Source: Malus domestica (Eukaryota > Streptophyta > Magnoliopsida > Rosales > Rosaceae). Taken from it: a stretch of 64,000 bases of DNA. Location: NCBI RefSeq assembly GCF_042453785.1, contig NC_091677.1, positions 4,187,501 to 4,251,500 on the forward strand. Direction: 5' to 3'. Below the pieces are notes generated by a model. That model saw nothing but the letters and a program-made list of their open reading frames with translations. It made no database searches and had not been told where the DNA came from. This document shows positions 1 to 64,000 of the stretch, piece after piece; within the stretch, counting starts at the first letter, position 1; the number at the start of each line of letters is the position of its first letter. The position numbers were made by a program, and so were the translations under genes.

Positions 1-337
1 TTAAAAATTTATTATCATTGGTCTCTCAACTCATCAAAACGTGTAGCTATGGTCCCTCAACTAGAAATTCATTACCATTGGTCCCTCAACTTTAATCCAA
101 CTGAAGAAATAATCACTCAACTTTAACCCAATTAGAACAATGGTCCCTCAACTTTAACTCAATTGTAGCAATGGTCTTTCCAACATAACTCATTTTGACA
201 AAATTCTGACGAAGTTGACGAAAATGATGGAGCTACACATTTTGATGGGTTGAGGAACCAATGGCAGTGTATTTTTAGTTGAATGACCATTGCTCCAATT
301 TGATTAAAGTTGAGAGACCATTGCTACAATTTACTCT
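1..337. repeat. Palindromic terminal-inverted-repeat element, cut by the window edge
   Basis: The two halves are inverted copies built from short modules of the type GGTCCCTCAACTTTAA. The left half reads towards the centre with modules at about 20-180, and the right half is their reverse complement at about 230-335. The left end lies outside the window, so target duplication and full length cannot be judged. No coding potential. It looks like a non-autonomous DNA transposon; the superfamily cannot be named. Confidence 0.5.
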
Positions 338-481
338 AAGTAAAAAAAAAAAACTTGGTCAGTTTTATGTTGATCGAATTGTTCTTTAAATATACAAAAA
401 GAAAACAACTCTCTTGCTCTTTTATAGTGTTGGTAGTTATTGCAAGTCTGTAAATATTTCGACAGTAGTACTCTATAAAAG

Positions 482-659
482 GGACCAGTATTCTCTCCCC
501 TCCTTTTTTTCACCCTCTTCCATCCACTCCTCTCACATTCTCTATTTTGTCTTTCTCTTTCTATAAAAAAATTAATATAAGATATTGACGTGACTTAACC
601 GTGACCGTTCAATTAGGAGGGGAGGGAAGGAAAGGAAAAAAAAAACAAAGTCTTACTCC
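482..659. mobile_element. MITE with 9-bp target duplication
   Basis: A 178-bp AT-rich, pyrimidine/purine-asymmetric element bracketed by the direct repeat CTATAAAAG (473-481 and 660-668). The ends are GGACCAG and the complement of GGAGTAAG, so the terminal inversion is only partial. A core with TTGACGTGACTTAACCGTGA is shared with 671-865, about 28700 and about 63160. The 9-bp duplication points to the Mutator superfamily. There is no transposase. Confidence 0.6.
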
Positions 660-670
660 CTATAAAAGAG

Positions 671-865
671 GGAGGCAGATTGTCTGCCCTCTCATTACCA
701 TGCCCTTCTCATCCCCTCCTACATTGTGCGGTCACGGTTAAGTCACGTCAATATTTTATATTGATTTTTTTGTTTATAGAAATAATAAAACATGTTAACG
801 TAGTTTAACCATGACCGTATAAATAGAAAGGGATGAGAAGGGCATGGTAAAAGGAGTCTGCCTCC
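671..865. mobile_element. MITE of the same family, inserted beside the previous one
   Basis: A 195-bp element with good terminal inverted repeats (GGAGGCAGA at the left, TCTGCCTCC at the right) flanked by the 9-bp duplication ATAAAAGAG (662-670 and 866-874). Its left target duplication overlaps the right target duplication of the neighbouring MITE, so the second insertion landed on the scar of the first. The inner part holds an inverted version of the GTCACGGTTAAGTCACGTCA core. Non-coding. Confidence 0.7.
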
Positions 866-1308
866 ATAAAAGAGAATGAAAACGAGGGTAAAGTAATGCA
901 GCTTTTTTTCTGTTGAAACAAATGCCACATCACTATCACTGGGGTCCAACGTCTAGCATGCGATATCCTTTCTTTTTTATATAGTGTTGTAGATGCTGCT
1001 GCGCCAACTGCGCTGATGACGGGCTGATTAATTTGGTGGTGATGAGGACGTCAGCTTATTTAATGTTATTATTATTTGGCTATTTATTCTTGCATGATTC
1101 TCCATACAGAAGTACAGAGGTACAAACGAAAATAGGCTCGGGTTGGATTATCCTTCAAGTAACCTACCTTGGGGACGTTTTTGGTTTGTTGGCTCCTTCT
1201 CCAAGTAGACACTGTAACAGTACCTCTATTCCTTCCAACTGTCGAGAAGACCGATCGAGTGACTGTGAGTACCTAATTATCTTCTTTTGTACGTACAAGA
1301 CCGGTGGG

Positions 1309-1427
1309 ATGAATCATCAAGCTGCTAACCTTCCTGTGAGCTCCGCTTTACCTGGGTAAGTTCAACTCCATAAGCAATTGCTGATAAATTACTCTCCCTC
1401 GCTAATCTCCGCTGCCAATTGACCCAT

Positions 1428-1465
<38 letters not shown>

Positions 1466-2045
1466 TCCGTACGTGCTCATAGTTTTTCTTTTTAATAAAG
1501 ATTACAATTTTCTCACCATATGATTATAATATAGCACAAACGAGGCACAGGAGCGTGCGACAAGGGCACTGCACAAAAACGTTTCGGCTCTCATGGCCCT
1601 GCTAGCCGGGCTTCTCAAGCTTAAGATCGATGCCGGAATTACGCCTCTGCCTGTCATAGACAAAGTTACAGTACTGACTTTTATAGTTGCTGCAACGATT
1701 TACTACGCGTCATTGGCTGTCAAAAATCAAGATGATGATTCAGATTTAGCTAAGCTCATGCAGATGATTAGCCTCCTGTCCGGACCTCTTGCCTTGGTTT
1801 TAGAGGTGGTGATCATTTTTCCAGCATTCGGGTGGTTTGGCGTCATGGCGTGGATACTTTTTTCTGTGATTACAGTCACTAAGTCTTACGAATTAATAGC
1901 AGGTGTTTTGAAAAGACTGTATCGAAGTGCGGTTGAAGAACTTGTTCATGTCTTTGACAAACTGAAAGAGCTTTTCAGGAACTACGTTAATGCTGGCCAG
2001 TTGACCGTGAACGCCGATGAGGTGAAGAAAGAGGTGCCTATATAG
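1309..2045 (+). CDS. Small membrane protein of unknown function, two exons
   Basis: I do not recognise the family. Predicted exons are 1309-1355 and 1535-2045, joined across a GTAAG donor at 1356 and an ATATAG acceptor ending at 1534; the phase fits and gives 185 residues. Chosen start: the ATG at 1309 (MNHQAANLP...), because the upstream in-frame part of the reading frame from 1033 looks non-coding. The product has an amphipathic N-terminal stretch (TNEAQERATRALHKNVSAL), then hydrophobic segments around residues 55-75 and 95-135, and a charged C-terminal helix (LKRLYRSAVEELVHVFDKLK). This suggests an integral membrane protein with a cytosolic tail. A diverged inverted paralogue lies at 10748-11291 and aligns along exon 2, including the splice acceptor, which supports a real gene. 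The intron carries a CT microsatellite. Confidence 0.6.
1430..1462. repeat. CT dinucleotide microsatellite in the intron
   Basis: An uninterrupted run of about 16 CT units inside the predicted intron of the 1309-2045 gene, upstream of the acceptor. Such runs are common in plant introns and leaders and are often length-polymorphic. Confidence 0.9.
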
Positions 2046-2120
2046 TCATGTATTTTCTAGTTTTTTTTTTTATAACTGGACTGGGTGTTTGTTTTTTGGG
2101 GGCTTCTGCATATATTATAT

Positions 2121-2281
2121 GGGTAATGCTAGAAAACTAAATGTGTACACTAAATTTTGTAAACTAATAATTAGCATAGAAGTTGATCATTGGATTATTA
2201 AGTATTGATTAACGTGCTTATTTCTTATTGGTTACATTGACATATCATTTAGTTTGCAAATTAGGTTACCTAACATTACTC
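2121..2281. mobile_element. MITE with GGGTAATGCTAG ends
   Basis: A 161-bp element. The left end GGGTAATGCTAG matches the reverse complement of the right end (GAGTAATGTTAG). The body matches 39661-39818 closely, including the GATTAACGTGCTTATT core and the TATCATTTAGTTTGCAA segment. The flanks here are AT-rich and a clean target duplication is not visible. The second copy has a clear 9-bp duplication. Confidence 0.65.
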
Positions 2282-2296
2282 TCTATATATACCGCA

Positions 2297-2475
2297 CGTG
2301 TGATGCTAGAGAGACTATCTACTTGAATCATATTTTGTAAATCACATGATGTTGCGATTGATGGTTGGATTGTTTCTTTAAATTATTAAAATAATAATCT
2401 AATCATCAACCGCCACATCATGTGGTCTACAATGTGTGGTCTCTACAAAATATATATGGTCTAAAACATGGCTTC
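2297..2475. mobile_element. Palindromic MITE, second family
   Basis: The inverted halves contain ATTTTGTAAATCACATGATG on the left and its near-complement CATCATGTGGTCTAC on the right, around an AT-rich centre near 2385. A relative with the same halves (ACGTGGTTTACAAAATATGG) lies at about 58787-58935. Non-coding; the exact ends are not defined. Confidence 0.5.
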
Positions 2476-3738
2476 CTTTGTATTTTTCTTTTACTTTTTT
2501 ATTTTTATTTTTATATGTATATATACAGACCCTTTATCCAAAGAGATCCCCATTTTTGAGTAAAAATGGGGACTAGTTATAGGGCCCACTCCAATTGAAC
2601 TTCAATGATCTGAATCCGTTTGCCTATTTAATTATTGCGATTAAATTTCATTGTAATTTTTGTTTATAAAAACATGTTTTTGTCCTATTTATCAAAATTT
2701 TGTCTACAAGGTAATAAAAAACCATATCTCAAATAAGATACAATTCTTCACGGGGTATCTGATCGATCAGCATGCATACATGTATCAGACAGACGCAAAT
2801 CGCCTCGTATTTTCAACGGTCATTGAGTTTTGATCCGACTTCAAGTGTTGCTTTGTTTTAGTATATACTTTTTGTTAGAAACTTAATTGGACTAAACTAT
2901 CATTTAGTGAATGATGAAATGTGTTTGGTAACAATACAATCTGATGTAAGTTGCATACGTGGAAAAACTGCTTCCTATAAGCAAGGATACGTGGATAACA
3001 TGCAGCAAATGATAACTGCTTATCCATTACTCGGTGAAAACTGCCGGTAACAGCAGGTAACTGATTTCCACGATAGATGGAAATTAGATGAGGCCTGTGT
3101 CTATATAATCCAATTCCCTGCTTGTGAAGAACTGTTCTGTGAATGAGGGTTCTATCACCTTTGGAACATAAGGTCTTAAACAAGTAGAAGAATTGCATTT
3201 CCAACCAAAAGCATGGCTGCTTCAGGTATCGCACGTAGATGAATATATGTAATCTGGGATACTTGTTAATATTATATACTCCTAGTTTTCCAACACTTTT
3301 CGGCTGTTTGCGTGCATGGATGAGTAACCAGCTCAACAAACGTAAGTAGGAATATAAAACCATATATAGTTGGGGGTTTGAACCCGTTTCATCAAGACTT
3401 CAGCTCAACAACTATTCGGCTTGTGTTAGTTTACAAGGGTTAGTTGACAAAGCATAGTTGTCGAGCCCGTTTGATCAAAACTGAGTACAGAAAGCAAGAC
3501 ACGTACATATACGTACGGGGATGGGGATATGAACCCCGTTTGTGCTTACTTATGTGCATGTTTATTTACAAGGCATGGGGATATAAACCTCGTTTTCCTT
3601 GCTTTTGTGCATGTTTACATGGTATGGAGCTATGAAGGAATGAGAGATTAGAATGAATAGATACGTGAATAGATACGTGAAAGATTGAGTATGAGATATA
3701 TATGTTCAAGTTCTATCCAAAAGTCAATTTTGTAATAT
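2476..3738. other. Intergenic, no gene recognised
   Basis: AT-rich sequence with scattered stops in all frames. At 3480-3630 a short phrase (GGGGATATGAACCCCGTTT, then GGGGATATAAACCTCGTTTT) occurs as a diverged tandem pair and makes a spurious short reading frame. I see no tRNA, no splice-supported gene and no transposon ends. Confidence 0.4.
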
Positions 3739-4712
3739 TAAATATTAGGGTTAATCTCAATTTACTACTCTGAAGTTTTGTGATTTTCAACATTTCATAC
3801 ATCAAGTTTTTGTCGTCCCAGTCTGGTACCTAAAGTCATAATCTTAGACAATTTCATACATTCGTTAAGTTATCTGTTAAAATTTCTGTTAACTAATGAC
3901 GTGGCGCTCACTTGGACAATGACTGGATGCCACATGTCAATATGGCCCACATGGATATTAAAAAAATAATAATTAAAATTAAAAAAAAAATTAAAATTTT
4001 AAAATTAAAACTAAACCTAAACCTAAACCTAAAACCAACCTCCCCGCACCTCTCCCCCTTTCTCTCTTCCACTCTCATATGTCCTCTACCACTATCCATA
4101 CCCAAAGCAAAGAATGGAGGAGTGAGAGGCCAATGCGGACGCGACCAGGTCTAGGTTCAAGGTCCATGTAGTGAAAAATGCATACGCTGGAATTACGAGC
4201 AGCGACGCCAGGAGGATTTACAGAATGACGGAGAAGATTAGGGAGAAAAGGTTCGAACTTCTAAGAGTTTGGGATGAAGTAGTAGGCTAGGAGGTAGAGG
4301 GCGATGCAGATGGCGTCAGCGTTGAAGACCTAGAACGCGATTTGTGTTGTTGACAACCAGAACGACGACGGCTCGGGAAGATGGGATGGGATTTGATTCT
4401 TGATGGGGTTTGGAGGTGATGAAAGTTTGGTTTTGGATTTGATTTTTGGGGGTTCTGGAGGTGGGATGAGATTTGATTTTGGATTGGATTTGATTTTTTA
4501 TTTTATTTTGAGGTCTGATGGGATCGATGTCGTCGAACGGTTGATGAACGGGGAAGGAGAAAAAAAAGGAGATTAACGGTTGATGCTTCCCCTTGCTGAC
4601 GTCTGCTATTTGACGATGTGGAGAAGAAGACAGGGATGGCACGAGACTAAGTTTGGGGGTTTCAGAGCAGAGAAATGGTTCTGTGCTTTGGGTTCGAGTC
4701 TTTGGCAAAGGA

Positions 4713-5051
4713 TGTTAAAGTTAATCCTTTGCTTCTGTTTTCTGTCTATTTTTTATGTCTTTAATGTAATTTGTAATGTTTTGGGTCCCTGATCTTTTGC
4801 CACATGTATGGCTTAGATTTGTGTAAAAGGGCTGACTGTTGTTTTTTTTCAGTCGACTCATTTCCTTATCAGTCGACCTATGTGCTAAGCCATAAATATC
4901 AGAAAATATCTCTGAATGAAAAGCACTCTGTTTTACAAAAGCTCTCTGCCTTCTTATCTCTCCCGTGCCCTGTTGCCTTCATATAAAGATTTCCATCTTT
5001 CTCATTCTTATTCAAGTTTTATTAATGATAAAGATGCTCTAAAATCCAACA
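4713..5051 (+). repeat. 5' LTR of the Ty1-copia fossil
   Basis: Begins TGTTAAAG and ends ATCCAACA. It is followed immediately by the tRNA primer-binding site at 5052. It pairs with the right LTR at 9146-9483 with about a dozen differences. Confidence 0.9.
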
Positions 5052-8000
5052 TGGTATCAGAGCCAATCTGATCAAAGAGTGGGGCATTTTTTTTATTCTC
5101 AAAAGGGGGAAAATTCTAAGTGAAACCCTAGAATCAAAATTTTCAAATTCATGGCTGGTTCTAGTAGCAGTGGAGAAATTCGAACTCCTATCTTCAGTGG
5201 AGTGAATTATGACTTCTGGAGGACAAAGTTGAAAACAATTTTTGTATCTCATGATTTGTGGAGTTTGATTGAAGATGGCTATGTAGTACCTCTAAGTACT
5301 GTGGTTTTGACAGAGGCTCAGACAAAGGAGCTGAAGGAAAACATCAAGAGAGATGCAAAAGCTCTTGGGGTCATCCAAAATGCTATCCCAGATGAAATTT
5401 TTCCAAAAATCTCAAATGAGACAAGTGCCAAATCAGCTTGGGATGTGCTGGAGAAAGTCTACAGAGGCTCTACTAAGGTAAGGCCTGTCAAACTCCAATC
5501 TTTGAGAAGAGATTTTGAGTACATAAGAATGAAAGATGATGAATTGCTAGATGATTACCTGAGTAGATTGTCTGAGATTATTAATCAAATGAAAAGCTAT
5601 GGTGAAATCTTGTCTGATGAGAGAATAGTTCAGAAGTATCTAATTAGATTGCCAAGAAAGTACAACAACATAGTTTCAATCATAGAGGAGACTAAGGATT
5701 TGTCAACTTTGAGTGGTGAAGAATTGATTGGTTCTCTCAAAGGTTTTGCTCAGAGACTATCTAGGCATGACAACAATGATGTAGAAAATGTTTTCCAAAC
5801 ACTTACAGTGAATCCAAAAACTCAAGCTAGTTCAAGTTAAAGCAAAGCCAAGTCCAACAAGAATTGGAAAGGCAAAAACAAAGTGTGGGAAGGAAATGGT
5901 AATTTTTAAAAGAAGAAAAAGGTTGAGAATAGTTCATATGTTTCGAAGTGCAAAATTTGTGACAAAGCTCATTCTGGTGAATGTTGGTTCAAGGGAAAAG
6001 TGAAATGCCATAAATGTAGCAGATTCGGGCATATGCAAAATGATTGTACCTACAAAGATAATCAACTAGCTCACTACACCAAAGCAGAAGATGAAGAGAC
6101 CAATATGTTTTATGTTGGTCATGATACAACCGTCCAAGAAGAAGCTAAAGTTTGGTTTGTGGACATCGGCTGTAGCAATCATATGACGACGAATAAGAAC
6201 ATTCTCCATAATGTTGACACTACAAACCTAACCCGAGTGAAGATGGGAAATGGGCAGCTAGTCAATACATTGGGAAGATGTACTATTGTTATGCATACGA
6301 AGAGTGGAAAAATGTTCATCAAGGATGTCATGTTAGTTCCTGATTTGAAGCAAAATTTGCTAAGTCTTGGACAACTCATTAAGCATGGCTACTACTTGTA
6401 TTTTGGAGACAACACTTGCAAGATATATGATTGGAGGAATCGTGAACAACTCTTGGCTAAGATTGAGATGAGGAAGAGTAGAAGCTTTCCTCTTACAATT
6501 GAGTATGCAACTCAATCTGCACTCAAGATGGAAGTGCAAGAAGATTCAAAGCTATGGCATAAAAGGCTTGGCCACTTGAATTTTCAAAGTCTCAAGAAGT
6601 TATAAGAAAAAGAAATGGTGCATAGGTTGCCGAGTATCCAAGAAAATGAAGAAATCTGTGAAGGGTGTGCACTTGGGAAGCATCATAGAGATTCATTTCC
6701 ACATGGTAAAGCTTGGAGAGCAAAAGCTCCATTGGAATTGATTCATATAGATGTTTGCGGACCCATGAAGTCCTCTACTCAAGTGGGAAACAAGTATTTC
6801 CTAATCTTTGTGGATGATTATTCCAGAATGACTTGGGTATACTTTCTAAGACGGAAATCAGAAGTGTTCTCAATCTTCAAAAAGTTTCAAGCTATGGTTG
6901 AGTGACAATCTGGTTATCTAATCAAAGTTCTTAGAAGTGACAGAGGATAAGAGTACACATCCACAGAATTTGATAAGTTTTGTCAAGATATTGGCTTGGA
7001 AAGACAGCTTATTGTCAGCTATACTCCACAGCAAAATGGAGTAGCTGAGAGGAAAAACAGAACCATAGTCGAAATGGCTAAGGCAATGTTGCATGACAAG
7101 GGAATGCCTCAATATTTTTGGGGCGAGGCAGTTAATACAGCGGTCTACTTAATGAATAGGCATCCAACAATGGCAGTTGAAGGTAAGACACCATTTGAGG
7201 CATGGAATGGAAAAAAGCCTTCTGTGAATCACTTGAGAGTGTTTGGGTCAATTTGCTTTGCTTATGTTCTGAAAGAACTAAGACAAAAACTTGATGAGTC
7301 AAGTGAAGAAAAGGGTACAGACTCTACAATTTAAAAATGAAGAAAGTTGTGGTTTGTAGAGATGTTCTCTTTAGTGAGAAATCTTCGTGGGATTGGAATC
7401 AAGCAACCATCCGAGATGAATCTGCACTAATAAGAATTGAAGAAGAAAATCAGCCAAATGAAGAGGAAATTGAGTTAGAAATTCCACAACTGTCACCTGA
7501 AAACAGTCATCAAGTTCACTCTCTCACACCTTCGAGTCCAAGTTTAATGCAGGTTCGGTTAAGGAGCTTAAATGAAGTCTATGAAAGCTGCAATTTTTGT
7601 GTTGTAGAACAGGAAAACTTTGATGATGCAGTGAAAGAAGATACATGGAAAGCTGCAATGCAAGAGGAGATCAATGCCATTGTGAAAAACAAGATATGGG
7701 AACTAGTGGACAGACCTTGTGACAACTCTGTCATTGGAGTAAAGTGGATTTATAAGACTAAGCTCAATCAAGATGGTTTCGTTCAAAGGAACAAAGCTAG
7801 ATTGGTAGCAAAGGGTTATTCTCAGAAACCTGGGATTGATTTCCAAGAAACCTTTGCACCAGTAGCTAGGCATGAAACAATCAAAGGCCTTATTTCTGTA
7901 GCTACTTATAGGGGGTGGTTTCTACACCAACTTAATGTCAAGTTGGCTTTCCTAAATGGAGTCCTAAAAGAAGAGGTGTTCATTGATCAACCTCAAGGAT

Positions 8001-9145
8001 TTGTTCTTAAAGGACAAGAGCACAAGGTGTACAAGCTTAAGAAGGCACTTTATGGTCTGAAACAAGCTCCGAGAGCATGGTATGGAGAGACTGACTCATA
8101 TTTCAATGAAAGGGGTTTTCAAAGAAGTGAGAATGAACATGCCCTCTATGTCAAAATAGAAGGTACTTCAGATATCCTTATTGATTCCTTATATGTTGAT
8201 GATTTGGTTTATACTGGAAGTAGTGATAAAATGATCTTGAATTTCAAGAATGACATGATGAGGAAATATGAGATGAGTGATCTAGGCATGTTGCATTATT
8301 ATTTGGGAATTAGTATCATTCAATCAAATGATGGTATCTTTATTACTCAAAAGAAATATGCAAAAACACTTCTAGAAAAGTTCAAAATGGTTGGTTGCAA
8401 GCCTGTTGCAACACCTCTAGTTGTGAATGAAAAGTTTCAAAGAGAATATGGTAATGGTGATGCTGATGAATCTGTGTATAGAAGCCTAGTAGGGAGTTTG
8501 TTGTATTTGACAGCGACTAGACCCGATATTATGTGCTGCAAGCTTGTTGTCCAGATTTATGCACAAGCCTACTTGCATTCACTATGGAGCTGCAAAGAGG
8601 ATCCTAAGATACATACAAGGTACACTTGACTTTGGTATTATGTATTAAAAGAATGTTAAGCCAAAATTGTATGGGTTCTGTGATAGTGATTGGGGAGGTA
8701 GTGTGGATGACTTGAAGAGCACATCTAACTATACTTTTACACTAGGGACTGTGTATTCTCTTGGGCATTTAAGAAACAAAAATCAGTTGCACTATCAATG
8801 GCAGAGGCTGAGTATGTGTCGGCTTCAATTGCAACTTCTCAAGCAGTGTGGCTGAGAAGAATTATGCAAGATTTTGATGAGAAACAAGAATCAGCAACTC
8901 ATATCCTTTGTGACAACAAGTCAGTTATTGCCATGAGCAAGAATCCTATTTGTCATGGTAAATCAAAGCATATTGCTCTGAAGCATTACTACATCAGAGG
9001 TGTTGTGGAAGACAAGGAAGTGGAAGTGGTCTACTGCAAGACAGAAGATCAAGTTGCTGATATCTTCACCAAGGCATTACCAAAGGACAGATTCATCTAC
9101 CTAAGAGAACTTTTGGGAGTGAAGCAGCAAAGCATTAAGATGGAG

Positions 9146-9483
9146 TTTTAAAGTTAATCCTTTGCTTCTGTTTTCTGTCTATTTTTGATGTCTTTTATGT
9201 AATTTATAATGTTTTGGGTCCCTGATCGTTTGCCACATGTATGGCTTAGATTTGTGTAAAAGGGCTGACTGTTGTCTTTTTTAGTCGACCCATTTCCTTA
9301 TCAGTCGACCTATGTGCTGAGCCATAAATATCAGAAAATATCTCTGAATGAAAAGCACTCTATTTTACAAAAGCTCTCTGCCTTCTTATCTCTCCCGTGC
9401 CATGCTGCCTTCATATAAAGATTTCCATCTTTCTCATTCTTATTCAAGTTTTATTAATGATGAAGATGCTCTAAAATCCAACA
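9146..9483 (+). repeat. 3' LTR of the Ty1-copia fossil
   Basis: Near-identical to the left LTR over its full length and ends ATCCAACA, followed by the target duplication AAGGA. The internal coding region ends just upstream. Confidence 0.9.
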
Positions 9484-10064
9484 AAGGATGGAAGCTTTCA
9501 CGAATTGCAGAGAAAAACTGGATATGTGGCTTGGGGTTGAGAAATTTAGGGAGGAGATGGTTTGGTTTTGATGGTGCGATTGAGCGGTTAGGTAGAGATT
9601 TAGTTTTTTATTTTTATTTTTTTAATTTAATGGTTTTTTTTAAAAAATTTTAATATCCACATGGCCCATATTGACATGTTGCGTCCAATCATTGTCCAAG
9701 TGAGTACCACGTCATCAGTTAACAAAAGTTCTAACAAAAAACTTAACAAATGTATGAAATTGTCCAATAATTATGACTTTAGGTACCAGACTGGGACGAC
9801 AAAAACTTAATGTATGAAATGTTGAAAACCACGAAACTTCAGGGTAGTAGACTGAAATTGATCCTAAATATTATTATGTAACAATTTTATTTTAATTAAT
9901 TAAAAAAAGAGCAAGTTTTATTCATTTATGAGTTTGACTTTGTATTATGTACTTGCATACTACACCCCACACAAGCACATCACACCGACAACCTATCCAT
10001 CTCTCATCGAAGCCAACAACTCCCTTTCTGATCTGGAATCTTGTATAATGTTACTGATATAGGT

Positions 10065-10405
10065 GAATGAGGTTGAGGTTTACTATAAATTCAATTAGCA
10101 ATATGGGGAGTATCATAATTACTTATAAGCACATGCAAGGTCCTTCCACACATTAATATGAGATTCATTCTCAACACGCAACCTCACGTTTGACGAATTT
10201 TCAAGCCTAACACGTGGACAACACAACTCAGTTGACGTGGAGCACGTGTGGCCGTTGGGCTCACCCGTGGAACAACCTGCTCTGATACCATGAAGAAAGT
10301 TGGGGTTCCACCATAAAACCAATTGTAATATGAGGAGTAGCCCAACTACTAATTATAAGCATATGCAAAGTCCCTCCTCTCATCAATACGTGGGATTCAT
10401 CTCCC
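10065..10405 (-). mobile_element. TRIM (miniature LTR retroelement) remnant, minus orientation
   Basis: Two diverged direct repeats of about 110-115 bp (about 10065-10182 and 10291-10405) share GCATATGCTTATAA-type and CTCCTCATATT-type blocks. They flank an internal segment that begins on the minus strand with TGGTATCAGAGCAGG, a methionine-tRNA primer-binding site next to the LTR end at 10291. LTR, primer site, short non-coding interior and LTR is the TRIM layout. The outer ends are worn and no clear target duplication is seen. Confidence 0.65.
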
Positions 10406-10747
10406 CAATAGGGTGCTAGGCCCCAATAAAATTAAGGCCTAAGGGCTGATTTTATTCTACAATTCCATTCCATGTTGATGAAAAGTAGAAACAATTTCAT
10501 GCATTCTATCTCAAAGGCTTACACGAGTTTTTATTCATTATATTCACACGTACATTATAGGAATCACAGATATAGGGCAGCTCCTAAACCATCACACAAA
10601 GCTAGCATAACGCGAAACGTATATATAGTACATATTAAGTTATTAACTATTAATTAAGTAGATCAAAAGGCAAGTGTATGTAGTAGAAGTCCTATAACTA
10701 ATTACGGAAGCCCGTTCTTCTGATCGGATTCCTTGGCCAACTAGTCG

Positions 10748-11291
10748 TCAACATTCCTGACCTCGAAGAGCTCTTTCCAATCTGTTAAAGGCATTAATAA
10801 ATGATGCACTTGCACCAATATTCATGAACAACTCTTTCAATTTGTCAAACACCTGAAGAAGCTGCTCAAGTTCTCTTTGATACAACCTTTTCAAAAAAAC
10901 TGCAATTTCATGGTACGACTTTGTTACTGCAATCACATTACAATAATGCTCCATGCTGGCAAAGGCGAACCACCCCAAAGCTGGAACCATGATCAACAAT
11001 TCTAAGGTTACGGCAAGAGTTCCCGACGAGAGGCTAATCTTATCCATGAACTCAGATAAATCTGGATTTTCACGAACTTGGAGGATCTTGACAGCCAATG
11101 AACCGATGAAAACCAAAACAGCAACAGTAAACGCCACTACCATGACGTATTCCGTGGAAAACAGAGATACTGCAGCAGCTCCTCCGTACCCAAGTTGGAG
11201 AAGCCCGGCTAGCGTGGTAATGGCAGAGATAATACACTTGTGAAATACATTTGAAAAACTTTGACGATAATGTTCCCGAGGCTCGCTTGTG
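10748..11291 (-). pseudogene. Truncated inverted paralogue of the 1309-2045 membrane-protein gene
   Basis: The open frame on the minus strand runs from just after an ATATAG acceptor (exon start 11291) to a stop at 10748-10750. It aligns with exon 2 of the gene at 1309-2045: TSEPRE against TNEAQE, LAGLLQL against LAGLLKL, SLAVK in both, VFDKLKELF in both. Sequence similarity extends a few tens of bases into the intron and then stops. No counterpart of the short first exon is found in the next 200 bp, where repeat sequence begins. It may still be translated from the internal ATG at 11143 (131 residues), so it is either a 5'-truncated pseudogene or a gene whose first exon has been displaced. Function unknown; hydrophobic segments are retained. 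Confidence 0.55.
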
Positions 11292-11389
11292 CTATATTAT
11301 AATTCTACGGTTAAATTTTTTTATTGGGTTAGAAGCATTTTCCTTATAGGTACATAGTGATAAACAATTTAGGCACAGCATGCAGAGGG

Positions 11390-11908
11390 GCGTTGGGTAT
11401 GTGCAAAAGGTGCAGTGACGTAAGGTTCCGAATTTTTTAAGGGCCCTAAAATTTTTTATCCTCCCATATATTACATATGAGAATAAATTTCTAATAAAAA
11501 AGTTTTAAATTGAAAAGAAAAATCATCAATCATATGATTTTATCTATATTGCAATTGACTAAGTGAGCTTATATGGACACACACGACGCTGATATTCTCC
11601 AAACACCAAGGTAGACATGTGATGGCCAACACCCGAAGGTGACGAAGACATACTAATATGCACAAGAACCAATGAATATAAATAAAACTTATAAATTTAA
11701 ATACAATAAATGTGCAACTTAGGAACTTGTTCAGAGCATACAACTAAACTAGAATACTAAAAAGAAATAATATAAAATTGAATGAACAAAGGAATGGGTC
11801 ATACACCGAGAGGACTCGAAAATGCCAACGCGAGAGTGCCTTGACGCCAGAATTGTACACCTCGAATATAAGTCCTGAGGGGGCGCAAAACAAACATAAG
11901 TAGACCAA

Positions 11909-11948
<40 letters not shown>

Positions 11949-14390
11949 CTGAATTAGTTATCAACATACTAATCCCCAAAGTTTGATGAAAACATCAACA
12001 GCATAATATGTAGTAGGTTTTTCCGAAAACCCTAGCATGCCATAAAACTTCTCATGAAACAGATCTTGTATATAGTGTGCTAACTAGTGGTATCAGTATC
12101 TCTCTTATGCACAAAACAGTACCCTACACACGCCCGCCCAAAGGCAATATAAGTCTCATCTTCCATATGCACATAACAGTGCCCTACACACGCCCGCCCA
12201 AAGGCAATATAAGTAACATCGCCCGAAGACATAACAGTGACCACTAGATACACACAAAACCATTGAATATAGTCTTTCCAAACATAGGTACATATATCTC
12301 AAAAGCATCTTCATAATATAAAGTCATTCATCATCTATACTATAAAGAAGTGTGTAAAAACATGTTCTAAATAGTATACCGTCATCCATTAGATATTCTA
12401 CAAAGAACATGGGTTTGATAGAAAATATAGTATTCCAAAATATTCTAAGTAAGCATAATATGATAATCATATAAGTTAAATCCAATTCACTCATCAAACG
12501 TTTCATAAAAAGTAATCATTAAATCATGCTTTTCATGTATACATTTTTAATATTAAAACATGCATTTTAGAAGGGGTCCAATCACAAATACTTCGTCATC
12601 GAAGAGCCACACAAACTAGAGAAGACGGAAACACCACAATAAATGCACATATGCACATAAAGGGTCCAATTAATAAAACTATACTCAAAATATTTAATTT
12701 TGGAAAACGGACGTCATAAACGAATTCAGGACGTCGAAATTAGCCTAGGAGGGATCTTGGACAAAACCCGAAAAAGTCAACCCAAAAATCAACGTTGACA
12801 ATCAACGATCAAAGTCAACGGTCAGCGTTGACAGAAGTCAAGAGGTCTGGGTCAACTGGCCAGTCAACTAGGCTGGGCCGAAAGCTAGTGGGCCGATTCC
12901 ATGGCCCAAAGGCCTGTGTTTGGGTCTTAAGGATTTTGGGCTGGGTTATAAAGGGTTTTGGGTTAGGTTGAGTGGCGCGCGAGCCTTAGGTTGCATAGCC
13001 CACGGTCTGGGTTTGGAAGAGTCTTGACGTTTAAAATTAGGCTGGGTTCACTAAGGGTTTGGGCTCGCCAGCCTAACTTGAAGGCTTGGGCTAGTTTTGG
13101 AATGGGTTTGGGTCACCAGGTTGAGCTTGATCCGTTTTCAGGCCAATGAATTGGCCGGTTTCTGGGCACCACTTCAAACGCTCATAACTTCTTCGTTACT
13201 CAACCAAACCAAGTGATCCAAAAATTAAAGTTGTAGTACTCGACGAGATGAAGAGATTGATACCCTGCACGCCAGCCAACTCGCCTTATTTTGGCTGGAA
13301 AACGCCTCGAAAAGGGCTGTGCTCGCCCTAAAACTGGTTTTTTGGCCTAAGGTTTGGGCAATTTTCAAAGATTTGTAACTTCTTCGTTATTAACCAAATT
13401 GAGTGATTCAAAAGCCAAAATGTAGTTAGTAATGTGGAAAAGAGATTCATACCAAGTGGGGACCGAGTGGTAGCCAAAGTTGGCCGGAAAATGGCCTGAA
13501 AGATAGCCAAACGGCCACAGCCTGGAAATTTCCAGATTTGCACAGTGACTTTCCTTGAGCATTTCCGAGTTCCTACACCACCAAAATCACCCAAAAACTT
13601 ACTAATCGTGAACCTAGACACGACCTACAACTATAGGGGCAAATTTTGAGGCTTACCTTCGTCGGAAATGGCGAGAAATGGCCGGAGAAGTTCCTTGAAC
13701 AGTGCAGCTCGGGGGTGAGTTTTTGAATGGTTTTTCTTCTATTTTCTTGGTTCAAGAACTCGTAGGATTATGAGGGAAGGTTGTGATGTAGTCTAGGTTG
13801 TTGTGTGTTGTTTGAGTGAAAACCCTCTAGGAGGGTTGGTTTTTAAGAGAGGAAGGAGAGGGCCGAGAGTGAGGGAGAGAGTTTGTGAGAAAGAGTTACA
13901 AAATCAGAAAAAAAAAAAAAAAGAGGGAGAACCGGGGGACCAAAATCAGGGGTGGGCCCTAGGGCACACCATTTAACACCAAAAGCAATATTTTACACAA
14001 ATGAAATCCAACCAAAGTGAAAATACGAAAATGCCTTTCTGTTCCGTAAATTCTGAAATGGGTTGTTACATATACAGTTATACTTAATATATTAATTTTC
14101 TACTTTTATTTAGCAATAAAAAACTTGTGTATTACTTTCTTCCACAAATACAAACGTATTTCCATATCTCTCTTTCAGTTGTGCCCTATTTTTTCATAGA
14201 TGAACCTAAATCATGATTTTATGTTAGAGATTATTCAGTTAGTAAGAGTGAGATGCTGATTTCAATTAAGTTTGAATATTGATAGTTGAGCTTTGTATAA
14301 ATATATTGTTCCAAAAAAAAATTAAATAAGGAGGGCCTTTTTATTAAATTCGCACAGGCCCCCAAAATATCAGAGACAACCCTGGTAGCA
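11390..14390. repeat. Repeat-rich block, probably transposon derived
   Basis: No gene is recognised. Features seen: an AT microsatellite at about 11911-11945; a 35-40 bp direct repeat (CCTACACACGCCCGCCCAAA) at about 12122 and 12183; and two diverged tandem units of about 185 bp at about 13165-13350 and 13351-13540, each starting near AACTTCTTCGTTA. The last type of sequence is common inside plant LTRs. A TGTTACA-type end lies near 14070. A possible terminal inverted pair rich in GGGCC/GGCCC lies at about 11410-11470 and 14330-14390. The parts cannot be assigned to a named element with confidence. Confidence 0.4.
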
Positions 14391-15706
14391 TGGTTCACCC
14401 TATCATCATTGACATGTTCTCAACTTAAGCACATATTATTAGGTGTGGGGTTTTATCATAAAAAGCCTCAGTGATGTTAGAAGTGAAATCTCCAGTATTT
14501 CTAATGTGAGACTCTGACATATAATTTAAATAATAGTGATGGCCTCGCTTGTACAGAAATAGACGTAAATCATACTATTATATGGAAAACTTACTTACGA
14601 GTGCGTTAATATTGTATGTCTAATTACATGGATTGAAGAAAGCAAATGCTAAAAATTTGGAACTTTCTACTTATTTTTGTGAAAGAAAAAAAATTTGTAC
14701 TTACTTTTTGTAATTAAACATTTTTCTAATGGAGTGGATGCAAGTATTTTTGTAATCAAAATAGTCTCAGATTCAATGTAACTGAAAAGTTCATGGCCGC
14801 AAAGGCTACTTTGCACCAAATACTACAAGGGTGATCTTGGGAAAATAATTGTTCATGACCAAAAGTAGTAGTAGTTTCAAGTATATAAGAGCAGCTAAGA
14901 AGTAAGAAGCTAGATAGGATGTACATTCGCATGATGAGATGAAGATGAAGGCAGAAAGCTCAAATACCCATGAATGAAGCAAGTTTTTTATCCAAAAATC
15001 AGAGCTTCGAAGGAGTCTATAGTTAGCAAGTTCTTGGTGATGGCGATGAAGAAAACCCAAAAGGCAGTGATAAGAATTTGTGAAATCAATCGACGGAGAG
15101 AGAATTTGAAGAAGAAGGAATACTTTCAATTGGAGAAGAAGATGGCCGCACAAGCAGATTGCAAGAGAAAGAGAAAGAACGATGAAATTCTATTTTAGCG
15201 TTTTTGAGAACCGGACTAAATAATACATAGGTTTTTGAGCAAAGAAGTTATACGGCGTGAGTTGTATAGAATGGGCAGGCCCTGATAAATTAACCGGTGG
15301 CTATTTAATACGTAGTAACACCAAACACCTGATTCATCTTAAATAGTCATATCCGATGTCTAATATGGCATGTCAAACGAGACCTAGTTAAGAAGCTTTT
15401 ATATATAGCAAGGCAAATAAAAAAGGCGTTTATATAGGAGACAAGTAGTGTTGATATGATTTATGAGGTTAGTAATTTAGTTGCCAGCAAGAGTTTTAGT
15501 CGTTTGTTTGTATTAGATGCGACGTGAACATGCGTTTAAAATTGGTGTAATCACCATGTCATAAAATTGGCGACCGGCTCACTCCCAACTCAACTCACTC
15601 TGAAGTGTGAATGCGTTTCTGGTTGGACTATGAAGCTGCAATTAGGGATCATGAAGCTGCAATTTGGGATTGGTTTATATATGATGGATATACCCAAGGG
15701 TCCATC
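14391..15706. other. Intergenic, no gene recognised
   Basis: Mostly AT-rich. A 74-codon plus-strand frame at 14974-15198 encodes a lysine/arginine-rich peptide and overlaps a 115-codon minus frame. Neither resembles a family I know, and neither has flanking splice sites that extend it. Treated as chance. Confidence 0.35.
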
Positions 15707-15714
15707 ATCCTAGC

Positions 15715-16527
15715 TAGGGGTAGAATTTTTTGCTAAATTATCATACCAATCGTACCATATATTTTTGGTACAGTAATGGTATTCAAAACCATTACCAATA
15801 ATATACCGTACCGTACCACTACTGTTAATATTATATCATATATATTCATTTATATATAATTATGTATTATTATCATTATATATGCACTTTATATTTTTTT
15901 CCTAATCATTTATCCAATCATCTCACCCTCTAACCTCTACTTTCCCAATAAAAAAAACCTAAGCCTTCTTGCACTACAACTCTTCATCTTTTCACTCATC
16001 TAGCCATCGATTTCATCTCTATTGGTCCAATTTTGGCGACTCTCTCTCTCCGGAGTCCATCTCATCTTCTCCTTCATCAAATTGGAATGTCTTTCTCCAT
16101 GGCTTTGTCTATCAAGTTAATTTTTGTACAATTTTAAAGAATGTAGAGATGGAATTTAGGAATCTTTGTACTATTTTTTTTAGGGATATGGGTTCTTTCA
16201 GCAATTCTTCCATTTATTTACTTCTTGTTTCTTAAATGAATCTCTATAAAATTCTCATAATTAAATAAAAAAGTTTTAAAAACCCAAGGGGAGTGGCCAA
16301 AACACGTTTGGACCTTGAATTGGGTTGGAAAAAAATATCAAATTTTGGCCCAAAACAAAGTGGTAATTACCATTACCATACCATGTCAACCGAACTATTT
16401 AGCATGCCAAAATTCGGTATACCGAAAGTTTGACACGGTAATAGTAATAGGTTTTGTCATACCAAAAATTTGGTATGGTAATTGGTACATGGGTTTTGGT
16501 AGGGTGATCTTATCAATACCACCCCTA
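15715..16527. mobile_element. Non-autonomous hAT element with 8-bp target duplication
   Basis: An 813-bp element whose ends TAGGGGTAG... and ...CCACCCCTA form the short terminal inverted repeat typical of hAT (CAGGGGTGG-like), flanked by the perfect 8-bp duplication ATCCTAGC (15707-15714 and 16528-16535). The sub-terminal regions are rich in TACCATACC/GGTATGG motifs in both orientations, as expected for transposase binding sites. An 88-codon frame at 15969-16235 has no recognisable domain and the element lacks a transposase. Confidence 0.8.
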
Positions 16528-16535
16528 ATCCTAGC

Positions 16536-17550
16536 TACATAGTCTGCTCCTTTGTTGACCAAAAAGCTTTGAGAACAGAGGTCCCTTTATTTGTGTACAA
16601 GTTAGTAAGCCTGATTAATAATCTAATAATCTCGTTTTCTTGATTTTGCAAACTGTGGAGTGACGGATAATATTTTGTTTGCGGTTTGATTTATTTTTGC
16701 TAATAGTGACTTCTTTGACTTTCTAATACTAAAATCTAATTTTGAAAATATTAAATAAATATACTACCATCGAATCAATATACCCTTCTAAATGAGAGCA
16801 ACGAGAACAATTTTCATAACACGAGTATACAATCATTTTATGATGTAAAATGTCACGATGACAATATATTTCTGCTATGAAAGTCTTCATTCTAAAAAAT
16901 ATTCTAATTGACCCCTATTTATGAATTTATGAGAAGAAATACTATATGTTGTAAAAAGTTCGATAATCTACTCTTAGTTCACGTTCTTGTCTAAACTACA
17001 ATTGTATCATTCATTTTGATATTAAAGAACAGTAATATGGTATTCCAAACTACTCCAATTAACGAGAAGAAATTGAACACAGTGCGGCAATTAAAACAAA
17101 TTTTGTATTGTAGTCCATACCTACTCTATATATATCAAACTAAAAAAAAGTATAGAATCGAACACACAACATTGATCGGATTAAGTATTTGATGTTTTCA
17201 CCTTTACTCTTTGGTTATAGGCATTGGTTTTGATATGACAGTTGTATTTGGCCCAACTGGTCTCCAGGAAAGGGTCCAAGAGAACGAAATTTCTTTCGAT
17301 GCCATTTCGAAGAAAGCTATTTCTGGTTAATTAGTACAACATTCCGACAAAATAAATCTCTAGTTGGAAGTACCCTTTAAACAATAAGACGCGATAAACC
17401 AGCTGAAGTTGTTTTTGTTTTCTCATTGTGTTTTGATGTACCTTACAACATCAGTTACTAATATTGTGAGATTATGGCTTGATCTGCATCTGATTTGTCT
17501 CAACTGAATGCATCTTTGCCTCTAATCTGATCTTGGAAATGAAGGTTTAA
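16536..17550. other. Intergenic between hAT element and UGT 3' end
   Basis: AT-rich and without coding signals. The last 100-150 bp before 17551 presumably hold the 3' untranslated region of the minus-strand glycosyltransferase, but I see no decisive signal. Confidence 0.35.
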
Positions 17551-18942
17551 CTATGGTAGTACCTGAAACTTCTTCCATGTGTCGATGAGAGCAGCGAGAC
17601 TCTTTGTAGAACTACCGTCATCTCCAACCGCCCTTCTAGCCTCGTCTCTAATGTGCAATGCTTGCAACTTCAACAAATCGTTTCCCATTATCTCACTAAC
17701 CGTCTGTGCAATGTCCTCTGCTTTCACCACCGTCTCCCTATCACCCCAACCCCAACTCTTATCCCACGTTCCGAGTCCAATTCTCTCCACCAAATCCGCA
17801 TTGACTTTCTGATCCCCATGTTGCGGCCATGCTAATACGCGCACACCGTTCCAGAGAGCCTCAGACAAAGAGTTCCAGCCACAGTGACTTAAAAACCCAC
17901 CGATGGCCGGATGGCTCAATATCTCCTCCTGGTTCAGCCAGTTCTTCACTGCCAATCCATTTTTCTTCACCCTCTCCAATAATCCCTCTCCAAGCACCTC
18001 AGTCAGTTTCTCGTCATCTTCGATGTCAACTTTCTTATCCTTCACCGCCCACAGAAACCTGCAACCGCTCCTCACCAAGCCATCACCCAACTCTCTAATT
18101 TGCTCCCTGGACATGGCAGTCCTGCTCCCAAAGCTGACATAGAGCACTGACCCAGTTGCTTGATCATTAAGCCATTGCAGTTGTTGGCTTGTCTCGAAGA
18201 AACATGGCGCTAGCGGTCCAATGGAAATTACTGACGGTAGTTTTCTCAATACTTTGCCTTCATTTAGTGCTGCCAAAGTCTCACTCTCTATACTTTCACA
18301 TGTGTTCACCAAAATTCCGCTTGATTCTGTCATTTTCTTACCATTCTCTATGAAAAAGGTCTTCAGCAAATTGTTACTTTCCTGCAGCAGTGGTGGAGGG
18401 ATCCGTGATTTTGGTATTGGCCCCAAACCCGGAACTTGGAGATCATCTTTTATAGTGTGATTAGGGCCAAGCATGGTGTGGAAGGACACATAAAGTGTCA
18501 ACATTTTGGCAGATGATGTGAAGAAAATGTAGTTTGGAAGTCCGAGAGAATCGGTTATAGGAAGAACCGTGGAGGTGAAGCTCATGTCTGTGATCATAGC
18601 GGAGAGAGGTGGAGAGAGTGAAGATAGAAGAGGAGAGAGCAGGTGAGAAGAGCGGCGAATCAATTCAAAATGGTAGTAAAAAGGGTCTTCGGAATTGGCA
18701 CAGGACTCGTCCAGTGGAAGGAGATGAAGTTGCTTTCGAGTAATTTGTGGGAAGGCCATGAGAAAGTTTGACAAACTCTGTGACTCAGCAAGTGAGACGG
18801 TTGGATTTGGAGTGATGAAAGTGACACAAACATCATGTGATGCTAGTAACGCTGCAAGCCGAAGGAAGGGCGTGAGATGACCCATTCCGGCACTTGGAAG
18901 GAGAGCTACATGAGGGACTCGTAGATCACCGGAATCTGACAT
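17551..18942 (-). CDS. UDP-glycosyltransferase, UGT708-like (intact)
   Basis: A family-1 glycosyltransferase that moves a sugar from UDP-sugar to a small acceptor in the cytosol. The start is set at 18942 (MSDSGDLRVPHVALLPSAG); a 19-codon in-frame extension to 18999 is possible but not homologous. From the chosen start it has 463 residues and no intron, the normal size. Seen: the N-terminal GMGH with the catalytic histidine, an ITD that fits the activating aspartate, a DPF motif (EDPFYYHFELIRRS) typical of the UGT708 group, and a complete 44-residue PSPG donor-binding box from WLNQEEI to HGDQ. In the box, GVRVLAW replaces the usual GVPVLAW. UGT708 members include flavonoid and dihydrochalcone C-glycosyltransferases, including one described from pear, so a C-glycosyltransferase role is plausible but inferred. 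It heads unit A of the tandem duplication. Confidence 0.88.
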   Translation of the reverse strand: MSDSGDLRVPHVALLPSAGMGHLTPFLRLAALLASHDVCVTFITPNPTVSLAESQSLSNFLMAFPQITRKQLHLLPLDESCANSEDPFYYHFELIRRSSHLLSPLLSSLSPPLSAMITDMSFTSTVLPITDSLGLPNYIFFTSSAKMLTLYVSFHTMLGPNHTIKDDLQVPGLGPIPKSRIPPPLLQESNNLLKTFFIENGKKMTESSGILVNTCESIESETLAALNEGKVLRKLPSVISIGPLAPCFFETSQQLQWLNDQATGSVLYVSFGSRTAMSREQIRELGDGLVRSGCRFLWAVKDKKVDIEDDEKLTEVLGEGLLERVKKNGLAVKNWLNQEEILSHPAIGGFLSHCGWNSLSEALWNGVRVLAWPQHGDQKVNADLVERIGLGTWDKSWGWGDRETVVKAEDIAQTVSEIMGNDLLKLQALHIRDEARRAVGDDGSSTKSLAALIDTWKKFQVLP

Positions 18943-19299
18943 TTTAATGGAAAATGATGGTTTGCTAAGGGAAAGTAGATTAGCTTTAGAGCAGGGCATA
19001 TTTCATATTTGTACTGATGAAGGCTGAGGCAGGTGCACTGAATGTACATGTGTAGTCAAATGACTCACGTCTATGACCAAAAGATGGTTTGAATATGCAT
19101 ATGCTTAGTCAAATGGGCCACGTCTAGCAGGAAAGGACAAGTAAATATCTAAGTTTTCTTGGATGCCAAGAAAGTTTGAACTAGTAAATTAGAAAAGCGA
19201 CCTACTCAGTTTTTTGCCACAATACTCAGCTAAAAGATTTTAGTTTTAGGAGGTAATCTTAATTTTCAAATTTTTGCTAAGCCAACATCCATACATCTA

Positions 19300-21260
19300 G
19301 GCTCAAATTTTACTTGAAGACGTGATGCAGTTTTAATAGAAAATTATAGCCAAAGGAGGTGGTCTCTGCAAAAATTGATCTTCAGTGTCAAAAAGTGGTA
19401 AATTATTTGTAGAAATAGATTTAGAAACATCTATAAGGACAACACGATTTAACTCGTAATCTCAAAAGATCACACACGGTGATGTCAAAACAAAAAATAT
19501 TTTGCTTGATAAGAAATCTTAAAATATTTGATTGGTGTTGCTCATATTGAAGCTGAGAACACAACGGAAATGACTGGTGAAATTGGTATACCCTTCGATA
19601 AAATGATGCTAGAGATTCTAGATCTTTTAAAATAGAAGATTGTTATGCTCGTAAATTCGCTATTATATATATAATAATTCTCCTTGTTTACATCTTTGTC
19701 TTACTCTTCTATATAGGTTTTACATTATATTTGTGTTTTTGTAGGTTGTAACAAGTAAAGAGTGCAAAATGAGCTAAAAAGGCTTTTATAATCCTATGTC
19801 CTTTTTATTAGCAGTTTTAACCAGTTGAAGAAAGCCAAAAAGTCTGAGAGAAAGTAAATTAAAAGTCTTTTTAATATAATGAGACTTTAAAGCTCATTAA
19901 GCTTGATAAGGAAAAGAAGGCTAATTGCCTTGTCGGTTACAACTAGAAGGGGAATGAAGGAGGATCCCTAATCAGACCAGCAGAAGGGAAGTGAGATACA
20001 AAAAAACAGAAATACAAAAGAGAAAAAAAAGATAGGCAGCAACAGCCACCAAAAAAGAGGAGGCAACCACGACAGAAGGGAGAAAAAGGAAGGACCAATG
20101 CACCGTTCTACAATTCGTCATCGAAGAGTTTCTTCTTCTCCTTTTACTTTCTGTTTTGTTTGTCTTTGCTGTCTATTTACATTATGAGTAACTAAATTTC
20201 ATAGTTGGGACTTGGTTGAAGTCCTAATCATGTTTCCTTGAGTATTTTTGATACACTTTTGTTACAAGATAATTTGTTGATGCTTTAGTGATTAATTTCA
20301 GTTTTAATTCCAATCTTATTGAGTTATTTTATGATTGATCACCATGGAATAACTTTGTAATTGAGTTTGTTACATGGGTAAATTTGGATGATCGAGTCTT
20401 GTACCCATACCGAGTAACAAGAGAACTAGTTACAGTTCTTGGAATTAATTATCACAAATAACCGGAATAGATACCATGTTCTAGGATTCATGTGTTTGTC
20501 GATGTCCATTGTATTATGCTTTCTCGGAGTGTAACTTAGTAGACACCATGCTAAATACTTCGAGAATGAAAAGAGTTAGTGTAGACACTCATGCCTAATT
20601 CGTTGTTTAGGGAAATCAATAGCTTAAAGAGTAGATACCATGCATTTAGATTGACAAACGTAAAGCATCAAAATTTGTTTTGTATCATAGTGTGTATCAG
20701 TTGTTTAGGTGAAAAAGGTTAGAGATGGAAGTCAAAGTCCTAACCGTTCAAACATCGTTTTCAAAACTCTTATTGCCAATTACTTTTATTTGCCTATGTT
20801 CTTTATATTGTGCTTTTATACTTAAACTTAAGACATCTTAAACTATTTTGTTAAACCTTTACTTGCATATTTGCTAGTTTTGTGAATTAATTAATTTAAA
20901 TTGTTAGGAATCATACTCTAGATACATATTAGTGCAATCCTCATGGGAATGATCTCGTACTTGCTTTCTATATTATGTGTTTGATCTTGTGCACTTGTGA
21001 GTTTAAAATGTGCAATTAGTAGCTTAATATTTAGGTTGCTAAATGCATAACAAAGATTGATAAGATGTGATGACTATAGCTTTGACATGTTGCGACATGC
21101 CTTACCAAAACCTTAACTTTGCTAATGTATTACTTGAAGTTTCTTGACAAAGTTACCAGCCATGAATCCCCAGATGTTGGCCAAGTCCTTTAGGAAACAT
21201 CATGAGTAGGTCCTGGGATGTAAGTGTATATAAACGTCCTGAAATCGGCAATGTGTTGAT
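19300..21260 (+). pseudogene. Raf-like MAP3K relic, unit A, split by a solo LTR
   Basis: Decayed pieces of a plant Raf-like protein kinase. At about 19455-19511 a catalytic-loop trace reads SQKITHGDVKTKNILLD (family form SKKIVHRDVKTENMLLD). At about 19534-19600 an activation-segment trace reads GVAHIEAENTTEMTGEIG. After the inserted LTR, at about 21063-21245, the traces are DYSFDM, CCDMPYQNLNFANV and IPRCWPSPLGNIM (family form IPRCCPSSLANVM). Frames shift and stops intervene, and the conserved HRD arginine is lost, so it cannot encode a kinase. The same relic, with the next part of the kinase in a single piece, lies at 25845-26345 in unit B. The decay therefore began before or soon after the duplication. 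Confidence 0.75.
19641..21052. mobile_element. Solo LTR, about 1.4 kb
   Basis: The ends TGTTATGC and GCATAACA are perfect inverted 8-mers, and the 5-bp target duplication AAGAT flanks it (19636-19640 and 21053-21057). There is no internal coding region, so this is an LTR left after recombination between two LTRs. The text near its right end (a GGGAATGATC phrase, then ACTTGC, then CTTGTGCACTTG) resembles 3' regions of plant Ty3-type LTRs, but I cannot assign the family firmly. The element sits inside the kinase relic of unit A and is absent from the matching place in unit B (near 26160). Confidence 0.8.
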
Positions 21261-21899
21261 CATACATTCAAGAATAAGGTGATCAAATTTGGGATATTCT
21301 GCAAGAAAGATTCAGTTGAGGCAATTGTTAGGAACTAATTGGACAAAATTACCATGTTTATGCAACTATTTTCGTAATTTCCCTAAAACCACCCAGCCAA
21401 CGATTGAAAATGAACCATTCTTGATTCCAACTACGTACCATAATCCCTTCACAGGTGGTAAGGATTTCAACGTTAGCATCAATTAGTGTAGTTATTTACC
21501 GTATATACATGAAAACTAACTTTGTATGGCTATGTTAGCTTTGAAATGATTACCGGAAAAGACGAGAACTTTTCGTTTGGTATTATACAAGAAATGGGGA
21601 TGAGTCTTGAGATGCACTTTCAAGTTTGTATGGAAATTCTTTCTGCTCTTATTACTCATTTGGGCTTCACAATTATCTTGAACAAAATCGTCACACCAAC
21701 TATGTGACAAACGCATATTAATTTTTACACATTGTTTACATGACACAATTTTACAACGAAAAACTATGATTCTCATTATTAAAAAGGCGATGACACATCA
21801 ACAATCAGTTCCATAGCCCAACTACAACATATTATATCGAATTTGAGATTGAAAAGTTACATGAAACTTCAACTTAAGAACATAAATTTCAAGGATATA

Positions 21900-23269
21900 T
21901 TAGTTCTTCTGCATCAAATATTCCAAAACTTCATTGAGCACCTTCTCAGATTTCCCACCAATGGCAGTAGCCTTCTTAGCCTCTTCCCCCACCTTCCTAG
22001 CCAAACCCCTCAGCTTCTTATCCTCCATCAACTCAACAATCTTCCTCCCTATCGCTTCCCCACACACCACCCCTCCAAGCCCCCAACTCCAACTCCTCTC
22101 CCATATTCCCAACCCCGCCGTCTCCACCACCTCCGCATTCACGCTCTGATCCCCATGCTGCGGCCACGCCAGCACCGGTACCCCTTTTCGCGCTGCCTCC
22201 ATAACCGAATTCCAACGGCTGCGTGCTCGAGAATGTCCTGCTGGCTCACCCACCCCTTCATTACTACTCCCCTGCCTTTTGTCCTGTCCAAAAACGGCTC
22301 CCCAAGCAGGACTTTCAGATCTTCCTTGTCGTCTTTGTCGACCTTACTTGTTTTGAGCACCCACAAAAACCTATATCCGCTCCTTTCCAACCCATTTGCG
22401 AGCTCTTTAATCTGCTCATTGGACATGGCTGTTCTGCTTCCGAAACTCACGTAAACTACTGACTGTGCCGGCTGGCTGTCTAGCCATGACAGATAGTTTC
22501 CATCTTCATCCTGCTCTTTCTTGGCCTCGAAGGTATCTAACGGTCCTATCGGAAGAAACGGTGGGAGATTTTCTAAAACTCTCCCACTATTTATAGCTGC
22601 TAGAGTATCCGGTTCGAAATCTTCAAAAGTGTTCATTAGGATCCCTTTGGATTTGGAAAAAGCTCGAGAATTTGTGATGAGTAGTGATGTGAAAAAATGA
22701 TTAGGGTTTTTATATGAAGGAGGAATGCTTCCTATAGGCAATGGAGCGATTCCGGGGACGTTGACTTCTTTCAGATCGGTTGCAAAACAGGAAGGGTTCG
22801 ATAGAAGGGTTGGGAGGTAGGCCATGAGGCAGGAAAATCTACATGAGCCGGTAAAGATGATGTAGTTGGGGACGCCGAGGTCGGCGGCGACTGGGGTAAT
22901 AGTAGAAGCCACTACAAAGTCGGAAAATATAGCTGAGACGGGCGAGGATGAGGCGGCAAGCAAAGGGTAGAGAAGGTGGACGGAGCGGGTGGTGGCTTCG
23001 AATTGGAGGAAGAAAGGATCGTCGGTGGTGGGATCGGGGGAGGAAATGGCTTGGAACTCAACGTGGTTGACTTTTGGATGTTGGGATAGGAAGAAGGAAA
23101 TGTGGGCGGACTCAGCGGCCGAGACAGAAGGACGGGCGGTGATTAAGCTGACGATGCAGTTTCGAGAGGAGAGCATGGCGGCGATACCGAGGAAGGGGGT
23201 CAAATGTCCCATTCCAGCACTAGGCAATAGGGCTATGTGAGGAGGAGGAGGAACTGTGGGGTTTGACAT
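21900..23269 (-). pseudogene. UDP-glycosyltransferase, UGT708-like, broken in the PSPG box (unit A)
   Basis: Starts at 23269 (MSNPTVPPPPHIALLPSAG) and reads in frame with the family through the catalytic GMGH, the DPFFLQFEATTRSVHLL region and the start of the PSPG box (WVSQQDILEHAAV). At about 22217, compared with its paralogue at 27092-28487, 25 bases are missing. The loss removes the GGFVSHCG core of the donor-binding box and shifts the frame. The C-terminal part continues in another frame (WNSVMEAARKGVPVLAWPQ...) to the stop at 21900. The uninterrupted frame gives a 376-residue product ending in unrelated residues. Loss of HCGW should abolish UDP-sugar binding. It is the closest relative of the unit B copy (roughly 88-90% of residues alike by eye). 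Confidence 0.85.
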
Positions 23270-23385
23270 GGTTGTGCAAAAGAAGCAAGGATGCCAGAAA
23301 AGTAGCGATTAACAATGAATCCTTAAATCTATCAGAAAAAAGAAGCACGTCACATCTGATCACTTGATAGCGTTGTTATTATTTT

Positions 23386-23577
23386 AGGACAGACATCCCA
23401 GCCGGATCTTCTCCACCAAGTCCTAAGGATCTGAAGATCTGGACTCTTGAAATTTGAATTAACGGTTATAATTATTATCTCTTTTAAAAAGATCATTCTG
23501 TTTGTAGTCGTTTGATTAAATTTTAATGATCCGGATCTCCGAGTCCGTATGATTTAATGGGTGAGATCCGGCTGTCC
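23386..23577. mobile_element. Small non-autonomous DNA transposon present in unit A only
   Basis: A 192-bp insertion flanked by the 8-bp duplication ATTATTTT (23378-23385 and 23578-23585), with inverted ends sharing GGACAG and GCCGGATC. Unit B has the uninterrupted site near 28558-28570 (GTTCTTATTTAATTATAG). The 8-bp duplication suggests hAT. Confidence 0.65.
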
Positions 23578-24213
23578 ATTATTTTATAGCCATCATTTGG
23601 AAAATGAATAGGTTGTCGGTCATGATTCACCAAACCTTGAAACTATAAAGACTTTAGATGATGGAATGCTTCAATATTTTCAACAATGCTTTATTTTAAA
23701 GGAAAACTAATGAAAAGGGATTGAAAATTTTGAGTTTTAATGATAAGGACAAAATAAATGGTAAAGTGAATAGTATCAAGATTGATTTTTTAGTGTAAAA
23801 ATGTGGTTTTTCGTTAAAGTGAACAGTACTTGGTGCTTTTCATTAAAGTTCTCTTCTTAAACTAGTATAATATTAAAAGAAAGATCAAACTCGGGTATAA
23901 ATGCGTGCTTATTGATCTACTGACTTAATGTACATTTGTAATCTATAGCTTTTCATTTGATACTATATAAACGTATAACGCACATCTACTAGCTCATACG
24001 AAGTCAATATATAAAAAATTATCTCAAAAGAAATTTTTACATGTAATGAGGTGCCGTTTTGGTAAGGTCGTTACGAAAAGACATATAAATTAATTTTATT
24101 GACTCTTAGTGTACTTTACTCGGAGTTGTTTGTCAATCTATGATTAGTCAATGTTAAGTGGTATCTATATTAGGGAATAGGTTATATTAGAGTAGTGTAC
24201 ATTATTGACTAAA

Positions 24214-24510
24214 GAGTAATGTTATTCATAGCATGTTTTTGTACCACATTTTCATACCATCTTAGGTGGCATCTGATGTGGAGCCACATCATTTGAAAAA
24301 TTTGTAAAACCCAAGGAAAGGAAAGAGAAAAACTTCTCGTATACCACAATCATCATTTAATTAACTAGTTTTTTTTTAATTATTAGTTTATTAAATAATG
24401 AACTAAATTTAAAAATCTGATTAATTTAAATGATGTGGTTATTCACATCAAATGCCACATAAGATTATATGAAAATGAGGTACAAAAATATAGTATCAAT
24501 AGCATTATTC
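24214..24510. mobile_element. MITE with 9-bp duplication, unit A only
   Basis: A 297-bp element with terminal inverted repeats of about 45 bp (GAGTAATGTTATTCATA at the left, complement of AGAATAATGCTATTGATA at the right) and the 9-bp duplication TTGACTAAA (24205-24213 and 24511-24519). The paralogous stretch of unit B at about 29462-29470 carries a single TTGACTAAA and no insertion, so both ends are confirmed by an empty site. It belongs with Mutator-type MITEs. Confidence 0.85.
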
Positions 24511-24519
24511 TTGACTAAA

Positions 24520-24960
24520 TCAATCACTTTGACCCTATCAAATGAAAAATAAAACCACATGGACCCGACCCAGGTGAATGTAATTTGGTTCTACAAATAA
24601 GCCCAGTGGGCCTCGGAGGTGGCTGAAACCAAGGCCCAAATCGTCGGTAGCTCTGATACATGGTGGAGAAAACGACGTCGTATCAATGATCTATCATCGA
24701 AACGCCACCCGAAGCAAGAAAACAAAGCCCCTTCAGCTCCTCCGGTCTCTGTCCTCCACTCCCCCTCCCTCCGTTTCTCTCTGCTTCCTCCCAACCAAGG
24801 TACTCTCTCTCACACGCTCTCCTATGTTTCTCTCTCTCCAAATGTTTGTGTGCTTTTCGACATTGACAAACATAAGATTTTCAGTTGGAGTTGTTTATGT
24901 CCTTGTCTTTTGGGTTGATCTTAATTTACTTTGATGTTTGTAGATTCCTGGTCCTCCTCC
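24520..24960 (+). pseudogene. 5' fragment of the SpoU methyltransferase gene (unit A)
   Basis: Matches the promoter-proximal region, first exon and start of intron 1 of the complete gene at 29744-31989. It shares the GGACCCGACCCAGGT block upstream, the AAACGACGTCGTAT block, and the exon end TCCTCCCAACCAAG followed by GTACTCTCTCT. The start codon region is rearranged and the exon lacks a clean in-frame ATG equivalent. Beyond about 24960 the match stops and sequence homologous to the UGT at 17551 begins, which marks the junction of the two duplicated units. If its promoter is alive it could yield a short non-coding transcript. Confidence 0.75.
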
Positions 24961-24994
24961 TCCTAAAGGATCAACTGTAGAACAACAGAAAGAT

Positions 24995-25220
24995 ACATGC
25001 ACACCGTTCCAGAGAGCCTCAGACAAAGAGCTTCAGCCACATTGACTTAAAAACCCACCAATGGCCGGATGGCTCAATATTTCCTCCTGGTTCAGCAAGT
25101 TCTTCACTGCTAATCCATTTTTCTTCACCCTCTCCAGTAATCCCTCTCCAAGCACCTCAGTCAGTTTCTCCTCGTCTTCCACATCAACTTTTTTATCCTT
25201 CACAGCCCAAAGTAACCTGA
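24995..25220 (-). pseudogene. Internal fragment of a UGT708-like gene (start of unit B)
   Basis: About 225 bp match the UGT at 17551-18942 over its 17836-18060 stretch, with about 95% identity by eye. They cover the residues before and into the PSPG box (EKLTEVLGEGL..., LNQEEILSHPAIGGFLS). Neither end of the gene is present. It is the truncated counterpart of the intact unit A UGT, cut at the duplication breakpoint on its 3' side and lost on its 5' side. Confidence 0.8.
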
Positions 25221-25844
25221 AAATTAAAAAAGAAATTTGTCATAATTTTCTTTTTTCTGACCATTAAACATTGTCATATTTGACAACGATGAGGTTTTTC
25301 TTAGTAGCCATGCGCCTGGACATCAAACATTAATTTATAACCGCAATTAAAATTTGAAAATTAATTAGCAACACCATCCATACACATGATCATGGAACAT
25401 TGATTTATAACCGCAATTAGCAAGACGAAGAAAACACTAATCAGACATCACTAAACTTGAGATCGTCACTCTGAAATTAATAGAACAAGAGGCCCTGCAT
25501 CCCTTCCAAGTTCCAACCAACGTATGTTCATCATGCAATGCATGATAAATAAACTTGAACTCAAAATTATTAAGATCTTTCCGACCTAAATATATATTAA
25601 TTTAGGGTTTTAGTGTTTTTTTTTTCTTTCTAATTTTACATATATTAAAATAAACAGTTAAATGGATACCTATTTATAATCGCGGTAATACCTATAATCA
25701 TCCATTTTAATTTTACGGGTAAACAATTATACCCATAACCGTTTACTTATCTAAACAATTACTCATAACCGTAATCGTGAATTTTAAATAAACAGATAAC
25801 TACGGTTACCCAAACCCTTGGGTATTATGCTCATCTATACTTGC
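25221..25844. other. Spacer in unit B; possible MITE remnant
   Basis: No gene. At about 25650-25845 a stretch rich in CCGTAACC/GGTTACGG-type phrases (ATAACCGTTTAC, CTACGGTTACCC) resembles an end of a hAT-type MITE, but paired ends could not be set. At 25320-25440 the phrase TTTATAACCGCAATTA occurs twice. Confidence 0.3.
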
Positions 25845-26345
25845 AGGCTCAGATTTTACTTGAAGACGTGATGACTTTTTAATAGATAATGTACCCGTAG
25901 AAGGTCTCCGCACAAAATGTTAGTGTCAAAAAAGTGTTATAATTGTAGAAATAGATTTATAAACATCTACAAGCACAACACGATTTGACGTTTGATGTCA
26001 AAAGATTGTACTTAATGTCAAAACAGAGAATATGTGCTTGGTACTCCTGCAAATCTTAAAGTAGTTCCTTGGGGTTGGTCGTGTTGAAGTTGAGAATCCA
26101 AGGAATATGACTGGTGAAATTGGTATACCGGATACACGGCCCCAGAGATTCAAGACCCTTATAATAAAATATGTGATGTCTATAGCTTTGGCATGTGCTT
26201 ATGAGAAATTTATTGTTGCGACATGCCTTATTCAGACGTTAACTTTACTAATGTATTATGTGAAATTGTTCGTCAAAATTTACAGGCATAAATCCACAGA
26301 TGCTAGGTGTTTGGATGAAATGCATATAAATGTCATGAAATAAGC
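25845..26345 (+). pseudogene. Raf-like MAP3K relic, unit B
   Basis: Homologous to the relic at 19300-21260 but without the solo LTR. Traces in order: NVKTENMCL (catalytic loop, family form DVKTENMLL), GVGRVEVENPRNMTGEIG at about 26072-26130 (activation segment), and at about 26163-26290 NKICDVYSFGMCL then EIYCCDMPYSDVNFTNV and EIVRQNLQA, matching subdomains IX to X of Raf-like kinases. An in-frame stop replaces the conserved tryptophan after FGMCL, the HRD motif is gone and frames change. It is clearly dead, though its subdomain IX stretch is better preserved than in unit A. Confidence 0.78.
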
Positions 26346-27091
26346 GATGTGTTCATCATGCATTCAAGAATAAGGAGATCAAATTTAGGATCAAACGCTT
26401 AGTGTGCATGAAAGATTGAGCTGAAGCAATTGTTACTTAGTAACTAATTGGAGCTCCTCAGAAGAAAGTTGACAAACGCATCTACAATTGTTAGCCTTTT
26501 GACCTTCCCCCGCCATTGACATTGGTTACTCCCAACTGCCCCCCATCATCGACATCTGCAAAATTGCCATGTTTATGCAACTACTTCCGTAACTTCCCTA
26601 AAACCACCAAATGATCGAAATATTCCAGCTACCGTACCACAATCCCTACACCTTCGAACATTGGCATGAATTAGTGTAGTTATTGACCATATAAGGATGT
26701 GAACTTTAAGTTTGTATGGCATGGCAACCCTGAGATGATAACCGAGAAAAGATGAGAACTTTTCCTTTGCATGAAAGAAGAAATGGGGATGGTGAGTATT
26801 GAGATGCACTTTAAGTTTGTATGGGCATTCTTTCTGCTCTTATTACTCATTTTGGCTTCACAATGTTTATGAACAAAATCGTCACACCAACTATGTGACA
26901 AACTTATAAGTAATTTTCACACATTATTTAATGACACCATTTTACGACAAGAAACTATGATTTCCATTATTTGAAAGGATGATCACACATGATAGCCTGT
27001 TCCATAGCCGGACTACAACATATGTATATCCAATTTGAGATTGAAAAGTTACATGACACTTCAACCAAAGTACATAAATTTCAAGGATACA
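26346..27091. other. Spacer between kinase relic and UGT, shared by both units
   Basis: Non-coding here, but clearly related to 21250-21890 in unit A (common phrases such as GTTTATGCAACTA, CAAGTTTGTATGG and ACTATGTGACAAAC), so it belongs to the duplicated segment. A stretch near 26455-26560 present here is missing in unit A. Confidence 0.6.
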
Positions 27092-28487
27092 TTAGTTCTT
27101 CTGCGTCAAATATTCCAAAACTTCATTGAACACCTTCTGAGATTTCCCACCAGTGGCAGTAGCCTTCTTAGCATCTTCCCCCACCTTCCTAGCCAAACCC
27201 CTAAGCTTCTTGTCCTCCATCAACTCCACAATCTTCCTTCCTATCTCTTCCCCACCCACCACCACCCCTCCAACCCCCCAACCCCAACTCCTCTCCCATA
27301 TTCCCAGCCTTCTCCACCACCTCCGCATTCACGCTCTGATCTCCATGCTGCGGCCAGGCCAGCACGGGTACCCCTTTTCTCGCCGCCTCCATAACCGAAT
27401 TCCACCCGCAGTGACTCACAAACCCGCCAACAGCCGCATGCATGAGAATGTCCTGCTGGCTCACCCACCCCTTCACTACTACTCCTCTGCTTTTTGTCCT
27501 GTCCAAAAACGGCTCCCCAAGCAGGTTTTTCAGATCTTCCTTGTCCTCCTTGTCGACCTTACTTGTTTTGAGCACCCACAAAAACCGATATCCACTCCTC
27601 TCCAACCCATCTGAGAGCTCTTTAATCTGCGCATTCGACATTGCTGTTCTGCTTCCGAAACTCACGTAAACTACTGTCTCTGCCGGCTGGCTGTCTAGCC
27701 ATGACAGATAGTTTCCGTCTTCTTCCTGCTCTTTCTTGGCCTCGAAGGTATCTAACGGTCCGATCGGAAGAATCGGTGGTAGATTTTCTAAAACTCTCCC
27801 ACTGTTTATAGCTGCTAGAGTTTCCAGTTCGAAATCTTCGAAAGTGTTCATTAGGATCCCTTTGGACTTGGACAAAGCTCGAGAATTTGTGGCGATTATT
27901 GATGTGAAAAGATGATTAGGGTTTTTTAATGGAGGAGGAATGCTTCCTATAGGCAATGAAGTGATTCCGGGGACGTTGACTTCTTTGAGATCGCTTGCAA
28001 AACAGGAAGGGTTTGATAGAAGGGTTGGGAGGTAGGCCATGAGGCAGGAAAATTTACATGAGGTGGTAAAGATGATGTAGTTGGGGACGCCGAGGTTGGC
28101 GGCGACTGGGGCAATACTAGAAGCCACTGTAAAGTCGGAAAATATAGCTGAGACGGGTGGGGATGAGGCGGCAAGTGAAGGGTAGAGAAGGTGGACAGAG
28201 CGGGTGGTGGCTTCGAATTGGAGGAAGAAAGGATCGTGGGTGGTGGGATTGGGGGAGGAAATGACTTGGAATTCAATGTGGTTGACTTTTGGATGTTGGG
28301 ATAGAAAGAAGGAAATGTGGGCGGACTCGGCGGCGGAGACAGAAGGGCGGGCGGTGATCAAGCTGACGGTGCAGTTCCGAGAGGAGAGCATGGCGGCAAT
28401 GCGGAGGAAGGGGGTCAAGTGCCCCATTCCGGCACTAGGCAATAGGGCTATGTGAGGAGGAGGAGGAGGAGGTGCGGTGTTTGACAT
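27092..28487 (-). pseudogene. UDP-glycosyltransferase, UGT708-like, with C-terminal frameshift (unit B)
   Basis: Starts at 28487 (MSNTAPPPPPPHIALLPSAG). It carries the catalytic GMGH, the DPFFLQFEATTRS motif and, unlike its unit A sister, a complete 44-residue PSPG box (WVSQQDI to PQHGDQ). At about 27307, relative to the unit A copy, five bases are missing. The frame then runs through a glycine/tryptophan-rich tail to a stop at 27201, giving 428 residues. The proper C-terminal stretch (GIWERSWGWG ... NEVLEYLTQKN) is present in another frame, ending at 27092. The lost part forms the helices that close the donor side of the fold. Activity is doubtful but not excluded, and a sequencing or assembly error at the 5-base site is an alternative. 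Confidence 0.8.
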
Positions 28488-28654
28488 GGTGGTGGGAAAG
28501 AGGTAAAGATGCCAGAATAGTAGATTAACAATGAATACTTACATGTATCAGTAGCGTTCTTATTTAATTATAGTCACCATTTGGAAAATGAGTAGATTGT
28601 TAATCACTTGTTTGACCAAACCTTCTCCACAAAATCCAAGGATTTGGTTTTGTC

Positions 28655-28824
28655 CGAGCAGGATTTTCTCTCCTCTTTTTTTTTTTCCTTCTATTTGAAC
28701 AGTCACGATTAAGCCACGTCAATATCTTGTGTTGACTTCTATATAAAGATAGAGAAAGATAAAGCAAAGAGTGAGAGGAGAAGAGAGAATGAGATAAAAA
28801 TAGAACGGGAGAAAATCCTAATCC
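28655..28824. mobile_element. MITE present in unit B only
   Basis: A 170-bp element with AGGATTTTCTC / GAGAAAATCCT inverted ends and the 9-bp duplication GGTTTTGTC (28646-28654 and 28825-28833). The core GATTAAGCCACGTCAATATC shows that it is related to the MITEs at 482-659, 671-865 and about 63070. The matching place in unit A (about 23638-23650, AACCTTGAAACTATAAAG) has no insertion. Confidence 0.75.
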
Positions 28825-28897
28825 GGTTTTGTCAATTATAATGACTTTAGTTGATGGAATGCTTCAATTTCTTCAACAATGCTTTATTTACTGTCTT

Positions 28898-29345
28898 ACG
28901 TAACCGATTTAATGTACATTTGCAACCTATAGCTCTTTCTTTGATGCTATATAAACTTATAACGCACATCTACTACCTCACCCGACATCAACATGTAGAA
29001 AATTATTCAAAAGAAATCTTTACATATAACAAGGTCTCTTTCATAACGTGACACATTTCATAAGCATATACTTACAAATTAATGACTATGTACAACAATG
29101 CTTTATTATATATTAGTTTAACGTATTGAAAAAAAGATCGAACTCAGGTATAAAGAGGCGTATTTACTGTCTTACCAAACCGACTTAATAGACATTTGCA
29201 ACCTATAGCTTTTTATTTAATACTATATGAACTTACAACGCACATCTATTAACTCACATGATGTCAATACATAAAAAATTATACAAAATAATTTTTTACA
29301 TATAACAAGGTGTCTCTTTCATAACGTGACACATAAATTGGCATA
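28898..29345. repeat. Local tandem duplication of a unit of about 270 bp
   Basis: Two diverged copies, 28898-29065 and 29171-29345, share CATTTGCAACCTATAGCT, ACAACGCACATCTA-type phrases and TTTCATAACGTGACAC. Unit A has a single corresponding copy at about 23925-24090, so the duplication arose in unit B. Confidence 0.65.
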
Positions 29346-29743
29346 AATTAATTTTATCGACTCTTAGTGTACTGAGGGTTGTTTATTAGTCTATGATTAA
29401 TTAATCTCAAGGGGTATTTATTATTACTAATAGGTTATACTAGGTTAGTGTACATCATTGACTAAATCAATCACTTGACCCTATCAAAAGAAAAAATAAA
29501 AAAACAAGGACCCGACCCAGGTTAACGTAATCGGGTTCTACAAATGTGATGGCTGAAACCAGGGCCCAAACCGTCTGTACTTCTGATGCTTGGTATAAAC
29601 GACGTCGTATGGATAAAGTTCTATCATCGAAACGCTATCCGAAACGACATTAAAGCGCCCACAGCTCCTCTGGTGCTGCTGAGCCTCTCACTCTCCGTCG
29701 TCCGCCGCCTTGGCTCCAAAATTACTGCAAAAATAAATAAATA

Positions 29744-29877
29744 ATGAGCGCCTGCAAAACCCTAGTCCGTACATCTCTCTCCTCAATCACCTCCACCCTC
29801 CGAACCAATCGACCCACCGTCTCTCTCCTCCACTCCCCCTTCCTCCGCTTCTCTCCGCTTCCTCCCAACCAAGGTAC

Positions 29878-29909
<32 letters not shown>

Positions 29910-31989
29910 GCTCGCTCGACACTCATACGCACATTTCTAACTCAATTTTGTGATTTGAATTTGAAATTAGCGCTCAGGCTTGCTCCGTACAATGTTCCTT
30001 CGCGGCCGTACGCTTCAATTTCATCCGAAGCAGCCGCCGCAGATTTCACAGACGAAGCTCACTCCGCGGACTCAACCCTAGAACCGCCGGAGAACCCGAC
30101 GCAGGACACCGTGGAGGAGCTTCTGAGGAAGAAAAACGACGTCGCGCGCCTGATGAAAATGGAACGCCGCCACGAGTCCGCGCACCAAACCGGCGGTCGG
30201 TGGTTCCCGTATCTCGACAAGTTCAGCTGCGGTGAAGGTGCTTTTCTCAACAGCGGTGAGGTGCTTGAAGCGGTGGATCCGTATATAATGGATGTGAGGA
30301 AGGAGAAGTTTAGGAAAGTGGTGAAGAATCGGAGCTACGGGGTGTGTCTGGTGGTTGAAGGATTGGGAGATTTCGGCAATGTATCGGCGGCGTTTCGGTC
30401 TGCGGATGCGCTGGGGTTTCAGTCGGTTCATGTGGTATCCTGCGACTCCAAAAGGTGCAACGGCATTTGAGGTGAAAGGGATCTGGTTTTAGTTTAAAAT
30501 TTTGAAAAGAAAAAAAAAACCAGAAAGAAGATTTCTTTTGTTCTAAATTGTTTGTTGGTATGTGGTTGTTTAGTGAATTGGTAATCAGGGTTGGCTTTGT
30601 TTAATTTGTATTAGTAAGTTTAATTGAACTTGTCCGGTTCTTAGTTGTCGAATTAACTTTGTTAACCTCAGCTTGATCTTGTTTCAGATATAGAGACAAT
30701 CGCCATGTCAGTATGGGAGCGGAGAAATGGTTGGACATTGAAATTTGGAACTCTACTGCTGAGTGCTTTGAAGTTCTGACATCGCGAGGGTATCGAATTG
30801 CCACAACGCATTTGGGAACGGACTCGGTAATTATCCACTTTCTTCTGCTGTGTATTTTGTTTGTTTTGAAAAGATGTTCCACAGTTTTAATCTCAAGCAT
30901 GTATCTGAGTTATTCTTCCATTTTTGTATTTTAAGGTGTCTATATACGACATGGATTGGTCTTGCCCAACTGCGATTGTAGTCGGAAATGAAAATAGGTA
31001 TTACAGGTTTTCCTATTTAGTGATCATTATATTTTTCGATATCATCCAAGCGGGTTCTTTGTTCAGTTTTAAGCTGATACACTTTTGTGTCTCTGTGATC
31101 AATATCAAATTTTTGGATATACTTGTACATCTGATGAAGGATTTAGAAATTCAACCAAGAAAAAGTTAATAACATCAAGAAAATTACATCTTAGATATGT
31201 TCTTCCTCGATGTTAATTTGAGTGCAATTTCTAATTTAGGGGAATAAGTGATGAGGCCCTCGCTTTGTCAGATTTGCATTGCAGTATTCCGATGAAAGGC
31301 ATGGTCGACTCTTTCAATGTTTCAGTTGCTGCAGGCCTTCTCATGCACCATGCAGTTTGTGATAGAACATCTCGCCTGGTAACGACTCGACTGTTATTCT
31401 TTCTGTACTGAATAATGCATCCACTCCTGTTATCGTTTTTCTTTTTATTTGGGAATTTGCATTCATGACTATTTTATTCATCTTCATTGCTTGGATTTTT
31501 ACAATGGAAAGGGCATTGACAATAAATTACAAGAAAATCATTAAACCCTACATTTTATGCCGGCTATTGATGTCGTTTTGGAAATTCATTCTGAACTTTA
31601 TATATGTGCAATTGAACTTCCATTTTGCATTGCATTATGTTAAGCCAGAATCAGTTTTCAACCCTCTTTTCTTCCCTCATTCTTCTACAATCATGTGTCT
31701 ATGGGTCAAGACTACAGCAACATTCATGTCAAAGTTCGTATCAAGCACTAGATAATTTGCAACTCAATTTCACTATATCGTACAAAGCAGCTGTGTGCTT
31801 ACTCAAGTTTCAAGCATTAGATGTTAATATTTGTTGCACACAAATATACAGGGTAGCCATGGGGATCTAACATTTGAAGAGAGCCAAATTCTACTAGCTG
31901 AATTCTCTCTGCGGCATAGCAAGAGTTCAATCAGCATCGCACGCGAGTATGTAAAGAGGAAGGCATCTCTGCTCACGTCAAAGATTTGA
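29744..31989 (+). CDS. SpoU/TrmH-family RNA 2'-O-methyltransferase, organelle-targeted
   Basis: Transfers a methyl group from S-adenosylmethionine to a ribose 2'-OH of tRNA or rRNA. Predicted exons: 29744-29873, 29971-30454, 30688-30826, 30936-30997, 31241-31378 (this end could be one base off), 31852-31989; about 363 residues. The first about 65 residues (MSACKTLVRTSLSSITSTLR...) are rich in Ser, Arg and Leu and poor in acidic residues, like a chloroplast or mitochondrial transit peptide. The three SPOUT motifs are visible: GNVSAAFRSADALGF (motif 1), AIVVGNENRGIS (motif 2) and IPMKGMVDSFNVSVAAGLLMH (motif 3, whose Asn-Val-Ser binds the cofactor knot). I recall the Arabidopsis counterpart as At5g15390. 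The exact RNA target is not known. The gene ends unit B of the duplication, and its 5' end is duplicated at 24520-24960. Confidence 0.88.
29882..29911. repeat. CT microsatellite in intron 1 of the SpoU gene
   Basis: A run of about 13-15 CT units directly after the donor of exon 1. The unit A copy has a much shorter run at the same place, which shows length change since duplication. Confidence 0.85.
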
Positions 31990-33771
31990 GAGACCCTTTT
32001 CTGATTTTTGATTGCCCGGATGATGTTAAACAAACGTGATCTCCAAATTTCATATGAGAAAGCAATCACCAAAAGGAGCAGAAGATAACAAGAATTCTCT
32101 GAAGCCAGCCAAGAGGACAAAGTGGCCATGTCCGATTGAAAGCAAGGCTTGGTGCGACATCACATGCAATGTAGAGAGGGCAGCATGAGAGCTTACCTCG
32201 GTAACCGAGCATGTTCGTGCCAAGAATTGTCTTTTGGTTGTCTATTCTCTCGACGATTCTTTACTTTTTAGCGATAGGACAGCTTGAATCAATGAAATTA
32301 ATTACCTAGTAGTTCTTCTCCCGTTTTTTCTTTATGGTCAAACAAGATTACTTTAATTAATAACTAGTACAAGGTCCAAAAGAGTCAGGTAAACAACAAC
32401 AGATAAAGTAAAAGACTCAAACAAAATGATAGCTGCATCACATAACGAGAGGCTCACATAAGTTGTAAAAATCAAACAATCAAAAACCCTAATCTCAATT
32501 AGCGTAAACTAGACCGTTGCAGCCGTCATGTCTTCAAAGGAAGTCAAACTCCGAACCAAGAGGGTAAACACTAGATCTAAGTCCCTTTAACGAATCCCTA
32601 CAAATTATATACAATGTATCTTGTGGGTAGAAAATGAGGCTAAAGGGTATGTAAACTGTGACGGAGGTTGCATAACACTTGACCTTGATTGAGATTCGAC
32701 ATGTCGGTTGGGGGAGGGGTATATGATATTCAATTTATGAACAAAGCCAACCGATCCGAGCATGATGGGGCGGGGATGGAATATCATGTCTAAGGAGAAG
32801 GGAGGAAGGAAAAGTAAATGACATAAAGCAGTACAAGCGGGGGAGGGAAAGTGTATATGATATTCAATTTCTAAACAGAACCTACCGATCCGAGCATGAT
32901 GGGGCGGGAATGGAATATCACGTCTAAGGAGGAGGGAGGAAGAAAAAGTAAATGACAGAAAGCGGTACAAATGGGCAAAAAACGTCAAATAAGGGGCATG
33001 AAGCCCAAATATATGGATCTCCGTATCTCAACCTTTCAGATCCTGCGGATCACCGTAATCTCAATCATTCATGTAAAATCATGTGGTTGAGATCTGTCTT
33101 CCTCTTTAACTTTCTCATTCTCTCATTCTCCTCCATTTTTTATTTTTAATTTAAGAAGTGGGTCCTAGTTTGTAATAAAGTCTTCTGCCATTTGAGTTTT
33201 TCATGAAGAAATAGTATCCTTGTCGATTTTTTGTGAAAATTTTAGAAATCTTTTAATTGAGTTTTTTATTTTATATTGTACAATTGTAAGTTATTTTTAA
33301 ATTTTTTTATTTAAAATTATACATATGAAAAATCATCGCTCGATATACGATGAAACAAACACAATTAAAAAATTCTCGTATCCTCATAAACATGATCCGA
33401 TTTTTATATTTTTAATGAATTGGTCCCAGCTTGTACTGAAGTCTGCCATTTGACTTTTTTTATTTGGTCAAACCTGCAATTTGAGTTTTTCATGGACATT
33501 TTTATTTTATTTTATTTTTCTACTTTTTAATGGAGTGGGTTCCGGCTTGTATTGAAGAAGGAATGATAATGGAACTTGTCTAGCGAGTTCGGCTAGTAAT
33601 TTTCGAAGATTTTTTGTAAAGTGAAACTCTTGATGGATGAAAAATTAACGAGCATCGGTAGTTGCTTCCTTTATTTTCTAGTTGTATTCATAATTTTCTA
33701 TATATATATATATATATATATGTATTGTCTTGGAAACAATGAAGGCAGCATCCCCAGGGACTTTTGCTTTG
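31990..33771. other. Intergenic; tandem repeat and low-complexity sequence
   Basis: Holds the presumed 3' untranslated region of the SpoU gene, the tandem repeat at 32708-32974, an AT-rich stretch, and a TA microsatellite at about 33700-33721. Short phrases such as TGGTCCCAGCTTGTACTGAAG and AATTTGAGTTTTTCATG recur at about 33160-33560 as diverged repeats. No gene seen. Confidence 0.4.
32708..32974. repeat. Tandem pair of units of about 130 bp
   Basis: Units 32708-32837 and 32838-32974 are about 88-90% alike. Both contain TATATGATATTCAATTT, CCGATCCGAGCATGATGGGG and GGAATATCA, and end in AGCGGTACAA-like sequence. Recent local duplication of non-coding DNA; the long minus-strand frame across it is a by-product. 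Confidence 0.8.
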
Positions 33772-33879
33772 ACGTAAATTTTGGATGAACAAGTGAATTA
33801 AATATGTTTAATCATGTGATTAGGCACGTAAATTTTGGATGAACCAATGAATTAAATATGTTTGATCATGTCATTACGC
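33772..33879. repeat. 54-bp tandem repeat (two units) upstream of BAHD gene 1
   Basis: Units 33772-33825 and 33826-33879 each read ACGTAAATTTTGGATGAAC..., then GAATTAAATATGTTT and ATCATGT. The same unit occurs twice (36961-37068) and once (37528-37581) upstream of BAHD gene 2. It lies about 120-230 bp upstream of the start codon, so it could carry promoter elements. Confidence 0.8.
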
Positions 33880-34002
33880 AATGTCAAACTTGATATATAG
33901 GGTTATCAAGTCCCCAATCTAACCATCATCACATAAACACTTCATTAATTAAAATCTTCTTCATTTCATTTCCAAACTCCGATCCAATAATCCAATAATC
34001 CA

Positions 34003-35538
34003 ATGGCATTGAAATTCATTCAAGTTTGCGGGGTAGCTCCACAACCAGGCTCACCGGCCACCTCGGCCATCCCTGCTCAAGGAGAGAAACTTATGTACGA
34101 TGGAGATGTCACTCCATCAGAAGCAATATCTCAAGTCAATCACATTATGCCGGAGGACTCGTCTCTTCCTCTAACCTTCATTGACCTCGTATGGCTAAGG
34201 TATCCACCCTTCCATCGCCTTTTCTTCTATGACATATTGCCTTGCTCTTCCCCGGCAGATACCCTACTCTTCTTTCATTCAATAATTATTCCAAAACTCA
34301 AAACCTCTCTCTCTATCGCCCTCCAACATTTTCTACCTCTAGCCGGAAACATCACTTGGCCCGAAAGCTCCCCCAAACCCACCCTAAATTATGTCAAAGG
34401 CGACACCGTTTCCCTCACAGTAGCTGAATCTGAAGCCGATTTCCACCATCTCTCAAGCAATGACTTTAACATTGATGCCAAAGAATACCACCCTCTTGTA
34501 CCCCAACTGGCGAAATCTGACGAAAAAGCCGCCGTGATGGCGTTTCAAATCACCGTCCTTCCCAACAGCGGCGGCTTTTCCATTGGAATATCCATGCACC
34601 ATGCAGTTGTTGACGGCAAGACTCTCTTCATGTTTCTGAAATCATGGACCCACATATGCAAACATGTTCATAAATCTGATGACATTGTTTTGCCTGATCA
34701 GCTAAAACCATTTTACGACAGAAGGGTTCTGAAAGACCCCATCTGTCTCCAACTGGAAGAGATTTACTTGAACCAGTTTCTGAACATGGACAGACGACAA
34801 AATAATCGAAGCTTGAAGGTTGCAGCCCGCTATGAATCTCTAGTGATATCAAATTCAACTCGGGGCAACTTCGAATTCACGAGCGCAAAGATTCAAGCTT
34901 TACGGAAATGGGTCAGGACAAGGAAACAACAGGAAGGAGATGATGGATCCGTTCATTTGTCGACATTTTCTCTAACGTGTGCCTACACATGGGTTTGCTT
35001 ACTAAAAGCCGAGAAAGAAGAGCAAGAAGAAGTAAACGGGGACGAAATAATACCTATGGCATTTAGCGTGGACTGCCGGTCGCGCTTAACCCCTCCTTTG
35101 CCTGCAAACTATTTTGGAAACTGTGTAACGGGCTGTCGAGCACTTGCAGAAAGAAAAGGACTTCTAGGAGAAGACGGGTTGGTTGTAGCGGTAAATGCGA
35201 TTAGTGAAGCCATTACGGGTTTGGATGGTGGGACTTTGACGAATGGCGCGGAGAATTTGGTTTCCAAATTTTACCCTTCTGATGAACAGACTGGTAGTGG
35301 TGCTGGTCATCGGAGAGTATTTACAACCGCTGGATCGCATCGGTTTGACATGTACGATACTGATTTTGGATGGGGAAGGCCAAGGAGCACTGAAGTAGTT
35401 CGGATACATACAATCGGAATAATCACTTTTGCAGATGGCAAGAATGGTGGCGGAGCTGTTGACATCGGGTTGGTTTTGAAAAAACATCATATGGAGGCTT
35501 TCGCTTCACTATTTGCTAAAGGTCTTGAAACCCTTTGA
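34003..35538 (+). CDS. BAHD acyltransferase 1 (malonyl/aromatic acyltransferase type)
   Basis: A cytosolic enzyme that moves an acyl group from a CoA thioester (often malonyl- or hydroxycinnamoyl-CoA) to a hydroxyl, usually on a flavonoid or phenolic glucoside. 511 residues, intronless, slightly longer than the usual 440-480 because of an extended N-terminus. The catalytic HxxxD is H200-AVV-D204 within SMHHAVVDGKT, and the structural DFGWG is at residues 454-458. LPLAGN at about 111 and the NYFGNC stretch fit the anthocyanin/phenolic-glucoside acyltransferase clade. It is followed by a tandem copy at 37662-39203 about 92% alike at protein level by eye. The shared leader (FHLIQVC-like FIQVCGVAPQPG) supports the ATG at 34003. 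Substrate cannot be read from the sequence. Confidence 0.9.
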   Translation: MALKFIQVCGVAPQPGSPATSAIPAQGEKLMYDGDVTPSEAISQVNHIMPEDSSLPLTFIDLVWLRYPPFHRLFFYDILPCSSPADTLLFFHSIIIPKLKTSLSIALQHFLPLAGNITWPESSPKPTLNYVKGDTVSLTVAESEADFHHLSSNDFNIDAKEYHPLVPQLAKSDEKAAVMAFQITVLPNSGGFSIGISMHHAVVDGKTLFMFLKSWTHICKHVHKSDDIVLPDQLKPFYDRRVLKDPICLQLEEIYLNQFLNMDRRQNNRSLKVAARYESLVISNSTRGNFEFTSAKIQALRKWVRTRKQQEGDDGSVHLSTFSLTCAYTWVCLLKAEKEEQEEVNGDEIIPMAFSVDCRSRLTPPLPANYFGNCVTGCRALAERKGLLGEDGLVVAVNAISEAITGLDGGTLTNGAENLVSKFYPSDEQTGSGAGHRRVFTTAGSHRFDMYDTDFGWGRPRSTEVVRIHTIGIITFADGKNGGGAVDIGLVLKKHHMEAFASLFAKGLETL

Positions 35539-36496
35539 AGTTTGAAGTCTCATTTTATATGTATTCTGGTCAGCTGAAAATTTTTATGCTTTATGATTAA
35601 TCTTGTGATGCTTTTTGGAGCAGGAAGCTCTATGTTTCTCGGACAAATTGGTATAAATAATGCTGCATAAAAAAATTTAGGAAGACTTTGCACAAAACCA
35701 AGGGCAGTGGTCTTTACATCCTTTAGTACTAGTACTGCGTTTAGTGAGGCGCGAGTGAAACTTAGTCCCCCTTGGTCTATTTATTCCTAGTCCAGACAGC
35801 ACCAAACATTCTTGACGTGAAATCGTCTGAGGTTTGGAGGGCAGCTGCTTGTGATATGAGCTCCCTTCTATTAAGAAAAATAATCTTAGTGTCACCACCA
35901 TGCATAGGGAGTTACATGACCTACGGGAAGGCCGTCTCTGCTATCCATTGGCGGCCTTCTCACTGGCAGCCGGCCCTAGCGCCAGTCAAAATTAAGGTAA
36001 GGTTGTCAGTCGTTACAAGCAATTCACAAACATATTTGGGACCATTGAATTATTTCCAACTGATTTTACAAGTCTATTAATTAACGGAAATGAAATTACA
36101 CTTTACAAACCTCACCTTTCAAGATGAGTAATAGTTTGTCTACTAGAACATATAATTATCATATGCTAAAAGATTATAGTTACAATAACCTTTCTGGAGA
36201 ATTTCCCCGCTGCCGCTTTCCCAACGCTATAAATCTTAAATGTCCTAAATCTTTTGATATCATTCAAAATGCTCAAGAATCGAGATACAGTAAGAGAGAT
36301 GTTAAGACCATTTCTAAAGAAAATGTCAAAAGTGTCAAGATAAAGAAACAAATTTACGCCTACCATCCTAGTCGTTTGTTTTGACAACATAGATCAAAAC
36401 GTCAAATCACTACCATTTGAATTTATTTAATAAATGCCTCTCACAATCCACTAATCACATGATGTGCCCAATTTGCACAATTTTTTTCAATTTTTG
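35539..36496. other. Downstream part of BAHD unit 1, with a possible LRR gene remnant
   Basis: Sequence after BAHD gene 1 matches sequence after BAHD gene 2, first continuously (35539-35770 against 39204-39430) and again at 35930-36250 against 40200-40470. Within it, 36157-36245 reads KDYSYNNLSGEFPRC in one frame, like the end of a leucine-rich repeat (family form LSYNNLSGEIP). No complete gene. Confidence 0.4.
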
Positions 36497-37610
36497 TAAC
36501 AGTAGAACTCACAATATATAAAAGGAAAAAAAAAATATTTGACTGATCATTTGGAAAAAAGAAATTTAGTATATAACTTCAAAAAGCAATGTCAGCTCTC
36601 AATTGAAATTTGACAATTTATATTTAATAGCTCTATTAAAGATGCTCTCAAAACTAGAATTCTTCGTAGGCTTTTTATCACTTCATATTTTTGGCACAAT
36701 TCTAATGCCAAAATTATAAAATATTATACTAAAACTGTGAGATGATGGAAAGTTTCATTTTGAGAGAGTTCATTTAGTATTTCTCTTATTTACAAAATTT
36801 AGTCGGCATATTAAATTTCGCATTACCCTTTCTTAAAAAATGAATTATTGATTGAGCATCGGTCGGTGCTTCCTTAGTTTTGTGTTTACTAGCTGTATTA
36901 GTACATTGTATATTGTCTTGGAACCCATGAAACCAGCAGCCATCGACGACTTTTGCTTTTACCTAAATTTTGAATGAAACAGTGAATTAAATAAGTTTAA
37001 TCATGTCATTAGGCACTTAAATTTTGGATGAACCAATGAATTAAATATGTTTGATCATGTCATTAGGCAGTGTTAAACTATATTATATGATTAACAGTAG
37101 AACTCACAATATACGATTAAAAAAACAATTTGACTCATCCTTTGGAAAAATGATATTTAGTATCTAACTTCAAATTTTACAATTTAAATCTAACATTTCA
37201 ATTGAAGATGCTCTAGACTCTCTCAAAACTGGAACTCTCTATGTACTCTCCGCCATCTATGTTTTTTGCACAATTTCTATGTCAATATTATAAAATATTA
37301 TGCCAAAACTGTGAGGTGACTGAGAGTCCAATTTTAAGAATCTCTTTAGTATTTTTCTTCTTTACAAAATTTAAAATGCATATTTAGTCTCGCATTACCC
37401 TGTTTTAAAAATGAATTATTGATTTGAGCATCGGTGCTTCCTTAGTTTTGTATTTACCACCTGTATTAAAAAATTATATATTATCTTGGAACCCATGAAG
37501 CCGGCAGCCATCGACGACTTTGCTTTTACGTAAATTTTGGATGAACCAATGAATTAAATAGGTTTGATCATGTCATTAGGCAGTGTTAAACTATATTATA
37601 TAATTAAACA
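36497..37610. repeat. Tandemly duplicated upstream region of BAHD gene 2
   Basis: Two diverged units, about 36497-37091 and 37092-37610. Both start AACAGTAGAACTCACAATATA, contain TTGGAACCCATGAA and CAGCCATCGACGACTTT, and end with the 54-bp repeat and GGCAGTGTTAAACTATATTAT. The first unit has two 54-bp repeats, the second one. BAHD gene 1 has only one such unit upstream. The gene-proximal unit ends about 50 bp before the start codon at 37662, so the promoter of gene 2 is in effect duplicated. Confidence 0.75.
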
Positions 37611-37661
37611 CTTCATTAAAAAGTTGTTCATTTCATTTCCAAACTCCAATCCGATAATCCA

Positions 37662-39203
37662 ATGGCAGTGAAAGTCATTCAAGTTTGCAGGGTAGCTCCA
37701 CAACCTGGCTCGTCGGCGGCCTCGGCCATCCCAACTCAAGGAGGGAAACAAACTTACGATGGAGATGCCGCTATGTCAGAAGCAATATTCCAAGTCAATC
37801 ACGCACTGCCGGCTCAAGATTACTCGTCTCTTCCTCTAACCTTCATTGACCTCCTATGGCTAAGGTATCCACCCTTCCATCGCCTTTTCTTCTATAACAT
37901 ATTGCCTTTCTCTTGCCCTGCAGATACCCTACTCTTTTTTCATTCAATAATTATTCCAAAACTCAAAACCTCTCTCTCTCTCACCCTCCAACATTTTCTC
38001 CCTCTAGCCGGAAACATCACTTGGCCCGAAAACTCCCCCAAACCCACCCTAAATTATGTCAAGGGCGACACCGTTTCCCTCACAGTAGCCGAATCTGATG
38101 CTGATTTCCACCATCTCTCAAGCAATGACTTTAACATTGATGCCAAAGAATACCACCCTCTTGTACCCCAGCTGGAGAACTCTCACGAAAAAGCCGCCGT
38201 GATGGCGTTCCAAATCACCGTCTTTCCCAACAGCGGCGGCTTTTCCATTGGAATATCCATGCACCATGCAGTTGTTGACGGCAAGACTCTCTTCATGTTT
38301 CTGAAATCATGGACCCACATATGCAGACATGTTCATCAATCTGATGACGTTGTTTTGCCTGATCAGCTCAAACCATTTTACGACAGAAGGGGTATGAAAG
38401 ACCCCATCTTTCTCCAACTGGAAGAGATTTACTTGAACCAGTTTCTGAACATGGACAGACAACAAAATAATCGAAGCTTGATGGTTGCAGCCCGCTATAA
38501 ATCTCTAGTGATATCAAATTCAACTCGAGGCAACTTCGAATTCACGAGCGCAAAGATACAAGCTTTACGGAAATGGATCATGGCCAGGAAACAACAGGAA
38601 GGACATGATCGATCTGTTCATTTGTCAACATTTTCTCTAACGTGCGCCTACTCATGGATTTGCTTGCTAAAAGCAGAGCAAGAAGAGCAAGATGAAGTAA
38701 AAGGGGACAAAATAATACCTATGGTAATTAACGTGGACTGCCGGTCGCGCTTAACCCCTCCTTTGCCTGCAAACTATTTTGGAAACTGCGTAACGGCCCG
38801 TCTAGCACTTGCAGAAAGAAAAGGACTTCTGGGAGAAGATGGGTTGGTTGTAGCGGTAAATGCGATTAGTGAAGCCATTAAGGGTTTGGATGACGGGAGT
38901 TTGATGAATGGCGCGGAGAATCTCGTTTCCAGTTTGTACCCTTCTGATGAACAGACTAGTAGTGGTGCTGGTCATCGGAGATTCTTTACAACCGCTGGAT
39001 CGCATCGGTTTGACATGTATGATACTGATTTTGGATGGGGAAGGCCAAGGAGCACCGAAGTGGTTCGGATGCATACAGTCGGAACGATCACTTTTGCAGA
39101 TGGTAAGAACGGCGGCGGAGCTGTTGACATCGGGTTGGTTTTGAAAAAACATCATATGGATGCTTTTGCTTCTCTATTTGCAAAAGGTCTTGAAACCCTT
39201 TGA
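37662..39203 (+). CDS. BAHD acyltransferase 2 (tandem copy)
   Basis: 513 residues, intronless, a tandem duplicate of the gene at 34003. It keeps the catalytic SMHHAVVDGKT and the YDTDFGWG motif, with no internal stop or frameshift, so it is probably active. Differences cluster in the N-terminal 50 residues (two inserted residues near QDYSSLP) and in surface loops such as KKQQEGHDRSVH; CRVAPQPGSSAA replaces CGVAPQPGSPAT. The upstream region differs strongly from gene 1 because it has been duplicated again, so expression may have diverged more than catalysis. Acyl donor and acceptor are unknown; anthocyanin or phenolic-glucoside malonyltransferases are the closest families I know. Confidence 0.9.
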   Translation: MAVKVIQVCRVAPQPGSSAASAIPTQGGKQTYDGDAAMSEAIFQVNHALPAQDYSSLPLTFIDLLWLRYPPFHRLFFYNILPFSCPADTLLFFHSIIIPKLKTSLSLTLQHFLPLAGNITWPENSPKPTLNYVKGDTVSLTVAESDADFHHLSSNDFNIDAKEYHPLVPQLENSHEKAAVMAFQITVFPNSGGFSIGISMHHAVVDGKTLFMFLKSWTHICRHVHQSDDVVLPDQLKPFYDRRGMKDPIFLQLEEIYLNQFLNMDRQQNNRSLMVAARYKSLVISNSTRGNFEFTSAKIQALRKWIMARKQQEGHDRSVHLSTFSLTCAYSWICLLKAEQEEQDEVKGDKIIPMVINVDCRSRLTPPLPANYFGNCVTARLALAERKGLLGEDGLVVAVNAISEAIKGLDDGSLMNGAENLVSSLYPSDEQTSSGAGHRRFFTTAGSHRFDMYDTDFGWGRPRSTEVVRMHTVGTITFADGKNGGGAVDIGLVLKKHHMDAFASLFAKGLETL

Positions 39204-39660
39204 AGTTTGAAGTCTCATTTCATATATATTCTGGTCAGCTGAAAAATTGTATGCTTCTTCATGATTAATCTTGTGATGTTTTTTGGAGCAGGAAGCTCTA
39301 TGTTTCTCGGACGAATTGGTATAAATAATGTTGCAAGAAAAAACTTCGGAAGACTCGGCACAAAACCAAGGACAATGGTCTTTACTTCCTTTAGTACTAG
39401 CACGAGGCGCGAGTGAAACTTAGTCCCTCTTAGTCACATTTATTCTTAGTCCAGCCAGTACCAAATATGGATAGTCTCAGACAGTCCCTTTTTAACAGCT
39501 TGCATTGCTCTTTGCATGCATGTTTGATTCTTGTGACTATGATCTAGGGAAAATTTGCAATGCCTCTCAAACTTAGGAGTCGATTCGGATTTTTCTCTTT
39601 GAGCATTTAATTTGGTATATATTTTTTCTTTTGGCAAAAAATTTGGTATATATTGAACTT

Positions 39661-39818
39661 GGGTAATGCTAGAGAGACTAAATTTGTTCATTAAATTTTG
39701 TAAACTAAACGACATTGAAGTTTATGATTAGATTATTACTTAAATGTTGATTAACGTGCTTATTTTGTATTGGTGACACATCATTTAGTTTGCAACTTTA
39801 GTCTACCTAGCATTAGTC
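39661..39818. mobile_element. MITE with 9-bp duplication, downstream of BAHD gene 2
   Basis: A 158-bp element with ends GGGTAATGCTAGAGAGACTAAA and the complement of GACTAATGCTAGGTAGACTAAA, flanked by the perfect 9-bp duplication ATTGAACTT (39652-39660 and 39819-39827). Same family as 2121-2281. Confidence 0.85.
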
Positions 39819-40486
39819 ATTGAACTTTCATAGTCTTTTAAAACCTATTAATTTACCAAATTGAAAGTCGAGAAGGAGAATCCATTTTCGCTATAATTTG
39901 TTAGCCAATAATCGTTTATATTTGGGGATTTAAACTTGTTTATTTTGGTTACACTCCTTGAAACTCAATTTTAATTTCACTTTGTCCTTGTAGCTCAAAA
40001 ATCGTCACTTTACTCCCTGAAACTCAAAAATTGCTCCACTTTGCTCTTTAAAACTCAATTTTGATTCCATTTTGTCCCATGAAACTCAAACATTGTCATT
40101 TTACTCTATAAAACTCAAAAATTCGCTTCACATCATCTAAGGTCACAAATCATGGTCTTCATCATGCTTAATCTAAGCCTTTTGGTCGGCAGCTGCTTGC
40201 GAGTTACGACCTAAGGGAAGGTCGTCTCTGCTTCCCACCAGCGGCCGGCCCTAGCGGCACAGCAATCACAAACATATTTTGGATAACTGATTTTACAAGT
40301 CCATTAATTAACGAAAATGAAATTACACTTTACAACCCTCACCCTTTCATGATGAGTAATAGTTTGTCTACTAGAACATATAGTAATCATATGCTAAAAG
40401 ATTATCGTTACAATAACCTTTCTGAAGAATTTCCCCGCCGCCAGTTTCCCAACGCTATAAATCTTAATCGTCCTATTAACAACGTC
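39819..40486. other. Spacer between BAHD gene 2 and the E4 gene
   Basis: At 39950-40135 a loose tandem array of phrases such as CCTTGAAACTCAA and TTTACTCCCTGAAACTCAAAAA (four to five units of about 35-40 bp) resembles the end of a Mutator-like element. At 40200-40470 the BAHD unit homology resumes, including a second copy of the LRR-like remnant (40398-40470). It ends a few bases before the stop codon of the E4 gene. Confidence 0.45.
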
Positions 40487-43400
40487 CTAATCAATTAGCA
40501 TCTCACTAGTTGTAGTTTGTATCGTCGCCTTGGTGCTCTGCGTGCTCAAGTCTTCCCCGTGCTTCTTCGATTCTTGGGACCTAATGAACTCCTGTATCCT
40601 TGCCTTTAATTCATTGTCTGGTATCAGCATGTCCGCAGTAAGATGTGATCGGTTGAACGGATCAGACTGCAAATCGCATGCAATAGATAAATTAGCAAGA
40701 TAGGAGATGCGTTTCATAAAGATTACCCTATATATTATCACATAAGGATTGATGACGTACGCTATCACTAAGAAGATGCCTTTGAATGACGGGCCGGTCT
40801 ACCGTGATTCTTGAAGACGGTAAGATAACTGGATCCTTCATTAAAGTGTACTGCAAGAAAGAAAATACATGCAACGTAAGACGGTCCCAACATATCTACT
40901 TAGCCACTACACAAAAATGTACCTGAATTGGATCGAGGAATTCATCTGGTATATCCCCAAGAGTAGCTTCAGTGTCCATGGCCTCCGAAGCAGCAACCTT
41001 TGCTTTCGCACCTAACTCGATAAACTCTCGTATGATCCTCCCATCTTCACCAATTTTCCTTAGGACATCCGCCGCAGCACTAAACAACTGAAGCAACGTA
41101 CAATTGTGTCAGACAGTGTCCAAGTCAAACATAAAGATAGAAGTTAAAAGCAACGCTTTGACTCATCTGAATTACCTGCTCATTGTACGACCGACCATCC
41201 TTTGAGATGGCAGCTGGAAATATATTTTCTGAATCACCCTTTGCCAAATGAACATATATGTATACAATCTTTAAACAAAATAAAAAATAAAAAGGAAGTC
41301 AGGCTGGGCGTGCTTCAATCAAATAAACGCAAACATCTCCGGCAACAACAAATCAGACACTCATAAATGTGCATGAGCATAGGCTAGAAATGCTAATGAG
41401 TGGGTCAGGGCCAGCTAAGCTGTGGAACCATGAGCCATGTTCAACTGAACCTTCTTTACTAACAGGCAGATTTTGATTCAGTCATACAAATATAACCATA
41501 TATAAACATATAATTTCAACTGCATGTCATCCACCAAGCAAAAATCACATTAGTATGCCAACCTGCTTAAGCAATTGCTTTGGACGGAATTCATATTTCT
41601 CAGGGTCTTTCAAACTAAGCGATTTTCTTTGAGGGCCTACTAATTGCAACAAAAAGTAATTGAGCATGCTGGCCACCCTTTCAACCTGAACAGAAAAACA
41701 AATAACAAAGCTGTTCAGAATATACTAAGAAGATAAACCACGTGGAAACTTTTGGATTTAGCAACCAAACAATCACTTCAGAGCGATAAGCATGCATCTG
41801 CATGAATGTGTGCATGTGTGAGAGATTGAAAGAGATGTTTATACCATCTCAGGAAGTAGAAAAGGAGCTGTAATCTGCTCTGTAGTAAATGCCAGCATAC
41901 TAACGTCTTCATTTGCTAATTTCATATCTATTCGGATAATCTGCAAATACAAGCATTCATTTGGTTAGGTACTAACTTCCAAACGAACACTATTAACGGG
42001 TTTTGTTTGAGTGGAGGGAAGATGAAACAGACATTCTCTTGAGAATGGAATAGGCGGGTTCTCTCCTGCCTTTCTTGAGCAGGTCTGCGCTCCCATTCTG
42101 CAGTGTTCGACATCTCAGCTTCCAGTTCTTTGAGTTCAAGAATTTTGTTAAGACTTTCATCCAGAAGATAGATGCTATCATTGATCAAAAAGTTTAAGAA
42201 ATTCAAGTAAACACCCTTCTCCTCTTCCTTAGCAATCTGGAGCAATATTAAAGTTATTGCAGTCAAGGGCAAATGCCGTAAAGAAATCAGAGTGCAGAAA
42301 TTACAGAACTTAGAATCACGACAGAAAGTTCAAACATGTCTTTCCATTAAAGTACTGTACCTGTTTCCAAGCATTTCGATGACTAGGGACATGCCACAGA
42401 TATTCAAGAAGTTCAGCAATGTTGTGGCGAATATTAAACTTGTCATAGAACTGCACAATTGGAAAACAAACACGACAATTAAAAAAATAATAATTGAGAA
42501 TGCAAAATATAGTTAGATGAATGTCCTTCGATATCACACACACATGATCATAAGAGCACTCACCTGTGTGTGAGAGCCAGTGAACTCAATGTCGACATAT
42601 AGCTTCAAGAGATTCCTCACAAGATACTCAAGAGATAGTTGGTGCCCTTCAAATAGGGTCGCTGTAGCAGATGATCCACTGCAGATGCAATGAAAATTTT
42701 TATAAATTCCCAATTTTCATCATCAAATCAAAGGATGTGATACAAAATGGCGAAGTTAAACCACCTTCTACGGGGCATCCAGCAGTTTAGGACTTCAACC
42801 ATCTTTGCTCTTAGATAAGGGTTCCTAATATATTCTGGACTTGCCATAAACATTATAATGAAGTTCATAAAATCATCCTGCAAAGCAAAAATATAAAATT
42901 AATAACACTTGAAGATAAGACTACAGGAAGTATGAAGAGAATAATTTATGATAAAAGCCATTTAATAAAAAATCTACCAACAAAACCCCATCCAAGGCTT
43001 TTGGAATCCGGGAAGCAAATATAAGCAACTCCATGGCATCTTCCACAAAATGCTCAGGCATAGAAGCAAACTCCATGGGGCAAGTTGATGGTAGAGGCAT
43101 TTTAAATCCACCAACTAAGCGAACTAGCCACACCACCATCAAACGGTAGAAAGTAAGAGCACTCTGTATAAGTGTCGGATCCTGAAGGAAAAGAAAAAAC
43201 AAATATAAGGACCAGTAGTGGCTCCAAACAAGAACCCCATTGAAGAAAGAATGGTTAAAAATATCTAACCATAGAATAGGCATAGACAGACTTCCTACAA
43301 AGATGATGCAAATGCCAGAGACTAGAATGGCCACCCAACAAATCATTCAGCTTCAATATGACTAGCAACTTAGTTCGACCCTCAACAACCATATGAAAAT

Positions 43401-46088
43401 AGATACAAGCTCAAGTCTAATAGGTTATGATACCAACCTCATAAGAGCTATTCAAAAATATACATGACCCAACTAAGTGCAAATAACCACACAAGCGGGT
43501 GCGCACACACAGTTCGGACATACCCTTAATATCTGAGCTTCGTAACAAAGCTTTTCCTGCGAATACGACTCTATTTCCTTCTCAAGGCGAGCTATATCCA
43601 TCTCCAATTGTGGAGAAGATGTCTGGCCTTGCATGGCTTTAAGTGTGGAAAGAGTATCTTCAGACCTTGAAATGTCCTGGATTGAGTATTTTCCATACAT
43701 AAATGTTCCACACATCAATTACAGATAACAATTTACACAGTTCATGAAGTGTATGAAAATCTTATATCATAAAAATAACACGCGTGTGGTATTTGATGTC
43801 TTCTAATAAAGGATACCCCAGTTACCTGTACTAAATGTTTAAAGTCAGAAAATGCTTTCAGCAAACCCAGATTGAGCACCCTTGCAGTCATGAAGAAGCA
43901 TTCACAAATAAATGAATATTTAGCTTTTTCACTGCTTGGCTTCACGTTGACACTATTACCGGAACTGGTGGCTTCTTGAGATTGTAAAAGGCGATTTTCA
44001 CCATCAGTACTCCCCATATTAGCTTTATTAATCCATTCAGTTACTTCTTCAGATGATGCATGTAAAGCAGTCAAACCTCTAATGTAGGTCGAGAAACAAT
44101 GGTTAGCATGCAGAACTGAAGAAGGAAAACTTATGCCTACTGATAAAAAAATCCTCACCTTAACTCCAAACGGTTACTGTAAAATACATATTTTGGATCA
44201 ATTTTGTCCCTTTTTGTTAAATTTGCATCCAAAAACGGCTCACAAAGCCGAAGCATGACAGCACTGAGATTGACAAACATGCCTGAACTTGCACATGAAA
44301 GAGGATCCACCTATGACCATAGTAGCAAATTACTGGATGTTCATAACATAAGAATCCAAAGATTCCTTACTAAAAGTTGATACCAGTTATCAATAGAAAA
44401 AAGGTTTCAATTAAGAGTAAACTAAATAATTGTTTGTCCAACAGTTTTGCTGGCCAAGATTACAATATTTTCACAAAATAACATCACTGTTGGTATCTGA
44501 TCAAAGACAATACCTGAATATGGGCCCTTGATGAGTTTTTGTTGATCACCTCTGCTAGATACTCAAGAACATTCTCACGAGTGTCAGCATTTTTCAGTAG
44601 TAAGAGAAGAACTTCAGTAAGGCCATCGTATAAGTTACTCATGACTGTCTTAATTGTGGCAAATGAAGATAGCAGATCAGCTGGTCTACGAGTTGAAGAG
44701 TCAGAAAAGCACTGCTGCCTGGTGTTATCGTTCAAGAGAGAAACAATGCATTAATAAGAAGCCCCTTTTTCCTTCTAAACATTAAAGAGAAAAAGAAAGT
44801 GGACTACTAACCCAAAAAGAAAGAGCGCACAGAATGCAACAAGAAAACAATATGCACATTTATCTACCAGTTTCATGCATGGTTCAGTTTCTTTTAGTCG
44901 ACTCAAGAATTATAAGTTTCCAAAGTTTGAGAAGGGGATATGGTAACCAAGCAAATTGACTCCTGTACTTTTTTGTTTCTCTCTCCAAAAGGAGAAAGGT
45001 AAGTTTAACCAAGCCAAACATATACGCATTTCAGTTAAGTGTAGCTTCAATCTTCTACAGTCTAGAAACCGAAAACAACACCGCATTCAAAAATTTATTC
45101 TATACTTTGCTATATCAACATATCAGTACCACAAACCAAAGGAAATAACATAACAACAAGAACATGTCAACACCAAATGCAAATAATAGCAACACGAGAA
45201 GTACAAGCATCATTGGCAAACAACAAACACAAAATAATTCACTCACCCAACATCAGGCTGGCTCTTGAAAATAGGATGATCAGGCAGAGCACTGACATGA
45301 AAAAAAGGACCCAAAATGCTAGTCCTCTCAATCACACGCCCGTTCAAGTACACCCCTTTCGGAATCCACCATGGGTGATTCACGAGTGACCTTGCACCAA
45401 ACGGAAACTTAACCAACAAATACAGAGCCCTCAATGGCTGCTGGAAGTTTCCGAGGGCCGAAACCTTAAGCACAATCTCCCTAAGCTCCTCATACAACCC
45501 CTTCAAAATTGGGTCCAAGCTATCCAAATCGGAGTCAGTGAAGAACTCCTCCAAAAACCCAGGTGGGCACTGAATTCTCCCACTACTCCCACTTCCTCCG
45601 AACCCATCAACCGAACCGCCGCCCTCTGAGAAAATCAATGGCAATAAAGGCGACGCATTCGACTTATTCGAATCGAAATTCGGGTTGGGGAACGATTCGG
45701 GATTTCCCAAATGAATCCTACAATACGAAACCGAAAGCTTCTTCGCTTGCCTAACCAAAGATTCCAATTCAGACTTCACGTTCTTATCTTTCATGGAAGC
45801 AATTTTCTTACCCTCGTCGTAGGCCCGTTTGTAGCACCCGATCAGGTACTGGAACGGCGGTTCAGCAGCGGGGAAGCTGCCGGAGAGCCGATCGATTAGA
45901 ACCGATTCCATGAGGTCGCGAGTGAGCCTCAACTCTTTCCCCTCGCTGAGAATCTCTGCCGCAGTCATCTCCAAGTAAACAATTCGGGAATCGGAGTCCG
46001 ATGAACCGGTCAGCGATACAAGAAAGATTTTGCGGAGGACTATGTCCTCCAACTCCTCCCGGGACCGCTGGGGTTTCGGGGTCGCCAT
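40487..46088 (-). CDS. MUSE3: Ubiquitin conjugation factor E4 (UFD2 type, MUSE3/PUB1-like)
   Basis: A U-box E4 ligase that lengthens ubiquitin chains on substrates already marked. Arabidopsis MUSE3 promotes turnover of the immune receptors SNC1 and RPS2. Sixteen predicted exons: 45247-46088, 44514-44718, 44159-44310, 43826-44078, 43524-43676, 42978-43181, 42765-42877, 42564-42678, 42361-42450, 42033-42236, 41845-41940, 41563-41685, 41176-41268, 40923-41087, 40761-40850, 40487-40666. All phases agree; 1025 residues against about 1038 in Arabidopsis. The start at 46088 (MATPKPQRS) matches the family; an upstream in-frame ATG at 46286 gives a non-conserved extension. The large Ufd2 core (for example [20 protein letters not shown]) occupies most of the protein, and the C-terminal U-box begins at DEFLDPIQ and includes [14 protein letters not shown] and [12 protein letters not shown]. 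No damage seen. Confidence 0.93.
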
Positions 46089-46923
46089 GGATGGAATCTG
46101 GGCTCTCAGTGATGAGAATTTCCGCAGAAACAACGACGCAGAGGTTCGTTGATGGTGTGTGAGACTGAGTAGAACAATACAGGAGAAGGACCTGGAGAAA
46201 ACGTAGGAAATAGGACTAGCTCCCAAAACGGGTTCCGGTTCACTTCCGGTCCGGCCCGGTTTTCTTTTTCTTTCCTTTCCTAGCACATTTAGATACCGAT
46301 TCGGCCTTGATCCAAATCAAAATCCATTTACGGGAAGATCAAGGAATTTGGATTCTCTTCAGATGATTGAATCCAACTTTCCAACTCATATTCGATAAGA
46401 ATAGAATTGGATTACCAACTACTAATGAAGATTAACAGTAACTAGAATAGTCGTACATACTTTTTTTTTCTTAATTTATTATCAATAATTAAATGAGAGA
46501 GTTTCAAATTCGAAACGTATGACTAGAAACCTAATATCATATCCACTAAAATATTTGACCACATGCATAATGGTACATACTATGCCGTGGCAAGAAGGTA
46601 AGAGTCTTTCAAAGTGGCTTTCTCCTTGAATGAAAAATCTACTGACATTTAGTGAATGGATTCGTTTTGCAATTACCAAGGGAGTTGAAGTGCTTGATCT
46701 TCAATTTATCAAGAACATATGGGCGATATGTTTTCCCAACTAGTTACTTTCAGACTTGAGATCATCAACACTAAAGGTTTTTTTATTCTTTCTCAAAAAA
46801 AATGATAACTGGTGGCAAACTACGGTTATCCATCTCTTTCGGGGACCAAGAAAACTCACAGAGGCATTTCGGCCTCCCTAGCCAATGTTCTAAGGCCGCC
46901 TCCTGATTTCGACAGATTCAAAC

Positions 46924-48045
46924 TGTTAGATCCCACATTGCCAGGGGTGAGGATCATCTACACCGTATATATACATGCTCACCTCTTCCTAACACGAGAT
47001 CTTTTGGGAGCTCACTGGCTTCGGGTTCCGTAGGAACTCCGAAGTTAAATGAGAAAGAGGCCAAAACATTCCCATGATGGGTGACCCACTGAGAAGTTAT
47101 GCTTGCGTAAGTTCTTAGAAACAAAACTGTGAGGGCGTGGTCGGGGCCTAAAATGGACAATGTCGTGCTATGGTGGAGTCGAGTCAGGGATGTGGTGGAG
47201 CCCGAGTCGAGATGTGACAATTTGGTATCAGAGTCAATCATTGGCCTGAAGTGTGCCGACGAGAACGTTAGGCCCTTAAGGGGGTGGATTGTTAGATCTC
47301 ACATCGTACAGGGTGAGGATCATCTATGCCTTATATGTACATGCTCACCTCTTCCAAACACGAGACCTTTTGAGAGCTCACTGGCTTCTTGTTCTGTAGG
47401 AACTCCGAAGTTAAGCGAGAAAGGGGCCAAAGCATTCTCATGATGGGTGACCCACTGGGAAGTTCTGCTCGCGTGAGTTCCCAGAAACAAAAATGTGAGG
47501 GCATGGTCAAGCGGACTCCGAAGTTAAGCGAGAAAGAGGCCAAAGCATTCTCATGATGGGTGACCCACTGGGAAGTTCTGCTCGCGTGAGTTCCCATAAA
47601 CAAAAATGTGAGGGCATGGTCAAGCGGACAATATCGTGTTACGGTGGAGTTGAGCTAAGGATGTGGTGGAGCCCGGATCGAGATGTGACAATTTGGAGCC
47701 ATAGCCAATCTCTGGCCTAAAGTGTGCCGACGAGAACGTCTGGCCCCTAAGGGAGTGGATTGTTAGATCCCACATCGCTCAGGGGTGAAGATCTTATATG
47801 CCTTATATGTACATGCTCACCTCTTCCTAACACGAGATCTTTTGGGAGCTCACTGGCTTCGGGTTCCGTAGAAACTCTGAAGTTAAGCAAGAAAATGGCC
47901 AAAGCATTCTCATGATGGGTGACCCATTGGGAAGTTTTGCTCGCGTGAGTTCCCAGAAACAAAACTGTGAGTGCGTGGTTAAGCGAACAATATCATGCTA
48001 TAGTGGAGTCGAGCCCGAGATGTGGAGCCCAGGTTAAGATGTGAC
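46924..48045 (+). mobile_element. Cassandra TRIM, tandem three-LTR form
   Basis: A non-coding miniature LTR retroelement whose LTRs carry a 5S rRNA-derived segment, the defining trait of Cassandra. Structure: LTR 46924-47219, short interior with primer site TTGGTATCAGAGTC (47220-47289), LTR 47290-47690, second short interior (47691-47760), LTR 47761-48045. All LTRs begin TGTTAGATC and end GATGTGACA. The whole is flanked by one 5-bp target duplication, CAAAC (46919-46923 and 48046-48050). A single outer duplication with three LTRs and two interiors shows growth by unequal recombination, not two separate insertions. It sits inside an F-box/LRR relic. It makes no protein and would depend on other elements to move. 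Confidence 0.88.
47006..47115 (+). repeat. 5S rRNA-derived segment in Cassandra LTR 1
   Basis: Resembles the 3' two-thirds of plant 5S rRNA: GAACTCCGAAGTTAA (A-box region) and GATGGGTGACCCACTG (C-box region), spaced as in 5S. In 5S these form the internal promoter for RNA polymerase III. Similar segments lie in LTR 2 (two copies, 47400-47512 and 47513-47625) and LTR 3 (about 47846-47955). It is not a true 5S gene. Confidence 0.8.
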
Positions 48046-48139
48046 ACAAACAGCTAAAAATTGTGCTTCTGAAAAATGTTTTCGTCGACAAAACTCGAAT
48101 GGCACAAGTGTCGTATGTTTTTGTGTTCCTTGAAAGCCT

Positions 48140-48450
48140 AACCTTAGGTATCGTTTGGTAGGCAAACGGGATGGGACGGGACGGAACGAGACGGGACAGG
48201 ATGGGATGGAACGGAGAGGGAGCAAAGATGTCATCGGATGGAAACAATGAGGAAGAAGAAGGAGACGGAGATGTTATAATTTTGTGTTCCACGGATGTGG
48301 AACGAGTCGTTCCAGAGGGTGAGGCGGAACATAAATTCATCCAAAATTCGTCCCGTGAATCAGCGCGTTCCATCCGTTTTATGCACACCAAACGTGAGAC
48401 TGAACGTCTCGTCCCATTCCGTTCCGTCCCACGTACCTAACGGTACCTTA
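48140..48450. mobile_element. MITE with GGGACGG-rich inverted ends in the F-box relic
   Basis: The left end (GGTATCGTTTGGTAGGCAAA, then GGGATGGGACGGG) and the right end (complement of GGTACCGTTAGGTACGTGGG) are inverted copies. A direct repeat ACCTTAG lies on both sides. Typical of a widespread plant hAT-type MITE with T(A)CCGTTTGGTA ends. A frame at 48171-48440 inside it is a by-product of the repeat. Confidence 0.6.
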
Positions 48451-49191
48451 GCGATTTGCAGGATGCACTTGGGCTCATATCTGATTGTTGTAGGTCCATT
48501 GCTTCGACTAAATGGTTAAGATTCAAGGCTTCCAAGGGAATGCATACGAGATAGAGTTTGCCATTTGCATTATGAAACATTCAAGAATGCTCGAGATGAT
48601 GGTCATCAACCCCTTTAGTAAAATCTATTGGGGTGGAGGAGATTGGATGGACGACATGGTGGTCGAAGCAGTGCACCACCATAATCGTCGTTTGGATCCA
48701 TCTTGGGAAGAAAACTGCAGGGCATTCGTCGAGGAAAAGCTGAAGGATGGGAAGACTAATGCTCAAGTTATAATTCTCTAACGGTCGTAATTAGCGAGTG
48801 CATTATAGCACCATACTTAAAAGTTTTCATGTCTATGCTGTCCATTTTTTTTTCTTTTCCGGGAGGTGGCTGTGCAGTAAAAAAGAATCGCATTGAATCA
48901 ACAGAATTTCAAGGTAAATAATACCTCAACATCTGTAAAACGCTCTGGACCGTACCATGATACAAAACTTGTTTTTTTCATAGCCCAACTGCTTTCCGCC
49001 AATGAAAAATTAGATGGCAAGAATGCAGGAGGAACGTGATTTTGTATATATATATATACTGTTAAAGTTGCAAAACTGCAGGGTTTATCATGTCGATCAA
49101 TTTGTGTCGAGAAAATTACGGAGTCGAAGTTCATTCGAAAAGGAGTCATAGACCGCTGGTTTAATCTCCCTAAACAATTCCCGGTAAGACT

Positions 49192-51500
49192 TTACAGCAA
49201 TTCACGATGATCAGATGGACTTGTGAATGAGGGTCTTGCATTCGCAGGACCAAATAGTAGCTCTAAGCAGAAGGCAGGGCCGCATACCGATCCTCCTTTT
49301 TTCCCAACTTTATCCAAATCCCGTACAGTGAGCTGCAACCATTCAAAACACCAAAAGATTAACATGAATCAGATTTTTAACTGTGCATGCGGGAACTTGT
49401 TTGGAAGTGCTTTTAGAATGGCTATAATTATCCTTGACAATGTTTAGCGGAAAAAGTTAAAGTGTTTATGGGTTGTAAAAGCGCTTCGAAGCATTAATGC
49501 TCAAAAGCACAAAATTGACCCATAATCACTTTCAGCAAAAATTTAAAAAAATATTCAAATTACTTCCTGAAAATGCATTTGTAAGCACTTTTTCAAGAAG
49601 TAGGTGAGCAATGCTTCTCCCAGGAAGTACTACATGTGCTTCCGAAACCCGTGAGCACTCTTAAACTTTGTCTGCCATAAGTCACTAAATGCCCTTCTGG
49701 TTGTTTGGAAACGATTTTGACCTCTCTAGAAGTAATCCCAAACAAGGCCTAAATTTTCTCCGGGCTCATAAGTGCTTTGTAAAGAAGCTTTTTCAGTGAA
49801 CCGTTGATAAAGTGCTGAAAAGAGAAAGTAGGTTAAGACCTGTAGCAAGCTGTTCCTGATGAAAGCTGTGTTGAAGCAAGCATAGAAGAGGCGACTTCCA
49901 TACATTTTTTGATAGAATATGACTCGCACATCTCCAGTTATCTGCACAGGCATATCGAAGTAATATTCAAGACAGGCCTTCTGGTAAAGTACGGAGCTTT
50001 CTGTATCCATTTGGACTACAACATGAGGCTCATCCGATTCTGCTTTCTTGTCTTCCTCTTCGCCTTCAACGAATGAGACATAGTATCGTGGACTACTCGT
50101 CCTCTGACATCCTTTCTGGATTTGTTTGCAGGAACTCCTAGAAACTTCTAGTGATGGACGATAAAGCTGGCCGGAAATCTGTTAAGACAAAGTTCAAAAA
50201 ATTCTCATTAGTTAGCTTAAAAGCATATTGTAATTGATCAATGTTCTAGATTATCAGAATGTACAAAAAGGGCATACCTCTTGCAACTCTGAGACCACAA
50301 AAAAGATTTTTTCAATGTTAATCGTGTCATAAAATCGGATTCGTCTCAATTCTCTGCTACATTGCTGAGGCAAGTTCACATCGGGAGGCACATCTTCAAC
50401 TCCGCGAGGAAAAGAGAGACAGTTCGACCAGTATTCTACATAACGGCGTTGGCTTGGTATTGAGACCTGTTTAGATCAGATACACAACGTTCTTCTTAGT
50501 GTAGGCTTTTTTCATGCCCTCCTTAAAAGAGTTTTTAAATGACTTAGAATCGAAATTGAAAGCAATACATAATCTCAAATTTTTGTTCATACAGATTATG
50601 TTATATACTAACATTCTACTGGAAATTATTTGTATCATAACTAATGTGACTTACTCCTTCATTATTGACGGTCCGCCTTTGAGCATACAACTGAAGAGCT
50701 TCCTCTGCTGGCATCCCACAGTAGACTAGGTAAGCACATAGCATTAAGCCCGTGCGACCTTTGCCTGCCTGCATCAAAATAGCAGCAATCAAAGAACACA
50801 AACATTATAATACATCCCCACTGGTGTAAATTTAGCCTAATCAGTGTGTTATAAATATTTGGATTCAGATAATTACGCAAACAACAGTATTTGCTTAAGA
50901 AATTATATTTGTAGCAGCTAGCTTGCATTTATGCCTACCATGCAGTGTATAACGGCAATGTTTTCCGGATCCTGTGATAGCCATGAATCCACACTTTCAC
51001 AGAAGAGCTTGATCATTTCTAGATGTGGAACATGATTGTCATCAAAAGGAAACCTTTCCACACGACCATGAAAATGAGACGGGTCATAATTTTCTTCGAT
51101 GCAAAGGTTGTAGATCTGAAAAAGTACCACCTTATTAACGAAAATGCATATATAAAAAGAAAACCAAATTAGAGGAAAAAATTGAAAAGGAACTAATTGG
51201 ATTAAGGAGCTACGGTACCTTGTAATGATCTTGATGTCTCATATCAAGCACAGACTTGACCTGCCAAAGAGGATTACGATACATTGCCCGCATTCGTTCT
51301 GCAGGGAATGACATTGCCAAAATGCGATCCGTGATGTAAGTCATGTCGAGATCATAGCCAGCAACAAGCATTCGCCTCCGCTGCTTTGACACCAAGTTAC
51401 GGATGTAAAAGCTTTTACTCAGACAATTGATCAGTTTGTGTTGTAGGGTTAAGCTTTCAAACTTCCCTGCAGGCACTTGCCTTGAGAACTTCAACCCCAT
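49192..51500 (-). CDS. PTEN-like phosphatase (PTEN1 type)
   Basis: A dual-specificity phosphatase that removes the 3-phosphate of phosphoinositides. Arabidopsis PTEN1 is needed for pollen development. Six predicted exons: 51219-51500, 50939-51115, 50655-50768, 50278-50466, 49840-50178, 49192-49332; all phases fit, 413 residues against 412 in Arabidopsis PTEN1. The N-terminal MGLKFSR can carry a myristoylation-type glycine. The phosphatase domain covers YDLDMTYIT, AMSFPAERMRAMYRNP and the active site HCM-AGKGRTG, which an intron splits after HCM. The C2-like domain follows (PHVVVQMDTESS, DVRVIFYQKM), and the C-terminus ends ELLFGPANARPSF...REL. The long intron between exons 5 and 6 hosts a MITE (49390-49752). 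I see no damage. Confidence 0.92.
49390..49752. mobile_element. hAT-type MITE in the last intron of the PTEN gene
   Basis: The left end near 49393 (GGAACTTGTTTGGAAGTGCTTTT) and the right end (complement of GGCCTTGTTTGGGATTACTT) are imperfect inverted copies with the CTTGTTTGG core common to many hAT MITEs. Internal phrases such as AAGCACTTTT and AAAAGTGCTT recur in both orientations. The exact target duplication was not fixed. Confidence 0.55.
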
Positions 51501-54500
51501 CTTTTGGCTGATCTAATTGTGAATACTATGGTACCTAACCCAAGAAAACACCATTCATCAACAACCACTAAACAAAATTAATGATAAATATATGAAAAGG
51601 TATGCTTAAACACAAGTTATTCGTGTCATATTTATTCACCGCCTTTCTGGGGGACGACCTCATTATCTGCGATGTGATAAAAGAATGTCCTACATATATA
51701 GCATTTTTGGAGAAAGAAAATGTACCTGCAGAGCTGAACATGAAGTTAATTTGTGATGAATTGGGTGAAAGGAACTTGATGTGTTGAAGCAAATTCTAGG
51801 GCAAAAAAGACCCAAATTGAAAAGGTTTGGGGAAGAAACCCTAGAATGAGCTTTGGTAAATGAAAAAACAAATGTGGGCGGTTAGGGTGGCCGGGAGGTC
51901 ATGACGAGGATGACCTCCATTTTTCGTTGGTTGGGAAAGAGAAGAAAAGAGAAAGCTGATTGGGGTTGGGAAGCTAAGCCAAATTTGGAGGAGGGGACAA
52001 CAATCTCAGCCCCTAATTTGGACGAAAATTGTTGTGGCAAGAAATTAAAAAATGGGAGCAAAATTGGGCGAGAACTTAGGGTGTTTTTCTGCCTTGGGAC
52101 AGAAGGAAGCTTTTTTAATTCGGAATGGCTGAGCTGATCAACCCTAATATTATCAACCAAAAAAGCAATGTCCCTTGTACTCTTCATTAAGTCTCATTTT
52201 ACTCTCTACACTCTAATGTGTCTCACTTTACCCCTCATGCTCTTGTTTCGTGTCCTAGTTTGCCTCATCCCGTTAAAGTTGTTAACAAAACCGTTAAGTA
52301 GCTAACGTTACATGGGCATTATTATTGGAAATTTTCCTCTCAAGAAAAATTAAAAAGTAATTAAGCCACACTTCTCTAGCCTCTCCTCCCTCTGATCTCC
52401 ATCATCATCGTTTCATCTTCCTCTGCTTTTCTTTCCATCTAGTTTTATTGGATCACAATACCCACAATCAAAACAAATACTAGAGGCTAAACCAAATATG
52501 AAGATAAAGTATCCCCAAAAACCCTAAATCGACAAGGCTGGCATTTTTGAACTCTTCTCCTTTAGCATTTATTTAGTCTTTTGAACTCCAACTACCCACA
52601 GAACCATATCAATTATAAATCAGCTAATGCGAAACACAAAAAGAACTCCATACATGAGTCCCAATGCTTTTTTTTCAAACGCCAATTGGAATATATATAC
52701 ACACACAACGATTTCTATATTTAAAGATAGAGTTTTGGGTGTGAACATGAAATTGATATCCTTTTTCTTTCTTTTTACTTATTGATAAGAAGAACAGAAG
52801 ACGAAACGATGATGATTATGAAGGAGAAAGAGCAGAAAGAGGAAAGGGATCGGCAGAAGGGAGATGGGAACTTGTGATTTGTTGTTTTCCCCCTTTTTGT
52901 GTTAAATCTGAAAAGAAAAATTGTGTGAACACACGTTAATCCTAGCTAGATAACTATATTCGAACAAGTTGTCATATACAGTTCAATAGATCCAGTGCAA
53001 TCTTGCGTCTCAAGGGAAATAGAGAAATTTTTTAATGTGAAAGAAAATGAAAAGATTTTCAATTAGAAGAATCTAGCAACTATACAACGAAGAATCTTCA
53101 AATAAATGTACAAAGTATGATGTTATAGCTATTGTTATAGTTCTGAAATTTGCAAAGTCACAAGCTGCTCGTATATGGGCTTGTGAATCTGTGATTGGTA
53201 GCTAGTATGAATGAGGCTAAATTAGGTGGGAAATGCAAGTATATTTATTCATCAATATTTGTCGAAAAAGGCACATTAAGCACGTCATAAACTTTTATAT
53301 TACTATTGAAACCCTAGCTATTATCGGTCGGTAGCAAAACAAACGGGAAAGAAATATGTATACTTGCAAATGAAACTCTGCAAAGTTGCAAACAAATTCA
53401 GAATAACCTCTAAAGAAAGCTGTGGCAATTAATCATCCATCACTCACAAAAAATTAAATAAATAAAAATCATTAGAAATAAGCAATTTCACTATATAATA
53501 TATATATTTTTTTGTTGGATAATTTCACTATAAATCAAAAAGAAAATTGAGAGTAAAATGTTATATTGACCGAAACAATAAAACTTTGCAGTTGTTTTGT
53601 GGAGACGCAAGATGGAAGTTGCATGTACCGTTTTTATTCTCAACCTTCAAAACAGCTAGCTAAACAGCATATGATGTGAAATGTAAGGAGTGCTGTACTC
53701 GCCTGACGACATTTGAACGTCGTTCTCGTATAGTAAACGACATGCAAGATGCAATGATTTACGTCGTCGTAGGAATATCAGTGCCACTTATAATGTCTGA
53801 ACGGAGAAGGAAAAAGACGACGGAAAATTTAATGGCGGTGTCGCTTTAGTTGTAATCCACGGTGTCCTTTAGTTGTAATCCACAGTATCCAGTATTGTAT
53901 AAATATGGATGGTTCCTTCCTATCTGTGAATTCACAGCTCAATGGTACTGTGCTTCACGTTACTCAGTTAAATTTTCTGTGTTAGGTGAAATTTTTTCCT
54001 GTGCCAAACGTAAGAGATGGCGCGTAAGAATGTGAAGAATTAGAGTGGTTTAACACATAGAACATGAGATATATCGTTGGTATTTTTTTATTCATAACTC
54101 AACGTACAGATATGATTGTCCACACCAATAACCTTAACGGAGAATTGATACTTAGATGAGATCAATGTATGGTTTAGACAATGCCCTTTTAAGTATAAAG
54201 CTAACATTACAATAGATTAGAATATCGTCTTTAATACAGTGGGTTAGGCCAGTTCGCCATAATAATATGTCTACCCACTTGTACTTAAGTTCGAAAATTC
54301 TCTTATAAATTAAAATAGTTTGAAATATAGTATTCTCATGAAAATAATAATATTGATAATGATACCATCATAGAACAATATTTCTACATACACTAATGCT
54401 ACATTGAATTCAGACCTTTATTTTAATTGATGTGTTAATTAGGTAAAATGGATTAGAACATGATCTGAAAATGTGGCCTAAATAGTTTTATTTTCTACAT

Positions 54501-54535
54501 GAAGAAGATTTTATTAAGCACTAATTGAGTGCTAT
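51501..54535. other. Intergenic between PTEN and CNGC2
   Basis: The first few hundred bases presumably hold the PTEN promoter and leader. At about 52140-52340 a stretch rich in TCTCATTTTACCCTC-type and CTCATCCCGTTAAAG phrases resembles one end of a Mutator-like element, without a visible partner. At 53700-53780 the phrase ACGTCGT occurs several times in both orientations. No gene supported. Confidence 0.4.
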
Positions 54536-57500
54536 TTATTCAAGGTGATCGTGTGGCCTAAGTGACATGAACATTGCAGCATACTGCAACAGCTTCCGCT
54601 CAGAGCCTCCATTTGGAATCACAGGAATCACCGGACCTCGATTAGTCCTCAACCTGTAGCGACGCCAAGTAAATTGTATGTTCACAGCTGCCCATGTTCT
54701 CCAATTCGAAGAGTAGTATCTCGCAGTTCGCTTAAGCCTCTCGTTGGCAAATTTGTAACGGAAGTGATCCGTGATGTATCTCAGATCGACTGCATTGAGG
54801 CCAAATGCTTCTGTTGATTCAATGCAGGTGAATGTCGCAGATGAGGCTGGAAGGCGGTCTATGAATGGCCGGCGAAGGCACCAGGAGAGCAGCTCATCGC
54901 CAAAAAACCCTCCCGGTTCAAGCACATTCGTTCCCACCATGCCTTTGCTTAGGCCTTGGGTACGCTTAATGCGTCCACGCACAATAAATAGCATCCTCGG
55001 CACAGGATCTCCTTCTCTGATTATCTGTTTAAATTAATTGGGATGTAAATCACGTGATCATAGAGTAATTAAATCACTTTGCAGATGATCAATTTGTTAC
55101 CTTTTCATCTTTGGAGAAGACCAGAGGCCTAACCCTATCACAAATGTTGTCAAGAATAAGATCATCCAAGTTGTCGAACAGGGGAACCTTTTTGATGAGT
55201 TCTAAGCATAAATGGCGCTTAATCTCCCTCCGGAGCCCTTCCGGCAAGTCTTTGATCAAATCCATCTCATCTTCTCCCCCCATTGTCACCCATCTATGCC
55301 TTTCGTAATGGCGTACTCTTCGTCTCAATCCAGAAGGCAACTGCCTCCGCTTCATCCACCATTCCATGTCTCTGCATCTCAGCTGCATCTTCCTTTTCTT
55401 TGCCATAACGGCGTGGAGAAATACCTGCATCAAGCATTGTTCAGTACGCATAGTGAGATCAGTTGTTTCTTTTCTTTTTTTTTTATTCGAGCATATATTC
55501 TAATCATATTTAAACTACAAGACACACTGCTCTAGCTAATTTAGCTACTGAAGTCTACTCGTAGTCAGCAGGTCACTTGACCAAAAAAAGGTAAAAAATA
55601 AGAACCCAAAAGCAAATATACATTATTATGTATGCGAAAAGTCACCTGAATGTTCCCGATCAACAAAGTGAATAGCAGCAAGCCACTAAGCACAATGCAT
55701 ATGCTGAAAATCACTTCTAACCAGTGACTTGTAGGTTCAAGATCATTCCCAAATGTACTGCAATTGATCATATAATTAATCATAAAAATTGTCTAATATT
55801 CGCATTATTACTAGTTAATCGTGAAGTTTACTTGTTTAACAAGGTACCTAAGAGTCATTAAACCCCAAAAGATGGGATAAAGGATCTTAATAGCAAGGGA
55901 GTTGCTAGAAATGACAGGAAGAGCCAACTGATAGATTCCATAGTTAAATGTGCCATTGACATCCAGGCAGAGTGGCGGCTTTCTCATCACGCTTGCTGTT
56001 GTGTTGCCTCCACAAGTGCTTCCACTCGTGGAGGCTGGTAACAAAAACTGGTAGCAAACTTCGTCCGAGCAAGACAAAGAGAGGTTGCAGTTGACATTTT
56101 GGTCACAATGTTGCCTTAGGCACGAAGCTACACGCTGAATCGCGAGCACATACCAGCATCCCCCAGCAACCTAAAATCACGGAACAAAAATTAATTAAGC
56201 ATAAAGAACTACAATTAATAGAGATTTTGAATAGTAATCACGTAATTTGACGATTCTACGTACGTGAGAGGCAATGAAGTAGGCGATGAGGTTGAGGCCA
56301 AAGCCCCACCAAATGGTGCCAAAGATGTAGCCTGTGACCTTTTGCATTCTTCTCATCAAGGAGATGCTGTGGTAGACTTTTGGGAGGAATTGGAACAAAA
56401 AAATTAAGAGAAGAATGGTCATGATCACCTTAATCTTCTCTTCTTTTATCAATTTTGGAAGAACCAGCCAAAATACTGCCTGCAAAAACAAAGATGCAGA
56501 AAGTGTTTATCAGCCAGAAATCTGCAATTTCTCTGCAAATTGGTGACAAAAATGCATTTTCTGACAAACAGAATTTATTGTAGGCTAATTAAATTGGGTA
56601 GGCTATCAGCATACCTATTTTTACTTCTCATACATCTTTCTTATTTTTTTGTTGGATCGAATGAATTGAAGACGATCAATGACAAAAAAATTAATAAGAG
56701 TATGTGGAAAGTAAAAATAAATGTGTGAGTAATACTTTTTATTAAATCATGTCATCGTAATGTGTACCTTATATCGTATAGTTTATTGTGATCATTACAT
56801 TAAAAAAAAATTCGAAAGCTAGTGCTACTTTCTAAAAATCTGGATAATTATATTATACGAACGTGAGGCGAGAAAAATTTTAGTTGGACTGACAGCAGCT
56901 CTCATATGAGATGACATCACGTGATCGGGTATTCTTACCCAAGTTTTTTCATGTGGAGACCCGTAGAGATACGAACTTATGGGCAGTTTCGTAATTAAAC
57001 AAAATATATGCTTGAAGAGGATGAAAGGCCAGCCAGTCGACTCACCTGGGGAACGGGGAGGATGACGAAGGCGTCGAACCAGAAACCTTTGAGAGATCGA
57101 AGGTAGTGGGAGGAGATCGCACGTGCGTCCCACACGAGCTTCCCGCAGCCGACCACCAGAGACTCCCTCGACACGTACGCCAGCCGGAACTGTAGCCACA
57201 GGTGGCACAGGTGCACGGCGTCCACGCATGTGCGGAGCACGGTGACAATTGCTGCTAGCCCGCCGTCCATGTATAGGCAGGGCGTCCCGCTTCTTCCAAT
57301 GGAGAGGGCGTAGAAGAAGAGCGGGTCGACGGCCAGCGCCATCCCACGCGCGAGGAGGAACGCGCGGTTCCAGCGCTGGACGCGCTTGCTGCGGGGGTCA
57401 AGTACGGGGCCGAAGGGGCTGGCTGGGCGGTGGCGGGAGAGACCCTTTTTGAGATCGGAGCGGGATTGGATGGGGATCAGGGAAGAGCCGGCGGAGGCCT

Positions 57501-57823
57501 CCCATTGGGGCTGGTGGGCGGCGTCGCAGCTAGTGGAGTGAAAGGCTGGGACCCCCACCTGAGTGCAGGCGTAGCATTCGACGGAGTTGGAGATGATTGG
57601 GGTGTTGATGATGTCTTCGATGTTGTTGGAGTTGTGGGTGTTGTCGGTGTCGTCGCTCTGGGAGTTCTGGCGCCGGAGAACTCGGGTCCACCTGTTGCAT
57701 GTCAGCATACCCATGCAAAAGTAAGCAATTATACATAATTTAATTATTTAAAGAAGAAGTACGTAATTAATTAATATTAGGAATTAGTAGTAACCTTGGG
57801 AGGAAGAACTGGGAGGAGGACAT
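54536..57823 (-). CDS. CNGC2: Cyclic nucleotide-gated channel 2 (DND1 type)
   Basis: A plasma-membrane cation (calcium) channel. Arabidopsis CNGC2/DND1 loss gives 'defense, no death' plants with high salicylic acid. Seven predicted exons: 57795-57823, 57046-57691, 56264-56479, 55848-56170, 55646-55757, 55101-55424, 54536-55024; phases fit, 712 residues against 726 in Arabidopsis. The tiny first exon (MSSSQFFLPR) is chosen over the later ATG at 57714 because it splices in frame onto WTRVLRRQ, as in the Arabidopsis protein. Seen: the N-terminal cysteine motif ECYACTQVGVPAFHSTSC, S1-S6, a pore with TFGNDLEP (Arabidopsis CNGC2 has TFAND), the cyclic-nucleotide-binding domain with LEPGGFFGDELLSWCLRR, an IQ-type calmodulin site NIQFTWRRYR, and the conserved end RPHDHLE. 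No damage seen. Confidence 0.95.
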
Positions 57824-58786
57824 GGTGAAGATAAGGAGGAGAAGGCAACCATGGGAGAGAGGAAGAGAGAGTGTTTGGGAGAGCTAGTGATATCAGTGAG
57901 AGTGACTCAATGATATACACACACATATATATGTAGATGGAATATTCTGTTAAATAATTGAGTATAGAAAGATTGGGTCACCCATAACTAGCTATGGAGG
58001 GGAAACATTTTAGCAAGTCTTCTAATTACGTGATATATCTAATCATCTCATATGTTATCAATTATTGAATATGGTTATGTTTGTTAACAAAAATGGTCAG
58101 TTGATTATGTAATTGTTGATATATTGTTTTCGATATGCTTGTCAGTGAAAGTTTAAGTAAAAATGACAAACGACATAACAACATTTTATTAGATCATTAG
58201 ACCAATCATTTTAATCATGTGACGTGTCATCATCTAATATGTTATTGATCATTACCAATAGGTATATAAAGTTGATATTATCAATATTCACAACTCATAT
58301 TGATATACTTATCGATGAGAATTTACATGAAAAATAATTTGACGATCCGACATAATGTTATTGGGTAATTGGACCACCAGCCCCCTCATCAAGCGGTGTG
58401 GCCTTAAGTTTTTGGCCTAGGTAGGACTATATGTATAATATTTTGTCAGGTAGCACATGAAGATGAAGAGGAAGGGCAAGCGAGGGGACGTCCATAGAAT
58501 TGATGAGCTAAGGCAACGTGGTTAACTGGCTTTTCTCAACGAGTTTGGGGTCCACGACTGACCACCACTCCTTGTCACCGGCGATGTTTACAGGACCACC
58601 TGCCCGCAGGCTACCATCTTTCTCCTCTTATCATACGTGCTCACTGTAGTACCGTGTCAATTATAAGTTACTGCCCTTCTACACTTCAAGGGGTTAATGT
58701 CGTTTTTCACCAAACTGCATGGGCTCATGACAAACAAGTTCCCGGCTACTTCTTTTAAAATATAATTTTGCATTAAGAATAAAAAA

Positions 58787-58935
58787 CTGCACTTTTATAC
58801 TTCATATTTTGTAGACTAATATAGCAGTTGATAGTTGAATTCTTGATTTAAATCCTTAAATATTGAATTCAACCATCAATAGTCATCATCACGTGGTTTA
58901 CAAAATATGGTCTAAAAACATAGTTTTTCTAACAT
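58787..58935. mobile_element. Palindromic MITE related to 2297-2475
   Basis: The left half CATATTTTGTAGACTAATAT and the right half GTGGTTTACAAAATATGG are near-complementary, with TAGTTGAATTC / GAATTCAACCATC closer to the centre. Shares both halves with the element at 2297-2475. Ends not exactly fixed. Confidence 0.5.
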
Positions 58936-60211
58936 TTTCCATTAATAAAATAGAAAGTATCATTGTTTATTTGTGTGAAATTAATCAATAATTTAGTAGT
59001 ATTTAATGAGACATGTTATTGACACTTAAAAAAATCATTTTACTCAGCAAACTTTTTATATTTAGAATAAATATACATTTATAAGGAGAGTAAAATGATT
59101 TTTTTTAGAGTGAAAAGTTAGAAAAAAAATAGCTAATGTGTATGGTAATGATAGTCGATAGTTTGGCAAACTGAATATCTTTCTTTTGACTTTGAATGCA
59201 CGGAGCTGATTTGAGCATTCTAATGTGATGTCTACTCTATTTTGTTAGATGATCTTTTGAGGTTTCGAGACAGAGAATCGATTGTACAGACTCTCAAAGC
59301 TAAGTTATTTTTGCGGCCTTTTCTTTCTGGTGTTTCACCAAGAAAAAAGAGCTAACGTACCAAGGGGCATATGCTATAACCCAGAAGGATGTTCTGCTCA
59401 ATCATTGAGTGTTTTGACAGTCGTAATACCCCTATGCATAATTGAATTGAAAGTATTATTCGTGGTCCGCCCAAAAAAATAAATGTATAAACAATAATAA
59501 TTTATTTTCTAAGGCATCACCACCACACCTTTTCACTGATCTAATTATATCAACCTCATGTTGGATTTCGATCTGATCAACTATGTCCCTTTTGTATGGC
59601 TAAGAAATAAAGGATATCTATTTATTCTTATGAGAAGGGAAAAAAATAAAGAATTATAAAGTTTAAGGTGCTAGAAACTTCACGATCAGAATTACGCCCC
59701 AAGATCTTCTTTTCTTTTGGACTGTTTCCCAACATGATTTCAACATGATTTGATTGATTTCCGTAAAAAGGTGTCGTGCATTGGCGTCTCGTCGTCTCGA
59801 GTGTATGTTGTGGATTAAAGAAATAGCATACGATCGAGTAAAATGGTAGGCGTGCATAGGGCAATCCTTTCTTGACATCATACGCTTTGTGGTAATTAAG
59901 TGTCACATTCGCAAGTATGTATATTATGGTTTGATTTGCAAATTAAGAAGTTAATAATTTTCATCATCCCTTCCTAATAATTTTCCAGATTAATAGGTTA
60001 AAATTTATATTTACCTTTAATTTCTCTATTTGAATACTAATTAATCACTGAAAATTCTTAGAATAACTCCTCCTTGTTATTTACTTTTAGGCTTCATATA
60101 TGATCACGTTTAACGATATTGCAAAAATATGTTAACGTTTAACATCTTAATTACAAGCAAGAACAAGTTACATTATGATCATCAAAATTAACAGTACCAT
60201 ATATAAATTCA

Positions 60212-60212
<1 letters not shown>

Positions 60213-60260
<48 letters not shown>
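60213..60260. repeat. TA dinucleotide microsatellite
   Basis: About 22-23 uninterrupted TA units; the longest simple repeat in the window. Similar shorter runs occur at about 11911-11945 and 33700-33721. Confidence 0.9.
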
Positions 60261-60263
<3 letters not shown>

Positions 60264-60999
60264 AAGCGATATTGTAAACTAAAAAAGGAAGAGAGTTTGA
60301 ACTCAGGACTTAGTGAGTTAAAGAAAAAAAGTTCTAACCTTTAGCTTGAAGTACATAACATTATTCATATAACATTTTTTTATTCAAATATGCTAACTAT
60401 ATATTTACATAAACAAGGTGACAAGATTTTGGAATATCGTCCCAATCTTTCATTGCTTAAGCTGATTACTATTTTGCATGTGGACATAAGTATTGTCCTT
60501 TAATTACATATTCTTACCTGCACGTATGCCAAAAGTTACTTACGTTGTCACCTTTTTGTTTAACTCTTTCCTTTTTCACGTCAAAGCTTACGTACGAATA
60601 AGCACTGCATGCTAGCTCGCTTCTAACTTCTCCCAACCTTTTCCTCTGTGTGCATGCATGGATAGCTTGCAAACTCTCTTTCCCGCTGCTTCTGAGTGGA
60701 AGGTTCTTGTATGAAGCCAAACGTACGAGATCGTCAAACAGTTTTGCACCACCAAACCAAACGAAATGCAATTATGCAAATGCCCGATTTGTGAACATTA
60801 AAAATTGAAAATTTATTTGTGGAGCCAAAAATAATCACAAGGTGACACGTAGATTCTTGAATAAAAGAGAACAAAAATACCCTTGAGGCATACTAAGATT
60901 CCTACACGCGAGCAGCGGGCAATCATCCATAAACCAAGTCAAAAGTGCCCAAAATAGGTATCAACTTAAAACCTATTTCATTCCATATATTTCTTACCT

Positions 61000-62990
61000 A
61001 TTTTTCCTCTTTTAGCTAATCAATTACCTATTTATTTTATTCTTTCCATAACTTTAAAACCTTCTGATGAGTAGATTTTATATTATATAGTTTACCCTAA
61101 TCTTAGTATATTTTGGTTAATATATTGGAAGAATTTTGATACTTTGAATTGTATTTTCCATATAGGACTTTCGACTTCCTCTGGAGCAAAACAGGACCAA
61201 ATGGATGAATTTTGGAGTAATTACAGTTGGAAGACGTTCATGAGTCACTTAGCTTGATCATATCAAAATTTTGGATTTTTCCACCAAGCGGTTATTTTCT
61301 GACGATAAAATAAAGAAGCAGTGCGCAGTGCTGAAAAATGATGTTTTTTTGGCTTAAATTGCGTTTTTGGAGCCCAAGATGACTTCGGATGGGTTCATGG
61401 CCTTCTGGAGAAGTATTCAGAATATTCCAAACATTAAATCTAGCCATATTGGGCCAGTTTTGGAGCAGTTTATGGGTCCAAACGTGGCTGTTCAGATTTT
61501 AGACGAATTTTATCATTTAATTTAGGGTTATGTTTCCTAAGTTTTTGGGGATTTGGAAAATTTTAGTTTCCTAGGGTTTGTGTGGGAGGCTGGGCAAATA
61601 TATTGTTTGGCCGACTACCATATTTTTTTACGCTTCCTTTTATGCAATTTTGGAGACAGAGAGAATTGTTAGGGTTTTGGAGATTTTCTACTTGAAGGTT
61701 CTTTCAATTCTTTTCTTGAATATATTTTCTATGATTTCAATTATGAGTATGCGGAACTAATTTCTTTTGCTATGGCGAAGCCTTGAGCCTTAGCATGAAT
61801 ATGTGATTTTTATTTAATTGCTTATGATTGATTGTATGCATACTTTGAATTGTTAATTACCGGGATAAAAACTATCTAATTGTCTTAATGCCTGATCACC
61901 ATTAGGATCTTTAGAAAAGTAATTTGATACAATTTTGGTCGGAAGGTTCTCTGAAATTGACGCTGGCTTCTTGTGATTAATAATTGTAATTTCACTTAGA
62001 ATGAATATCACGTCTTAAGGATTGCATGCATGGTTTTGCAAAGGATTTTCATAAAGCATAATGAGTCTTTTATGTTCAGATTTGATCCGAACGTCCGAAC
62101 AGGTTGCATGTTAGATATACGTTCTATGTTGGAGGTTCCAAGTAGAATATGAATTAGGAAAATCTAACCTTCAAAGTGGCATGTGTAGATCATAAGTAAT
62201 TGGTAAAAATTCATAGGATTGCTAGGTGATGGTGGAACCCTAGTGCTTTCTTAATTTTATTCTCCCAAAACTGTTTTCTCTCTAGCTCTAATATTGCTGA
62301 TTGTTTATTTTAATTCATTAATTTCGTTTTTATTTTAATTAGGTTATAAAACCAATCACCCAAACTTCTACTTAACAATAATTAAATGGAATCTGATTAG
62401 TTTAGAATTATTTAATAGTCCATGTGGAGACGACTTTGCGAAATCCGTTTATACTAGAATAACCTTGTGATTCTTGCAAGTAAAATAGGAGATTTAAGCC
62501 CGTTCACATGAGTAGTAAAAATCCTATCACCTTCCTTCTAAAAATCATGATAAATGGCCAATTAAGGGGTTAATTGCCTATTTAATCCCTTAAATTGTCA
62601 ATTAAGTGATCCCTTTAACCCATAAAACACCACATGGCCGGCCATCTTCCATGTTTTCTACATTTTCTACCATATTTTCTCTTTTTAATTACCCTAATTA
62701 AACCTAAATTCAACCCAAAAACCCTAGCTAGGCCAGCCACCTCCTATCCCTATATATAGGCTCCCATTTCCACCAAAAAGCAATCCCAACACTTTGGCAA
62801 AAATCTCAAAATTCTCTAAACTCTCTTTCTCTCTAAATTCTAACTTTGGCATCGGAGGTTATTCGGCCAAAACCCCTCCTCAATTCATAGTGGGCGCGTG
62901 AGGCTCTTGGCTTTAACCTAAGATGTTAATTGTTTTGTATGTGCAAAATTGTTCAAGATCAAGGAGGAAGAAATTTGCATCTACATTATG
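61000..62990. repeat. LTR-like sequence without coding region
   Basis: Shares layout with the solo LTR at 19641-21052: a phrase ATTATGAGTA near the middle (about 61740) followed by AACTAATTTC, and near 62420-62480 a GTGGAGACGA / ACTAGAATAACCTTGTGATTCTTGC block like the 3' part of plant Ty3-type LTRs. At 62540-62990 a second LTR-like stretch has a TATATATAGG box at about 62750 and the phrase CTTTGGCATCGGAGG at about 62846, common in R-U5 regions of plant LTRs. Ends and target duplications could not be set, so this may be one or two old solo LTRs or fragments. Confidence 0.4.
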
Positions 62991-63063
62991 TAGCTTCTTA
63001 TGTGCATCCCCTTTTGAGATTCCCATATAGATGAATATTGGATCGATGGATGTATAAAATGGA

Positions 63064-63237
63064 TTAGGATTCTCTCAACTCCTCTTTATATCCACGTCCA
63101 GCTCCTCCTCTGACATTCTCTATTTGTCTTTCTCTTTCTATAAAAAAATTAATATAAGATGTTGACGTGGCTTAACAGTGACCATTCAAATAGGAAATGA
63201 GGGAAGATGACGAAAAAAAGAGGGGAGAGAATAGTCC
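63064..63237. mobile_element. MITE of the 482-659 family
   Basis: The left end GGATTAGGATTCTCTC and the right end (complement of GGACTATTCTCTCC) are inverted copies. The interior has TCTTTCTCTTTCTATAAAAA and TGTTGACGTGGCTTAAC, nearly identical to 547-600 in the first MITE. A 15-bp direct repeat ATGTATAAAATGGAT flanks the region (63051-63065 and 63305-63319), a little outside the right end. Confidence 0.65.
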
Positions 63238-63239
63238 AC

Positions 63240-64000
63240 ATTTTAGGATCTTACAAAATCACATGCATCTTTTGTCAGTCTGAACTGAAACAAAAAACAA
63301 CAAATGTATAAAATGGATCGATGTGTATGTTTTAGAAACTGTTTAGCCTTGTCACGTTGTTAAATAAAAACAAAACGTGATGCACGTACGATTGTGGCCT
63401 GTAGAAGTAGAAAGTACAATGAAGGCATGGAGAAACGGTAGCAATAATGAGTACCCAACGAAAATTATACAGCACAATGTTAGCAAAGTGGCTTGTCCAA
63501 ATTGAATCAAATTGTAAATGTTCTTAGGAGTGTCCTTCTCCCGCTTTAGGGATAGCTTTAAACAACTTAACACATCAATGGATTCTCTCTCTTATTTTTG
63601 TTCCTAAATCGGTTGTAAGCCGGCAACTTTTTCCTTTGGACTTTGTGCCTAATTTTTTGAAGCACAACTGTTAAAAAATTTCATATTTGTTGTAAATATT
63701 TATGTCTATGTAGGTGTCAATATTCGTAACCAATTAATACTTAATCCTTAGTGATCATTAATATAAATCTTACACATTTGGGCTTCTCCTCCGAATTACT
63801 CTTACCCTGTACAAAGGGGTCTAAAGATAATGAAATGACACATTTTGATTTCTCCTCCCAATTTCTCTCATTTCTTTCTACATTCTATCCCCAACAATAT
63901 TTTATTTTGATATTTAAATATTAATTATTGTTTTGAATGGAAGTTAGATTGAGATCCACCGGTTTGGTTTGAAGTGGAAGTGATAAATGGAAATATTAGT
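63240..64000. other. Intergenic, no gene recognised
   Basis: AT-rich. A 73-codon minus frame at 63352-63573 shows no domain or splice support. The window ends here without any gene entering it. Confidence 0.35.

Follow-up and report, generated by a model that had tools for sequence, protein, structure and literature searches.

Evidence for an old tandem segmental duplication in apple with edges in introns of a SpoU and an SCCPDH gene

A block of UGT, kinase-relic and SpoU sequence stands twice, head to tail, in the genome of Malus domestica. The repeat is very probably an old tandem segmental duplication, with its edges in introns of a SpoU methylase-like gene and a saccharopine-dehydrogenase-like (SCCPDH) gene and its junction at 24837/24838. 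After decay, no gene is whole in both units. Positions without a contig name refer to the window, that is, the whole stretch of 64,000 nucleotides that was analysed (C17:4187501-4251500), which looks like a part of apple chromosome 17. The genome searched comprised 651 Mb in 19 contigs.

Results

Two collinear units in the window

Self-BLAST of the window gave nine same-strand rows between unit 1 and unit 2, eight of which are strictly ordered: 17835-18064 with 24993-25222 (91.3%), 19286-19592 with 25832-26129 (76%), 21088-21343 with 26214-26452 (69%), 21344-23335 with 26559-28551 (the longest, 87%, score 2455 over 2,033 columns), 23584-23638 with 28568-28624, 23641-23696 with 28834-28889, 23863-24213 with 29114-29466 (76.5%) and 24511-24746 with 29458-29674 (75%). 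The ninth row (23919-24052 with 28903-29035) breaks the order because unit 2 contains a small internal repeat, found by self-BLAST at 28885-29056 and 29161-29334. Cross-matches between UGT-A and UGT-B (17725-18149 with 27257-27676 and 17744-18151 with 22081-22463), which are old (65-68%), were excluded from this count. The E-values range from 1e-6 to 0 and chance is therefore excluded. A more sensitive alignment lengthened the ladder of matches and added 24745-24838 with 29819-29913 (87%), a SpoU exon-1/intron-1 fragment.

The first-pass annotation had described four blocks (a UGT, a Raf-like kinase relic, a second UGT and the start of a SpoU gene) occurring twice in the same order and orientation, and all four were found again along the eight ordered rows. 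It had also stated that the spacers match. This is partly right: of the 29 non-coding windows compared (about 100 aligned sites each, overlapping alignments included), 18 lie at 75-86%, three higher and eight at 57-74%, partly poorly aligned, and a multicopy insert is present in unit 1 only. In the UGT-B coding region all 13 windows were at 90-96%.

The junction joins introns of two different genes

The junction had been placed at about 24960-24995, where SpoU intron sequence was thought to meet UGT coding sequence directly. Neither point could be upheld: the SpoU match stops at 24838 and the SCCPDH match starts at 24837, so that SpoU intron 1 is joined to SCCPDH intron 1 at 24837/24838, and a 158 bp SCCPDH piece (24838-24995, plus strand) lies between the join and the UGT. 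The SCCPDH gene on the left-hand side had been overlooked; the junction was therefore set some 120-160 bp too far to the right and SCCPDH was read as SpoU intron. We rejected that reading of 24838-24995, which matches SCCPDH on C9 and nothing in the complete SpoU gene. The piece covers the last part of intron 1 of the unit 2 SCCPDH and continues into exon 2, and its two parts, 24837-24919 (80%) and 24913-24995 (87%), match two sites in intron 1/exon 2 of the C9 gene with 38 bases between them.

An intact SCCPDH-like gene of 457 aa is located at C9:3983498-3985452, and its exon 1 has a match to the NADP-binding domain of saccharopine dehydrogenase (PF03435, E 7.2e-13). Its tail adjoins a UGT-A relic on C9, both being spanned by one match (C9:3985364-3986425). 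In unit 1 the C-terminal tail of an SCCPDH-like gene (17227-17341, plus strand) likewise adjoins UGT-A1; the left part of this gene is lost, and the sequence left of 17225 is unrelated flank. The stretch 17242-17481 matches the end and 3′ flank of the C9 gene (87%), and 17227-17341 matches another SCCPDH tail on C17 (88%). Since SCCPDH adjoins UGT-A both on C9 and in the window, the repeated unit has its left end in SCCPDH intron 1 and its right end in SpoU intron 1. A DNA search with the SCCPDH stretch from exon 1 through intron 1 to base 241 of exon 2, a query blind to more distant paralogues, gave 19 rows with a full-length match on C9 only. Of the other 18 rows, 14 were confined to a single 176-bp segment of exon 1, and C17 relics accounted for three of the four left over.

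Compared with C9, unit 2 lacks about 1.2 kb at the edge 24993-24995 (between places 29811 and 30983 of the C9 stretch), a deletion that took the remainder of SCCPDH together with the C-terminal portion of UGT-A2. This deletion came later than the formation of the junction. Translation across the junction into a SpoU-SCCPDH fusion is unlikely, because the introns following exon 1 of SpoU (130 nt) and exon 1 of SCCPDH (681 nt) differ in phase and because, reading across the join by hand, the eighth codon is a stop.

SpoU and the right-hand neighbours

One complete SpoU methylase-like gene remains, as had been annotated: it extends from 29744 to 31989 on the plus strand in six exons with GT-AG introns and encodes 363 aa (PF00588, E 4.4e-35). 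The right end of the repeated unit (29458-29913, plus strand) takes in the upstream region and exon 1 of this gene and reaches into intron 1. In unit 1 the upstream region and a truncated exon-1/intron-1 fragment (24511-24837, plus strand) correspond to about 29458-29674 (75%) and about 29819-29913 (87%). As the duplicated homology stops in SpoU intron 1 (29913), the stretch 29914-31989 lies outside the repeat unit. Elsewhere in the genome a SpoU sequence at C7:26049160-26051393 matches across the gene (86% at the DNA level), and there are dispersed fragments. To the right, also outside the unit, two BAHD acyltransferase genes (33991-35538, PF02458, and 37620-39203, both on the plus strand) form a separate tandem duplication with 92.7% identity without gaps.

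One unbroken UGT among six related places

UGT-A1 in unit 1 (17551-19002, minus strand) has an unbroken frame of 483 codons with Met at residue 2 or 21, and is the one intact UGT that the first-pass annotation had reported for the repeat. It matches PF00201 (E 3.3e-16), and its best PDB chain is 7va8 (E 5.2e-159 over 452 residues), followed by GgCGT; there are 14 distinct chains with E up to 1e-100, and every one carries a CGT, UGT708 or UGT13 name. In PMC12658608 the chain 7va8, a UGT13, is listed as mango MiCGT, and on this listing we rejected its identification as a Trollius CGT. Two motifs are readable in UGT-A1, the DPF motif as SEDPFYYHFE and the PSPG (sugar-donor) box as HCGWNS..WPQHGDQ. 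The C-glycosyltransferase motif is written 'DPF (FL)' in the same paper (PMC12658608); in the UGT-A1 frame no FL was found after DPF (DPFYY), and both UGT-B copies have DPFFL.

The other copies are damaged. UGT-A2 in unit 2 is a fragment (24993-25222, minus strand) with 91.3% identity to UGT-A1. In UGT-B1 (21900-23269, minus strand) a 25-base gap interrupts the sugar-donor box, as the alignment with UGT-B2 shows, and UGT-B2 (27092-28487, minus strand) has lost its frame near the C-terminus. In inner coding windows the two UGT-B copies share 91.5-93.5% identity without gaps. The protein identity between UGT-A and UGT-B is 45-50%, which marks them as old paralogues. We assign UGT-A and UGT-B alike to the plant C-glycosyltransferase (UGT708-like) group, with putative activity.

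A genome search with UGT-A1 gave 90 matches, and 88 of 405 candidates were scored. Among these scored candidates six places reached at least 45% identity to UGT-A1, the next best being at 39%: the four in the window, a UGT-A relic on C9 with seven TGA and one TAA, and the frame-shifted C16:4556860-4558184. UGT-A1 is the only unbroken one of the six. The search of the genome with UGT-B2 (95 matches) gave no additional UGT-B. Among the titles listed on UGT708 and C-glycosyltransferases in apple or Rosaceae, on apple homoeologous chromosomes and on phloretin or nothofagin, none names this locus.

A kinase relic older than the duplication

The Raf-like kinase relic lies at 25832-26452 (plus strand) in unit 2, where it has no large insert. 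In unit 1 it is split into a first part at 19286-19647 (plus strand; 74-76% to 25832-26178) and a second part at 21088-21343 (plus strand; 69% to 26214-26452), the latter holding two parental exons that lie 18 bp apart. The insert that splits it (about 19641-21058, limits approximate) measures roughly 1.4 kb and is absent in unit 2; across the genome, 40 candidates were scored for it and yielded 75 rows of matches. The relic matches PF07714 (E 3.4e-5), with B-raf chains at the top of the PDB list, and its nearest genes are intron-bearing genes on C13 and C16. In the alignments, a parental intron of about 3.1 kb (C13) or 1.4 kb (C16) is absent between 26152 and 26157 in unit 2, and the next parental intron of about 0.2 kb is absent between 21141 and 21159 in unit 1. 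By eye only, the larger intron also seems absent in unit 1 and the intron of about 0.2 kb in unit 2. The missing parental introns identify the relic as a processed Raf-like kinase copy, and because it is common to both units, it is older than the block duplication.

Comparison with chromosome 9 and age of the duplication

C9 and C17 are collinear across 39495-56595 of the window. On C9 the order is intact SCCPDH, relic UGT-A, a 63-bp UGT-B piece and then BAHD, and this order of UGT-A, UGT-B and BAHD fits the ancestral order proposed below. No SpoU was seen between UGT-A and BAHD on C9, and the ancestral place of SpoU is thus shown by the two units only. In 134 windows of 60-100 aligned sites, identity between C9 and C17 had a median of 91%, a lower quartile of 87% and a 5th percentile of 81%; the weakest rows (16 windows, 73-85%) are presumed intergenic. 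The identities between the two units span about the same range, which would give the duplication about the age of the chromosome 9/17 split or a somewhat greater one. Gene conversion of UGT-B, which might be considered because its coding identity (90-96%) exceeds that of most spacers, is not needed, since UGT-A1 and C9 are equally similar (88-96%) and the weakest C9-C17 rows are equally low.

Direct dating relied on a single 230 bp piece common to UGT-A1, UGT-A2 and the C9 relic. In it UGT-A1 is equally close to UGT-A2 (91.3%) and to C9 (91.1%). In the best tree, rooted with UGT-B1, UGT-B2 and the C16 sequence, UGT-A2 and the C9 relic formed a group (bootstrap 91, 200 replicates); the two alternatives had p values of 0.031 and 0.046 in the AU test, and were not rejected by the KH and SH tests (p 0.072 and 0.078). 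Across 213 sites, UGT-A1 and C9 agreed to the exclusion of the third sequence at 14, UGT-A1 and UGT-A2 at 13 and UGT-A2 and C9 at five, the UGT-A1 branch being the slowest. Four of these last five sites are derived, as the three outgroup sequences agree with UGT-A1; two of the four are adjacent, and one lies in a CpG, yet is a transversion. In a simulated null, in which changes on the UGT-A1 branch were also counted, at least five sites uniting UGT-A2 and C9 arose in 1.7-92% of runs, a range too dependent on branch lengths for the simulation to count as evidence. Of 72 third codon positions, seven differed between UGT-A1 and C9, 14 between UGT-A1 and UGT-A2 and 15 in the remaining pair (sign test p 0.12). 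Thus UGT-A1 is nearer to C9 than to UGT-A2 at these positions, and under a clock the UGT-A1/UGT-A2 split would be older than the chromosome split.

The signal from all sites and that from third positions conflict on which UGT-A copy C9 kept. Both oppose UGT-A1 and UGT-A2 as the closest pair, which argues for the older duplication. Should the UGT-A next to the intact SCCPDH on C9 be the copy-2 one, this would require an additional crossover on C9. We place the duplication at about the age of the chromosome 9/17 split and, on this short alignment, hold a date just before it to be reasonably probable.

Discussion

A tandem segmental duplication, as the first-pass annotation had proposed, remains the best reading of the repeat, given the collinear coding and non-coding homology, the SpoU-SCCPDH junction and the position of both units on one contig in a window without N. 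In the history that we propose, the ancestral order would have been SCCPDH (forward), UGT-A (reverse), the kinase retro-relic, UGT-B (reverse), SpoU (forward) and BAHD (forward). A single unequal or illegitimate exchange may have joined SpoU intron 1 to SCCPDH intron 1; the join and the collinearity are observed, and the exchange would have produced two head-to-tail copies of everything between these introns. Independent decay then left UGT-A in unit 1, which lost SpoU past exon 1, and SpoU in unit 2, which lost most of UGT-A. UGT-B was inactivated in both units by different lesions, and chromosome 9 retains SCCPDH intact, adjoining relics of UGT-A and UGT-B.

The same structure could in principle result from an assembly that placed two haplotypes of one locus end to end. 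For this we found no support and regard it as very improbable: the window is without N, the units share 87% identity across 2 kb and carry their own insertions and lesions, and the junction couples SpoU with a piece of SCCPDH. Nor is it probable that the UGTs were duplicated locally, gene by gene. The site does seem to duplicate often, as UGT-A and UGT-B are old paralogues and the BAHD genes form a tandem pair of their own, but spacers, kinase relic and SpoU upstream region are duplicated in matching order and one junction accounts for all duplicated parts.

A younger block duplication, confined to chromosome 17 and following the chromosome 9/17 split, is a stronger contender that we nevertheless hold to be unlikely. 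Under it, the likeness of UGT-A2 and the C9 relic would be parallel change in dead genes. The single unit on C9 with its intact SCCPDH would then need no collapse of an array, UGT-A1 is as close to UGT-A2 as to C9, and the KH and SH tests (p 0.078) do not reject the corresponding tree. The AU test (p 0.046), the four polarised sites shared by UGT-A2 and C9 and the third positions, which do not group UGT-A1 with UGT-A2, speak against it and for a duplication that preceded the split.

In collinear head-to-tail copies, a single junction and independent decay, the locus resembles plant tandem segmental duplication with fractionation and does not differ from it in principle; its edges, in introns of two different genes, are still readable. 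As expected for the apple-tribe whole-genome duplication (pair 9/17), there is a C9 partner for 39495-56595 of the window, but only one unit is seen on C9 and it is largely decayed. The predicted UGT-A1 protein resembles MiCGT, GgCGT, SbCGTa and UGT708C1 in its DPF motif and sugar-donor box and differs in having DPFYY without FL, while the UGT-B copies are broken. GgCGT, a relative of UGT-A1, C-glycosylates phloretin, according to PMC12658608, and phloretin is found especially in apple leaves, according to PMC9787340.

A more far-reaching scenario is possible, although we are doubtful of it. The array would predate the apple-tribe doubling, and loss would have been split over chromosome 9, unit 1 and unit 2, leaving a single survivor each of SCCPDH, the C-glycosyltransferase and this copy of SpoU. 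UGT-A1 might then be apple's only working C-glycosyltransferase of its clade, in a small pathway cluster with the flavonoid-malonyltransferase-like BAHD genes.

The event is an ordinary tandem segmental duplication that is unusually legible, and neither the locus nor UGT-A1 changes the general understanding of such events. It illustrates, down to single bases, a tandem block duplication with both edges in introns of different genes, and is an example of loss divided between tandem and homoeologous copies. For apple, it points to one intact C-glycosyltransferase-like gene in this genome, among the candidates scored.

Duplications flanking the tandem block

The left flank of unit 1, the first of the two head-to-tail copies of the old tandem block, and the SCCPDH tail (window 14449-17341) are found a second time at C17:4157.6-4161.6k, about 43-44 kb upstream, and the pieces common to both places share 79-96% identity. 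The left edge of unit 1 was therefore involved in another local duplication.

To the right of the block, two BAHD acyltransferase genes in tandem (33991-35538 and 37620-39203; 92.7% identity without gaps) represent a separate tandem duplication. The nearest PDB relatives of the second copy are anthocyanin acyl- and malonyltransferases. The BAHD counterpart on C9 is broken, its longest frame being 233 aa. In addition, direct repeats are found in local arrays at 46924-48046 and 32711-32975, comprising 219-, 152- and 159-nt families and a 131-nt pair.

Related copies elsewhere in the genome

Among the matches listed for UGT-A1 (88 of 405 candidates scored), three on C12 (22679457, 22693077 and 22706697) have identical scores and are spaced by exactly 13,620 bases. 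Either the region was triplicated in tandem very recently, or the assembly is at fault here. Likewise, the multicopy element inserted in the kinase relic of unit 1 is listed, among 40 scored candidates, in three nearly equal copies on C11 (30494219, 30516834 and 30539416) at a spacing of about 22.6 kb, again either a recent triplication or an artefact.

A 176-bp piece of SCCPDH exon 1 (about 8605-8780 of the C9 stretch holding this exon) recurs, whole or in part, at 14 other genome places with 78-94% identity, whereas in our DNA search of the genome with exon 1, intron 1 and the first 241 bases of exon 2 the remainder of the gene did not recur in this way.

The genome search also revealed fragments of the 5′ part of SpoU (29744-31989) on C2 (two), C3, C11, C13 and at C17:21.7M, all starting at the ATG itself or at most 15 bases from it. 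Later parts of SpoU were matched on C5, and a match on C7 spans the entire gene. Capture of SpoU by a mobile element is possible.
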